Positions 1 to 64,000 of a stretch of 64,000 nt of DNA are shown here, piece after piece. The notes below the pieces were generated by a model. The model had not been told where the DNA came from and searched no databases. It worked only from the letters and a program-made list of their open reading frames with translations. Source of the stretch: Beroe forskalii (Eukaryota > Ctenophora > Nuda > Beroida > Beroidae). Every line of letters begins with the position of its first letter. Positions within the stretch are counted from its first letter, which is position 1. The stretch lies in assembly GCA_011033025.1 (NCBI GenBank), contig WFMF01000229.1, positions 1 to 64,000 of the forward strand, given 5' to 3'. Made by a program: the position numbers and the translations under genes.

Positions 1-230
1 TTATTTATCACAGTAATTCATTACAAATCAATAGATATTAAAAGATAGTTTTTAATAATGGAAATTCAAGTCTCAAGATTACTTTTGATTTATACTTTTC
101 ATTGGTTTCATAAATCCAACTTATTAACAAGTAAACCACTTTTATCACAGTAATTTATTTATCACAGTAAATTATTTATCACAGTATTTTATTTGCCACA
201 GTTGATCATTTATCACCTAATTAACTGTTT
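1..230. repeat. AT-rich stretch with short TTTATCACAGTAA-like repeats
   Basis: The unit TTTATCACAGTAA or close variants occurs at the left edge and then several times in a row between about 136 and 220. No gene is visible here. The region from 450 to 1045 also holds no recognisable gene. Confidence 0.55.
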
Positions 231-237
231 ATGAATG

Positions 238-445
238 ATTTTTTCCTGTTCCCAATCGCGTTTTTGTTTTACAAAAAGGCATTGAGAATAGGTTAGCAGA
301 GATCATGTATTTTGGGGGTTGTGTGTATACTACCTTTACGCATACTGTTAAATCTGAAATAGGTGCTGCGCGTGACCGTGTGTCGTCGTGGTGGTGGTTG
401 GTTGGTACATTTTCATGCATCCAACTGCTCCTTTATAATATCACT
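238..445 (+). repeat. Dispersed repeat, copy A (partner at 16706-16880)
   Basis: A T-run is followed by GCGTTTTTGT, then ACAAAAAGGCA, then a GGTTNGCAGAGATC segment and, about 120 bases later, TGCTCCTTTATAATA. The same landmarks in the same order recur at 16706-16880 inside TAF1. The GCGTTTTTGT/ACAAAAAGGC part can fold back on itself. This is probably an old non-autonomous element; its family is unknown. Confidence 0.5.
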
Positions 446-1639
446 CGCGTCAGAGAAGCTTGGTGTAGTGGCATCCTTTGCATTGTGGGCTACAGCTAGC
501 TTACTGGGCTGCTTGGTAGGTATGTGAGTTCAATGCTCTGTTCATTCTGATGTTGAATTAATTCTTTTTCATGGAATAAATCAAATAATTGATTGGATTT
601 CAATCACACAGTCATTTGGCCATGTTTAAGCAGCAGGAAGTTCGGCCAATTTACAATGGGCAGTATTTGTGCAATCAGTTACGAATGATCTAAAGAATTT
701 ACTTGAGAAAAGTAAAACATGAGTGTTTGTCTCGGTTCATGACTGATAATAATGCTATAATGATATATCTGAATCTTTTATCTTGGTCAGTAATCATACT
801 GTGTATCTCAATCTTGAAATTATCAAGGTGGGGCACGATAATATTGAACATTGCAATGGTTAGATATCTGCAACGCAACACAAAAGAAAATGTAACGCGT
901 AACCAAAATGGTGATCATAGTTATGAAACTCTGAACGGTGCGCAACAAATCTAGAAAGAGTTCTATGAAATGGCAGGAACGCGCGTGCAAACATTTGGCA
1001 TGTGAAACGAAATCGCCCACATGATATTTAGATCTGCGTGCGTTAATTCAAACCAAGGATCGACCGAGGGGCAGATTTCTGGCCGAGGCCGAGGCCGAGA
1101 AAAAAGGAAAATCTGAAATTTCAACCGAGGCCGAGGCTGAGGAAAACGACGATCTAAAATTTTGACCGAGGCCGAGGCCGAGTCCTCGGTGCCCTAATTT
1201 GCACCGAGGCCGAGGCCGAGGATTTCAGGGGATATTTTCAACAAGTTGAGCGGATCACCACAACTGCACCGTTTTGTTGGAAAAGTTCAAAACTAATTGA
1301 TATTGTTCAGTGGACCGTAATACTAGATCTTAACTGCATAATATTTGCACTTATTATTCATCTTATCTGGACAAACGAAAGCACAGTTCCCTGCAAGGGA
1401 CCTGTATGAGACCTCAACGAGCATAATAAAGCATAGTATATTATTTTTTAATTTTGAAGGTTTTACTTTAATTCAAATAACAGTCACACGGCCAATGACA
1501 GGGAATCGGGATTCAAGTGTAATCAAGCCAGTGACGGTTAAGGAAGTATAATCCATACTTTATTCGCCCGAGACTTCGCTGCAATGGGCTTCTCCTCATT
1601 TAACCCTCCCACAGTTTCCTGCACGCTCGGCTGAGTGAA

Positions 1640-2688
1640 CCTATTTGACAATGTTTAGCAAGGCTCTGGGGGCGGTAGCCCCCACAAGACAGACGATTCA
1701 GATAAGATTGAAAATTGGTGCCTCAAAAGGATTTCACTTCAATTCTTGCCTATTTTCTACAAGACTCTTCAAAGCAAAATCATGGCAGCAACGTAAGTAC
1801 AATGCTGGGCAGGGGTCTGGGGGCGGCACCCCCAGAAGCCAGACGTTCAAATTAGATTAAATTGGTACCTCAGTTTGATTTCACATCAATTCTTGCCTAA
1901 TTTCTTGCCTAAGACTCTTCAAGGACAAAATCATGGCAGCAACGTAACTTGTACCACAGTCCCTACAGTGCTAGGCAGGGGTCTGGGGCAGCAGCCCCCA
2001 GATGCCATGCGTTTAGATTAGATTAAATTGGTTCCTCAATATAATTTCACTTCAATTCTTGTCAATTTTCGACGAGACTGGTCGAGGAAAATTCACGGAA
2101 GCAACTTAAGTACGGTGCTAGGGACTAGGGAGAGGTCGGGGGCGGCAGCCCCCAGATGCCAGACGTTAAGATTTGAAATTGATTAAATTTGTGCCTCAAT
2201 AGGATTTCACTTCAATTCTTGCCTATTTTTGACGAGACTGATCGGAGAAAAATCACCGCAGCGACTTACTGACTTAAGTACGGTGCTATGCAGGGGTCTG
2301 GAGGCGGCAGCCCCCAGAAGCCAGACGTTCGGATGAGATTAAAAATTGGTGCTTCAATAGGATCTCACTTTGAATCTTGCCCATTTTCGACAAATTTACG
2401 GATCGGGACGTTGAATAAGAGTCCCATAATTGTAATTAATGAGTACTTTATTTATTCTCTGATTCAGTGGTACACTTGCAAATAGAAACGATGTGGTTCT
2501 TTACAATAAATTTCGTCGTTCTACGACATCTTCAGGTCTCAATTTTGATTGTATAAAGTAGTTTTGTAAAGTTTAAAACAGTCTGGTCGAGAAAAATCCA
2601 CGGCAGCAACTTAAGTACAGTGCTAGGCAGGGGTCTGTGGGCCGCAGTCCCCAAAGGCCAGCTGCCAGACGTTTAGATTAGATCAATT
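1640..2688 (+). repeat. Tandem array of about 155-bp units, left block
   Basis: Six or so diverged units, each with GGGGTCTGGGGGCGGCAGCC followed by CCCAGAAGCCAGACG (a strong G/C hairpin), then an ATTAAATTGG segment, TTTCACTTCAATTCTTGCC, TTTTCGACGAGACTGGTCG and a CACGGCAGCAACTTAAGTAC segment. The array belongs to the interior of the hAT-like element and is interrupted by a LINE at 2689. Short ORFs that cross it are by-products of the repeat. Confidence 0.75.
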
Positions 2689-5072
2689 GTATTGTATTGT
2701 ATTGTATTGTAGGTTCCCCAAACTCGGAAGTAAGGGGGACAGTACCCTTAAGGGCACTGCCAGCACTGGGGCCACGGGACACCACTTATAGCGACGGCAA
2801 GTTGCCACTGGTACCCACTGGGTGCTCTGGCTTTATTGGGAACAGCATTTCAGTGACATTGGCTTGGTGAACTTCACTGAGCAATGGGGTCAGTGTTAGG
2901 CCAGACAAGCCGCCTTTACTGCTGTACACTACAGTTTGAGTCAACTATATCTCTGTCCAAAGCACAGAAAAATAGATTTACTCTCTCTGTCCACATTGCC
3001 ATGGGTCGGTCAAAAAGTCATAAAGGTAAGTGTAGTTTTGAAAGGCGTGAGCTGGGTTGCCTTCGGTAACATAAGTGTATTTAAAAAGTGGTACGGATTT
3101 CATTTTGAGTGGTGATTATCGAAATGTCAGGACCCTCCTGCTCTCCTTCCATTATTTTCTTGAATCAGCTGGTGTATCGTCGTCTTTTATTATTATTACC
3201 TTGTGTAGGTGTGCTTCTACGTTTGTTAGTTTTGTGTGAGATAGTGTTCTGTTGGGGGAAAGGCTTCTTTTGTTATTTGTGGCTTTCTTTCAAAATATTG
3301 GTGTTGTTGAAAAATTTTTATCATTTTGTTGATTAGATGACTACTTTTGCAGATCGTCAATGCTATCAAATTGGTATTTGTTGAATATTTCTTTTCTTTT
3401 ATTGCTGAAATAAGAGCATTTACACAGTATATGATGCGCTGTTTCTAGGCAGTTCTCTTCCCAGTTGTAGTGAACGTATTTCATTACTTCTGTACAGTAT
3501 TCACAGTGTTCATTATAACTCTGTTTTGTTTTTGTCATTTGATAGTTTAGGTTGTTATGATTGGATAATATTTTAATTAAAGTACTTATTTTCTCATAGT
3601 TTAGTGTTAAGATTTTGTTTGTCATTTTATTTGTCCTGTATTTATAAGCTTTAACTAAACCAGATGTAAGTATCTTAGCCTCACAGCTTATATCACTATA
3701 TATAAATCTGTTTTCTATTGATCTATGGTAGTGTTTGTTAATGATATTAATAAATGTTGTGAATGGTGCTTTATTATATAGCCAGTTTGATACTTGTTTT
3801 AGGGAACCTTTCTTAGCAAGGTAGTCAGCTATTTCATTTCCTTCATGACCTTCGTGGCTGGTATCCAGTTGAGATTGACTGTGTTATTTCCTCCCAGCTC
3901 ATTAAGTGAGTTATGGCACATTTTATTAATTCATTTTTTGTATGTTTGTTCATTAGAGACTTAAGTACTGCTTGTGAATCTGAGTAGAATTCGATATTTA
4001 AATTACTTAAGTTTTTTGTTTCATTTATGATTTAGCTAGCTTTCCATATGGCAATTGCTTCTGCTTGGTAAATGCTGGTGTGTGTTGGGAGTGGTTCTGC
4101 TACCTCATTTATTTCTTCTTCACTGAATGTTATACCGATTCCTGTGTTGCCTTTTTTCATTTTTTTTTATTCCATCTGTGAAGATTAGAAGGTTTGATTC
4201 ACATTCTTTCACTTGTATACTGTCCCTGTTTTCAATGTTGATTTTGTATGTTTTGTTTAAGATTGAGAAAGGACTAATTTTGTCTGAAATTGGGTTTGGG
4301 TCAATTTTTATCACATTTTTTAATTTCCAATCAATTATTTCTTGTGTTGATTGTATTTTTTCATTTTTATAGTTATTCATGTTCCAGTGTCTTTCAGTCT
4401 TGAGAGTTAATGCTCTTTTTAAAGCTGTTTCTTCTAATTTTATCTCAATTGGTGCCATATTAAGGAGTAAATTTAGGAGTACTTTGGGAGTGCTAGTTTT
4501 ACACCTTGTTATCATATGTTGTGCCATAGTTTGTATAGGAGTTATTTTAGCTATTTGTGATTTTGTTAGGTTCATTGCCCAAACAATAGATCAAATTTAA
4601 GTTATAATGATTCGTAGAGGATTGTACAGATTCAATTTATTCTATGTTTTTTGAGTAGTGAAATTTAAAATTTTGGCAGAGCTTCCGCAGGGCAAAGAAG
4701 CCCTACTTCAAACTGCTGAACAAAATTCCCCAATATCACTTGAATTTAGTGTGACAGATTGGGACCTCACTGGTAGATCTGGAGGATTTTTTAGTTCTCA
4801 TCCGGCTGAAAGCACAAAGAACTATTGACTTTAAGAGAAAAGACTAATGGCTGATACAGCTAGTCTGTTAGGTTGCACATTGTTCTTATACTCCAAGAGC
4901 ATAAGTTGGCAGCCTACTTGTTGCTTCTTGGTCTTAACGCACCATCGCTGTAGTATTAGCAAGCTAATCTACAGACTACGGCCTCGGGAGCAGCAACGAA
5001 GCTCCGTTCCAGGGAATCTCACCGATGTTCTGATTTAACGGTATGGTGCCCGAATCATCAGAACCTGGTAGG
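2689..5072 (-). mobile_element. Nested, 5'-truncated LINE of the I/Jockey type with RNase H
   Basis: On the - strand, 4120-4575 encodes the region that links reverse transcriptase to RNase H, ending in IFTDG, the first RNase H active-site block. Downstream on the same strand, with frame breaks and a stop, come QAEA (about 4065), YSDSQ (about 3985) and a HEGHEGNEIAD block (about 3840-3865), so all RNase H catalytic blocks can be traced. The end at 3341-3625 has the CEYC...ETAHHILCKC zinc-like motif that closes many LINE ORFs. The 3' tail is five copies of ATTGT (as read on +) at 2686-2710. TTAGATCA occurs on both sides (2678-2685 and 5073-5080), consistent with a target duplication. It is inactive. 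Confidence 0.72.
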
Positions 5073-5530
5073 TTAGATCAAATTGGTTCCTCAATAGGAT
5101 TTCACTTCAATTCTTGCCTATTTTCGACGAGACTGGTCGGAGAAAAAATCACGGCAGCAACTTAATACAGTGCTAGGCAGGGGTCTGGGGCGGCAGCCCC
5201 AGAAGCCAGACGTTTAGATCAGATAAAATTGGCGCCTCAATAGGATTTCACTTCAATTCTTGCCTATTTTCGACGAGACTGATCGAGGAAAATTCACAGC
5301 ATCAACTTAATACAGTGCTAGGCAGGGGTCTGGGGCAGCAGGCGGCAGCCCCCAGAAGCCAGACATTTAGGTCAGATTAAATTGGTGCCTCAATAGGGTC
5401 TCACTTCAAAACTTGCTCTTGCTTATTATCGACGAGACTGGTCGAAAAAAATCACGGCAGCAACTTGAGACGTGCAGTGCTAGTGAATTAAATTGAAGCT
5501 CCTAAATTTCTACCTACTCATTTTTTCCTA
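5073..5530 (+). repeat. Tandem array of about 155-bp units, right block
   Basis: About three further units of the array at 1640-2688, in the same orientation, resuming exactly where the nested LINE ends. The last unit degrades near 5530. From 5530 to 5690 there is AT-rich sequence, then the CCGAGG-rich subterminal region of the host element. Confidence 0.72.
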
Positions 5531-6192
5531 TTTTTGATGAGACTAGTCAAATAAATATGATGGCCACAGTTCATCAAATGTTTCAAGATCTTTCAAATAA
5601 ATCATACAAGTTATTTTTGGGCCTCTTTCAAATAAAATTCAGGTTTTCCTGTTATCAAATATGTATATTTTCCTTTAAAATCCTCGGTAAAATCCTCGGC
5701 AAATTTATAAAAACTCGGTCGAGGCCGAGGAGAATTGGGATTTAAAATGACCGAGGCCGAGGCATTCCGAGGATTGACAATTGTGACCGAGGCCGAGGCC
5801 TCGGTAAAACCCCAATCCTCGGTGAAAACCGAGGCCGAGCCGAGGCCTCGGTCGATCCTTGATTCAAACATTTAGAAGGAAATGTATAATATAGCGCCTG
5901 TGCATGCCAAGGAATATTTATGAAATTTAATCAATGATGTTAGTACTATGTGACAGTTGAAGTTGATAAAGAAGCGTTTTATCACGGAAAATGATTTCTG
6001 ATAAATCTTTAATCTGTTAAAGACAACCTCTTTCTCTTAAATCTCGTTGGTGTACACACCTGATTGCACCTTGATTTTAGAGGTCATTTTTTGCTTCATA
6101 AGTTTTTAATTAACTCACCATGTCAGTAAATGAGACGGACAACGGTCGTAGATCAAATGATGGCATGTTTTTATACCAAGCCCCAGGGAACA

Positions 6193-6260
6193 GGAAATTA
6201 AGCGCCTGCATATGGGAACAACGGGCTCAAGAAATAAGCCGGCAGGCGCAATTCTTGTTA
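6193..6260 (+). other. Conserved 68-bp hairpin-forming element, copy 1
   Basis: GGAAATTAAGCGCCTGCATA, a short variable middle, then GCCGGCAGGCGC and CAATTCTTGTT. GCGCCTGC pairs with GCAGGCGC, and CAAGAA pairs with TTCTTG. Two more copies lie at 17595 and 62862. From 6260 to 6890 I see only AT-rich non-coding sequence before TAF1. Confidence 0.6.
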
Positions 6261-6896
6261 ACAAGGTGTGCTATAGCATAATAGAATGTTATCAATACTT
6301 AATTGTTTTAAATATTGTTCATTGAGCTCTCAATAAGGAGCAGGTTATGCTGTGGGTATAACTAAGTAGATAAATTAATTAGTTATTTTTTGGTACATTG
6401 AGCAAATGCGCCCCTAAGTCCTGGTGGACTTTTTGGCAATATGCTTGGTTATGGAATACTCTCCATAACCATTAATTATTAATGGGCACCTGAGTTAAAT
6501 GGTGTGTAAGAATGTTACCAATGTTATTTATTTAGTGTTTGTGTAAATTGTGATGGTCGAATACCATTACCCTTTAATTGTTATTATTATTCTTATTAGA
6601 TGCATTCAATAAGATAACTCCCCATTATACAATGACAAAATAATATCAAGATTTCCTGCTATGAGCTGGAAATAGTATGTCAAAATGAATTCATACTTTC
6701 CTAAGTAAGCCCAAACCTTCCTAGGAAAAACAAAAGTAGGAAACTGTCAAAGCAAGAAAGTTTTTATCCTACTCTGTTTTGTGACCCACTGCTAGCAAAT
6801 ATGTACCTCTATATAATTTCCCCTATCAATCAACAACTCACTGAGTCGTTCTCATCGTTTAGGATCTAAATTTATTTATTGAGTTCAGCACATAAC

Positions 6897-7373
6897 ATGA
6901 AAGCATCTTTTCTGTTTGGAAACATTGATGAAGATGGGAACTTGGAATCAAATTATCTTGATCAGGTTTGTAAAAATGATTTTTCTATTAATCTCAAATT
7001 CAATACTATGGAGTCTGAATATGGGCTGAATATCCTCTCTTCAATTTTATCCTCTTCAATATACATAACTCCTAATTTCACATTCATAGTAAATATGACT
7101 TTTCAACAGGGCTGCCTGTTTTAGATATTGCATAATTACTGTAGAGCTTTAAAACTCTTGTCTCCCATGTCTGGCTCTTGTAAGTATCGTAATATCCAGG
7201 AGGAAATAAAGATGTTGGACAATGTGGCAGAAGAGCTGACTTCAGACCTGCTCAAAGAGACTGTTTCTGCAGACAGTAGTCAGACATTCGATGTGGCTCC
7301 AGTTAGACCACTTGACTCTGCTGAGGACTTCACAGAGATACAGGAGTTGGCAGAGGATGACCAAGGATTCAAG
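6897..7373 (+). CDS. TAF1: TAF1 exons 1-2, TAND-like N-terminus
   Basis: Exon 1 (23 codons) carries [15 protein letters not shown], the TAF1 N-terminal signature that in other animals contacts the DNA-binding face of TBP. Exon 2 (58 codons) ends in [16 protein letters not shown], matching the acidic D/E-rich second part of the TAND region. Both exons are phase 0. The intron between them is short (234 bp). Confidence 0.88.
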
Positions 7374-10300
7374 GTAACATAAACTTCATAGATAGGTAGA
7401 TAATGACAGGTAGATATTCGATTGAAAGCTAGCCAAAGCCCCCAGTAGTATCCCCAATTAACAGGATTCAAGGTGATGTACATACCATGATTTACCTCAC
7501 TGTTCCTCTTGACAACCGACAAGTTCCTTTCCATAGATTATTGAAATGTATGTATTTCATAATAATTGTGCCGATCTTAAATTCAATGGTCAAATACACA
7601 ACATTTAAGAAACATGGGCCTGCATGTTTTCATTTTGGTAGGAATTTATGCACACTATTTAAAGAGCACTGGAAAATAACAAAGTTATAGACAATACATA
7701 TGTCGCATAGACATAATATTCTTTGCCATATTAAAGAAATACGTGGGTATTCAACTACTTTGATTAGTTGCCCTCATTCTTTGAGACTGAGAAGGTCCAG
7801 CATGTTGCTCGTTGTTTCTTGCATGGAACAGGTGGAACGAGATTATTGCATGGAGAACCTGTTATGATTGGTGGTGTTTCTTGGGAGGTATACTCTGCAT
7901 TACCCATCAGCAAAATGTTTGAAATGTCAGTTCCTTCCTCAACATTTAAACAATCATAATGAACGAGGGGTGATGAGGATTTTCATTTATGGCACGTATA
8001 GGCCATTATCCTCTTTTCAGGGACCCCACTGCAATCAAGCGTATTTGCAACCATTTTACGAACTGATGTATTACTAATCTTATGTCATCCTATATCGTTG
8101 TTCAGAGGATCTATCATGTGCTTTTCACTGTTTGACCTAGAGCATTTACTACATCTGGTTATGAATAATGCCATGAATCCGATAGTCCGTTGGAGCTCTC
8201 TACAATGAGGAGCATGGGGCTATCGGGATGCAACATGCCACTTGGCCGTTTTTCTGAGTACTTGAGAGGAAGTGAAACTAGACATTTATTTGCATTATCA
8301 GGCAGGCTGGCAAGAAACCCGACGCCATGTCTTATGTCCTTTACATCCTCACCCTGCCTTGATCTTTCACCATTCAAAGTTAGAAATTGGTGACCATTCA
8401 CAGAGATGCATGTCACCGAACCATAGTGAACGTTGTTCTGATGACCCCCTCCGACCTAGAATCGAGGAGAACATCTGGATTGCATTCTGAGATCCCTGGG
8501 GTGATGCCCTCCTGCGGCTCCTTTCTCAAAAAGGAAGTTTGTCTCCAAAATTGTTAGGGCATCGCTCTTGTTGGGCAAACTACCTTTACCTAGTTTGCGC
8601 AGGTTCTTGTTCACAGCACCAAGATGCGAAACAATATCCCTGTTTTGTGACTCAGTAAACTCTATGGAGAACTTTTCCCTAAAGTAGCGGAGAATGCCGT
8701 AATGCATTGTTCTTAAGGAACCCGGTTCCATAGGGTGGCCCATCTTCTTTGCATACCTTCTGATACAAAGAAGCTTCACCAGGGTAGTTCTATCACTTGT
8801 GTTGTATTCTGAACAGTTGAAGGCTTGAATCTTGTACTGAAGGAGAAGGTTGATGGCATTGTCTGTTGATTTCCTCGTATTTGAGGATTGTTGATTCTGC
8901 ATAAACGCATCCATTTCTTCATCTGTAGCAGCTTAGAACCGGTCCATTCATGAACATACATCCTCACTAAGATAGTAACTTAGTAAATAGGTTAGAATCG
9001 TACGAATGAGCATTCAGAAAATTTGTAATAATCCAACAGTAGTAATTCAACAGTAGTAATTAAACAGTTGAGAATGGTAATTCAACAGTTGAGAATAGTA
9101 GTTACTTTTCACTGGTTATTTCACTCATATTTCACTCCATACTTCCCTCTCTGTTGACAACTATGATCATTGATCACATGATTTTCGAAAGCTTTTGATG
9201 ATAACATCCTCATATCAGTTATAACGTTTAAACTTCAACCTCTTGAAACAACTGGTGGAAAGAATTCTTGTATCTAGTAATGGTGAAGTGTTAAACAATT
9301 TTATGTAAGGTACCAGCTGTACCGGCCAAAGTGAGCAAAATGCAGCGTCAAACGGAAGACATCCTCAAGTCGACCTCACTCAGCAACATAGAGAAAGCTA
9401 AGCTTCTCTTCCCTGACTTTGACCCGAATAAGAAGCTCCGTTTCTCTCGTCTCTTCGAGGGCGGGTTTGGGGGGCGGGACTTGGACAGAGACTGGAAGTA
9501 CGGGAAGAAAAAGAAGAAGTACAAGCACCCTGTGCGGGAAAACGGGCTCTGGACCAAGGTGAGAACACCGGCGGGCTACTACTGAGTTTGTTGTTAGATG
9601 TACAGTAGAACTGCAGTAGAACATGTATGATTGTATGAATTTAATTGATCAATATGCGACGGTATTTACACACTTGGGTGTGTAATTACCACATTAATTC
9701 CACGAGCTTGCGAGTGGAATTCATGCAATAAATGCACGAGCTTGCGAGTGCATTTATTGGAGTAATTGCACGAGCTTGCGAGTGCAATTACGATGGTAAT
9801 TTACACACCCAAGTGTGTATTTACTGTATTATTACCCTGCCATGGACGCATCAATCAAAGTAGACGGTTTGAAACTTAAGTATTCGAACTCAATGTTTTA
9901 TGAATAATGGGTACATTATTTCATAATTGAAACAGGCGAGAATTTTGGACAAATTTGCCAGTGATTTGCAAAAGTCAGAATCACATCATCATCGTATCGG
10001 GGTCAATTCAGCGAATAAGTTCAAAAGTCCAAATGATACAACCAGCGCCCAGCATTGATACATACTGTTAGTGTATGACGTAGTGTATGTATATGTACTT
10101 TACAAAAATTTTGTTTTGATCTTTCATTGCCATAAAAAAATGAACCATGAAAGGTATATGTGCAATCGAAAACAAAAAATTCACACCACAAACATTTATA
10201 ACAACTGACACGAGAGCTACAATCTTATGCGGATCTCGTATAGAATCTGCCCTTAAAGAAAAACACGATCACATGTGAATGTAGTCGGCTAAATCTTTAG

Positions 10301-13300
10301 AGTGCATCAAAATGTATGTATGTACTCCTCAGTTGAACAATAGGTTTTGCGCCATAATCATTATCTTCATTCCGATCTAAAATAAGTAACGAACACTGAC
10401 AGATAGAAATGACGGCGCACAGAAATAATGTAGTTGAATTTGATAAAACGGAGCAATACATCCTATATATATGGCGCCACAGGCACAAGTCTGGGTTATA
10501 TCTCTAAGACTAGATAAATAAACATTGAAACACGGATGGAGTTATCAAGCCCGTCTGGGTGGCGCCATTTAGGTGTATACGATAGTGTTCCTTTTATCTA
10601 TTTTATCTTTATCTTGTGTTAATATCGTTTAGACTTTAGATATATCGTATCTTATACATTGTGCTCATATTTACTTTATCTTGTGCTACCGAATGTGCCA
10701 TTAAGAATATAACATATATCGTACCGAACATTTTGTGCTCCTTATCGCTATTTCATCTTGTTTTACAGTATATATACGGTTAAGAATAGATTATATCGAA
10801 TCGTTTTTAATATGAAAAGTGCGATAACAGATGTCATGGGAGCTTATTATTCTCCTATTTACATCCGCACAGAGATAGAAAATAGGTTAGAATCGTGCGA
10901 ATGGCCGTTTCAGAAAATTGGTAGTAATTCAACAGTTGTAATTCAACAGCTGGGAATACTAATTCAACACTTGAATAGTAATTCAACACTTGAATAGTAA
11001 TTCAACACTTGAGGTATAGTAATTACACACTTGACAGTAATTCAACTGCTGGGTACGGTGATATTACATGATTGATATTGCTCAAAAATTCGAAAAGTAA
11101 TTACACTGCAGGGTAATAATACCGATAATTTACATGCCACTGCGTGGTGCCTTACTGGCATGATACAGTAGATACAATTCTAGCGTAATATCTCCTCCTC
11201 AGTCTGTGCTGCCTGCTCTCCCAGACCCACCACCTGATATGATAGCACCAGGGGACATGGAGAAAATCATGAAACTTCCTGAAAAACCAGCAGACAAAAC
11301 CAAAACACAGGGTAAGGTCTAAGTTATCAGTCGTGCGATACATACATACATTTTGATACATTTTGATACATTTTGAAGGGTTTAGCAGGGATCGCAGTTG
11401 GGATCAGTGATGTCCACGTACTCCATTTCCTCGTTCACAGCTCCAGTCGAGTAAGGAGTTGCTATTGTTTGGAGGTGTGTAACCCGGAACCGGTGGCTTA
11501 TCCGGGTATTGGGCGAGGAATTCTCCCAGGGCTATCTTGAATGCCTCTAGCTCCTTCACCGTGTTGACTTGCTTCGGGAGCAAGTTCCAGAGCCGAGCAG
11601 ATTTTACCCCAAATGAATTGTCATATGCAGTTGACACCGAGCGCTGTGCCTTGTAATTGAATGGTAGAATTTTGCTCGGACTCCAAGACGTTCATTGCAG
11701 TAGAATTCAAATTTGTGCTGTTCGGGGCCTTTTCTTTGCAGAATCTTCCATGTGTGGATAATGGTGTATCCTTATCTTCTGTGTTGTGGAAACATCAGCC
11801 TTAGCTTCTTCAGACGATCCCAGTAATCCATATCCTTAGTCCCAGCAATGCGTTTGGTAAAGTATCGCTGGATTGATTCCACTGCTTGAATGTCCTTTAT
11901 CAGACGAGGGTCCCAGACAGGGCAACAGTACTCCAGTCTACTCCTCACTAAGGATTTGAAGAGGGTCAGCATTGTCAGTTCCGATCTATCCCGGAAAGTC
12001 CCTAGGACCCACGATGCCATTTTTCGGGAGTCTGTGACAACATTGTTCACCTGCAGAGTCCAGCTGCAATCGTCTGTTATGTGGACACCAAGATCTCTCA
12101 CGGATGACGTTGGTTGGATGATGTTACCATCAGGTGTTGTGTACTGTCTCAGCTCTGCGGTGAAGGGCAGGTTTCGCAAGAGGTAGGAGTTATTGAGGAA
12201 GAAGTTCATGACCTCGAACTTATCCTGGTGGAGCACCATATTGTTGTTCAGAGACCAACTGACAACTTGATCCAGATCATTCTGTAGCAAAACCTTGCAT
12301 AACATGCTAATAATCTGGTGCAGGAGCTTGGTGTCGTCAGCAAAAGCGAGTGGTTTTGATGAGGCCATCTTGATGATCATGTCCACCACGTAGAGAATGA
12401 AGAATATCGGTCCCAACACGGTGCCCTGAGGGACGCCACTTTCCACGTTAGCAAACTCTGATTTATTCCCATCAACCACCACGGCTTGACGCCTGTTTGA
12501 GAGGAAGTCTTCTATCCAGTTTAAGAGCTTGCCTTTGATGCCGTAATGCTCCAATTTGGCTAGAAGTATGCGATGGTCTACCTTGTCAAAAGCTTTGCTG
12601 TAATCCAGATAGATGACATCAACCTCGTTACCCTCATTTAGGCTCTTAAGTATGTAGTCCACATGTTCAAGAAGCTGAGTCAAGCAGCTTCTTGTTTTTC
12701 TGAAACCGTGTTGGCTGTCCGGGAGAATGCCACTAGTTTCAAGGTGATCTACTAGTGCGTTGCGGATGACCCTCTCGAATACCTTTATGAGATGGGATGT
12801 AATGGAAACAGGGCGGTAATTTGCAGGGTCAGTCTTATTGCCTTTCTTGAAGATCGGCGTGATGTACTGCAACTTCAGCTCTGCTGGAATCTTGCCCTGA
12901 GCTAATGAGCTATTCCATAGTAGCCAGAGTGGAACAGATAGGGTGTCTTTGCAGCTACACAGGATCTTAGCTGGGATGTCGTCATCCGGTGCTGCAGAGT
13001 AAGGGTCTAGCTCTCCTATAGCTGCAAGTATGTCCTCAACTGAGAACTCAATGTCACACAGCAATTATGAATGTTGAATGCAATTATGTTGACTACTTTT
13101 ACACTCTATCTGCTGAATTATTTAATCTAGTACATTATAATCACCTCAGTTAGATGTGTTTTAAGCCTGCAAGTCCAGCAATCCCCCTTTTCCCGTAGCC
13201 CCAGAAGTTAACATGTCGGAGACTGCCGAGGAATGGCGGAACGGTCCGGGAAAGCTGTGGTATGACCTCGCTAAAGTACCAAACACTGCTACGTCGTTTG

Positions 13301-16300
13301 ATTACGGGTTCAAGCTCAATAACAAGGTAGATAACATCGTAATATAGCAAATTTAAAGGCTCGATGTTGATTGTTGCTGTGTCTTAAAGGTGCATGACGC
13401 GATAATCATGAAAAATTAACATATACTTTTTATTGGCTTAATGTGATCCTTATAGCATAACAAAAACTTGTGGTAAGTATGGGCGTGTAAATTTCATGTA
13501 TTACCGGTCTAATTGGATAAACTAATTTGTGCCGGTTGCAGCAATACAGCACCCTCGCTTCTGATCATGTATTGTTTACATTGCGTTCCATGTTTCTGTT
13601 CGTGTTTAGTGTCATGCTGTGATGTAAAATACATGTTTCTCGTTTTAGACACCTCGGCTAATTATGTAATCTTGTTAACAAACTGCAATAAGGTTCTTTT
13701 GAACTTTTTAATTACGTAATAATAGCTTAATATTAGTTTATTAGTTAAAAACGAATTATACTATGCATTTCAAGTTTCAACAATGAAGAATCTTCAGCGT
13801 TCTGACCAGTAGACTCAGACATCAGCGCACTCTTAGACCAGTGCACTCTGATCTGAAACCAGTGCACTCTGATCTGACACAAGTCTACTCTGACACCAAG
13901 CCATTCTGACACCAATCCACTCTGACACCAATTCACTCTGACACCAGCGCAATCTTAGACCAGTGCACTCGGAAACCAGTGCACTCTGATCTGAAACCAG
14001 TGCACTCTGATCTGACACCAGTCTACTCTGACACCAAGCCATTCTGACACCAATCCACTCTGACACCAATTCACTCTGACACCAGCGCAATCTTAGACCA
14101 GTGCACTCGGAAACGAGTGCACTCTGATCTGACACCAGTCCACTCTGACACCAAGCCATTCTGACACCAATCCACTCTGACACCAATTCACTCTGACACC
14201 AAGGCAATCTTAGACCAGTGCACTCGGAAACCAGTGCACTCTGACCTGAAACCAGTCCACTCTGACATCAATCCACTCTGACACCAATCCACTCTGACAC
14301 CAATCCACTCTGACACCTGCACACTCTTACTCTTAGACCAGTGCAATCGGAAACCAGTGCACTCTGATCTGACAGCAATCCATTCTGACACCAATCCACT
14401 CTGACACCAATCCACTATGACACCAGCGCACTCTTAGACCAGTGCACTCTGAAACCAGTGCACTCTAGCACCAGTACACTCTGACTCTTTGACATTGACA
14501 CTGGAGTGCACTCTGACACCAGCACACTCTGCAGACACCACATCACTGGGACACCTGCGCTTTTGACAGCAGTACATGCACTCTGACACCAGTACACTCT
14601 AACACCAGTGCATTCTGATACAGGCGCACTCTGAGCCTGACTCAGTAAACTCTAATAACAGTGACACCATTAATTGCACTCTTGACACCATTCACTCTGA
14701 CATTAGTGCCTTCTGTCAACAGTGCGCTCGGGCACCATCCCACAGTGATAACAGTTCACTTTCACATCAATGTCCAATGCACTCCGAGAGCAGTGCACTC
14801 TGACACCAGTGCATTGAGTAATGAGAATCTCCACACTCCAACACCAGTTCACTCTGGACCCATATGGAAATTACACCGGCTATATAATAGTGATCCAGTC
14901 AAAACAGATTGAATTGACTGTTTAAACTGTTCATTTTGTCGCATGAAACATCTGCTTTTTAAAATTTTTCAGCTTGGTGCATCAAATGATATTAATCAAT
15001 GTCATAATTATGCGGGTGAAAAGTGGGATGAAGCACCAAGACTGTAATTATAATTCAATTAGCCTCGCTGTATCGCTAGCGTACTGTTGTTGATATTGAT
15101 ATGCAGCGCAGGGTGCTGTATTGCTGCAGAAAGCGGAATCTTTGGGGGCTCTAATTAGGGTGATCTAATTAGGAACACGCCGCAAGATATACATAGGCGT
15201 GATCCACTAGTGATCTGCTACTATTTTAAGCAAAGTTGTTTTTTTCGTGTCATGCACCTTTAAAGATTTTTAGTAATTTCTGCAGTTTTGACATGGCAAA
15301 TCCATAATGGTAGCTTTTTGACAGAAGTTGAATGACAATATCATGATAAAATATATGTTAAATGAAAGAATTTCCCAATATTTTGTAACATGATCTCACT
15401 TCCAGGATCAAGACAGTGACGAGAGTAAGACAAAGAAATACCCCGAGCTAGAAGACAAGTATCTGATGTATAACCACACTAAATGGGAAGACCTGGTTGT
15501 TTGGAACAACTCCCAAATAACATCACCTCCGCCGAAACACATGGAACTCCTCTCATTCAACGGTATGTGGCGTCTTGTGGTTTTTCAACTCTTGCCGCTT
15601 TATGTGAACGAGTGGCACAGTTTCTACACGGTCACAAATAATTATGTCGTAGTGGGAACGCGCCAAAACATCTCATTTTCGCCAAGGCGCAAAACATCAA
15701 TTAATTCTTGATGACGCGCGCGATCCGTGCGCGCGGATTTCAGTTTTGTCCAAGATCGAAACTGAGTGAAAAGTGATTGGAATGTGAGTGCGAAGTGATT
15801 GGATTGTGGGTTGCGTGTGATCGGAGAAAGATGGGTGAAAGTGTGAAAAGTGATTGGTTTGTGATTTGTTAGTGATCACCTAGCGATTTCCAGAGTTCAG
15901 CCATTTACGCGTTCGAGTTACGACGGTATTAATTTCCCTGATTTGTTAGCCCCAGGAGGCAGAATTATCTTCAGAACGCGACTGTTAGACCCTGATTTGT
16001 CACTCGTACAGATATGCAACTGGAACTGTAATTAAATGCCACGTGTTGCTACTTCATACCTCCGATAGAAAATGTTTTCAGTTTGTACAGACCTCACTTT
16101 CAGTGACAAAAAATTTGGAAAATTCGAAAACTTGCAACACGGATTTGTAACTCTCGCACCGATATTTCGCTCAAAGTTTTGGTGAAACATATATTATGAA
16201 CGAGACTTTACTAGCACCATGTCTTCTTTCGGTGTTCCTGCGGCGAGAGAGCGAGTCTGATAAGTCATGTTTATAGTTATTATTTGTAACAAAGTTCACC

Positions 16301-19300
16301 AAAACTTGTGCCGCAAGTTTTCGAATTTTACAAATCTTTCAAGTCATTGGAGGTGAAGTCTGTGCAGACTGATCCCATCGTCTGTCGAAGATATGAAGTA
16401 GCAACCCATTGTATTTCAACTACGAGTTCTCGTGGCGTGAGGATTAAGGAACTTATCACAATAAGCTCCTCATCGTGCGATGAGAACCGGAAACACACTG
16501 TTCCTCGATCGACAAACTTTCATTTGAAATATCATGCGAAGTTATGGGTGCAGTCATCGGTACATACGTGCACAGTCTCAGTTCTCGCCATTCTGGTCAA
16601 TCATGCTCCACCTATAAATAGCCCTCTCGGAAGAATGGGAACCTCTCGAAATTTTAACTACTCTTATTTCAAAGAACATCGTGATATTCATGGTAGTATG
16701 ATAGTATGATATTTTTTCCCTCCCCATTGGCGTTTTTGTGAATACAAAAAGGCAAATGAGAGGGTTGGCAGAGATCGTGGTCTGGGAGGGTGAGAATTAG
16801 GATATGTGCATAGCAGGTCCAGTTTTGCAATAGAACTACTGTAATTTCTGGAAAGTGCTCCTTTATAATAATAGTCGCGAAAATGTCCCTCCGTCCCTCG
16901 TCCCTCCGTCCGTCCCCCCCCCCATATCACATACATCTTCAAAATAACGAATTTCTTAATTCATGGAGCTGTCGGTTGTCAAAAATTTTAATCTCATACG
17001 TTGACCAGGCCCATCCGTGCCACATTCCCAGTCACTAAAGTTTTCATATCGACCAAATCTAATGTCCTGGAAATTGATTTTCATTTTGACTATTTCAAAC
17101 ACAAAAACACGATTTTTTCGCCAAAAAAAGATATTGACTGAGTAAATGTGAAGAAGGCTTGCCAAATTTGACTATTCTCTGAGAAATGATGTGAAAAATT
17201 GAATCAGTATCACAATAAAAAACTGAAATTTTTGTTACACATAATTAACATGTCATTTCATGATTTCGTAGCTCAATCGGTTAGCGCGTCAGACTTAGTA
17301 GTGCTGGCACGCTGGAGGTCACGGGCTCAAGCCCCACTATAGTCAAACTTCAAATTTTTATTTTCTTAGCTTATCTTCAGTTTTCTGATAGCAAAAAATG
17401 ATCCTGTACAGCCCAATCAGTTCATCAGAAAGGTTTTAAATCAGGTCACAGAAAGTTTTCAGTAATAAGTTTAATTCAGCAGTTAGATTTCGAAATACAT
17501 GATGGCACGATACTCAAATAAGCATGTTGCCCAGGTCGTTAAGACTAGAATTTCCAAAATGTTGAGTTACAAGACATCAAGCATCGCGGGGGAGGGAAAT
17601 TAAGCGCCTGCATACGGGAACAATGGACAAACAAGAATTGTGTCGGCAGGCGCAATTCTTGTTGTGTGTAAACGAACGCGTGACTGATTACGTTGATATA
17701 TTTCGACCTCAAAAACACCATTTTTTTCAAAATTTTCCCCGGAGCTGTGTCCCAAACCTATGCCCCATTTTGCTCACTGTGCAGGGCCCCACCCGGATGA
17801 AAATGCTGGCTACGGGCCAGGGGTCTGTTATATGAAGTGCCGGTAGGGGCATGCCTGGGATATAAGTATGTTGAATAACTAAGAAACGACCGACATCGTA
17901 ATAATATAATATGGAAGGTGAGCTTGCAGTGGTCAGCAGTTTTTCATACTCGTATCATCAATATCCAAATTTTTAACATGAGAGTTTAGCACGTGCAACT
18001 GTTATTTAGCAAACTTCTGCTGTAGAAATATCATCGAGCAGGGAACGGACACTAGGTCGGAGGAGTCTGGGTCGGTGCCGACCCAGACTCCTCCGACCTA
18101 GTGTCCGTTCCCCGCTCGACGATATTCTACAGCAGAAGTTTGTGGATTAAAAGTTGCACGTACTAAACTCTTTTGTTTAAAAGAACGAACTTTATTTATA
18201 AACCATTTGATGAATTTAGAAACCGGTCACAAAGAAACCGAATATTATTTTCTTGGGATTGAGTCGAATATTAATTCAAACACAAGAATTTATCTTGGAG
18301 AATTAGTTATACATTATCTTACAACATCGATGATTAACCTACCTCATAAAAAGCTCATTTTTGCAAAGGCATACCATTTTTCGAAATGAAATGCCCTCCT
18401 AACAAAGTAACTTTTTGGGTATAACTATTGATCTCAGCAAAACACACGTTTAAGTAATTTTTTCTATTTCCGTACCCCAAAATAGCCAAATCCCAACCGT
18501 TACCTCTCAAAATTAATTGTTTCATGTGAGGGGTCCTGTCGTACGGTATTGCTCATCTTCGGAAGCGCATATAACCTACCTCTATTTCAGATCACAAACA
18601 TTCTCAAAGTAAGAATTTCCAAGAATCGATCTTGAGACCTACGAATCGCAAGCTCCTTGAGACTGGGTGGGAAAATAGTGTTATTTGGGACACAAAGGTA
18701 AAATGACGGAAATGAATCCTTATTTGAATTATATACTGTCTTCCTGTTTATACTTTATGCTTTTATGCATCTCATCAATAAATTCATGATAAACATTTGC
18801 TGCTATCTGTATCGAATATACGATAAGTCGGTGTTGATTAGGTATTATGGCTCTGCTAACTGCTTCGAGGTTACCACCACACCTTCATATTTTCAGAACA
18901 CACAGGGACCATGTTAAAGATACCTATTGAGAAAGAAAAACTCCCAGACGATAAAGGAATCATAACCCCTAAAAAGGTACGAGAAATCAATCATTACTAA
19001 CGATTTAACGTAATCAGTGAACCGTATGATTTACGATAGTAAAATTACTACTTGTATCTACCAAATAAGATACCCTTTGCGAAACATCATAACAGTAGTA
19101 AAACCAAAACATGATAAAAACGACCTCACTTAGTCACTCTCGACTTGCCTATCATTTTTGGGCTGCCAATGAATAAGATCTCTGTCAGGTGTATACCCTA
19201 GTAAGTAGCAACGGATGAAGCCACTCCAGAAAGTTCTTATTTCACTGCCACCAATCAGTGCCTGGTGTCATACAAATACTGCATTGCTTAAACCTTGGGC

Positions 19301-22300
19301 CCTACTTGGTATATAACTTTGACACACCTTCCTCTCCGTCAGGAATACCCTAGTAAAATGCGGATGAAGCCTCTTCAAACAGTGCATCCTCTTCACGGCG
19401 AGCTAATGTCCGAGAAGAAGCCCAAAGTCACAGACCCTTTCTTCACTCTGTCCTGCGAAGACGCCTACCAACCTAAACCTACGTCAGCAGAGAACGTCCT
19501 TACCAAATACAAATCAAGTATGTTTCATCTGAATTATTATATTGTGGTGGGGGGGGGGACCGTAACACAGTGTGTTTACAGCAGGGTGCTTACTGTGGGG
19601 TTGATTGAATAGAAGATATTATTGACGTTTGGGCCGGTACCCGGTATAATTCACAGATTTAAATTCATGCCATAGTCTACTACGACACATTTCATATTCA
19701 CGAGTATAGTTCATTGAATATGGCGGGCTTACTAGATGTATTATGACTCCATGCGACTCCTGAAATAACTGTAACATCAGAGTAATCTAATCCCTTCACC
19801 CTCCTCAGTGATCCAGCACAGTATCCCTGCTCTAGAACTCGAACTAGTCTGGTTCCCAACCTACATGAAACCTGAGGAGCTCCGTAGACTGCACAGGCCC
19901 TTCCTGAAACCCCTCAGAACGGGACCTCACTCTAACCCCGTCTTCAAACCCGTGTACTCCCTCGAGAGATATGTCAGACGCAAGGAAAATGTTAGTGAAT
20001 TGGATTTATTCCTGTCTCCTAATAAGAAGTGAGATATCTGCTCCACCGTAATGGTGCATCTAATCATGCAAAATTACACGAAATGCAAGTTTTTGATTCG
20101 AGCCTAAATTACAGAAGACTCCCATGATTGATAAATCCTCCTCTCTTAACACGCCATTGAATGCCCCCAGGAGAGGGAAGCAGAGAGACAGAAGTCTGGT
20201 GGAGGTCAGGTCTTCTTCATGAGAACGAAGGAAGACATCTCAGCTAAGGACGGGAGACTCGTGTTATTCGAGTACTCAGAAGAACACCCCCTGCTGCTGA
20301 GTTGCAATGGGATGGCTAGCAGGTTCGTCTGACTGCTTAGCGCTGTCTTGTGGTGATAGAGTTAGACTATCGAGGGGACGAGTGATGATCAAAAGATCGG
20401 TATCATCACACGGAAATCGGTCCTTTCCTCTGGAATTCTACATGAAGTATTTCCCCAAGTGGAGATATAGCTGTTCTATATTTCTTTCCTAAATAAATCT
20501 CTCCGTGCAACCGCCTCGACTTCGTCTCGGACGTTTCTGCACAGCTCTTAAAGTTAGAAGGTATTATATTTCCTAGGATAAAGAACTACAGTAAGAAGAA
20601 TGCTAACGGGGACCCTGTGTCGTGTGACCACCTGCTGTACGGGGATCAAGTGTACTGTAACAGTCCCTACTTCCTGGGGAAACTCAGTCCCGGACAAGTA
20701 CTCCAGGTTGGTAATGCAACAGAACCGGCGAGAAAGGTTCGGAATCGTTGCTGATGCTAGAGTGTGATGACCACACTAAGATAGTAGAAGATGAATAAGA
20801 GAATAAGGTTAAGATATAACCCGTAATGACTCCAGATCACGATATCGTAGCTTATAGACAACAACTCGTAACACCATTTCCCAATACCGCAGGTTCTAGA
20901 CAACAACATGTACCAGTCCCCTGCGTACCAGCACACCCTCCCCACCACGGACTTCATCCTGGCCCGGACAGCAGAGAGCTTCTATATCCGGATCTGTGGG
21001 GAGGTGTTCTGTGTGGGCCAGCAGTTCCCTAAGATAGTCGTTCCGGGTCCTAACTCTAAACGCGCTAACCAACACACCCGGAACTTCCTTCAGGTTATTG
21101 TGCCATGGATTTGCTGGTTTCATCAATTTTCCGGAATTTTTGCAATCCACTGTTTGATGAGCAACACGAATCCGAAGCGTTTAAAAAGGTAAAAGCATTT
21201 CAATCATTCTCCCTACCCTGTGGCAAATGAGAATCATGTAATTCTCTCCAACCTATCCATCAACCACAGGTTTTCATTTACCGTCTATTCCTGGAAAGCT
21301 TGGATGTTCCTCGCAAGATTAAGATGGATAACATCAAAGCTGCCTTCCCGGCATACTCAGAAAGTAGCATCAGGAAGAGGCTGAAAAACTGCGCTGATTT
21401 TAACAGAACAGGTTTGCACGATCAACGATGATCTTTTCACACATCAGACTCACTGGACACTGATTTCTCAACAGGATTTTATCTCGTTCAACAGTTCAAA
21501 TTTTCAAGACGTATACCCCTAGTTGACGCACTGACACAGGATCATATAATTTCACCCTCTATGTCTAGGATGGTGACCCCATTCAACCTGAAACTCCTGA
21601 AACCAAGAACTTCTCAGTTTCATTCTCCCAGGTGTTGACTGCGGGTGGTGGGTGTTGCAGGACCAGTTCAGGTTACCCAGTGAGGAGGAATCAGGAAACT
21701 GGTGTTACCGGAGGACAACACTAACTCCTCAGCAACTCCTCAGTAACTCCTCAGTAACTCCTCAGTAACTCCTCAGTAACTCCTCAGTAACTGCCCATTC
21801 TCCCAGGTGTTGATTGTGGGACGTGGGTGGTGGGTGTTGCAGGACCAGTTCAGGTTACCCAGTGAGGAGGAAATCAGAAAACTGGTGTTGCCGGAAGAAA
21901 ACACTCACTCCTCAGTAACTCCTCAGTAACTCCTCAGTAACTCCTCAGTTTCTCCTCAGTAGCTCCTCAGTTACTCCTCAGTAGCTCCTCAGTAACTCCT
22001 CAGTAACTCCTCAGTAACTCCTCAGTAACTCCTCAGTAACTTCTCAGTAACTCCTCAGTAACTCCTCAGTAACTCCTCAGTAACTCCTCAGTAACTCCTC
22101 AGTAACTCCTCAGTAACTCCTCAGTAACTCCTCAGTAACTCCTCAGTAGCTCCTCAGTAACTGTCCATTCTCCCAGGTGTGGATTGCGGGTGGTGGGTGT
22201 TGCAGGACCAGTTCAGGTTACCCAGTGAGGAGGAGATCAGGAAACTGGTGCTGCCGGAGGATTGCTGTGCTTTCTACAGCATGCAGTACGCTGAGCAGCG

Positions 22301-25300
22301 ACTCAAGGTACAATAATCTAGACATTGATCTCTCCTCTATAATATTGTGTCAGAAGCCAGTTCTATAGTTATCGGCGAAGCAAAATTCGTTGCAATTATT
22401 CAGCCATTATGAAACTTATTTCTTAGTTAGTTGTCTGTATTTCCACGGGATACGCTTTGTTATCTGAGCGACTGGAGAGTTATCAGCCCTCACTCAGGAC
22501 GCAGGATACGGTAAGTCGATAAAGAACGTGTCTGATGACGAGGATGAGGATGACTCAGAGAAGATTCTGGATGATGAAGTCAGGATTGCTCCGTGGACCC
22601 TCACCAGGACCTTTGCTAACGCTCTCAGAGGTAGGAACTGCGTTTATCAATGATGCTTCTCTTGTAGCTTTATTGACTATCTTTTCATCCACGTAAAATT
22701 AGCAGATGGTTTTGCTAATGTACATAAAAATAAGAAAATACTGGATTGATCCCGTACATTCAGTGATATAATTATAATTTTGATAATTTCTGATTTTCTT
22801 GAATGTCCGCAGGGAAGTGTCAGCTGGAAATCAATGGTATCGCTGACCCCACTGGTATCGGAGAAGGATACTCCTTCCTAAGAGTTGCCAACAAGCCTTC
22901 CCTGAAGGGTAACAAGGAGAAGGAAGCAGCCAAGGAGAAGGACGCCAAAGCCCCTGAACCCAAGTCCACGAGGACCGTCATGGGTACAGACTCAGACCTG
23001 AGGCGACTCACTCTGAAGAATGCGCGGGAGGTGCTGAGAGGGTTCGGAGTTCCGGAGGAGACTATTAACAGCTTGACCCGGTGGGATGTTATTAATCTGG
23101 TGAGGAAGCTGAGTACTGACGCAGCCAGGACGGGGGAGGCTGCGGGAATGGGGAAGTTCGCAAGGGGAGCCAAGTATTCGCTCATAGAACACCAGGAGAA
23201 GTACAAGGAGGAGTGTCAGAGGATATTCGACCTGCAGACCAAGTAATTAACATAAGAGTTATATATCAGTGTCCGAGTTATCAGTGTAACTAAGCGATGC
23301 TAGAATAGAATACAACCAAGCAATGTTAGCATAGAATACCTTGCCGACCTTGCCATCAGTTCACGTTGACATCAGACTACCCTGACATCAGACTACCCTG
23401 ACATTGGTCCACCTTGACATCGGTTCAACTTGACATCGGTTCACCTCGACATCGGTTCACCTTGACATCTGTTCACCTTGACATCAGTTCACCTTGACAC
23501 CACTTTACCTTGACATCGGTTCTCCTTGACATCGGTTCACCTCGACATCGGTTCACCTCGACATCAGTTCACCTTGACACCACTTTACCTTGACATCGGT
23601 TCACCTTGACATCAGTTCACCTTGACATCGGTTCTCCTTGACATCGGTTCACCTTGACATCGGTTCACCTTGACATCAGACTACCCCGACATCGGTTCAC
23701 CTCGACATCGGTTCACCTCGACATCAGTTCACCTTGACACCACTTTACCTTGACATCGGTTCACCTTGACATCGGTTCACCTTGACATCAGTTCACCTTG
23801 ACATCGGTTCACCTTGACATCGGTTTACCTTGACATCAGTTCACCTTGACATCAGTTCACCTTGACATCGGTTCACCACTTTACCTTGACATTGTTTCAC
23901 CTTGACATCAGTTCACCTTGACATCGGTTCACCTTGACATCGGTTCACCTTGACATCGGTTCACCTTGACATCGGTTCACCTTGACATCGGTTCACCTTG
24001 ACATCGGTTCACCTTGACATCAGTTCACCTTGACATCGGTTCACCTTGACATCGGTTCACCTTGACATCAGTTCACCTTGACACCAGTTTACCTTGACAT
24101 CGGTTCACCTTGACATCAGTTCACCTTGACATCGGTTCACCTTGACATCGGTTCACCTTGACATCGGTTCACCTTCATCGGTTCTTGACATCAGTTCACC
24201 TTGACATCGGTTCACCTTGACATCAGTTCACCTTGACATCGGTTCACCTTGACACCAGTTTACCTTGACATCAGTTCACCTTGACACCAGTTTACCTTGA
24301 CATCGGTTCACCTTGACATCAGTTCACCTTGACATCGGTTCACCTTGACATCGGTTCACCTTGACATCAGTTCACCTTGACATCGGTTCACCTTGACATC
24401 GGTTCACCTTGACATCGGTTCACCTTGACATCAGTTCAACTTGACACCAGTTCACCTTGACATCAGTTCACCTTGACATCAGTTCACCTTGACATCGGTT
24501 CACCTTGACATCGGTTCACCTTGACATCATTTCACCTTGACATCGGTTCACCTTGACATCGGTTCACCTTGACATCGGTTCACCTTGACATCAGTTAACC
24601 TTGACACCAGTTTACCTTGACATCAGTTCACCTTGACATCGGTTCACCTTGACATCGGTTCACCTTGACATCGGATTACCTTGACATCAGTTCACCTTGA
24701 CATCAGTTCACCTTGACATCGTTTCACCTTGACATCGGTTCACCTTGACATCAGTTCACCTTGACACCACTTTACCTTGACATCGGTTCACCTTGACATC
24801 AGTTCACCTTGACATCGGTTCTCCTTGACATCGGTTCACCTTGACATCGGTTCACCTCGACATCGGTTCACCTTGACATCGGTTCACCTTGACATCGGTT
24901 CTCCTTGACATCAGTTCACCTTGACACCACTTTACCTTGACATCGGTTCACCTTGACATCAGTTCACCTTGACATCGGTTCTCCTTGACATCGGTTCACC
25001 TTGACATCGGTTCACCTTGACATCGGTTCTCCTTGACATCGGTTCACCTTGACACCACTTTACCTTGAAATCGGTTCACCTTGACATCGGTTCTCCTTGA
25101 CATCGGTTCACCTTGACATCGGTTCACCTCGACATCGGTTCACCTTGACATCGGTTCACCTCGACATCGGTTCTCCTTGACATCAGTTCACCTTGACACC
25201 ACTTTACCTTGACATCGGTTCACCTTGACATCAGTTCACCTTGACATCGGTTCTCCTTGACATCGGTTCACCTTGACATCGGTTCACCTTGACATCAGTT

Positions 25301-28300
25301 TACCTTGACATCAGTTCACCTTGACATCGGTTCACCTTGACATCGGTTTACCTTGACATCGGTTCACCTTGACATCGGTTTACCTTGACATCAGTTCACC
25401 TTGACACCAGTTTACCTTGATATAAGAAAGTCTTGACATCAGACATCACTTTATCTTAGCATCAGTTTATTTCAATGACATCGGTGTACGTGGCATCAGT
25501 TTACCTTGACATCCCCCTCTCCAAATTTCTAACAGCATGAAGCTCTGCACAGCAAGCCTCATTACCTCCCATATAAGAAATAATAGGGGGGGGGGGCAAC
25601 CCCCATAAACCCCCGGTGGATATCGAAAAATGGCAAATGGGGGTTTAATTTTTGGGGGTTTATGGGGGTTTTTGGGGGTTTATGGGGGCTTAATCTAGTT
25701 AAATTTTGCTGTTTTATGACTGATTTTGTTCACGATTTTTGGCATTTTACGGAATGGTACCATTTTTTGTTGACGATTTTTGGCCTTTTTTGAAATGGTA
25801 CCATTTTTTGTTGATGAATTTCGGCCCTTTTCTGAAATGGTACCATTTTCGGCCATTTTTTGAAATGGTACCATTTTTTGTTGACAATCTTAGACCCTTT
25901 TTTGAAATGGTACCATTTTCTGTTGGCGATTTTCAAGCCTTTTCTGAAATGGTACCATTTTTTGTCGACGATTTTTGGCCCTATTTTGAAATGGTACCAA
26001 TTTTCATTGAAGATGTTCGACCTTTTTCTGGAAAATTAAACCCCCATAAACCCCCAAGTGGATATCGAAAAAGGCAAATGGGGGTTAAATTTTTGGGGGT
26101 TTATGGGGGTTTATGGGGGTTTATGGGGGTTGCCCCCCCAATAATAGGCCGTGCTTTTGATGTAATTATCTCGTGACCTCCCTCATGTAATGTGATTGTT
26201 GTGTTATAAAGCAGCCACGTGCCCTGTCACATGGGCTCTTACTTACTGCTGCTAATTCAGCTGCTGACAGTGATACTGCTCTCGTATTTCAAGCACAGGG
26301 AAATATAATCACCGCATGAATATATGTACAGAGCACTCTTCATCCTCAGTTTTAAACTTTACAACACTACTTTATACAATCAAATTTGAGGTAAGATTCC
26401 GTTCCATGTGTATCTGAGTCTCTTCGGAGCTCAGACTCACATCTTTTGGTTTGTCTTCCACAAGGAGGACTATGATAAACAAGAATAGAAAAATACCGCA
26501 CACCATATTGCAGATGGTGGCATCTGTATGATCTGGTCTGCAGCTATGTCATATTTTACATTAGAAGTTCCGAGTACGTTCCCGAAATTGAAAAATAGGT
26601 GCGTTTCATGAGCAATACGGATGCAGTCTTGTATATTTAAGTTGCTGACAATCTCTTTCCTATAATAACCTAAAAACCTTTAAAACCCTCTACAGGATGC
26701 TGGGGTCTGTGGAAGTGATGAGTACGGATGAGGAAGAGAGTTCTGACGAGGAAACCAACATAGACGAGCTGGGTAAGGATCTGGAGAGCATGCTGAACAA
26801 GAAGAAGACCATGGAGCAGTTGTCTCTAGAGAGGGAGGAAGCAGAAAGGAAGGACTTACAGAAGCTCCTGAGTGAGGGTCCCACAGGGACTCCCCCGCCC
26901 CCTGCTGCAAGTTCAGCGGAGGAAGTCAAAGCTGCAGACTCCGAAACAGGCGGTGATCAAAACGGCAGGAGGCTGATAATCAGGCGGAAATTCAGCACGG
27001 AAACAGGGTACTACTACCGAGAAGAAGTGATCTCCCGAGCGGAGGTTATTGATGCGTATCTGAAGATCATAGAAACAGCGGACAAGACGAACAAGAGATT
27101 CCTGATTGATAACCTGGACGAGGAACAGAAGGATGAAGTGAGGAAGGAGAGGAGGAGGATCCAGGAACAGCTGAGGAGACTCAACAGAGCTCAAGGTTAT
27201 TGCTTGATACTTAGTGAAGGAAAATTTTGCCTCCATTCTAATTCTATACATCAAGTTGAACGACAATATAAAATGAATGATATAATGAATTTGAAATTTC
27301 AATAACATCTGTTATTCATGAAACGGAACCGCTTTTTTAAAATTCATTCCCCTAATTCCTACCATTTTCTCCTCTCTTCAGAGCGTGAGAAGATAAACGA
27401 GAAGAAGCACAAGAAGGTAGCGAAGGAGAAAGCCCCGATCAACATGAAGTGCGGTGCGTGTGGGGAGACAGGACACATGAAGACCAACAAGCACTGCAAG
27501 ATGTACGGCAGAACGGGACCCGTCACTGACGACCAGATCATTGATGACGAGCTGTCGAATGTCTTCAACGAGCAGACTTCCAGTCTGGTAAAGGTGGAGG
27601 ATACCAAGATCCGGATAGGTCGAGCCTTCCTGGCCAAGGTGGACGAGGTGAGCCAGAAGGCTGCACAGAAACAGGCAGCTCAGAAGAGACAACTGGAGGA
27701 GACTGGTGGTGGGGAGGAGAGGAGTTTAGATGGGAACGAGTTGTCGGATCACGGTAAAATGAGGAAGAAGAAGAAACTGGATAAAGCAGAGAGGAAAGCA
27801 ATGAAAGCAGCTAAAGCAATGAAGGTGATTTTACAGATAATGGTTTGAATTTTCAAGTAATTCCTATCGTTTCAACGTTTCAAAGTTTAGAACTCTTCAG
27901 TCACTGCCTTTATCAGTAATAAAACTAAGTATACAATACGTTACTCATTATTTTTTAAATTTTTGAATCCCCAACACTTCAGTCGGAGCATTTGGACTAC
28001 TTGGAGCCCAAAGTTAAAGGCAGCTCGAGAGCCCGAGTTCACCCCGAGGTAGAACTTAGGACATTCTTTGAGGAGCTCCTAGTAAGGATGAAGGAAATAC
28101 CAAAAGTAAGTTCCTGCTCATGAAGAACCAAATAATCACATTCGATCTGATTCCAGTAATAGAAACGTACATTTAAGACTGATTAGAATATGACTATGCT
28201 TCATGCAGATTGTAATGACCAATCATCTCTCCAGACAGGTGCATTCCACAAGCCGGTCTCTGCTCGTGAGATACCTGACTACTACACCTTCGTGAGCATC

Positions 28301-30233
28301 CCCATGGACCTACAGACCATGAAGAACCACTGCACCAACAACTTCTACCAGTCTAGGTTGGTGCTGTGGTAGGGTGCTCTTTAGAGGAAGAGCTGTGGAA
28401 ATAGTATTGGTCAATGCAATTGCAATATGCCGTTTGGTATCCAATTGGCATTGTTTGTGACTAAAATGAAACAGTGAAAGCCGAAAAGAGGTACCTTACT
28501 GCAGAAAATTAAAAGCTCCGAATATGACACAATATAAGGCAAAAATTTCAACAATTTTCATGGACCTCTTCTTTGGTTTTATGGTTCACCAAATTAAGCA
28601 TTTTTGCAGCCTGACTCCTGAGTGCTTACAGAATTCAGGAGGTAGTCGATAGTCTGATGTTATTTCTTCTCTATCGTGAGCCCTACATATGACGTCACTC
28701 CACCCCTCAGAGAGGATTTCCTAGAGCACGTGGAGCAGATTGTCACCAACAGCCGCATCTACAACGGCAAGCTCTCTGAGTACACCAAGGCAGCTGAGAC
28801 CATGTTGGAGATAGCTAAGACGGAGTTCGCTAAGAGAGAAGACATGCTCCGGACCTTGGAGGAGAAGATAAACCCGGCTGCTAACAAGAGCACTCAGAAC
28901 CAGTTCAACCTGGTGCTGCTGAGAAGTGTGGATGCCATGATGAGGGTATCCAACTCTCAAGCCTTCCACATCCCTGTCAACGCCAAGGTGGCTCCCGACT
29001 ACTATCAGGTTAGGATAAAAAGTTTTTACAAACTCAAGTTTGGCTTTTTTGGCATGTTTTTTCTCCTTTTTATTCCATGCCTGTTGAGAAAGCATTGGAA
29101 GAGATATCAGATGCGCGAAATACTGCGTTTGTAAGTATATGCCAAAACTTACAGTACAACAGTTATCCCGAATTTCACGATTATTTCAACATTAATACTC
29201 CCCGCGTTACAGGTGATAAACACCCCGATGGACATGTCGACGCTCCGTAAAAACGTCGAGAAGAACAAGTACAAGAGCAGAGAAGAGTTTGTCAAGGATG
29301 TGAGCCTTATTGTGGGGAACAGTCAGCAGTATAACGGTGAGAATATACTCCTTTTGAAGAGGCAATGCCATACGAAATCCGTGAAATCAGAAACATCTCC
29401 AGACTAAACATTCTAATGTCCCCCTATGTCAATAACCTGACCCCCTCCCTATTCTCTCACGCGATCTTACCATGCAGGGGCAGAGTCCCTGTACACTAAG
29501 AAGGCGGAGGAGCTACTGGAGAAGGCTAAAGAAGTGCTCCTATCCGCTAACGAGACCCTGGTTCATTACGAGACCCTGCTGCAGTCCGGGGACCAGAAGC
29601 CCAGCACTCAGGGCGGTGTCCTCAGCAGTCAGGGGAGTGTCATCAGCAGCCAGGGAAATGTCTTCAGCAGTCAAGGGGGTCTACTTAGCAGTCAAGGGAG
29701 TCTGCTCAGTACTCAGGGAAATCTGCTCAGCAGTCAAGGCAGTCTGCTCAGCAGTCAAGGCAGTCTGCTCAGCACTCAGGGGAGTGGTGTGAGCAGCAGT
29801 CTGCTCGGCAGTCAGGGGCAGCAGTGTGGCTGTGAACAGTCCTAAGGTAGCCACGGGCAAGGAGAGTCCTGACTCCTACTTTAGTGCTCGTGAGGATGAA
29901 AGTGATGCTCCCTCAGACACTGATCAGTGAGTTTCTAAGTCTTAAATGAAAGTTAACATGACAATTTATAATATGTAGCAGCCACTTTCATGTTGATAAA
30001 TGATGATATGTTGCCATAAAAATTATCGTTTGTGATTCGTTTACATATACTAATTTTATGATAATCACCATCGCCACCATGACAAACCTTGGCAACGGAG
30101 TAACACAAGTCTATTGCCCAGGTTCCGTGAGGTATCAAAGAAGAGGTATGACAGTGCTGGGATTGAAGAGGAAAACCAAGTGGGACACACACTATTTGAA
30201 GATCTTATGGATAGTGAGGATGATTCTGACTGA
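6897..30233 (+). CDS. TAF1: TAF1, TFIID subunit 1, complete gene in 25 coding exons
   Basis: TAF1 is the scaffold of TFIID in the nucleus. It binds TBP, TAF7 and acetylated histones and helps place RNA polymerase II at promoters. Coding exons: 6897-6965, 7200-7373, 9310-9558, 11203-11311, 13199-13326, 15406-15562, 18591-18697, 18897-18976, 19343-19517, 19809-19990, 20171-20322, 20577-20706, 20893-21093, 21270-21411, 22177-22307, 22498-22630, 22813-23242, 26696-27195, 27382-27824, 27983-28105, 28235-28356, 28711-29008, 29213-29336, 29478-29926, 30122-30233. All junctions are GT-AG, and phases agree except at exon 7/8 and inside exon 24. The start at 6897 is the first ATG in frame, just before the conserved FLFGNID block; an AG at 6861-6862 upstream may be a 5'-UTR or trans-splice acceptor. 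The product is about 1,640 residues, somewhat shorter than vertebrate TAF1. Confidence 0.93.
7987..8914 (-). pseudogene. Decayed Crypton-type tyrosine recombinase (DUF3504-like), antisense in TAF1 intron 2
   Basis: Read on the - strand, 8914-8456 resembles the N-terminal core-binding part of Crypton/KIAA1958-type recombinases ([49 protein letters not shown]). After a frame break, 8416-8159 has the middle of the catalytic domain ([30 protein letters not shown]). A further broken segment at about 8082-7987 gives [19 protein letters not shown] and IMAYTCHK, equivalent to the HSVRK...GHK catalytic boxes, with the expected glycine replaced by cysteine. Several stops and frameshifts make it inactive. 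Whether it is a true Crypton or came from a domesticated DUF3504 gene cannot be decided here. The flanks at 7374-7986 and 8915-8980 show nothing further. Confidence 0.75.
8983..9110 (+). repeat. AATAGGTTAGAATCGT repeat with TTCAACAGTTGA units, copy 1
   Basis: AATAGGTTAGAATCGTACGAATG, a CAGAAAATTTG-type bridge, then several AATTCAACAGT(TGAGAATRGT) units with short dyad symmetry. A second copy begins at 10884, on the other side of exon 3, in the same orientation. Confidence 0.55.
9310..9558 (+). CDS. TAF1: TAF1 exon 3
   Basis: 83 codons, phase 0 at both ends. It contains [17 protein letters not shown], the conserved 'LFPEF...LRF.RLF' block of TAF1, followed by a basic KKKKKYKH run and ENGLWTK. 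The acceptor TTTTATGTAAG is weak in pyrimidines, so the exact first base is less certain than for other exons. Confidence 0.85.
9665..9823. other. Cluster of five hairpins, three with one loop and different stems
   Basis: Three hairpins at 9696-9721, 9726-9759 and 9762-9791 share the loop GAGCTTGCGA, but their stems differ: AATTCCAC/GTGGAATT, CAATAAATGCAC/GTGCATTTATTG and GTAATTGCAC/GTGCAATTAC. Outer sequences 9665-9691 and 9794-9823 are roughly inverse to each other and each contains ACACAC-N4-GTGTGT. The cluster lies 110 bp after TAF1 exon 3. From 9824 to 10880 I see no gene. Confidence 0.8.
10884..11150 (+). repeat. AATAGGTTAGAATCGT repeat, copy 2, with TTCAACACTTGAA units
   Basis: It starts with the same sequence as 8983, followed by repeated TAATTCAACACTTGAATAG units, each with the small dyad TTCAA-CAC-TTGAA, and then AATTACAC variants and GCCACTGCGTGGTGC. 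The style (short stem, variable stem sequence, AATTAC edges) resembles the hairpin cluster at 9665-9823. Confidence 0.5.
11203..18976 (+). CDS. TAF1: TAF1 exons 4-8, linker with two WED/WEN repeats
   Basis: Exon 4 (11203-11311) is proline-rich. Exon 5 (13199-13326) has [14 protein letters not shown] and FDYGFKL, a TAF1 hallmark. Exons 6 (15406-15562) and 7 (18591-18697) carry the paired motifs [11 protein letters not shown] and GWENSVIWD, the two 'WEDxIIWD' repeats of the family. Exon 8 (18897-18976) encodes [16 protein letters not shown]. Exon 7 ends in phase 0, but exon 8 reads correctly only if one extra base precedes it. Either a micro-exon is missed or the assembly has an indel. The introns are large and full of repeats. 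Confidence 0.82.
11335..13064 (-). mobile_element. 5'-truncated CR1/L2-like LINE, antisense in TAF1 intron 4
   Basis: The - strand reading frame 13064-11772 (430 codons) is a reverse transcriptase with [45 protein letters not shown] and the catalytic FADD box. The C-terminal tail ([32 protein letters not shown]) continues in another frame at 11637-11404, so at least one frameshift separates them. No endonuclease domain is present, the usual 5' truncation. The 3' end has about three ATTTTGATAC decamers at 11345-11378, typical of a short tandem LINE tail. Confidence 0.85.
13757..14880 (+). repeat. 16-bp minisatellite CACTCTGACACCAGTG in TAF1 intron 5
   Basis: Consecutive 16-bp units, consensus CACTCTGACACCARTS, with a higher-order period near 140 bp in the first third (blocks at about 13850, 13985 and 14110 that include the variants GCAATCTTAGACCAGT and CACTCGGAAACCAGT). 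Units fade after 14650. ORFs crossing it ([17 protein letters not shown] repeats) are artefacts. From 14880 to 15400 there is no further structure apart from intron sequence. Confidence 0.9.
15563..16705 (+). other. TAF1 intron 6, left part, no gene
   Basis: No coding similarity is visible. 15713-15745 is a GCGCGCGATCC/GGATCGCGCGC-like imperfect palindrome. 15770-15890 has GTGATTGG/GAAAGTG short repeats. The 133-codon ORF at 16308-16709 has no recognisable domain or splice context. Confidence 0.4.
16706..16925 (+). repeat. Dispersed repeat, copy B, with CCGTCCCT tract
   Basis: It matches 238-445: T/C-run, GGCGTTTTTGT, ACAAAAAGGCA, GGTTGGCAGAGATCGTG, and GTGCTCCTTTATAATA at 16856-16871. It ends in a pyrimidine microsatellite (CCGTCCCT units, then a C-run) at 16885-16922. 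Confidence 0.5.
17262..17345 (+). tRNA. tRNA-like sequence, probably a pseudogene or SINE head
   Basis: TAGCTCAATCGGTTAGCG at 17269-17286 matches a polymerase III A box/D-arm. GGTCACGGGCTCAAGCCCC at 17317-17335 resembles a B box/T-arm, though GGGCTCAAGCC departs from the GGTTCGANTCC consensus. A T-run follows at 17355-17359. The acceptor stem pairs poorly and the anticodon region is too long (about 19 bases in the loop, so an intron or decay), so no anticodon can be named. It is best read as a decayed tRNA or the head of a SINE. Confidence 0.45.
17595..17663 (+). other. Conserved 68-bp hairpin-forming element, copy 2
   Basis: GGAAATTAAGCGCCTGCATA at the left, and CAAGAATTG...CAATTCTTG as a perfect 9-bp stem enclosing GCAGGCGC at the right. 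It is nearly identical to 6193-6260 at both ends with a variable middle. From 17664 to 17980 nothing else is seen. Confidence 0.62.
17981..18172. repeat. 192-bp foldback (near-perfect inverted repeat) in TAF1 intron 6
   Basis: Two arms of about 95 bp separated by two bases, centred at 18076-18077 (GGGTCGG-TG-CCGACCC). The inner 40 bp of each arm are identical apart from single changes. The outer part pairs less well but ends AGAGTTTAG/CTAAACTCT. No clear TSD is visible. It could be a foldback MITE; a transcript would form a long hairpin. Confidence 0.85.
19343..23242 (+). CDS. TAF1: TAF1 exons 9-17, DUF3591 (TAF7-binding / reported HAT) core
   Basis: Exon 10 opens with [11 protein letters not shown]. 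Exon 11 has [19 protein letters not shown], exon 12 [11 protein letters not shown], exon 13 [18 protein letters not shown], exon 14 [15 protein letters not shown], exon 15 [17 protein letters not shown], exon 16 [18 protein letters not shown], and exon 17 [14 protein letters not shown] through [12 protein letters not shown]. The order and spacing match the DUF3591 core of animal TAF1, which forms the TAF1-TAF7 interface and was reported to have histone acetyltransferase activity. All phases are consistent. Two decayed copies of exon 15 lie just upstream of the intact one. Confidence 0.92.
21632..21721 (+). pseudogene. Decayed duplicate of TAF1 exon 15, copy 1
   Basis: Starts after TTCTCCCAG, as the true exon does, and follows its sequence for about 90 bases. 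It lacks one base within the GAGGAGGAGATCAGG block, shifting the frame, and it breaks off into the CTCCTCAGTAA minisatellite before the second half of the exon. Confidence 0.85.
21722..22163 (+). repeat. 11-bp minisatellite CTCCTCAGTAA between exon 15 copies
   Basis: Tandem ACTCCTCAGTA units at 21722-21798 and 21903-22162, broken by exon copy 2. Each unit contains CTCCTCAG, a pyrimidine tract plus AG, much like the TTCTCCCAG acceptor of the neighbouring exon. Confidence 0.9.
21817..21902 (+). pseudogene. Decayed duplicate of TAF1 exon 15, copy 2
   Basis: Again preceded by CATTCTCCCAG. Relative to the intact exon at 22177 it has extra bases in the GATTGCGGGTGGTGGG block, giving a frameshift, and it ends after TTGCCGGAAGA in the minisatellite. 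The intact exon (22177-22307) is the third copy. Confidence 0.85.
23340..25515 (+). repeat. 16-bp minisatellite CACCTTGACATCGGTT in TAF1 intron 17
   Basis: Well over 100 units of CACCTTGACATCRGTT, where R is often A, with occasional CTCCTTGACATCGGTT and CACTTTACCTTGACAC variants that recur as higher-order blocks. It begins about 100 bp after exon 17. Its last units (TCAGTTTATTTCAATGACAT) match the edge of the macrosatellite at 42465 and lead into the module at 25520. Confidence 0.95.
25520..26600 (+). repeat. 560-bp macrosatellite module, copy 1 (with a nested element)
   Basis: Begins CAAATTTCTAACAGCATGAAG and continues, after the nested element 25588-26139, through GGCCGTGCTTTTGATGT, TTATAAAGCAGCCACGTG, TTACTGCTGCTAATTCAGC, CTACTTTATACAATCAAATT and TCTTCGGAGCTCAGACTC to about 26600. 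The same module recurs four times at 37.1-44.3 kb. Here no 16-bp array follows it; the intron ends at exon 18. Confidence 0.88.
25588..26139. mobile_element. GGTACC palindrome-array element, copy 1, with 9-bp TSD
   Basis: 552 bp, starting G9-CAACCCCC and ending GGGGGTTG-C7. AATAATAGG flanks both sides (25579-25587 and 26140-26148); the uninterrupted sister modules have AATAATGTG once at this point. The core has seven GGTACC palindromes (AAATGGTACCATTT or close), spaced mostly near 41 bp, separated by semi-conserved TTGTTGACGATTTTTGGCCC. Both ends contain GTGGATATCGAAAAA. No transposase. The 145-codon ORF across it is a by-product of the repeat. Confidence 0.85.
26696..27824 (+). CDS. TAF1: TAF1 exons 18-19, coiled region and CCHC zinc knuckle
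   Basis: Exon 18 joins exon 17 in phase 2 to restore [16 protein letters not shown], then a long charged helix and an [11 protein letters not shown] segment with basic and arginine-rich stretches. Exon 19 has [16 protein letters not shown], the C-x2-C-x4-H-x6-C zinc knuckle that in TAF1 binds promoter DNA, followed by a lysine-rich stretch. Exon 18 continues open past the donor at 27195/27196 into the intron, so an ORF alone would overextend it. Confidence 0.9.
27983..29336 (+). CDS. TAF1: TAF1 exons 20-23, tandem bromodomains
   Basis: Bromodomain 1 spans exons 20-22 ([20 protein letters not shown], then MDLQTMK and NSRIYNG). Bromodomain 2 spans exons 22-24 ([20 protein letters not shown], then MDMSTLRKN and NSQQYNG). 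The acetyl-lysine-contacting asparagines lie in NSRIYN and NSQQYN, and the PDYY and PMD landmarks are present in both. Phases 0, 2, 0 and 1 join cleanly. The two domains are adjacent, as in all TAF1 proteins. Confidence 0.93.
29478..30233 (+). CDS. TAF1: TAF1 exons 24-25, SSQG repeats and acidic C-terminus
   Basis: Exon 24 finishes bromodomain 2 and then encodes about ten tandem SSQGSLL-type heptads (29600-29815). The frame that encodes these runs into a stop at 29846. The next frame (from about 29795 on) continues through [20 protein letters not shown] to the donor at 29926/29927 and joins exon 25 perfectly. Exon 25 ends [17 protein letters not shown], the conserved TAF1 terminus, with TGA at 30231-30233. 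The exon therefore carries one base too many or two too few inside or just after the repeat. Confidence 0.85.
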
Positions 30234-30899
30234 GTTGTGAGTTTTTTCATCAAAATTCAGGAGATATTTAAACTTATTGATGCCCTGTTTGAGATCAATA
30301 CATTGGGATCTATATAATGCTAAATTTGGGAGGACTTACTTTATTTGGCAATGAAATATAGTTTCATACGTTGATTGCGTTGTGCGTGGTCATGATATTT
30401 ATAGGGTAATGAGAACGGTGTTATTGTAAACAAAACTAAACTTTATTACTGATTAACGAACTAAACTTGATTAATACAGTGTGGTTGGGCCATTTATCCA
30501 CCGAACAAGATGATTAACTATGAGTATGATTTAAATTGAAAGACGTTGGGTTTGTAAGCTTGATGTGGACCTAAATGCAACGTTTAGAAAAATCTTCAAT
30601 TTATTGCCTATCATAGTACGATAAATTTCATAATGTACACTACAACTCATTGGCTTTATTCTGTCTGCAACATCGTAATTCCCGTTTCTAAATTTCAATC
30701 TTTTTGAATGATCGTATGATCACTGTTTTGCAATCATTTTTCTGGCAATTAAAGTTTTCGTTTCTAAGTTTTAAATTTTCTGATTATTTCTATCCTTACA
30801 CTCCTTCCTAATCCAAACCCCCGGTTTATAGGTTGAATGGCATGATAACCTACTGATTGGAACCCCTTATGTTTCTGGTAATGCTGACAGGATGATGTG

Positions 30900-33800
30900 A
30901 TGGCGTTTAGCCCTGGTAGCCCCCCTCCAATCCTTTCCGGAGACGAAGACGATGAATTCGGTAGTTTCGAAGCAGTCTTCGACCGAACCTGGGACCATGA
31001 CAAGAGCGCGAGTGTGAAACATCGGATAGATATAGACACATCATTGGACCCTTTCCGGCAATCTTCCGTTGAGGAATCTCCCGACCCTGCCCTGCCGTCT
31101 CCATTCTTCTCAAAGAATGCAGCCAATTTCAGTAGACCTGATGAAACTAAGGAGGATCTGTTTGCTCCCTTCTCGAGGAAGGGCAATACTCCTCCAGAAT
31201 CTGTTCCGTCAGTGGCCACGACCCCGGAGGATTCTTTTGGCTTTTTCAAATTCGAGGATCCACAGAAGGACCCAGATATGGTTACAGTTGATACACAGAA
31301 ACCTTCTGATAGCAATATCACTGTAGAAAAGATGTCAAAGTCCGAAGGGGCAAAGGCTTTTTCTTCTGAGTTGTCCGATGTTGATGACTTTGGTGATTTT
31401 GCAGATTTTCCTTCTACCGATAGAATAACTCCTAACCTTGCTACAAATCAAGATGAAGCGGTGATTAAAAGTAGTTGGGGCGATTTTCCTTCATTGAAAA
31501 CAGACGTTGTTTCTTGCAATTTGAGTGAAAGTGAGAAAAGTCTCGATCTGGATGCCCAAGAAAAGGACCATGACGATCATTCACCACTTGAACATAGTGA
31601 AGTGAATCGTAAATTTTCCATGGAAAATGATGAATTGAACCGTGAATTTGAATCTTCTCCGGATTTTGATCAATGCAACACTCTATTTAGTCCACCTGTT
31701 GTTGAGAACTTGGGGAATTGCGGTGCCGATCGAATTGGAGAAAGCAGTTCAAATGTCTTCGGAAGCAGGGCAACTGAATTTGCTGATTCTGATGTGGATG
31801 ACCTGGCCAAATCCATGGAGAAGGAAGCAGTTCTTAATTCGAGTGCTGATGAGGGTGCTGAGAAAACTCAACCCGACATTAATCTTGAAGACTTTGACAA
31901 TAACTCAGAAGTTGGAGCCGACTCAATGGCTCCTTTTACTACTGATTTTGCTGACATAGAATTTCATAACGAGCATCGTCAATCTCCAATTGATGGCGAA
32001 AAAGATAGACCTGACTCAGTGGGCTGTGCTACATCAAATGCTGACGTACATCTTACAGAGGAGGGGATTTCAGGAAACGTGTCTGACTTTGGAGAATGTT
32101 CTGATAACGATATCGGATTGAACAACCTGTCACAAGTTCCCACCAGTAAAGATGAGTCTGAAGGCAACTCAATCAGTTCATCAAAGGTTAAACAGGTCAT
32201 TGACAAAGAGAAATTAGATATCGAGGATCTGGAGGACTTTGGAGACTTCGCAAACTTTGGAAATTCTAGCTATAACCCATTTGAAGACTTTAGTGACACC
32301 CCCTTAGAAGATGAGAAGTCATCTGAAGATGAAGATGTACCAGGATGTAGAAATACACTGGATGAAAATACAAATGCACAGGGTTTGGATGACTGGACTG
32401 CTGATGACGATAATATCAAAGCAGGGAATGAAGTGGTAAACTTCACAACTGATTTTGATAGCAGTGACTCCAATGGTAGTCAAGTTGTTAAATCTGCCGT
32501 TGAAGATGCCAATGATCATGAATCTCTTGAAAGGAATTCACCTGAAGAAAATGATAGCGAAGAAAACGAGTTACCTTTGGTATTACCGAAAAGTTCAGAA
32601 GATTTTGGGGAATTTGCAGATTTTGAAGATTTTTCCGATGATAATGATGATCCAGAAGATTTTGTGCCCCAGTGTCAAACCCAAAACGAGAAACTTTCTA
32701 ACAATTCTTCAGTTGCAGATGAGGATGTAGGAAAAGATAACAAAGGAACAGGGCAAAATTCATCTGAAAACATTGAAACCGGTGCTGAAAACGAGTTCGG
32801 AGATTTCGCTGATTTTGGTGGCTTCGCTAATTTTAGCTCTAATAAGTTCCAAAATTTCGATGAATCGAAGTCCGAAGATGAAAATTCCATCAAAGATGAA
32901 CATAATTCAGTGGTTGAGTCGGGAAAGAATGATCATCATCATGATGATGATACCTCAAAAGTTGTTGACAGCGACAGCGATTTTGGAGATTTCGCTGACG
33001 AAAGTGAAGGGCTCACTACTGCAGCAAATGAAGCAGAAGGTGATTTGGAATTTGGTGGCTTTGCAAACTTTGATGATAAGGATAAAAGCAGTTTTGATAG
33101 CTCAAAAAGTGACGATTTTGATGAATTTACTGAATTTCCCAATCAAAGTGTCAGCTTACGCTCTGATTTCAAGTCTGGATCGTCTACATCTCTACTTTCT
33201 CTAGAGACGGTAATTGATGTAATGAATCATTAAGATTGATGTTTTGCTATGAGAAGATTAAATCATGGAATTTTCCTTCAAATTAGAAAATACATGCTCT
33301 GTAATGACATGTTGAACTTTTTAGTCTTCTGACTTAACATTCTGCTCAGGTTGTTGACGAGTGTTTTGGTAAAGTGGCGGTTAATGAATTGGTGGAGGAA
33401 GACATTGTGTGCCGTGGGAATGCTCACCTCAATGGCAGGTTTATATGCGAAATTATTCCTGAGAATTCTCGGTGAATATTGAATAAGTAGTGGCATTTGG
33501 CAATAGATAATATAGTTCAATCCAACTTTCCTTCAGTATGGCAGCAAAAAAGTTAAAACATGGTAGATGGAAACTGGAACAGAGAACATTTTCCTTCATT
33601 CTCAAGGTAAATCCCCTACTAACCCTACTCTGGTGTGACAGGTCGCTGATGCTGATAGTGAACGACACAGATGCCCAGTTTGCGGTGAGGACCAAGTGGT
33701 TGGAAACACCCTCCTACTCCAAACTAACCAACACCCTCTGTCTGTCCTCTGCAGGGACAACTATCTCTACCTCAAAAACAAACGCCACGCCTCCCAAGCA

Positions 33801-34520
33801 ACAGGTCATTATGATTGTCTTACTTAAAATGCTGTACCAACGGGGCCCTTTTCAATGGACATATTACTTTATTCGTTTATTGTCAACAACTTTCTCTGAC
33901 TCAAAAACCTTCTAAAATTGTTCATATTACAAACGAAACCTAAATTCTCCCTCTGCAGGCAGCTGTTGAAGTGGATGAGTTTGATGTGTTTGGGAGTGTT
34001 GAACCTGAGTCTCTGGCGTCTCAACGTCTTCCTGAGGAGATAAACACCCCTGAAATGCCCACTGCCAGTACCCCTCAGATACAGTGAGTTGCTACAATAC
34101 AGTTTCATAAGATCGCGTGAAGTTAAGAAGGTTTCATATGAATTGTGGAATTTCATGACACATCAATATTATGATTCGAAAACTATGATTAATTTGTGAA
34201 GATAGTGAAAGATTTGTTCTTCACGTTAGAGCTTTCCTTTTTGCATCAACTGATAAATATTTACAATCAAGTTCATAGAATTAATATACTCCTTCAAGTG
34301 CAACTTTAAAACAAAATAAACGCCGTGTTCTTAGGGATATTTCGACATGTTCTTCATGTCTTATTCTCATTCCAACCACAGGAAACACGCTGACATCATG
34401 TCAGCCTACAAGAAAGAGAAAGCCAAGATTCTGAGCCCCGAGGCTCAAGCTGTGCTCGAGCAGCTGCCTGATCTCACGTTCATGCTCTCCACTGTACTCA
34501 TGTTCCCCGTCAAGGGCTGA
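30900..34520 (+). CDS. AFTPH: Aftiphilin-like clathrin/AP adaptor partner, five exons
   Basis: Aftiphilin binds clathrin and AP-1/AP-2 adaptors and acts in clathrin-mediated traffic at the trans-Golgi network. Exons 30900-33209, 33350-33471, 33537-33804, 33959-34083 and 34382-34520 splice to exactly 987 codons plus a stop. The N-terminus SPGSPPPILSGDEDDEFGSF matches the family start. Exon 1 is disordered and acidic, with FGDFADF, FGEFADFEDF, FGGFANF and WGDF motifs, which are adaptor-ear and clathrin-binding sites. Exon 2 has VVDECFGKV, exon 3 the conserved W...D..A...KW...S..KL block, and exon 5 ends LPDLTFMLSTVLMFP, the family's C-terminal signature. Exon 3 reads through a 35-base GTAAAT...ACAG segment (33607-33641) that looks like an intron but keeps the conserved frame. 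The first ATG in frame is 30900, preceded by an acceptor-like GCTGACAG. Confidence 0.88.
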
Positions 34521-34722
34521 GCAACTGTGCAGCCCTAAGGAAGAAACAAGTAACTGACAAAAGTATAGTTTCGAGATATATGCAAAAAAGTGATTCGATT
34601 TAGTAATTCGAATAACTCCACTTAGAATGACTTGTTTTTCTTAGTTTTTAACGAGTAAGTATCTATTTTTTCTTGAATATTATTATTATTATCAAAGTTT
34701 TCCGCTAATTAAGATAGATCGC

Positions 34723-34728
34723 AATAAA
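34723..34728 (+). promoter_or_regulatory. Candidate polyadenylation signal of AFTPH
   Basis: AATAAA about 200 bases after the AFTPH stop, in AT-rich sequence. No AATAAA was seen in the 660 bases between TAF1 and AFTPH; an ATTAAA lies at 30748-30753. Confidence 0.4.
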
Positions 34729-34939
34729 AAATCCATTTTATTTTACTTTTTCTGCCTTAGTAACTCTGTCAGTAACTTTGTTTTTCCTAAGTATTGGCCA
34801 CTTAGTATGACTTTTCCTTATGATAAGAAACAAATACTTGCTTTTTTCCTAAATACATAAAGATACATACCATTTTTTCACTTAGCAGAAGGAACACAAT
34901 TGTTTTTCAAAAAATCCTCAATTTGGTTATTTATCATGC

Positions 34940-35790
34940 GATTTAAACAGCCAGCCGAAGGCAAAAATTTCTAAAGTTTTACATCTGAGATTGTGTCTAG
35001 GATCGATTTAGTCATATAATTGGATCAAAAACAGCCGCCGCAGGCTAAAATTTTAAGGTTTTGTACCTGAATCTGCCTCTGAGATCAATTTGGTCAATGT
35101 ATAATGTGATTAAAACAGCCAGCCGTACTGTAGGCAAAAATTGTGAAAGTTTTATATCAGAGATTGTGTCTAGGATCGATTTAGTCATATAATTGGATCA
35201 AAACAGCCCGCCGCAGGCTACAAAATTTTAAGGTTTTGTACCTGAATCTGCCTCTGAGATCAATTTGGTCAATGTATAATGTGATTAAAACAGCCAGCCA
35301 AATGCTAGGCAAAAATTGTGTAGTTTACATCAGAGATTGTGTCTAGGATCGATTTAGTCATGTAATTGGATCAAAACAGCCCGCCGCAGGCGAAAATTTC
35401 TAAGGTTTTGTACCTGAATCTGCCTCTGAGATCAATTTGGTCAATGTATAATGTGATTAAAACAGCCAGCCGTACTGTAGGCAAAAATTGTGAAAGTTTT
35501 ACATCAGAGATTGTGTCTAGGATCGATTTAGTCATATAATTGGATCAAAACAGCCCGCCGCAGGCGCTAAAATTTTCAAGGTTTTGTACCTGAATCTGCC
35601 TCTGAGATCAATTTGGTCAATGTATAATGTGATTAAAACATCCAGCGACCAGCCGTAGGTAAACATTTTTGAACGTTTGCATCTGAGATTGTGTCTAGGA
35701 TCAATTTAGTGACATCATTGGATCACAACAGCCCGCCGCAGGCGAAAATTTTTTAAGGGTTTTGCACCTGAATCTGCCTCTGAGATCAGT
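34940..35790 (+). repeat. Five tandem units of about 170-178 bp
   Basis: Each unit reads AAACAGCCAGCCGTA..GGC, AAAATTGTGAAAGTTTTA, GATTGTGTCTAGGATCGATT, TTGGATCAAAACAGCCCGCC, then CCTGAATCTGCCTCTGAGAT and CAATGTATAATGTGATT. Units begin near 34945, 35112, 35288, 35457 and 35635, with the last most diverged. Each unit has two related halves, both carrying AAACAGCC(M)GCC. Confidence 0.85.
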
Positions 35791-35799
35791 CTGCTAATG

Positions 35800-36404
35800 T
35801 ACACATGTACTTCCCTCACCTCACTTCCCCTCACCTTACATCTCATCACGAATCACCAAGTGACTTCCCCTCACCTCGCTTCCCTTCACCTTATTAGTTA
35901 ATTGCTCTCATCACACTTCCCCCCATAATAATTAGTTAATTCCTCTCACTTTACGTCCACACAGCTTTAGATGGATTTCACCCATCCCTAGCGCGCAACA
36001 CTCGGAAATTTGGAGGGTCGCGGAAAAAAATGGCGCGCGGCGGAGGGTAGGGTAAAATCCTACTACACAGCTTACTTCCCCTCACCTTAATTCCCCCACC
36101 TTATAAATCTCCTCACCTTGATTCCCCTCACCCCATCTAGTCATCACATCATAATCCCCTCAGCTTCACTTCCCTTTGTACTCCCCCACCTATTTAATAA
36201 TGCATCTTTACAGTTAAAATTCATCTACGTTGTTATTAGATAACTTTAGTTGTGGATAAACTTGATTTATTTATCAAAGTTTTATTCGAGATTTCGGCGC
36301 GGCACGCACGCTGCGCGTGTCTGCATCTTGACATGAAAATCCCCTCGGTTTTGTCAAATTTTCCCCTCGGTAGCCTGGCTAGTCCTGCTACCCACTTTTG
36401 GAAG
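35800..36404 (+). repeat. Pyrimidine-rich CTTCCCCTCACCT low-complexity tract, then AT-rich sequence
   Basis: Imperfect CTTCCCCTCACCTTA repeats from 35812 to about 36195, broken at 35965-36060 by a G/C-rich segment. No gene is visible between this and the macrosatellite. Confidence 0.6.
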
Positions 36405-37094
36405 GTAAGGTCAGTTCACCTTGATATCAGCCTACCTTGACATCTGCTCATCTTGATATCGGTTCACCTTGACATCGGTTTATGTTGACATCGGTTTACG
36501 TTGACATCGGTTTACCTTAACATCGGTTTACCTTGACATCGGTTCATCTTGACATCGGTTTATATTGACATCGGTTTACCTTGACATCGGTTTACCTTGA
36601 CATCGGTTCATCTTGACATCGGTTCATCTTGACATCAGTTCATCCTGACATCGGTTTACCTTGACATCGGTTTACCTTGACATCGGTTCATCTTGACATC
36701 AGTTCAGCTTGACATCGGTTCATCTTGACATCGGTTCATCTTGACATCGGTTCACCTTGACATCGGTTCACATTGGAATCGGTTCACCTTGACATCAGAC
36801 TACCTTGACATCAGTTTACCTTTACATCAGACTACCTTGACATCGGTTTATCTTGACATCAGTTTATCTTGACATCAGTTTACTTGACATCAGTGTACCT
36901 TGACATAATTTTACCTTGACATCAGACTACCTTGACATCAGTTTACCTTGACATCGGTTCACCTTGACATTGGTTCACCTTGACATCGGTTCACCTTGAC
37001 ATCAGTTTACCTTGACATCAGTTTACCTTGTCATCAGTTCACCTTGACATCGGTTCACCGAGGCATCAGTTGACCTTGACACCAGTGTACCTTA

Positions 37095-37650
37095 CAACCA
37101 AGGGCCTACTCCTCTTTCAGGAGTGTTGTGTATTGTGTAAAGCTCTCCACATTTCTGAAAGCACGAAGCTCTGTACAGCAAGCCTCATTACATCCCAAAT
37201 AAGGAATAATGTGTCAAAGCTTTTGATGTGATTATCTGTGACCCTCATGTGTGAGTGTTGAGTTATAAAGCAGTCACGTGTCCTTTCACATGGGCTATTA
37301 TATACTGCTGCTAATTCAGCTGCTGACAATGATACTGCTCGTATTTCAAGCATTGGGGATATATCATCACATCATGAATATACGCACTGAGCACCCTTCA
37401 TCCACAGTTTTAAACTTTACAACACTACTTTATACAATCAAATTTGAGGTAAGATTCCGTTCCATGTGTATCTGAGTCTCTTCGGAGCTCAGACTCACAT
37501 CTTTTGGTTTGTCTTCCACTAGGAGGACTATGATAAACAAGGATAGAAAATACCACATACCATTTTGCAGATTGTGGCAGCTTTATGAACTGGTCTGCAG
37601 TTATCTCATACTTAAGAAGTTCCCGAGTACGCTCCCGACAACGTTCACTG
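37095..37650 (+). repeat. Macrosatellite module, copy 2 (uninterrupted)
   Basis: From AGGGCCTACTCCTCTTTCAG through AGCACGAAGCTCTGTACAGC, AATAAGGAATAATGTG, TTATAAAGCAGTCACGTG, CTCCGAAGAGACTCAG (as its complement) to AAGAAGTTCCCGAGTACG and GACGTCAGTTCACC. It serves as the empty reference site for all three nested insertions in its sisters. Confidence 0.9.
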
Positions 37651-38577
37651 ACGTCAGTTCACCTTGACATCAGACTACCTTGACATCTGCTCATCTTGAC
37701 ATCGGTTCACCTTGACATCGGTTTATGTTGACATCGGTTTACGTTGACATCGGTTTATGTTGACATCGGTTTACGTTGACATCGGTTTACGTTGACATCG
37801 GTTTACCTTGACATCGGTTCACCTTGGACATCGGTTCACCTTTGACATCGGTTCATCATGACATCAGTTTACCTTGACATCGGTTCACCTTTGACATCGG
37901 TTCACCTTGACATCGGTTCACCTTTGACATCGGTTCACCTTTACATCGGTTCACCTTGACATCGGTTTAACCTTGACATAGGTTCATCTTGGCATCGGTT
38001 TATTTTTGACATCGGTTCACCTTTGACATCGGTTCACCGTGGCATTGGTTTACCTTGACATCAGTTTACCTTGACATCGGTTCACCTTGACATCGGTTCA
38101 CCTTGACATCGGTTCACCTTGACATCGGTTCACCTTGAGATCGGTTCACCTTGACATCGGTTCACCTTGACATCGGTTCACCTTGACATCGGTTCAACTT
38201 GACATCGATTCACCTTGACATAGGTTCACCACGACATCGGTTCATCTTGACATCGGTTCACGTTGACATCGGTTCACCTTGACATCGGTTCAACTTGACA
38301 TCGGTTCACCTTGACATCGGTTCACCTTGACATCAGTGTACCTTGACATCGGTTTACCTTGACATCATATTGTCTTGACATCGGTTCACCGTGGCATCGG
38401 TTTACCTTGACAACAGATTGTCTTGACATCAGACATCAGTTTATTCTAGCATCATTTTATCTTGACATCAGTTTATTTCAATGACATCGGTTCACCGTGC
38501 AATCAGTTTACCTTGACACCAAGGAAATTCTCCTCTTTCAGGAGTGTTGTGTATTGTGTAAAGCTCTCCACATTTCT

Positions 38578-40009
38578 TTGTGCCGGTTTCACTTGCCCGT
38601 CCCCCCTCTTGATCACTCGTGATCTGCTCATGTCATGCTGCTCTTTGGTGCTGTGTGAGCGGGCGGGTAACTGATGCCGTGCACGGGGTGTGCAGTCCTG
38701 GCTGAGCACTGTCTGAAAATCTTACTGATGACATAGCTCTGACCAATGTTCATCCCATTTTTAATCCAAATTTTGAAAATAACCTGGAAAGGAAGGTTCG
38801 GTAGGTCGACCATTACACAGAGAAATCAATTTGTTACTGATCTAAAATTTTGAAACAGGTTTATAATCAAGTGATCAAGAATTTTATATTTTACATAGAC
38901 TTGCACATAAACTACTTTCAAATTCGTTATGAGAATACACTGCATATTGAAGTATGTTGTTGTTATAGTTTGAAAGAAAAGACAAAGCTCAAAACCAACT
39001 AAACATTGCCCAGTGGGCGTGCTATAAAAGCAAGAAGGTATACAGGTATAGCACATTTTCATTGGACAATGTTGCACACTTGGAAATCAAGATGTGCAAC
39101 AACTTTCGTGTTGTAATGAGAGTTGTGAATTATGAGAGCAGTACATGAAAGTCGTACTTGATGAGTTGTACGTGATAAGGCTCTATTTCTGTACCATAGA
39201 CTATGATGTCTATTAAATTTAAATACACTCTTATGAAGATAAAGTTATTACTGAATAAAGATAAAAACAAATGGGCCCTGATCAGTGTGGCAGGTGGTCC
39301 CCAGGGGCACTCTAAGCATATAGCAACAGTGTCCTTTCTCCAGCCACATATACTGCTACACTGGTCAAATGGTCCTCTGAAACAAAATTGGTCAACACAA
39401 CCATGAATAATAGTCAAATTCACTGACCAGTTTTAAAAAGCCTTGTTAATAACTTCATGTAAATGACATTAAGTAGACCTCTATACGCTTGGTGTGCCCC
39501 AAGATGCGTGCTTTACTGCCATGTCATGAAGTATGTGCTTTGCAAAGGGGTCTGATATCACTCTTTGTGTAGCAGACCAAGCTGTAGAGTTTTCTAAACC
39601 ATGGCATTTCGCCACTAACATGTCAAGTGTGTCATTTAAATAGGCCTTAATTGGTCTGATGAACTATAATGGTACCTATTGACACATTACAGATAATACA
39701 ATATACATCCAGATATAAATTAAATAATACTTATTAAAATGATATGACTTATAATTATTATAGGCTACAAATCATACTATCATGAACCATTCTTAAATTA
39801 TTTGATTGTCTGTACCTTTCTAAAGAATTCAAAACGAGAATCTTAATAACAATATAATTAGTGTATCCGAAATAAATTATCTACCTCAGATACTAATATA
39901 TAATTGGTGAAATTTGGTAGCATTATATCTTCATCCTTCTTTTGTGTGTTGTTTGATTGTAAATTGTGGAGATCAATAAAAACTTTGTTTACTTAAAAAC
40001 TTTGTTTAC
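38578..40009 (+). mobile_element. Unclassified 1.43-kb insertion with tandem A/T-rich 3' end
   Basis: The boundaries come from comparison with sister modules. It ends CAATAAAAACTTTGTTTACT, TAAAAACTTTGTTTACT, an AATAAA-bearing tandem tail as in LINE- or SINE-like retroposons. TTCT stands at both junctions as a possible short duplication. No domain is recognisable in any frame. Confidence 0.6.
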
Positions 40010-40476
40010 TTCTAACAGCACGAAGCTATGTACAGCAAGCCTCATTACATCCCAAATAAGGAATAATGTGCCGTGCTTTTGATGTGATTATCTCGTGACC
40101 TCCCTTATGTAATGTGAGTGTTGAGTTATAAAGCAGTCACGTGTCCTTTCACATGGGCTATTACATACTGCTGCTAATTCAGCTGCTGACAATGATACTG
40201 CTCTCGTATTTCGAGCACAGGGAAATATCATCACAGCATGAATATACGCACTGAGCACCCTTCATCCACAGTTTTAAACTTTACAACACTACTTTATACA
40301 ATCAAATTTGAGGTAAGATTCCGTTCCATGTGTATCTGAGTCTCTTCGGAGCTCAGACTCACATCTTTTGGTTTGTCTTCCACTAGGAGGACTATGATAA
40401 ACAAGGATAGAAAATACCACATACCATTTTGCAGATTGTGGCAGCTTTATGAACTGGTCTGCAGTTATCTCATACT

Positions 40477-41070
40477 TAAGGGGGTGCACACACGTGGCTT
40501 ATAAGCCATGGACTATAAGCCATGGCTTATAAGCTACGTGTGTGCTGTCGATAACTTACCCATGGACTATTATCCATACGTGTGTCTTGGGTGAAAGTAT
40601 CGACTACACTCTACAAAAGTGTGGAGATTAGTCCATGAAAAATAGCCGGTCTTAAATGTGGTATTACAATCCATATGGCTTGTAAGCCACGTGTGTCTTG
40701 TAGACTATAGTCGACACTGTACATAATTCTGAGAAAAGTTGTGTACATTAACGCTAGCCATTCAGAACGCTGTATCATGCGTGTCATTAACCAATCAAAA
40801 GCAAGAAAAGTGATAGGGGTAATGTTTCCGATTCTTCCTGTGTTGTGCTACGATCAGAGTATCCGAGGGTATCATGTCAAATTCCGTCAATCAATTTCTA
40901 TTCGAGACCCATCTGCTTTCGATATTTTGTTACGATAACGTGTGTTGACAATAGTCTACAAGACACACGTAGGATTCGTGGCTTATACTCCACGTCGTGT
41001 GTCTTCACCCCAAAACTCGGCGTAGACTATAGTCGACATGGCTTATAATCCACGTGTGTGCAGCCCCTAA
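40477..41070. mobile_element. 588-bp PIF/Harbinger-like MITE with TAA duplication
   Basis: The body is 40480-41067. Its TIR GGGGGTGCACACACGTGG matches the inverse right end GGGGCTGCACACACGTGG at 17 of 18 positions. TAA lies on both sides (40477-40479 and 41068-41070); removing the body and one TAA restores the sister module but for one base. The interior repeats the CACGTGTGTCTTG and GACTATAGTCGAC motifs several times. A 3-bp TAA duplication with G-rich ends fits PIF/Harbinger. No transposase. Confidence 0.85.
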
Positions 41071-42514
41071 TAAGTTCCCGAGTACGCTCCCGACAACGTT
41101 CACTGACGTCAGTTCACCTTGACATCAGACTACCTTGACATCTGCTCATCTTGACATCGGTTCACCTTGACATCGGTTTATGTTGACATCGGTTTACGTT
41201 GACATCGGTTTATGTTGACATCGGTTTACGTTGACATCGGTTTACGTTGACATCGGTTTACCTTGACATCGGTTCACCTTGACATCGGTTCACCTTGACA
41301 TCGGTTCATCATGACATCAGTTTACCTTGACATCGGTTCACCTTGACATCGGTTCACCTTGACATCGGTTCAACTTGACATCGGTTCACCTTGACATCGG
41401 TTTACCTTGACATCGGTTCATCATGACATCGGTTCACCTTGACATCGGTTCACCTTGACATCGGTTCACCTTTACATCGGTTCATCTTGACATCGGTTAA
41501 CCTTGACATCGGTTCACCTTGACATCGGTTCACCTTGACATCGGTTCACCTTGACATCGGTTCACCTTGACATCGGTTCACCTTGACATCGGTTCACCTT
41601 GACATAGGTTCACCACGACATCGGTTTACCTTGACATCGGTTCACCTTGACATCGGTTCACCTTGACATCGGTTTACCTTGACATAGGTTCATCTTGGCA
41701 TCGGTTTACCTTGACATCATATTGTCTTGACATCGGTTCACCTTGACATCGGTTCACCTTGACATCGGTTCACCTTGACATCGGTTCATCTTGACATCGG
41801 TTCACCTTGACATCGGTTCACCTTGACATCGGTTCACCTTGACATCGGTTCACCTTGACATAGGTTTACCTTGACATCGGTTCACCTTGACATCGGTTCA
41901 CCTTGAGATCGGTTCACCTTGACATAGGTTCACCTTGAGATCGGTTCACCTTGACATCGGTTCAAATTGACATCGGTTCACCTTGACATTGGTTTACCTT
42001 GACATCGGTTCACCTTGACATCGGTTCACCTTGACATCGGTTCACCTTGACATCGGTTCACCTTGACATCGGTTTACCTTGACATCGGTTCACCTTGACA
42101 TCGGTTCACCTTGACATCGGTTTACCTTGACATAGGTTCATCTTGGCATCGGTTTACCTTGACATCATATTGTCTTGACATCGGTTCACCGTGGCATTGG
42201 TTTACCTTGACATCAGTTTACCTTGACATCGGTTCACCTTGACATCGGTTCACCTTGACATCGGTTCACCTTGAGATCGGTTCACCTTGACATCGGTTCA
42301 CCTTGACATCGATTCATCTTGACATCGGTTCACCTTGACATCGGTTCAACTTGACATCGGTTCAACTTGACATCGGTTCACCTTGGCATCGGTTTACCTT
42401 GACAACAGATTGTCTTGACATCAGACATCAGTTTATTCTAGCATCATTTTATCTTGACATCAGTTTATTTCAATGACATCGGTTCACCGTGCAATCAGTT
42501 TACCTTGACACCAA

Positions 42515-43080
42515 GGAAATTCTCCTCTTTCAGGAGTGTTGTGTATTGTGTAAAGCTCTCCACATTTCTAACAGCACGAAGCTCTGTACAGCAGGCCTCA
42601 TTACATCCCAAATAAGGAATAATGTGCCGTGCTTTTGATGTGATTATCTCGTGACCTCCCTCATGTAATGTGAGTGTTGAGTTATAAAGCAGTCACGTGT
42701 CCTTTCACATGGGCTATTACATACTGCTGCTAATTCTGCTGCTGACAATGATACTGCTCTCGTATTTCAAGCACAGGGAAATATCATCACAGCTTGAATA
42801 TACGCACTGAGCAATCTTCATCCTCAGTTTTAAACTTTACAACACTACTTTATACAATCAAATTTGAGGTAAGATTGCGTTCCATGTGTATCTGAGTCTC
42901 TTCGGAGCTCAGACCCACATCTTTTGGTTTGTCTTCCACTAGGAGGACTATGATAAACAAGGATAGAAAAATGCCACACAACATTCTGCAGATTGTGGCA
43001 TCTGTATGCCCTCGTCTGCAGTTATCTCATACATAAGAAGTTCCCGAAATCAGTTAGTACGCTCCCGACATTGTTCAGTG
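42515..43080 (+). repeat. Macrosatellite module, copy 4
   Basis: Uninterrupted copy with the AGGAAATTCTCCTCTTTCAG start shared with copy 3. Its end (AAGTTCCCGAAATCAGTTAG) has a small insertion that is shared with copy 5. Confidence 0.88.
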
Positions 43081-43689
43081 ACGTCAGTTCACCTTGATAT
43101 CAGCCTACCTTGACATCTGCTCATCTTGACATCGGTTCACCTTGACATCGGTTTATGTTGACATCGGTTTACGTTGACATCGGTTTACCTTAACATCGGT
43201 TTACCTTGACATCGGTTCATCTTGACATTGGTTTACCTTGACATCGGTTTACCTTGACATCGGTTTACCTTGACATCGGTTCATCTTGACATCGGTTCAT
43301 CTTGACATCAGTTCATCCTGACATCGGTTTACCTTGACATCGGTTCATCTTGACATCAGTTCAGCTTGACATCGGTTCATCTTGACATCGGTTCATCTTG
43401 ACATCGGTTCACCTTGACATCGGTTCACATTGGCATTGGTTCACCTTGACATCAGACTACCTTGACATCAGTTTACCTTTACATCAGACTACCTTGACAT
43501 CGGTTTATCTTGACATCAGTTTATCTTGACATCAGTTTACTTGACATCAGTGTACCTTGACATAATTTTACCTTGAAATCAGACTACCTTGACATCAGTT
43601 TACCTTGACATCAGTTTACCTTGTCATCAGTTCACCTTGACATCGGTTCACCGAGGCATCAGTTGACCTTGACACCAGTGTACCTTACA

Positions 43690-44265
43690 ACCAAGGGCCT
43701 ACTCCTCTTTCAGGAGTGTTGTGTATTGTGTAAAGCTCTCCACATTTCTGAAAGCACGAAGCTCTGTACAGCAAGCCTCATTACATCCCAAATAAGGAAT
43801 AATGTGCCGTGCTTTTGATGTGATTATCTCGTGACCTCCCTCATGTAATGTGAGTGTTGAGTTATAAAGCAGTCACGTGTCCTTTCACATGGGCTATTAC
43901 ATACTGCTGCTAATTCAGCTGCTGACAATGATACTGCTCTCGTATTTCAAGCACAGGGAAATATCATCACAGCATGAATATACGCACTGAGCACCCTTCA
44001 TCCACAGTTTTAAACTTTACAACACTACTTTATACAATCAAATTTGAGGTAAGATTGCGTTCCATGTGTATCTGAGTCTCTTCGGAGCTCAGTCTCACAT
44101 CTTTTGGTTTGTCTTCCATTAGGAGGACTATGATAAACAAGGATAGAAAAATACCGCACACCATTTTGCAGATTGTGGCATCGGTATGACCTCGTCTGCA
44201 GTTATCTCATACATAAGAAGTTCCCGAAATCAGGTAGTATGCTCCCGACATCGTTCACTGACGTC
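43690..44265 (+). repeat. Macrosatellite module, copy 5
   Basis: Uninterrupted copy with the GGGCCTACTCCTCTTTCAGG start shared with copy 2. The 16-bp array preceding it (43080-43690) is nearly the same, variant by variant, as that preceding copy 2 (36405-37095), which marks a segmental duplication. Confidence 0.88.
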
Positions 44266-47200
44266 AGTTCACCTTGACATCAGACTACCTTGACATCTGC
44301 TCATCTTGACATCGGTTCACCTTGACATCGGTTTATGTTGACATCGGTTTACGTTGACATCGGTTTATGTTGACATCGGATTACGTTGACATCGGTTTAC
44401 GTTGACATCGGTTTACCTTGACATCGGTTCACCTTGACATCGGTTTACCTTGACATCGGTTTACCTTGACATCGGTTTACCTTGACATCGGTTCAACTTG
44501 AGATCGGTTCACCTTGACATCGGTTCACCTTGACATCAGTTTACCTTGACATCGGTTCACCTTGACATCGGTTCACCTTGACATCGGTTCACCTTGACAT
44601 CGGTTTACCTTGACATAGGTTCATCTTGGCATCGGTTTACCTTGACATCGGTTCACCTTGACATCGGTTCACCGTGGCATTGGTTTACCTTGACATCAGT
44701 TTACCTTGACATCGGTTCACCTTGACATCGGTTCACCTTGACATCGGTTCACCTTGACATCAGTTTACCTTGACATAGGTTCACCACGACATCGGTTTAC
44801 CTTGACATCGGTTCACCTTGACATCGGTTCATCTTGACATCGGTTCACGTTGACATCGGTTCACCTTGACATCGGTTCAACTTGACATCGGTTCACCTTG
44901 GCATCGGTTCACCTTGACATCAGTTCACCTTGACATCGGTTAACCGTGACGTCGGTTTATCTTGACATTGGTTTACCTTGACATCGGTTAACCGTGACAT
45001 GAGTTTTCCTTGACATCGGTTCACCTTGACATCGGTTAACCTTGACATCGGTTCACCTTGACATCGGTTCACCTTGACATCGGTTCACCTTGAGATCGGT
45101 TCACCTTGACATCGGTTCGCCTTAACACCAGTTCGCCTTGCCATTAGTTTACCTTGACATCGGTTCACCTTGACATCGGTTCATCTTGACATCGGTTCAT
45201 CTTGACATCGGTTCACCACGACATCGGTTTACCTTGACATCGGTTCACCTTGACATCGGTTCATCTTGACATCGGTTCACGTTGACATCGGTTCACCTTG
45301 ACATCGGTTCACCTTGACATCGGTTCACCTTGACATCGGTTTACCTTGACATAGGTTCATCTTGGCATCGGTTTACCTTGGCATCAGTTTACCTTGACAT
45401 CGGTTCACCTTGACATCGGTTCACCTTGACATAGGTTTACCTTGACATCGGTTTACCTTGACATCGGTTTACCTTGAGATCGGTTCACCTTGACATCGGT
45501 TCACCTTGACATCGGTTTACCTTGACATCGGTTCACCTTGAGATCGGTTCACCTTGAGATCGGTTTACCTTGACATCGGTTTACCTTGACATCGGTTCAA
45601 CTTGACATCGGTTCACCTTGACATCGGTTTACCTTGACATCGGTTCACCTTGACATCGGTTCATCTTGACATCGGTTCACCTTGACATCGGTTCACCTTG
45701 ACATCGGTTCACCTTGAGATCGGTTTACCTTGACATCGGTTTACCTTGACATCGGTTCAACTTGACATCGGTTCACCTTGACATCGGTTTACCTTGACAT
45801 CGGTTCACCTTGACATCGGTTTACCTTGACATAGGTTTACCTTGACATCGGTTCACCTTGACATCGGTTCACCTTGACATCGGTTTACCTTGACATCGGT
45901 TCACCTTGAGATCGGTTCACCTTGAGATCGGTTTACCTTGACATCGGTTCACCTTGAGATCGGTTTACCTTGACATCGGTTTACCTTGACATCGGTTCAA
46001 CTTGACATCGGTTCACCTTGACATCGGTTCACCTTGACATCGGTTCACCTTGACATCGGTTCACCTTGACATCGGTTCACCTTGACATCAGTTTACCTTG
46101 ACATCAGTTTACCTTGACATCGGTTCACCTTGACATCGGTTCACCTTGACATCGGTTCACCTTGACATCGGGTTACCTTGACATCGGTTCACCTTGACAT
46201 CGGTTCACCTTGACATCGGTTCACCTTGACATAGGTTCACCACGACATCGGTTTACCTTGACATCGGTTCACCTTGACATCGGTTCATCTTGACATCGGT
46301 TCACGTTGACATCGGTTCACCTTGACATCGGTTCAACTTGACATCGGTTCACCTTGGCATCGGTTCACCTTGAGATCGGTTTACCTTGACATCGGTTTAC
46401 CTTGACATCGGTTCAACTTGACATCGGTTCACCTTGACATCGGTTTACCTTGACATCGGTTCACCTTGACATCGGTTTACCTTGACATCGGTTTACCTTG
46501 ACATCGGTTCACCTTGACATCGGTTCACCTTGACATCGGTTCACCTTGACATCGGTTTACCTTGACATCGGTTCACCTTGAGATCGGTTCACCTTGAGAT
46601 CGGTTTACCTTGACATCGGTTCACCTTGAGATCGGTTTACCTTGACATCGGTTTACCTTGACATCGGTTCAACTTGACATCGGTTCACCTTGACATCGGT
46701 TCACCTTGACATAGGTTCACCACGACATTGGTTCACCTTGACATCGGTTCACCGTGGCATTGGTTTACCTTGACATCAGTTTACCTTGACATCGGTTCAC
46801 CTTGACATCAGTTCACCTTGACATCGGTTCACCTTGACATCAGTTTACCTTGACATCGGTTCACCTTGACATCGGTTCACCTTGACATCGGTTCACCTTG
46901 ACATAGGTTCACCACGACATCGGTTTACCTTGACATCGGTTCACCTTGACATCGGTTCATCTTGACATCGGTTCACGTTGACATCGGTTCACCTTGACAT
47001 CGGTTCAACTTGACATCGGTTCACCTTGGCATCGGTTCACCTTGACATCGGTTCACCTTGACATCGGTTAACCGTGACGTCGGTTTATCTTGACATTGGT
47101 TTACCTTGACATCGGTTAACCGTGACATGAGTTTTCCTTGACATCGGTTCACCTTGACATCGGTTAACCTTGACATCGGTTCACCTTGACATCGGTTTAC

Positions 47201-47315
47201 CTTGACATCGGTTTACCTTGACATGGGTTTTCCTTGACATATGTTTACCTTGACATGGGTTTTCCTTGACATCGGTTTACCTTGACACCAGTTTACCTTG
47301 ATAGCAGATTGTCTT

Positions 47316-49680
47316 GACCCTAAGATGCTGGGTTCATTTGTATTCATGCCCTAACGAGATAGACAGACCCAAATGGAGCAAATGGTATACATACATACAT
47401 AAAGACATAAAGAGGCCCTTATTCCCTAGATTTGGCAATGATTCGTCAGTGGTGAACACATTGCACCTAAGCAATCCCCGATAAACTATGATAAACCGGG
47501 GATCTGAAATATATTTAAGTACTACAGTAACAGTTAACAAAGTAACAAATATAGAAATAAACGTGCAGTGTAACGCAATAACCGATGTCATGGAATAAGA
47601 GGTGTTAATGGGAGCTACACGCTGCTTGGGATGAGTTATCAATGAAGGCGTGGTTTCGTTTAGAGGAAGGTGACAAATGATACTTTATTTATGTAACTAC
47701 CACATATTTAACACCATATTATTTGGTGGCACCATGTTGTGATGCACCACGAACATAATGAGATGAAACTGTGATCATCGTGCGAGTCTTGCAGGCCTCC
47801 AACAGAACCAGCAACTTTATGGCGTCAATTTCATAACGATTCGAAAGGTGCCTTCGAAGGAATACGAACTACAGGTCTGAATATTAATCCCGCCTGGAAT
47901 ATCAATCCAGCCAGGAAATTGTAACATTATTCCAGTGGAATGAATAACGATGAAAACAACAAATTAAATTCAATAAGCATCACATCGCTGAAATGGGATG
48001 AAATCCAACTGAAGAATGCGAATGTTTAACAGAATACTCTACTAACCACAACAACTAGAAGCGTAAAACTTAAGAAATGAACGAGAGTGAACGCAAAACA
48101 CGTGTGTCTTAAGAGACGCTGCTGCGCACCACGATCAGGCTAAAACTATTAACTAAGACATATTTAAAAACTTTCAGGCAGCATTGTGCAAAGCCTCCAC
48201 AGTGCCTTGAGTTCCTAGCCGTGTAGTCGGCAACCGTACATACCGAGGATAGGTAGTGTTAACAGGTCTAAAAGGAACATGGCGTACGCTGCATGGGATA
48301 GCCCATATTCTAGCCATCCATAAACGTGCGTCAGTAGATGACAGTTTAATCGCATATTGTCACATGTCAATGCCAAATAATATGTTTTGAGGCTTTAAAG
48401 TCAAATACTTTGAGACGTTTGCAGGAAATTCGAACATGTCACTGCTGAAATAATTTGAAGATTAAATATCGTTGAGTAGAAACTATCATCTTTCTACTTT
48501 CTAGACACAGGTACTTAGACTAATATTGGGTCTGTTTACGTGTTCCGATGGTCTAACCATGAAAAATTAAAAAGGGTGGGGAATAGACATTATAAAGCTC
48601 CCTCGCTTAATCGAACTCCATGTAATTATCTAGCAACATACATACAATAGATGGGCATATATAATTGAAACAGGGCTCCCTATCGATAACATGAAGATAT
48701 GATAGTTCAAACGTTGCGAGGTACCCGTTACCTAGTGCACAAAGCTTTAAAGACCTTGAAACAGCACAAAGAATATTAAACGATGAGCCGTATAAACGCG
48801 TGTAAACTCTAGTTATATTAAAGGGTTTCAAATAAAATAGCAGCATACCCTTGTCCCTTATATACACGTAGTGGAGGGTGGGTAGCCGATATAGCAGATA
48901 ATACATGGTCTACAATATCTGTGGTATTATTTCAAAATCTGCGAGGTTACGTTATTCCTCACGGTAACGATTTGATAGGTCCCACTAAGCTACAATAATT
49001 ATATATTGGTCAGCAGATCACGTGCACACCCCTTTTTATATAACATACGAACAGCTATTGTGTCAGGTGTTGTGTCAAGTGTTGGTTTATAGAAATTGTG
49101 TTTCTCGACACAAACCCAGATTATTGAAGATATACTGAAGCTTTAGCTGCAAACAGTGTTTCGAGATCTGAGGATCTATAAGCAAAATACGCTGTTTATT
49201 TTTATCCCCAATCCACAATACACGAGGGACAATTTTATTAATACTGCAACTGCAAGAGATTTGGAAATGTTTTGTTGCGAAACTACTCAAATCGAGTTGT
49301 TTTCGAAACAAATGTTGTCAAAATATGTTTGCCCTTATAGTGGTTGCAGTATTCCATGGACCAATCATCGTGATTTAATTTTCGTCGCACTTAAATCATG
49401 AATTCATTTTCAGTGGGGTCTTGAGCTTAAAATTTTTTTCAAAGTCCTATCAAAACCGTGAAAATCGATAAATATTTTGAATTCATTTGTTGTAGGGTAT
49501 TAGTCACCATTAGATTCCGTAATGCAACGGCAGCAATACGGACCTGGAACTCAGGTGTAAGTGATGAAAAAATTAAGTTAGAATTAGGTAAATTAGTATT
49601 TTTTAGGGATATGGAAAGAACATTGTAGGTAGTTATTGGTATTTAATTTATAAAAATTTAAGGTTGTTTCGACTATCAAA
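47316..49680 (+). other. Non-coding AT-rich region
   Basis: No ORF with a recognisable domain, no RNA gene and no clear repeat. Small ORFs (for example 102 codons at 47334-47642 on -) look random. Confidence 0.4.
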
Positions 49681-49684
49681 ATTA

Positions 49685-49795
49685 GTTTGAAATTAGTTTG
49701 AAATTAGGTTGAATTATTTAGAAGTAGTTTGAAATTAGTTTGGAGTTAGTTTGAGATTAGTAGAAATTAGTTTAGAATTAGTTTGTACTTATTAG
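49685..49795 (+). repeat. Short tandem TAGTTTGAAATTAG repeats
   Basis: About eight imperfect copies of TTAGTTTGAAATTAG, directly left of the palindrome-array element. Confidence 0.65.
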
Positions 49796-49865
49796 TTTTC
49801 TCTCTTGATGCATTATAGTATTTTGAAGTAGAAAATGAAATATTATTCTACTTATAGTCTTATTG

Positions 49866-50793
49866 GGGGGGGGCCAACCCCCCAAAACCCCCCAAAATTA
49901 AGCCCCCTATTGGAAATTTGTTATATCCACCAGGGGGTTAAATTAAACCCCCCAAAATTAAACCCCCTATCGACAGCAAAAATTAAACCCCCCAAAATTA
50001 AACCCCCTATCGACAGCAAAAATTATTCTAGTATGATTCAAAAAAGCACCAAAATGAAGAAACAAAAAAGCTACCATTTGAAAAAGTTGCCAAAAATCAC
50101 GAATAAAAAAGGTACCATTTCGAAAAGGCGCAAAAATCGGACACAAATTTGGTACCATTTGAAAAAGATGCTGAAAATCAGAAACAAAAATGGTACCATT
50201 TCATAAAAGTTCCAAAATTATAGACAAAAAATGGTGTTTTAAAACCGGAACAAAAATGGTACCATTTCCAAAAATCGCCAAAAATAATGACCAAAAATGG
50301 TACCATTTTGAAATGTTGCAAAAAATCAGGAACAAAAATGGTAGCATTTCGAAAGGGTGCAAAAAATCACGACCAAAAATGGTACCATTTTGAAATGGTG
50401 CGAAAAATCAGGAACAAAAATGGTAGCATTTCGAAAGGGTGCAAAAAATCAGAAACAAAATGGTACCATTTGAAAAAGATGCCGAAAATCAGAAACAAAA
50501 ATGGTACCATTTCATAAAAGTTCCAAAAATTATAAACAAAAATGGTACCAAAAACCGGAAACAAAAATGGTACCATTTCTAAAATTCGCCAAAAATCACG
50601 ACCAAAAATGGTACCATTTTGAAATGGTGCAAAAAAATCAGGAACAAAAATGGTACCATTTGAAAAAAATTCCCCCTTTTTCACTAAGAATTAAGCCCCT
50701 CAAACCCCTAAAACCCCCAAAACCCCCCAAAATTAAACCCCTATTGGCGATTTTTGATATCCACCAAAATTGAGGGGGTTGGCCCCCCCCCCC
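49866..50793. mobile_element. GGTACC palindrome-array element, copy 2
   Basis: Begins G8-CCAACCCCCC and ends GGGGGTTGGCC-C-run. CTTATTG flanks it on each side (49859-49865 and 50794-50800), although the homopolymer ends blur the exact duplication. More than ten palindromes of the form AAATGGTACCATTT occur every 40 or so bases, with spacers such as CGAAAGGGTGCAAAAAATCA. Subterminal CCCCCCAAAATTAAACCCCC blocks and GATATCCACC are present near both ends, in the opposite orientation to copy 1. Confidence 0.82.
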
Positions 50794-51078
50794 CTTATTG
50801 TATGTTGCTGTGTATACGCCTCTTGTTGTAATATACACACCTAGATTAGTTCGTAACTTAAATTTTCTTAAAGATTTGTGTATTGAATGATAATTTCTAT
50901 ATTTGCATAATTTAGTGTGTTATTATTACCTTGATTCACTAGCTTAGATTACCTTACATTAAAATTAGATTCATCATTTTTCTGATTTTTAATATTAAGT
51001 CAAGTATATTTCCCCTTGCTCCCTTTAGTAAATTCATATATTATTAGGTAAATAATATCCACTATTTTTAGATCAGTT

Positions 51079-51357
51079 ATGTCTCACTCCAATGTAGTAA
51101 CTACATCTATAGAGGACATTCCCGCCCTACTACAGATAACAGCTTTAGCAACCCGGGCGTTAAGTGATTTGCAGGCAGCCCTGGACAAGTTAGAGAGAAA
51201 GGAAAGGACTATTCACGAAATGAAAGAGAGAATACAGGACCTCCAAAGGCGGTTGCGCCAGGAAGAAGCAGAAGAGGAGGAGGAGGAGAGGGGTAGGGGC
51301 CCCAGGCCTATGGCCATGGTGCCCAGGAGGCCTTTTAGTGCCTACATGGGCGAGTGA
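51079..51357 (+). CDS. Small ORF with coiled coil, 92 residues, in an LTR-element context
   Basis: I do not recognise this protein. It starts MSHSNVVTTSIEDIPALLQ, continues with a predicted coiled coil (about residues 25-65, with heptad leucines in ALSDLQAALDKLERKERTI and LQRRLRQEEAEEEEEE), and ends with a basic/proline tail RGPRPMAMVPRRPF. It is more G/C-rich than its surroundings. An LTR-like sequence starts 290 bp downstream, so it may be part of a gag-like or accessory ORF of an old retrotransposon. It could also be a single exon or chance. Confidence 0.4.
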   Translation: MSHSNVVTTSIEDIPALLQITALATRALSDLQAALDKLERKERTIHEMKERIQDLQRRLRQEEAEEEEEERGRGPRPMAMVPRRPFSAYMGE

Positions 51358-51650
51358 CTGCATTATTTTTTTATATTTATTATTATTATATTGATATATT
51401 GTAAGTTTTCGGTATTTTAAGGTGCGATGAAAATTTTTTCAGATATTCAGTTTCGATTTTCATATTTCATAATGTTTTATAATGTTTAAATGTTTTTATG
51501 GTTTAAATGTTATGTTTATAATCCAATCGTTTTAAGACTCCAACAGGGTAAGGGATTATGGTCATTCCATAACAAATGCTTACTCAGGGAGGGAGTGAAA
51601 ATTTTAATTTTAATTGATAAAATTTTCAAAAGAAAAATGCCTAGGGGAGA

Positions 51651-52350
51651 TGTTGTAGGGCATGGCACGGTAATTCCTAACAATTCATTTAGTACGTGTC
51701 ATGATATTCTTAGAAATAACTGTGATATATAATTCGTCATTATATCTTATATTGGGAATATTCTGAAATAGCACAAGTGCATATTAAATCAATTCATTAT
51801 TAATTAAATCAAATCATTATTAGGATGATTTGTTATCAGGGTTAGATAAGATATCTAGGATAAGATTACAATTTCATTGCATATGAATGAGTAACTATTT
51901 AAGCGGCGGGTTTGGAATTGGTGGCGTCCTTTTATCCTTTTACATTGTGGCTCGTGAGGTGACTATTCTACGGAGTCGGTCTAGGTAATTATTGAGTGAA
52001 TACTCAATTTGTCTTCAAGCCTACGCTCGTAACCGTAGTAGAGGGAATTCGAAGGGTACATTCCAGATAACTATTGAGTAGAACATCCACTCAATTTGTT
52101 TTCACGTCTGGTGAAATTCTCTCGGATATCAAAGCCACGAACCATATTATTCAATTATTCTCGCCGCACGTCAATTACATAATTATCAAGTTGAATTAGT
52201 GTACGTGTGAGTTTCTACATTACATTCCTAAAAACGTTAAATCTCGTCTCATTCTTCTTCTCCAATCTTAAACTTCGATACGCCCCCTTGGCCGCTCAGC
52301 TCAGGCCTTAAGTCCTAGTTACGCACGTCACATAATCAGATTTCTACACA
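51651..52350 (+). mobile_element. Candidate 3' LTR of a retrotransposon
   Basis: A purine tract (CTAGGGGAGA) directly precedes TGTTGTAGGGCATGGCACGG. The segment contains CTATTTAAGCGGCGGG (a TATA-like box) near 51895 and ends TTTCTACA about 700 bp on. A purine tract, TG start, promoter-like box and CA end are the architecture of a 3' LTR. No second LTR or pol sequence was found, so the 5' part is lost or lies unrecognised. Confidence 0.5.
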
Positions 52351-53399
52351 TTTTTTCATCGTGAAAACTGAGAAGGTTTGATGAATCATGAAATCGATCG
52401 ATCAAGTTTTTGAAAAAGAATCAACTTCAAGGTTAGCATGGCCGGAGCATTTGACCCCAATACCTACACCAAAACACTTCAACTTGACTGATATCATAAA
52501 GAGGCACTCGTGTGTAAAGCGTTGCACTGTGTTATGACGAATTTACGCCACAAATATGACGAATTTACGCCACATGTATGACTAATTCACGACACAAACA
52601 TTTTTCGGGAACTTTTTAGAGTCAAAAGTACGGAAAAAGGTAGTATACACAAATTCTCTCATAATCCTCCAAACCACGTTTTTTTTCTTATTTGAAAATG
52701 TTCAAAACACACAGACGCAAACTATGCAGTGACACTTTTCGCATATCTACGATGTACAATTTCCCTCCATATGACTTAGACAACTGAACACAGCGTATGC
52801 CATAATGACAGAATTCTCTGACAAAGAATGGAAATCAATTAATGTCATATAGATAATCATAAGATTGGCAATTTTTGGTTGATTGCATTATATCCATCAT
52901 GGAAAGGCCCTACTACATAGGTACCCAAAACATTAATATGTAAAATGACATGAGACCTAGATACTAAGATCGTGTATGCGTCTTCAAGGGCAACATACGA
53001 ATTTGTAAAAATAGGTGAAAAGAGCTGCTCGCCACAATTCGCTACTGAGTCAATCAGGCTGACAAACACTATAAATGGTATAAAAACTGAGTTATAGCTG
53101 GATTCCACATCAAATAATATCTTTTATCAAGTTGATGTCACGCGGATACCAACCATTATATTGCGTTGTCACCCATAATAAAAGGTGAGCTGCAGGCCTA
53201 AGAGTATAATTACATACGATCAGCTTAAATATAAAATGCGACACTTTGTAAGGGGTCAGCGTTATGAATCAAGTTGGTTACTAAGGCAATCAAATGAAAA
53301 TAATAAGATACTAAGATAATAGTATTGTAGTATTGAATGAACTTAGCGTGTCTTTCATAATACAAGTTAACCGGTTCAAATTGATTCAGCACCTAAATT
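52351..53399 (+). other. Non-coding region with a short 22-bp repeat
   Basis: Three copies of TATGACGAATTTACGCCACA-like sequence occur at 52533-52600. Otherwise nothing recognisable. Confidence 0.4.
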
Positions 53400-53404
53400 G
53401 TACA

Positions 53405-53575
53405 GGAGAATTCTTTACCCCGCCGCGGGGTCGGGATCGCCAACCTGCCCCGGCAGGAACCGGAGAGGAACGGGACTCTCGACCCATCCGAGAGCCCGGG
53501 AGCGTTTGCTTCTGCCAGTAGCTCCCTCTCCTGGGCGCCGCCTGGGCCCTCGCAGGCCCATCCCCCTTCTAGTTC
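53405..53575 (+). other. Isolated G/C-rich block
   Basis: About 170 bp of strongly G/C-rich sequence (CCGCCGCGGGGTCGGGATCG to CCTCGCAGGCCCATCCCC) inside DNA of about 35% GC. No ORF, tRNA or rRNA identity was recognised. Confidence 0.45.
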
Positions 53576-53642
53576 TAGTAGTAGTCTACAGTAGAATGGG
53601 ATGAATGGGATAGTCATAATTTTTACTTGAAATATGGTATAA

Positions 53643-54641
53643 TATGACTCAAACGACGAAAAGTCGAGATAAAGGAAGTTCAAATAATCAATTCGAAGTT
53701 CTTATAGGTACTCCAAAACTCTACAGGGCCAATTTTGAACTATTGAAACAGCGTTCAAAAATATTCCAACACGTTATACCCATTTTGATATTCCGAACTG
53801 CCGATATTTCATGTGGTCATGATGAATTGATAATTTAATTACTTATTCATCAACGGTGTCCTTATCTCATATATGGCCGATCGAGTGCCCAACGAAACTA
53901 AATTAACAAACTCACAAAGTCTGAATTATGTTGAAAATAAGGTCGGTAAACTGGAACAAACTCAGGTAGGTATATGGGCCGATTATTGCTAATCCACTAA
54001 TTAATCCACTAATCCTAGGATAACTTCTAAAGTAAAACAATTTTTGTTCAAATTCCTTCATGCGATAGAGCCATTCAATGCATATTGAATGACAGGGAAC
54101 GGACATTTCATCTCAGGACACTTTATCTCGCAATATTTCAGCTCTATGCAAAGGTAAGGGTCTGGGTTAGGGTCAGGGTTAGGGTTTGGGTCACGGTAAG
54201 GGTCTGGGTTAGGGTTATGGTTAGGGTCAGGACAGGGAGATGAAGTGTCCTGAGATGAAATGTTGTGAGATGAAATGTCGCCCACCCTGAATGACATATT
54301 ATATTGAATGCATATTGGCAATCAATGCATATAGGATATTGTATGAAAATGCCATGCAAAACTTTAGTTGGCTTTTATCCATGAGCTCTGAACAACTTGG
54401 TACCAACTTGGTCCCACCTAACACAAAGCCTTTTACTTCCTATAGCAATAAGCTGAATCGAACGATAGGTATCTAGCACCTGAATAGACGAACTAAAGTA
54501 CCTACTAAGAGTCAAGCTCCTGGACCATTAACTCTTTTAGAGTCAATAGGTAACTTACTCACTGTCGGGGATGGCGAAAAAATACCAGCTAATTTAGACT
54601 TTCATGCCGCAGGCTTGATTGATTTGAGTGTAAAAGTGTAA
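53643..54641 (+). pseudogene. Possible degraded coding remnant of unknown origin
   Basis: Several short open stretches on the same strand read like real protein: 53644-53838 (QTTKSRDKGSSNNQFEVLIG), 53873-53965 (MADRVPNETKLTNSQ, ending before a GTAGGT donor-like site) and 54477-54641 (GPLTLLESIGNLLTVGDGEK). They are broken by stops and by the small transposon at 54086-54296. No family is recognised; it could be chance. Confidence 0.25.
54086..54296. mobile_element. 193-bp MITE with 9-bp TSD and telomere-like core
   Basis: TGAATGACA stands at 54086-54094 and 54288-54296. The body 54095-54287 starts GGGAACGGACATTTCATCTC and ends as the inverse of GGGTGGGCGACATTTCATCT. Between the arms, 54155-54232 is a run of GGGTTA-type hexamers with interruptions (GGGTTAGGGTCAGGGTTAGG). 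TSD length and GGG ends fit Mutator-like or Merlin-like elements; the class is inferred. Confidence 0.8.
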
Positions 54642-54649
54642 AACTCGAT

Positions 54650-57600
54650 AAAATCGTAATTCACAGCCTAAAAGGAAGTGGGATAAAAAATTTAAGAAAA
54701 GAGTTTATGAGACAGCTCAATCCATGAATCTCATATCAATACCAATGTAATTAATCAAGCTTGATTGAGATTGATAGAGACATTCATTAAATGTGCATAT
54801 GGCATGGATAATGGATCTTAAGTGAAGCATCATCACAAAAGTAGAGAATTGTAAAAACGCAAAATGAACAAACGCTGCTAAAGTCAGTACACACTGCTAC
54901 ATAGTGTACACGAACACGAAATGAAAATGTATGAAATGACTTAGCGTGACGCGCGCGCGTTGTTTTGTATACGGATGCAGATCAAACCGCCAAAAATAAC
55001 GCGTTGTGATTGGTCAAACGAAGTTGAGATGTACGTGTGACAATTGAGAAGGTAAGCGGCGTGTAGGTTCTGTGAACACTCAAGTGTATCGGTTTAAATA
55101 GAGAACGTCGGCACTGTAGTTCGTAGATTAAGATGCAGCGTAGGTATCCATAAGGAAAGCAATGGTAGGTATAACACGGGTACACGGTATGCACATACTA
55201 AGGTACCTGGTAACTAACAAAGGAATTGTTAAATTGATAACGAAACCGCGAAGTATTTAGATTAGTTGATAATCATGAATTATGATTTAATTTAACCTTA
55301 ATCTTTAAAAGATCCTAATAGCCAAGACGAATCATCTGAATCGAGTCTTCCTATTCGTTTATTACTCGGAAACAAATCAAAATACACGTGCATTTGCATT
55401 TTACAATAAAGATAATCGTTGAATTTGGTTTTCGAAACCCCTATTATCAATTATCATTGAGCTATGATATGGCGTTCATTTGTGATTCGGAATCGTCTCT
55501 CTTCTTTGTAACAAACAACAAACGGCACGCATGCAGACGCAGGAATATGATAATGAAAGTCACATGTACACACTGAGAGATATATAATTGATGGTTATGG
55601 TATGTAGGTGCGATATTGTATAACTATCAACTGTTTTAGCAAGAATATAGTTGCCGTGTACAACAACAGCCATCTTCCCAACGCCAACAGTTGGAGCTGC
55701 ATTCGACATGCTTGATGCCGTCAGAGGGGTATTAAAACTTTAAAAGTAGTTATATTGCTTGAAGGTATGTATCTAACATCGATAATTCTGGAACGGATGT
55801 TTAATGTAATACCTTCACTTCCTAAATTATTATGGTCGGCCTTTTTATGACTTTCTTAATCAAAATTCGAATCTTGTCTATAATTTTGGCAAGCCATGAC
55901 TTTATGTCATGATGGTAGGACAGGGTCTGTCGGTCATACGACCGAATTAGGACCCCTCTTTACCTCACCCCCCTAATTCTGATCCTAACCCAAACTGACG
56001 TAAACGTTGATGCTTTGGGGGAAGCTTTTGTCCGCGGGCGGGGTGTTTTTGTCCGCTAGAAAATATTATTTACGCAACGTATAGTTACATGACAATTCCT
56101 ACTGGATCGAGATTCTGATCCATAAAATACGTGGTGTAAACGTACGTGAAAATGGCACTTCGGATAATCATACACACTTCGCGCGTTCCTGCAAGTCGGT
56201 GAATATGGACAAAATCAGCCCTAAATTGTCACACGAAGTACCCGACAGGCTTTAATAAACCATCAGACGACAGTGCATAAGATATACGCTAGTAATGAAA
56301 TTGCCGTTAATTTAAACAAGTTTTATTTCAGATTGAATTCTATGTTTGAGTCATTAATTACACATGATTTAACACAAGCAATTATCGTCAATTAACATTT
56401 GATGGAATTTTAACATTCTATTTCAAACAAGACTTAAGATCAGCTATAGTACATCACAGCTAAAAATATACAAATGCCTCATAGAATATTTCCCATGGAT
56501 TCGATGACTTTTTGTGAATCGAGGATGTTAAGGAAGTCAATTTTGGAACGAGTTCAAACCCCCGTTCCGTAATCATAGTAGCTGCAATCTGCATTTCACA
56601 TTTGTTACAGTAACATTTGTATAATCACTTCAAAACCCCTCCCTCCCCGTAATAATTACGTGATATCATGTGAACACTGGCATTTAACTATACATCCGAT
56701 ACTAATTTACCATTTCTGTTAGTCCAAATATAAGCATACAATCAAAATTCATACAGAAAATATTATATTCATCAATGATACAACGAAAAACGGAACTATT
56801 TCTTAAATTCTTACCGCCCGGCTCCCTTTAAAAGGTAGTCAGAAGTATGCGCAACCATTATCATTTAAAAATTTAATTAATTTTGACAAACTCATTATTT
56901 ATAGAGACATAATTTAACATTTTAACGTTAGATAAATCTTAATTTCACTCAGAGCTAACCTAAAAGCACAATATATTTCAATTTATCCGGGATATGTCAT
57001 GAACTGTGAAAACATACCAATGACAAGGCAATCTCAGACTGACGAACTTGGCATGCCTAGAACAGAGGGAAAAGAAAGGGGAAATCACAGTGAATCAAAT
57101 CAAAATTACTTGACATGAAACCAGCACAGTGGAATGGGAGATAGTAACGTAACGTCAAAGAGATTTGTAGATTTCTAACTAAACAAGAATTAACTACTTT
57201 ATTTTTTGATAATACGGAATCATCTCGAAGCGTGTCATATTTACAATTAGATGTCATTTACATCCGATAAAATTAGATATATTTTCACAAAATTTGGCAA
57301 TAAAATGCTTGATAATCTTTGATGATCCTGGGTCAATTATTTAGTTCATATCGTTGTACCTCTGATGGAAAGTTTGTGATTAACAATTTAAAACTTTAAT
57401 CAATCATATTATGTGATCAACCCACGTTTTGTATAAATTCTTCTTGACAAATCAGAAATTTCACAGAATCTTCTAAAAATACATCTCCAAAAACGTTTGT
57501 GTACACAGCGCGAATACACTGTTATTTAAATATTGCATCGTGTATTATTGGACACTACATGACATGTGTTAGGGTATTTGACAATTGACACGTATTCACT

Positions 57601-57880
57601 ATTCATTTAACCCCTTACATTTCAATGTGTGACAATTTACCAACATGCATAGCAAGATATTCAAACTATCAATACTTATCAACATACCCTCCAATAACTC
57701 TAAACTATATGATTTACTTTGAGCAGTCTCCAATTTAACGAATTATGAACAGGTTGTTAAACAAGTCAAATCAATCAAATCATTATCAATTAACTAAGTC
57801 CTGTAGGAACTACACTAAAGACGGTGCATCATTGCCGAGGTCAAGGAACCAGGGATTCTTGGTCTTCTGTCACGCTAGGG
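54650..57880 (+). other. Intergenic region, no gene recognised
   Basis: AT-rich and without repeats of note. 55918-55955 has CTGTCGGTCATACGACCGA, a short dyad. The end nearest SMAP (57000-57900) probably includes its 3' UTR on the - strand; a possible AATAAA in that sense lies at 57198-57203. Confidence 0.4.
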
Positions 57881-57901
57881 CCGTGATCTCGTGGTTTTGT
57901 G

Positions 57902-60900
57902 TCAGCCCGATCCTGAAGTCTGTGCCCATCCCGGCTGCCCTTGACCAACCTGAAAACGATGTATTTCATTAAAATGACAGTCTTATTACTGACAGTGTCA
58001 TTGGAACTAGGTCAGATGAATCATATAAACGTTGCGTCTACATCCAATTTCATAATATGATCTTATCCGAGTTTCTATGGTATTTTCTTTGGCTTATTGG
58101 TAAAGGTACAAAATATGCGTTTATGTATGAACATCTGATAACGAAGGCATCTGAATATGCAGAATATTCAGAGGTAAATCTGGTACGTTAGCATATGATT
58201 AGCAATATATATTTTTTTTATCTACAAACTACAGTACAGAATTGCTGTAGTCCGTTCAGCCATGTCAATAAGGTTAATAAAGTATAATAAAGTTCATGCT
58301 ACGGTTTAAGAAGTAAGTAACGAACAAGAAGTTATAAAAGAACAAGAGCTCATGCTACGGTTCAAGAAACATTAGTTACTAATGAACACGGAAGGAATAA
58401 ATGGTACTACTAATAATATATATCATACCGTCTTAGATTGAAGATACACCCATGTACATTTTATATATAGCATCGTGATGTTCGTACATCATGTTACAGC
58501 GATAATACATATAAAACGAGGTAATTACGTAATAACAGTCTAATAACCTTCAACTGTTGGAGTTGTCGCTGAATACTGTCGAGATGTTGCTGCTGGTTAG
58601 CCGGGGGTCCGGAGTTAAAACCAAACTGCGATGAGGGGGCTCCCATCATGTTATTACCAAACATTCCATTATTCATGCCCTGTCCATTCATGGTCATGCC
58701 CTGTCCATTCATGGTCATGCCTTGTCCATTCATGGTCATTCCCTGTCCATTCATGGTCATTCCCTGTCCATTGTTCATCATTTGAGAGTTATTCCCACTA
58801 AAGGCCTGCTGTTGGGCATTGAACCCGCGCATGTTTGTAGCCGGCATGTTGCCCATCATTTGCATGTTGTTCATCATATGGACATTATTCGTACTCTGCA
58901 TGGTCTGGGCCCCGTTCTGCATGTTTCCAAACCCAGCATTGGGGCTCTGTTGTTGTGGGGGTCTCTGTTGTTGTGGGGGTCTCTGTAACTGTTGGTTATT
59001 GAACTGCCCGAGCTGTGGCCCACCAAACATCTGATTACCAAACTGCTGCTGCTGCTGCATCATCTGGGGATGGGGGGATCCGTTGCTCTGCGAGGCAACA
59101 TTGTTGCTAAACTGTTGTGGGAACTGAGCGGGCGACGGCATCATTCCCTGTTGCTGTGGAATCCCCGGGAAGGCCCCATTACTCGGCATCTGTTGCTGGG
59201 GCGGAGACATCATCATGTTATTACCGAACTGGAACCCACCAGAGGGGGCGGTACCGTACAGCGACATTATGGAGTCCTTGACACTCTTCTTAGGCTCCTC
59301 CTTGGGGGCGGTGGCAGTGTCTTGCAGGAGGTTAGTTTCAGGGGCGGTATTGGAGGGAGCAACAGAGGAGGAGGCAGGAGGAGGGGCGCTAGACACCATG
59401 TCGCCAAACAAGTCCACCAGATCCGAGTTAGTGGTGGTTTTGGTAGCAGGAGTAGGGGTGGGGGCAGGGGCAGACGATTCTAGAGACACCTGAAACATAA
59501 TGAAATGCAATGTCCATTCTTTCCAGAAAACTAGCTCCCAGTAAGAGCCAGAGAAGAACAAAAATGACAGATTTATACTGATTGGTAAGGACGCTAACAT
59601 ATTCCCGCCCTGGCCAGGGCGGTAACCCCCTGCATATCAGAAAAATAAAAAGAAATAGAGAGTCGGGACCTATCTAGAACGATTCGTCATAAAATTTTAG
59701 GTCTAGAACAACCGTTGTTATAGATACGCGTATACTTAAATCGGGCGCTACAGTAACGTAACCGGCCAGGGCTATATATGAGAGAATTTGGTGTCACAGT
59801 AGTTTAATAATAATAAGATAATTTAGGACCCAATTTAAATCGATGAGATCTCAAGTTCCACAAATGGTAGAGACATGATCAAGGTCAGGTTTTGTAGATC
59901 TAAGATGGGAAAATGTAATAGGCTATAAGAGAAGTTCTGGTGACGTCATTATGACGTCATTATGACGTCATCAACTTAGCGAAATTTTGCTGCTTTTTTA
60001 GCAAAAATAGGTCGTTTTCGAGCGCATTTTTCACCAAGAAGGAGTGGAGATAGCTCAAAAATTCTGAAAAATCGTTAGTTGGAAATTTAAAGAGCTTTCA
60101 GAAAATGATACGGATCATTGGGCTATCTCGATTTTTCATCGAGATATACGCGATTTCCTAAGGTACAGTGAAAAATCGATGTCGAAATCTTAGGAGAAAA
60201 ACTTAAACGAGTGATATGTCAAGTACTGCAGCTTATCTTGAGATGAGACCGGTCAAAGTATGTTGTACTAAGGCGGAATTGTCTTATAGGCTATATGGGA
60301 AGTTGGTTTGAGCCTATTTGGGTGCTGTGATGACGTCATCAAAATCGCGTAAAACCACTAAAATAGCGTATTTTGCGATAAAACGCTATTTTGCGCTACT
60401 TTGAACATCTCTAACTCAGAGAGTTTTCATCGGAATATGATTTACTTCGATATTTTGCTTTTAGACCTCGAGATTTAGCTATAAAACGAGTTTCAAGGTG
60501 ATTGGTCGAAATATGTCGTCATGCGAAGCCTCTAAAAATTGAGCCGCAAAATGGTTGAAATTACGTTAATGATGAAAAATTGTACTTTAGCCTTATTCTG
60601 TGATCCGATGACAAACTAATAATGGTTTCCTCATGTCTCTCAGTGACTAAATGTGGGAAATATACGATGAAATAGTGAATCACGTGAGTTCACGTGGACG
60701 TTTTGTAGAAATTAGGGGATTTCAAGAAAATGATATTTACACGGGATTTTCGACTTGATTACGTTGAAATGAGTTCAAATACGACTAATGCACGTGAAAT
60801 TAGATCTGGGTGCTTCATTTCAGCACGTGAGTTCACGTGGACGATTTGTAGAAATTAGGAAATTGGTCAATTCTAGTAATTCCAATTTAGAATAACGTTG

Positions 60901-61184
60901 TTTTGTTCTGCGTGAGGTTTAGTTACGTTGGTTCCAACCGAAAGAAATGGACTGACGTCACCAAATCAGCAGGGGGTTACTACGACAACCGTCTCGGTTT
61001 TGGAGAGCCTAACAGCTTATAGCACTGCAATAACGACTTTGACAACGCCCTAGACTCAATGTTTCAAACGGCACCTGAAAGTTGCCTCCCTTAAAAACAA
61101 TACCTGGAGTAAGCTGGGTTGTTCGGCGGCAGGTGCTTTCTTTGCTACAGGTTTCGGAGCAGTGACCTTTGGGGGAACGTACGC
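57902..61184 (-). CDS. SMAP1: SMAP-like ArfGAP, C-terminal three exons (5' part outside window)
   Basis: SMAP1/2 are Arf6/Arf1 GTPase-activating proteins that bind clathrin and act in endocytosis. The exons seen on the - strand are 61184-61104, 59489-58548 and 57949-57902. All joins are phase 0, giving 356 residues plus TGA. The first reads AYVPPKVTAPKPVAKKAP, the usual sequence just after the ArfGAP domain. The long exon has DLVDLFGDM (a clathrin-box-like acidic LF motif), then KKSVKDSIMSLYGTAPSGGF, matching the family's KDSI(L/M)SLYG signature, and then a Q/M/N-rich tail with four NGQGMTM heptads and QRQLQQLK. The last exon, QGQPGWAQTSGSG, matches the SMAP C-terminus. The zinc-finger ArfGAP domain is not present and should lie beyond 64000. 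Confidence 0.8.
59941..60960. promoter_or_regulatory. Cluster of CRE octamers TGACGTCA in a SMAP intron
   Basis: Perfect TGACGTCA palindromes at 59941, 59952, 59963, 60331 and 60953; the first three are spaced exactly 11 bp. TGACGTCA is the consensus CREB/ATF site. Function is inferred; the triplet could equally be a short tandem duplication. Confidence 0.5.
60650..60865 (+). repeat. Duplicated CACGTGAGTTCACGTGGACG block
   Basis: CACGTGAGTTCACGTGGACG followed by TTTGTAGAAATTAGG occurs twice about 145 bp apart, each with two CACGTG-type E-box cores, within the SMAP intron. Confidence 0.6.
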
Positions 61185-62861
61185 CTGAAATAATGAATAG
61201 TGATCACAACGATTAGATCATAAATGGTGATCACAACAATTAGATAACGAATATGATCTCAACCAATGAATATTATATATAATATATAACCACCAAATTG
61301 TAGATTTTCGACCAAAAACGATGATTGAGTAGAGACAGTTGCTACAGACACAATACACTATAGACTGACACCGAGAACATCTTATATTGTCTTTATTATT
61401 ATTAAAATATCAATATCATCAAATACACCAGGATTTCATACGGATTTTGCTGCAACGATCAATAATCATAGTCATGGGAGTAGAGGCATGGATTTAATTT
61501 CCAGTTAATTTCTTGATTGGTTATGAACATATTTATATTATATTATACAGGAGGCTAGATCCGGACGTAAAATGCAAGAGCAAGAACACAATATACCATA
61601 AAACACACCCGCATACATGATGCACATTGCAGTAGTACGTAATCAGTAATTATACTCAGAAAATCATTACGATACAACTCACAAGGAGAGCTTGCATTTG
61701 AGAATACAATAGTAAGGGCGTGGTCGCTAAGCAAGAATCTTATTACCTGTCCTAAAGTGAAATAGCACGTGAATTATGTTTTTTGTGCGGGCGCGCACAA
61801 TTAAATTTGACCTTGCCAAGAAATTATCGAGAAAAAGGCTAAGAGGTGCAAATTGTTGTCGAACGGAATGACACGAAGCGCCGCCGAGTGAGCTATCTAT
61901 CCAATTCTATAGAATTCTAGCAGGCCCAACGGGTCTGCTAGTTTTACAATATGATAGCCTTTTCTTTACCATACCCAGTATAATCGCACATTGACGTCGA
62001 CACGAGGGCATTGAAATCGCTAAATTGATCGCTACACGAAATATTCAGGGTACACATAATATTATGATTCATTTATTTCCAGTAAAAGGGAAGGCGTGAC
62101 AATATGACTCAATACAAAAATTAAATGCGGCCATACTATCATGCCTGAGATTGCGTAATGCTTATGTGATACGTCACTACTCACTAGCCAGTAGACACAT
62201 GTAGTATTACAAGAAGATGCATTATATCGTATGTGATCATGATTTTGAATCTTGCAACACAGCACTCAGCTTACAGCTTAATAGTGTGTATAAAGTGCCG
62301 TGCAGTGTGGATTGACGTGTTATATATACACTATAATATATTATGATAATCACTGATGATGATGATCTAGTCTGCTTTTGCTTTTCTCATTTCATTTGTC
62401 AATTCATTACTTGTGAGGAAAGGAGTTGACCGACAAGCGTGCATTACGGTCATGCGATAATAGTATAATAAGAAATTGTTCTTGCTTTTACTCTTTTATA
62501 CAGGAGCAGGAAGACCCGAAATAAAAAACAGCCAATTACTCAGTAAGTACGCTGCTGGCTGCTGAAATAACTGTAGATGGGCACTTTCGCAAATTGAGCT
62601 CTTGAAATCATGCGAAACGAGGTGGCCGGAAAGATGCAATAAGAACCATGAAATGCGATAGCATGATATCTAAGGAAATGTAACGCTTAACAATAAATGG
62701 AGGCCGTGGTAAAGAAACTCAAAATGTAGCGCGGAACAGCGCGCAACAAAACGAATCGTCGAAACTTCTACGAATTGTGTTGATTGCGCGCGCGTAGAGT
62801 TCGCCACATGGATTTGGTCCGATCATTCGCCCACGTGCACGCGCACGTTAGATAAAGCACA
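61185..62861 (+). other. SMAP upstream intron, no further exon recognised
   Basis: No - strand exon with ArfGAP features is visible. AT-rich, with ATGATGATGAT-type simple repeats near 62355 and GCGCGCGCG at 62786. Confidence 0.4.
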
Positions 62862-62925
62862 AATCAAGAGCCTACATACGCAAACAACAGAAAACAAGAA
62901 ATGCACCGGCAGGCACAATTCTTGT
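62862..62925 (+). other. Conserved 68-bp hairpin-forming element, copy 3 (diverged)
   Basis: AATCAAGAGCCTACATACG, then CAAGAAATGCACCGGCAGGC and ACAATTCTTG. It keeps the CAAGAA/TTCTTG stem and the CCGGCAGGC core, with base changes in the left arm. Confidence 0.5.
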
Positions 62926-63223
62926 ACACTCTTTGTCTACAAATATAATGTGAGATTGTTCTCTTTTCTTTATTCATTTTCATTTTTAATTGCAGTGTTT
63001 GAGACTGATTTCTAGTCTAATACAGTCAAGGTGTTACAATTATCCCAACACAGTCACAGAATAGATTCTGAGAGAGAAAGCTTATTAAGCCTTTTGTGAA
63101 TAAAAAGCATAAAAGCATAAAGATTTTTCTAAATCGAGGGGTAAAATTCAATTTATGGACTAGCGTATGGGGGATGTACAGTTTGAGAACTCTATGTACC
63201 GACGAAATTCATTTTAGAATTGA

Positions 63224-64000
63224 GGGGGGGGGGCCAACCTCGAAAAACCCCCTTAAACCCCGAAAAATTAAACCCCTATTTGGCTTTTTTCATATCCACT
63301 TTGGGGTTTTTGGGGGTTTTAATTAGAAGATATTGGGTACCATTTCAAAATAGGGCCAAAAATCCTCAACAAAAAGGGTACCATTTCAGAAAAGTGTCAA
63401 AATTGCTCATCAAAAGTGGTACCATTTTAGAAAAGGGCAAAAAATCCTGTATAAAAATGGTACCATTTCAGAAAAAGGCCAAATATCATCATCAAATATG
63501 GTACCAAAAATCCTCAACAAACATAGTACCATTTCAGATGAGGGTCAAAAATCGTCAACAAAAATGGTACCATTTCAGAAAAGGGCCAAAATTCCTCAAC
63601 AAAAATGGTACCATTTCAGAAAAGGGCCAAAAATCGTCAACAAATATGGTACCATTTCAGATGAGGGTCGAAAATCGTCAACAAAAAATGGTACTATTTC
63701 AGAAAAGGGCAAAAAATCGTCAACAGATATGGTACCATTTCAGAAAAGGGCCAAAAATCCTCAACAAATATGGTACTATTTCAGAAAAGGGTTGAAATTC
63801 CTCAACAAATATGGTACCATTTCAGATGAGGGTCAAAAATCGTCAACAAAAATGGTACCATTTCAGAAAAGGGCCAAAAATCGTCAACAAATATGGTACC
63901 ATTTCAGATGAGGGTCGAAAATCGTCAACAAAAATGGTGCTATTTCAGAAAAGGGCAAAAAATCGTCAACAGATATGGTACCATTTCAGAAGAGGGCCAA
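63224..64000. mobile_element. GGTACC palindrome-array element, copy 3 (runs off the right edge)
   Basis: Begins with a G-run followed by CCAACCTCG, then AAACCCCTATTTGG and CATATCCACT, and at least 14 ATGGTACCATTTCAG-type units spaced 41-42 bp with alternating spacers AAAAGGGCCAAAAATCGTCA and ATGAGGGTCAAAAATCGTCA. The orientation is that of copy 2. The right end is outside the window. Confidence 0.82.

Follow-up and report, generated by a model that had tools for sequence, protein, structure and literature searches.

The window analysed here, a stretch of 64,000 nucleotides of the ctenophore Beroe forskalii (contig WFMF01000229.1, positions 1 to 64,000), contains three loci in which GGTACC palindromes recur about every 41 bp between a run of G and a run of C. 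The question that they raise is whether these loci are copies of one mobile element and, if so, what a regular array of dyads would do in it.

Copies, ends and target-site duplications

The three loci are true copies of a dispersed family, in line with the shared plan originally predicted for them, and their bounds were refined to 25586-26139, 49865-50794 and 63224 to contig position 64417 (the coordinates of copies and their parts refer to the + strand). Copy 1 (25586-26139) is complete, with 554 bp, and belongs to the B-type; it reads G11...C7 and holds seven GGTACC, five of them in exact 14-mers. Its left tip (25586-25604) consists of the G-run followed by CAACCCCC, its left direct subterminal module (25615-25659) begins with GGTGGATATCGAAAAATGGCAAATGGGGG, its palindrome array (25752-26002) has a period of 41-42 bp with one interval of 28, and its right subterminal module (26058-26130) lies in the same orientation as the left one. 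The flanking target-site duplication AATAATA occupies 25579-25585 on the left (7 bp, or as many as 9 when two of the run's G's are included) and recurs as AATAATA(GG) at 26140-26148 on the right. Copy 2 (49865-50794) is a complete A-type element of 930 bp, with a B-end on the left, an A-end on the right and 12 GGTACC; its array (50107-50661) lies inside a 311-bp higher-order tandem repeat of 1.9 copies, and its target-site duplication can be read as anything from TTATT to CTTATTG. Copy 3 is of C-type. The window holds its first 777 bp (63224-64000), preceded by AATTGA at 63218-63223, and the complete copy on the contig (63224-64417) measures 1,194 bp, with 18 GGTACC and this 6-bp duplication.

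About 0.5 kb downstream of copy 1 lie exons (26649-29134) in which a bromodomain was detected and which we take to resemble a TAF1-type gene; one such TAF1-like exon matched nine proteins in a protein search, the best at 88% identity. Elsewhere in the window, larger repeated modules contain extended arrays built from the 16-bp unit TGACATCGGTTCACCT (23347-25420, 36414-37093, 37649-38412 and 41104-47301). A repeat whose cores resemble GGCGGCAGCCCCCAGAAGCCAGACGTT is dispersed; it stands in tandem at 1668-2393 and 5069-5466 and recurs at loci L038 and L118. The window also has a short internal GGTTAG-like array of telomere type (54153-54231) and a reverse transcriptase frame of 430 aa (11772-13064; RVT_1, E 2e-31).

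A scan of the 216-Mb genome (1,134 contigs) gave 5,760 exact matches to the 14-mer AAATGGTACCATTT, where its reversed control gave 4; 3,022 of them have their next exact neighbour at a period of 38-44 bp, an arrangement found 0 times for the control. The genome scan proposed as a check therefore gave counts far beyond chance. The tip GGGGGGSCAACCCCC was found 561 times (280 + 281; control 0 and 2), and longer end patterns assigned 193 of these tips to the B-type end, 161 to the A-end and 148 to the B-end of the A-type, while 59 fitted none of the three patterns. A sample of 48 full copies was assembled, comprising 45 complete copies of 458-3,000 bp and three long interrupted ones. Within the 600-bp class of the B-type, 15 copies show a median pairwise difference of 2.9% and lie 0.2-5.7% from their consensus, a low divergence from which the class is seen to be a recent spread. 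A viral or prokaryotic source was rejected, as the paired-palindrome pattern had no match in the viral contigs and none in the collection of genome contigs.

All 45 complete copies start with a run of G (6-14) and finish with a run of C (5-15), inward of which stands CCAACCCCC or a close variant. The inverted G-run/C-run ends that had been claimed were borne out in the window as well, with CCAACCCCC on the inner side (CCAACCTCG in copy 3), and the terminal inverted repeats consist, at both ends, of the G-run plus CCAACCCCC in the A-type or CCAACCCCCATAAACCCCC in the B-type. The subterminal module (consensus GGTGGATATCNAAAAATNGCCAATAGGGGGTTTAATTTTGGGGGG) runs parallel at both ends in the three-copy alignment, and in 45/45 full copies the GTGGATAT core of the module, exact or with one base changed, points in a single direction. 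An inverted subterminal pair GTGGATATC/GATATCCAC is therefore rejected: since the module is parallel, inversion is confined to the short tip, the GTGGATATC module forms a direct repeat, and the ends of the family are asymmetric. A G-quadruplex motif was discarded as a general feature of the ends (17/45 left ends, 0/45 right ends). Folding was computed for single strands of four ends, in two cases for each of the strands, and gave weak z values, from -0.5 to -2.8.

Target-site duplications were counted in the 48 flanked full copies (46 computed, two by eye), leaving aside L005, L008 and L009, whose tips were not found, L013 and L052, whose partner end was not found, and the 40 probe loci, which were retrieved without their outer flank. 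Since the first base of the element is G and its last is C, a duplication that itself has G at its end or C at its start appears extended, so every fitting length was listed for each copy. Exact duplications were present in 43/48 copies (41/46 computed plus 2/2 by eye, namely TGTCACT, 7-8 bp, in L084 and TGTATA, 6 bp, in L085), compared with a mean of 1.4/46 and a largest value of 6 when the flanks were re-dealt. A length of 6 bp fits 34 of the 48 copies (12 of them solely), eight need at least 7, one has 5 and five have none; for the 46 computed copies the corresponding figures are 33 (11 solely), seven, one and five. Inspection by eye reveals, in four of these five copies (L017, L039, L047 and L050), a duplication of 6-7 bp that is shifted or altered by 1-3 bases and was left uncounted. 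Hence, of the prediction that copies across the genome would have consistent ends and 9-bp duplications, the ends stood but the length did not, the mode being 6 bp once lengths had been gathered from many copies as proposed. The 9 bp AATAATAGG read in copy 1 represent the largest of several possible lengths in an ambiguous case: as the two G's are continuous with the G-run of the element, 7, 8 or 9 all fit. Copy 2 allows 5-7 bp and copy 3 allows 6 alone.

Copy 1 does lie inside one of several repeated modules, and the sister modules, at about 92% identity, provide empty sites: the insert is missing at 42612-42631 (+ strand; ATAAGGAATAATGTGCCGTG) and, in further sister modules, at 40056-40075 and 43792-43811. 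Furthermore, L006 and L010 lie within local tandem repeats whose adjacent units resemble the uninterrupted site, with duplications of at most 7 bp. Among 25 copies with a 6-bp core, the targets tend to a symmetric, AT-rich W-A-T-A-T-W (inner positions 12-14/25 each), in a tally that by construction excludes C at the first position and G at the last. Altogether, consistent ends and target-site duplications support a mobile miniature family.

The palindrome array

The core had been described as perfect 14-bp palindromes about 41 bp apart; the spacing of GGTACC was confirmed, but not all sites are perfect 14-mers, as the three copies in the window have 18 exact 14-mers versus 32 GGTACC cores. The period is 41 bp in the A-type and 42 bp in the B-type, with minorities at 24-25 and 28 bp, and the orientation of the array relative to the ends is constant (30/30 A-type and 14/14 B-type copies, the single C-type copy standing outside this count). 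Higher-order repeats measure 311 bp in copy 2 and 123 bp in copy 3. With ends located independently of the palindromes, all 45 complete copies were found to hold 5-40 GGTACC, and the three long interrupted copies hold 7, 10 and 22, counting nested DNA. We also probed 40 ends without a listed partner over 650 bp from the end, allowing up to three mismatches per near-palindrome, and 37 of them showed at least four. The three exceptions are L093, a diverged end with three near-palindromes; L111, with one and other sequence beyond it; and L095, which has none and was rejected as a family end, being probably a chance G/C run.

The palindrome cores change about one third as often as the spacers. In the 15-copy alignment, 13/1,838 core sites are off consensus versus 78/3,403 spacer sites (p=1e-5), and the difference persists when CpG and homopolymers are removed (11/1,594 versus 47/2,353, p=6e-4) and when the two most diverged copies are removed as well (7/1,379 versus 30/2,048, p=0.007). 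Within the consensus of the 600-bp class, units differ from one another at 1/112 core and 35/207 spacer positions. When units were anchored on their spacers, with no selection for the palindrome, GGTACC was conserved at 94-96% in the A-type versus 77-78% for the spacers, and 40 B-type units gave 0.918 for the core versus 0.800 for the spacer; a sample of nine B-type units showed no core excess (0.873 versus 0.872). The A and B consensus sequences have identical cores and differ at 6/27 spacer positions, a comparison in which the units picked by GGTACC fix six of the core positions. A McDonald-Kreitman-like contrast of between-unit and private changes in cores and spacers was not significant (p=0.11; 0.06 without CpG), and since the ratio of the two does not differ significantly, a mutational cold spot in the cores is possible. 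The proposal that the regular dyads are candidate sites for a dimeric protein gains indirect support from the array being present in 48/48 full copies and from cores being more conserved than spacers, and this suggests that the array may be required in cis and bound by such a protein.

The few isolated palindromes inspected (L005, L008 and L083) are array fragments or lie within retroelement DNA. The whole of L008 (2,001 bp) and L083:4140-6162 have in common a 2-kb stretch of 97% identity, with one AAATGGTACCATTT and a zf-RVT-like frame slightly below the cut-off of Pfam. Because this stretch carries a AAATGGTACCATTT, some isolated palindromes may have spread with a retroelement.

Coding capacity and the search for a transposase

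A palindrome-free frame of at least 100 aa occurs in 2/45 full copies (118 and 121 aa), both times within inserted DNA. No transposase frame of the family's own was detected in the copies read (the 48 full ones, the 40 ends that were probed, and part of C254 and C303), and the full-length relative with the same ends and a transposase that the original prediction had envisaged was not found among these full copies and probed ends. For C254 (275003-281843, 6.8 kb) and C303 (936939-942175, 5.2 kb), one 701-bp piece of each was read, without a frame above 56 aa. Four loci were considered as coding partners: L083 (C257, 6.5 kb), with RVT_1 frames, and L084 (C206, 3.9 kb), with RVT_1 and RNase_H frames, were both read as carrying a nested retroelement and set aside; no such retroelement frame was noticed in reading L085 (C357, 3.0 kb); and L041 was rejected as it contains a nested foreign MITE. 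The diverged end L093 and its 1.5-kb extension L126 have no long frame (none above 96 aa in L126).

L033, L038 and L047 are interrupted copies. At about 721-1526 of L047, a different insert, bounded by GGTCGTATGAAAGTATACC and apparently flanked by the 8-bp duplication ACCATTTT, is nested in the palindrome array, and at about 600-2480 of L041 there is a nested non-coding element with ends GGATGAAGCCCAAAAAAAACC.

Transposase domains do occur in the genome. Searches returned 46 MULE, 35 IS1595/Merlin and 23 hAT hits, and none was seen inside a copy when the hits were compared by eye with the ends among the matches listed (the first 100 places for the tip and for each of the three longer end patterns); the P and KDZ searches gave no hits, and their controls were equally silent. 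Scanning 30 of the 46 MULE loci for ends revealed a true family end at L079 alone, about 1 kb from the MULE and belonging to an element that runs away from it, while L053 and L054 have a 10-base tip-like match with no module and no palindrome array. The resemblance to Mutator/Merlin-type elements had been premised on a 9-bp duplication; because that duplication fails, the mode being 6 bp, and with no MULE or IS1595 domain seen inside a listed copy, the likeness is unsupported.

Explanations for the array and comparison with known systems

We are inclined, with somewhat more confidence than doubt, to regard the copies as non-autonomous transposons in which an array of candidate dimer-binding palindromes would be needed in cis, the transposase being encoded elsewhere. 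Such a transposase would move the copies of the family and insert them at AT-rich sites with a stagger of 6 bp, at times 7 and in rare cases 5 or 8. The 14-bp palindromes would be the binding sites of a dimeric DNA-binding domain, either of the transposase or of an accessory protein, and many of them in a row would be needed in cis for its recruitment, whereas the end module with the G-run/CCAAC tip would be the part that is recognised and cut. Unit number would vary because tandem units are gained and lost through slippage or through unequal exchange. It counts against this reading that, in the known transposons compared and as far as the sources describe them, subterminal repeats flank a coding region, whereas here the repeats fill the element; a low mutation rate could also account for the conserved cores. 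It is tempting to go further and speculate, although we think it rather unlikely, that the family represents an undescribed superfamily of DNA transposons, characterised by asymmetric ends, 6-7 bp duplications, G-run tips and an obligatory array of dyads about four helical turns apart, which would nucleate a transposase filament or multimer on a miniature element serving as recruitment platform.

The same transposon might instead carry the array as a passenger satellite, whose 41-42 bp unit multiplied through slippage and unequal exchange and whose cores were kept alike by mutation bias or homogenisation rather than by the needs of a protein. The higher-order repeats of 311 and 123 bp and the short units of 24-28 bp do reveal active tandem expansion, private changes are also depleted in the cores, as a mutational cold spot could cause, and satellite arrays are known in non-autonomous elements, as far as PMC7492417 describes them. 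We nevertheless consider this unlikely, since 0/48 full copies are without the array and since spacers are off the unit consensus at 17% of positions versus 1% for cores, which would not be expected from homogenisation of whole units. Recognition of the palindromes by a host factor (a transcription factor, silencer or replication protein) that aids spread or tolerance, unrelated to the transposase, would also suit conserved palindromes in every copy, as would any dimeric protein; no sign of host sites was seen, the isolated palindromes inspected being array fragments or retroelement DNA, and we regard this explanation as very improbable.

It is quite improbable, too, that a Mutator-like transposase moves the element and that the family is a Mutator derivative with short duplications. 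The genome has the 46 MULE hits mentioned above, mosquito Muta1 is described as having subterminal tandem repeats as well as a palindromic motif at its termini (PMC5225508), and the mode of 6 bp lies inside the 4-10 bp that the part of PMC10045372 consulted gives for IS256/MuDR duplications. On the other hand, that mode lies outside the 8-9 bp duplicated by 14/14 Aedes MULE families in the account of PMC5225508, no MULE was seen inside a listed element, the element at L079 extends away from its MULE, and the ends are asymmetric here, without long inverted repeats. LTRs are equalised at each round of transposition, whereas the two direct modules, which do resemble LTRs in being repeated at both ends, differ from each other identically across the 600-bp class. 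This argues against an LTR-derived TRIM, and the narrow range of duplication lengths and lack of a poly-A tail argue against a SINE. A rolling-circle element of Helentron/HINE type would share the central tandem repeats, but Helitron-type insertion makes no duplication according to PMC7492417 as far as consulted, and exact ones, mostly of 6-7 bp, are found here; we give this group of readings almost no credence.

If the array is indeed needed in cis, as we favour, the family would amount to a natural test of the number of protein-binding sites that a transposon requires, with 5 to 40 candidate sites per copy. MITE copies usually retain little beyond their ends, and here an internal array is seemingly kept in every copy. 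Several natural empty sites and the young 600-bp class make the family suited to testing, and the duplication length behind the earlier superfamily guess is now corrected.

No description of the motif or of the plan was found among the listed results of the literature searches (Repbase lay outside them); the string aatggtaccatt occurs in one paper (PMC6361847). The systems named below are compared through their published descriptions, as far as the cited texts give them. Muta1 and other Aedes MULEs are alike in their subterminal tandem repeats, terminal palindromic motif and non-autonomous derivatives with variable repeat number, but have 8-9 bp duplications, 145-bp inverted repeats and 12-bp subterminal repeats with 3-4 bp linkers (PMC5225508), in contrast to the 6-bp mode, direct module and 14-bp palindromes every 41-42 bp throughout the element of the present family. 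Galileo/Foldback elements of Drosophila are also internally repetitive, and the THAP domain of Galileo binds extra sites within its tandem repeats (PMC3688188), a likeness that is putative as regards binding here. Their repeats, however, are placed in long inverted arms and their transposase is of P-type (PMC3688188), whereas in this family the spacers are unidirectional across the whole element; no long inverted repeats of tandem units occur, the array being one-directional in 30/30 A-type and 14/14 B-type copies and the module direct. The Cg_HINE Helentrons of oyster are likewise non-autonomous, their two end modules enclosing a tandem array in the centre, but are described without target-site duplication, with longer satellite-like monomers (screened at 100-500 bp) and with no palindromic core seen in that account (PMC7492417), while 43/48 copies here have exact duplications. 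CMITE elements of corals have an unusually conserved internal region with a proposed role in transposition; they differ in being about 100 bp long, duplicating TTAA and being linked to piggyBac, and words in "palindrom-" are absent from the main text that describes them (PMC2872659).

As to duplication length, 9/46 copies are compatible with the 8 bp of Merlin, against 33/46 that fit 6. Polintons, whose ends are AG..TC, fit in length, and no long inverted repeats and no rve integrase or polymerase genes were noticed in the copies read. A 6-bp duplication is described for Polinton, IS3EU and Dada (6 or 7 in Dada families), but IS3EU has TA..TA ends where this family has G-run..C-run, and Dada lacks terminal inverted repeats and targets small-RNA genes in the accounts consulted (PMC10045372, PMC3706591); here targets are varied and AT-rich, and inverted tips are present. 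What the copies read do have in common with MITEs are fixed ends with target-site duplications, terminal inverted repeats and no coding capacity. Set against these systems by their descriptions, the family is a new non-autonomous DNA transposon family of a kind already known, with an unusual architecture.
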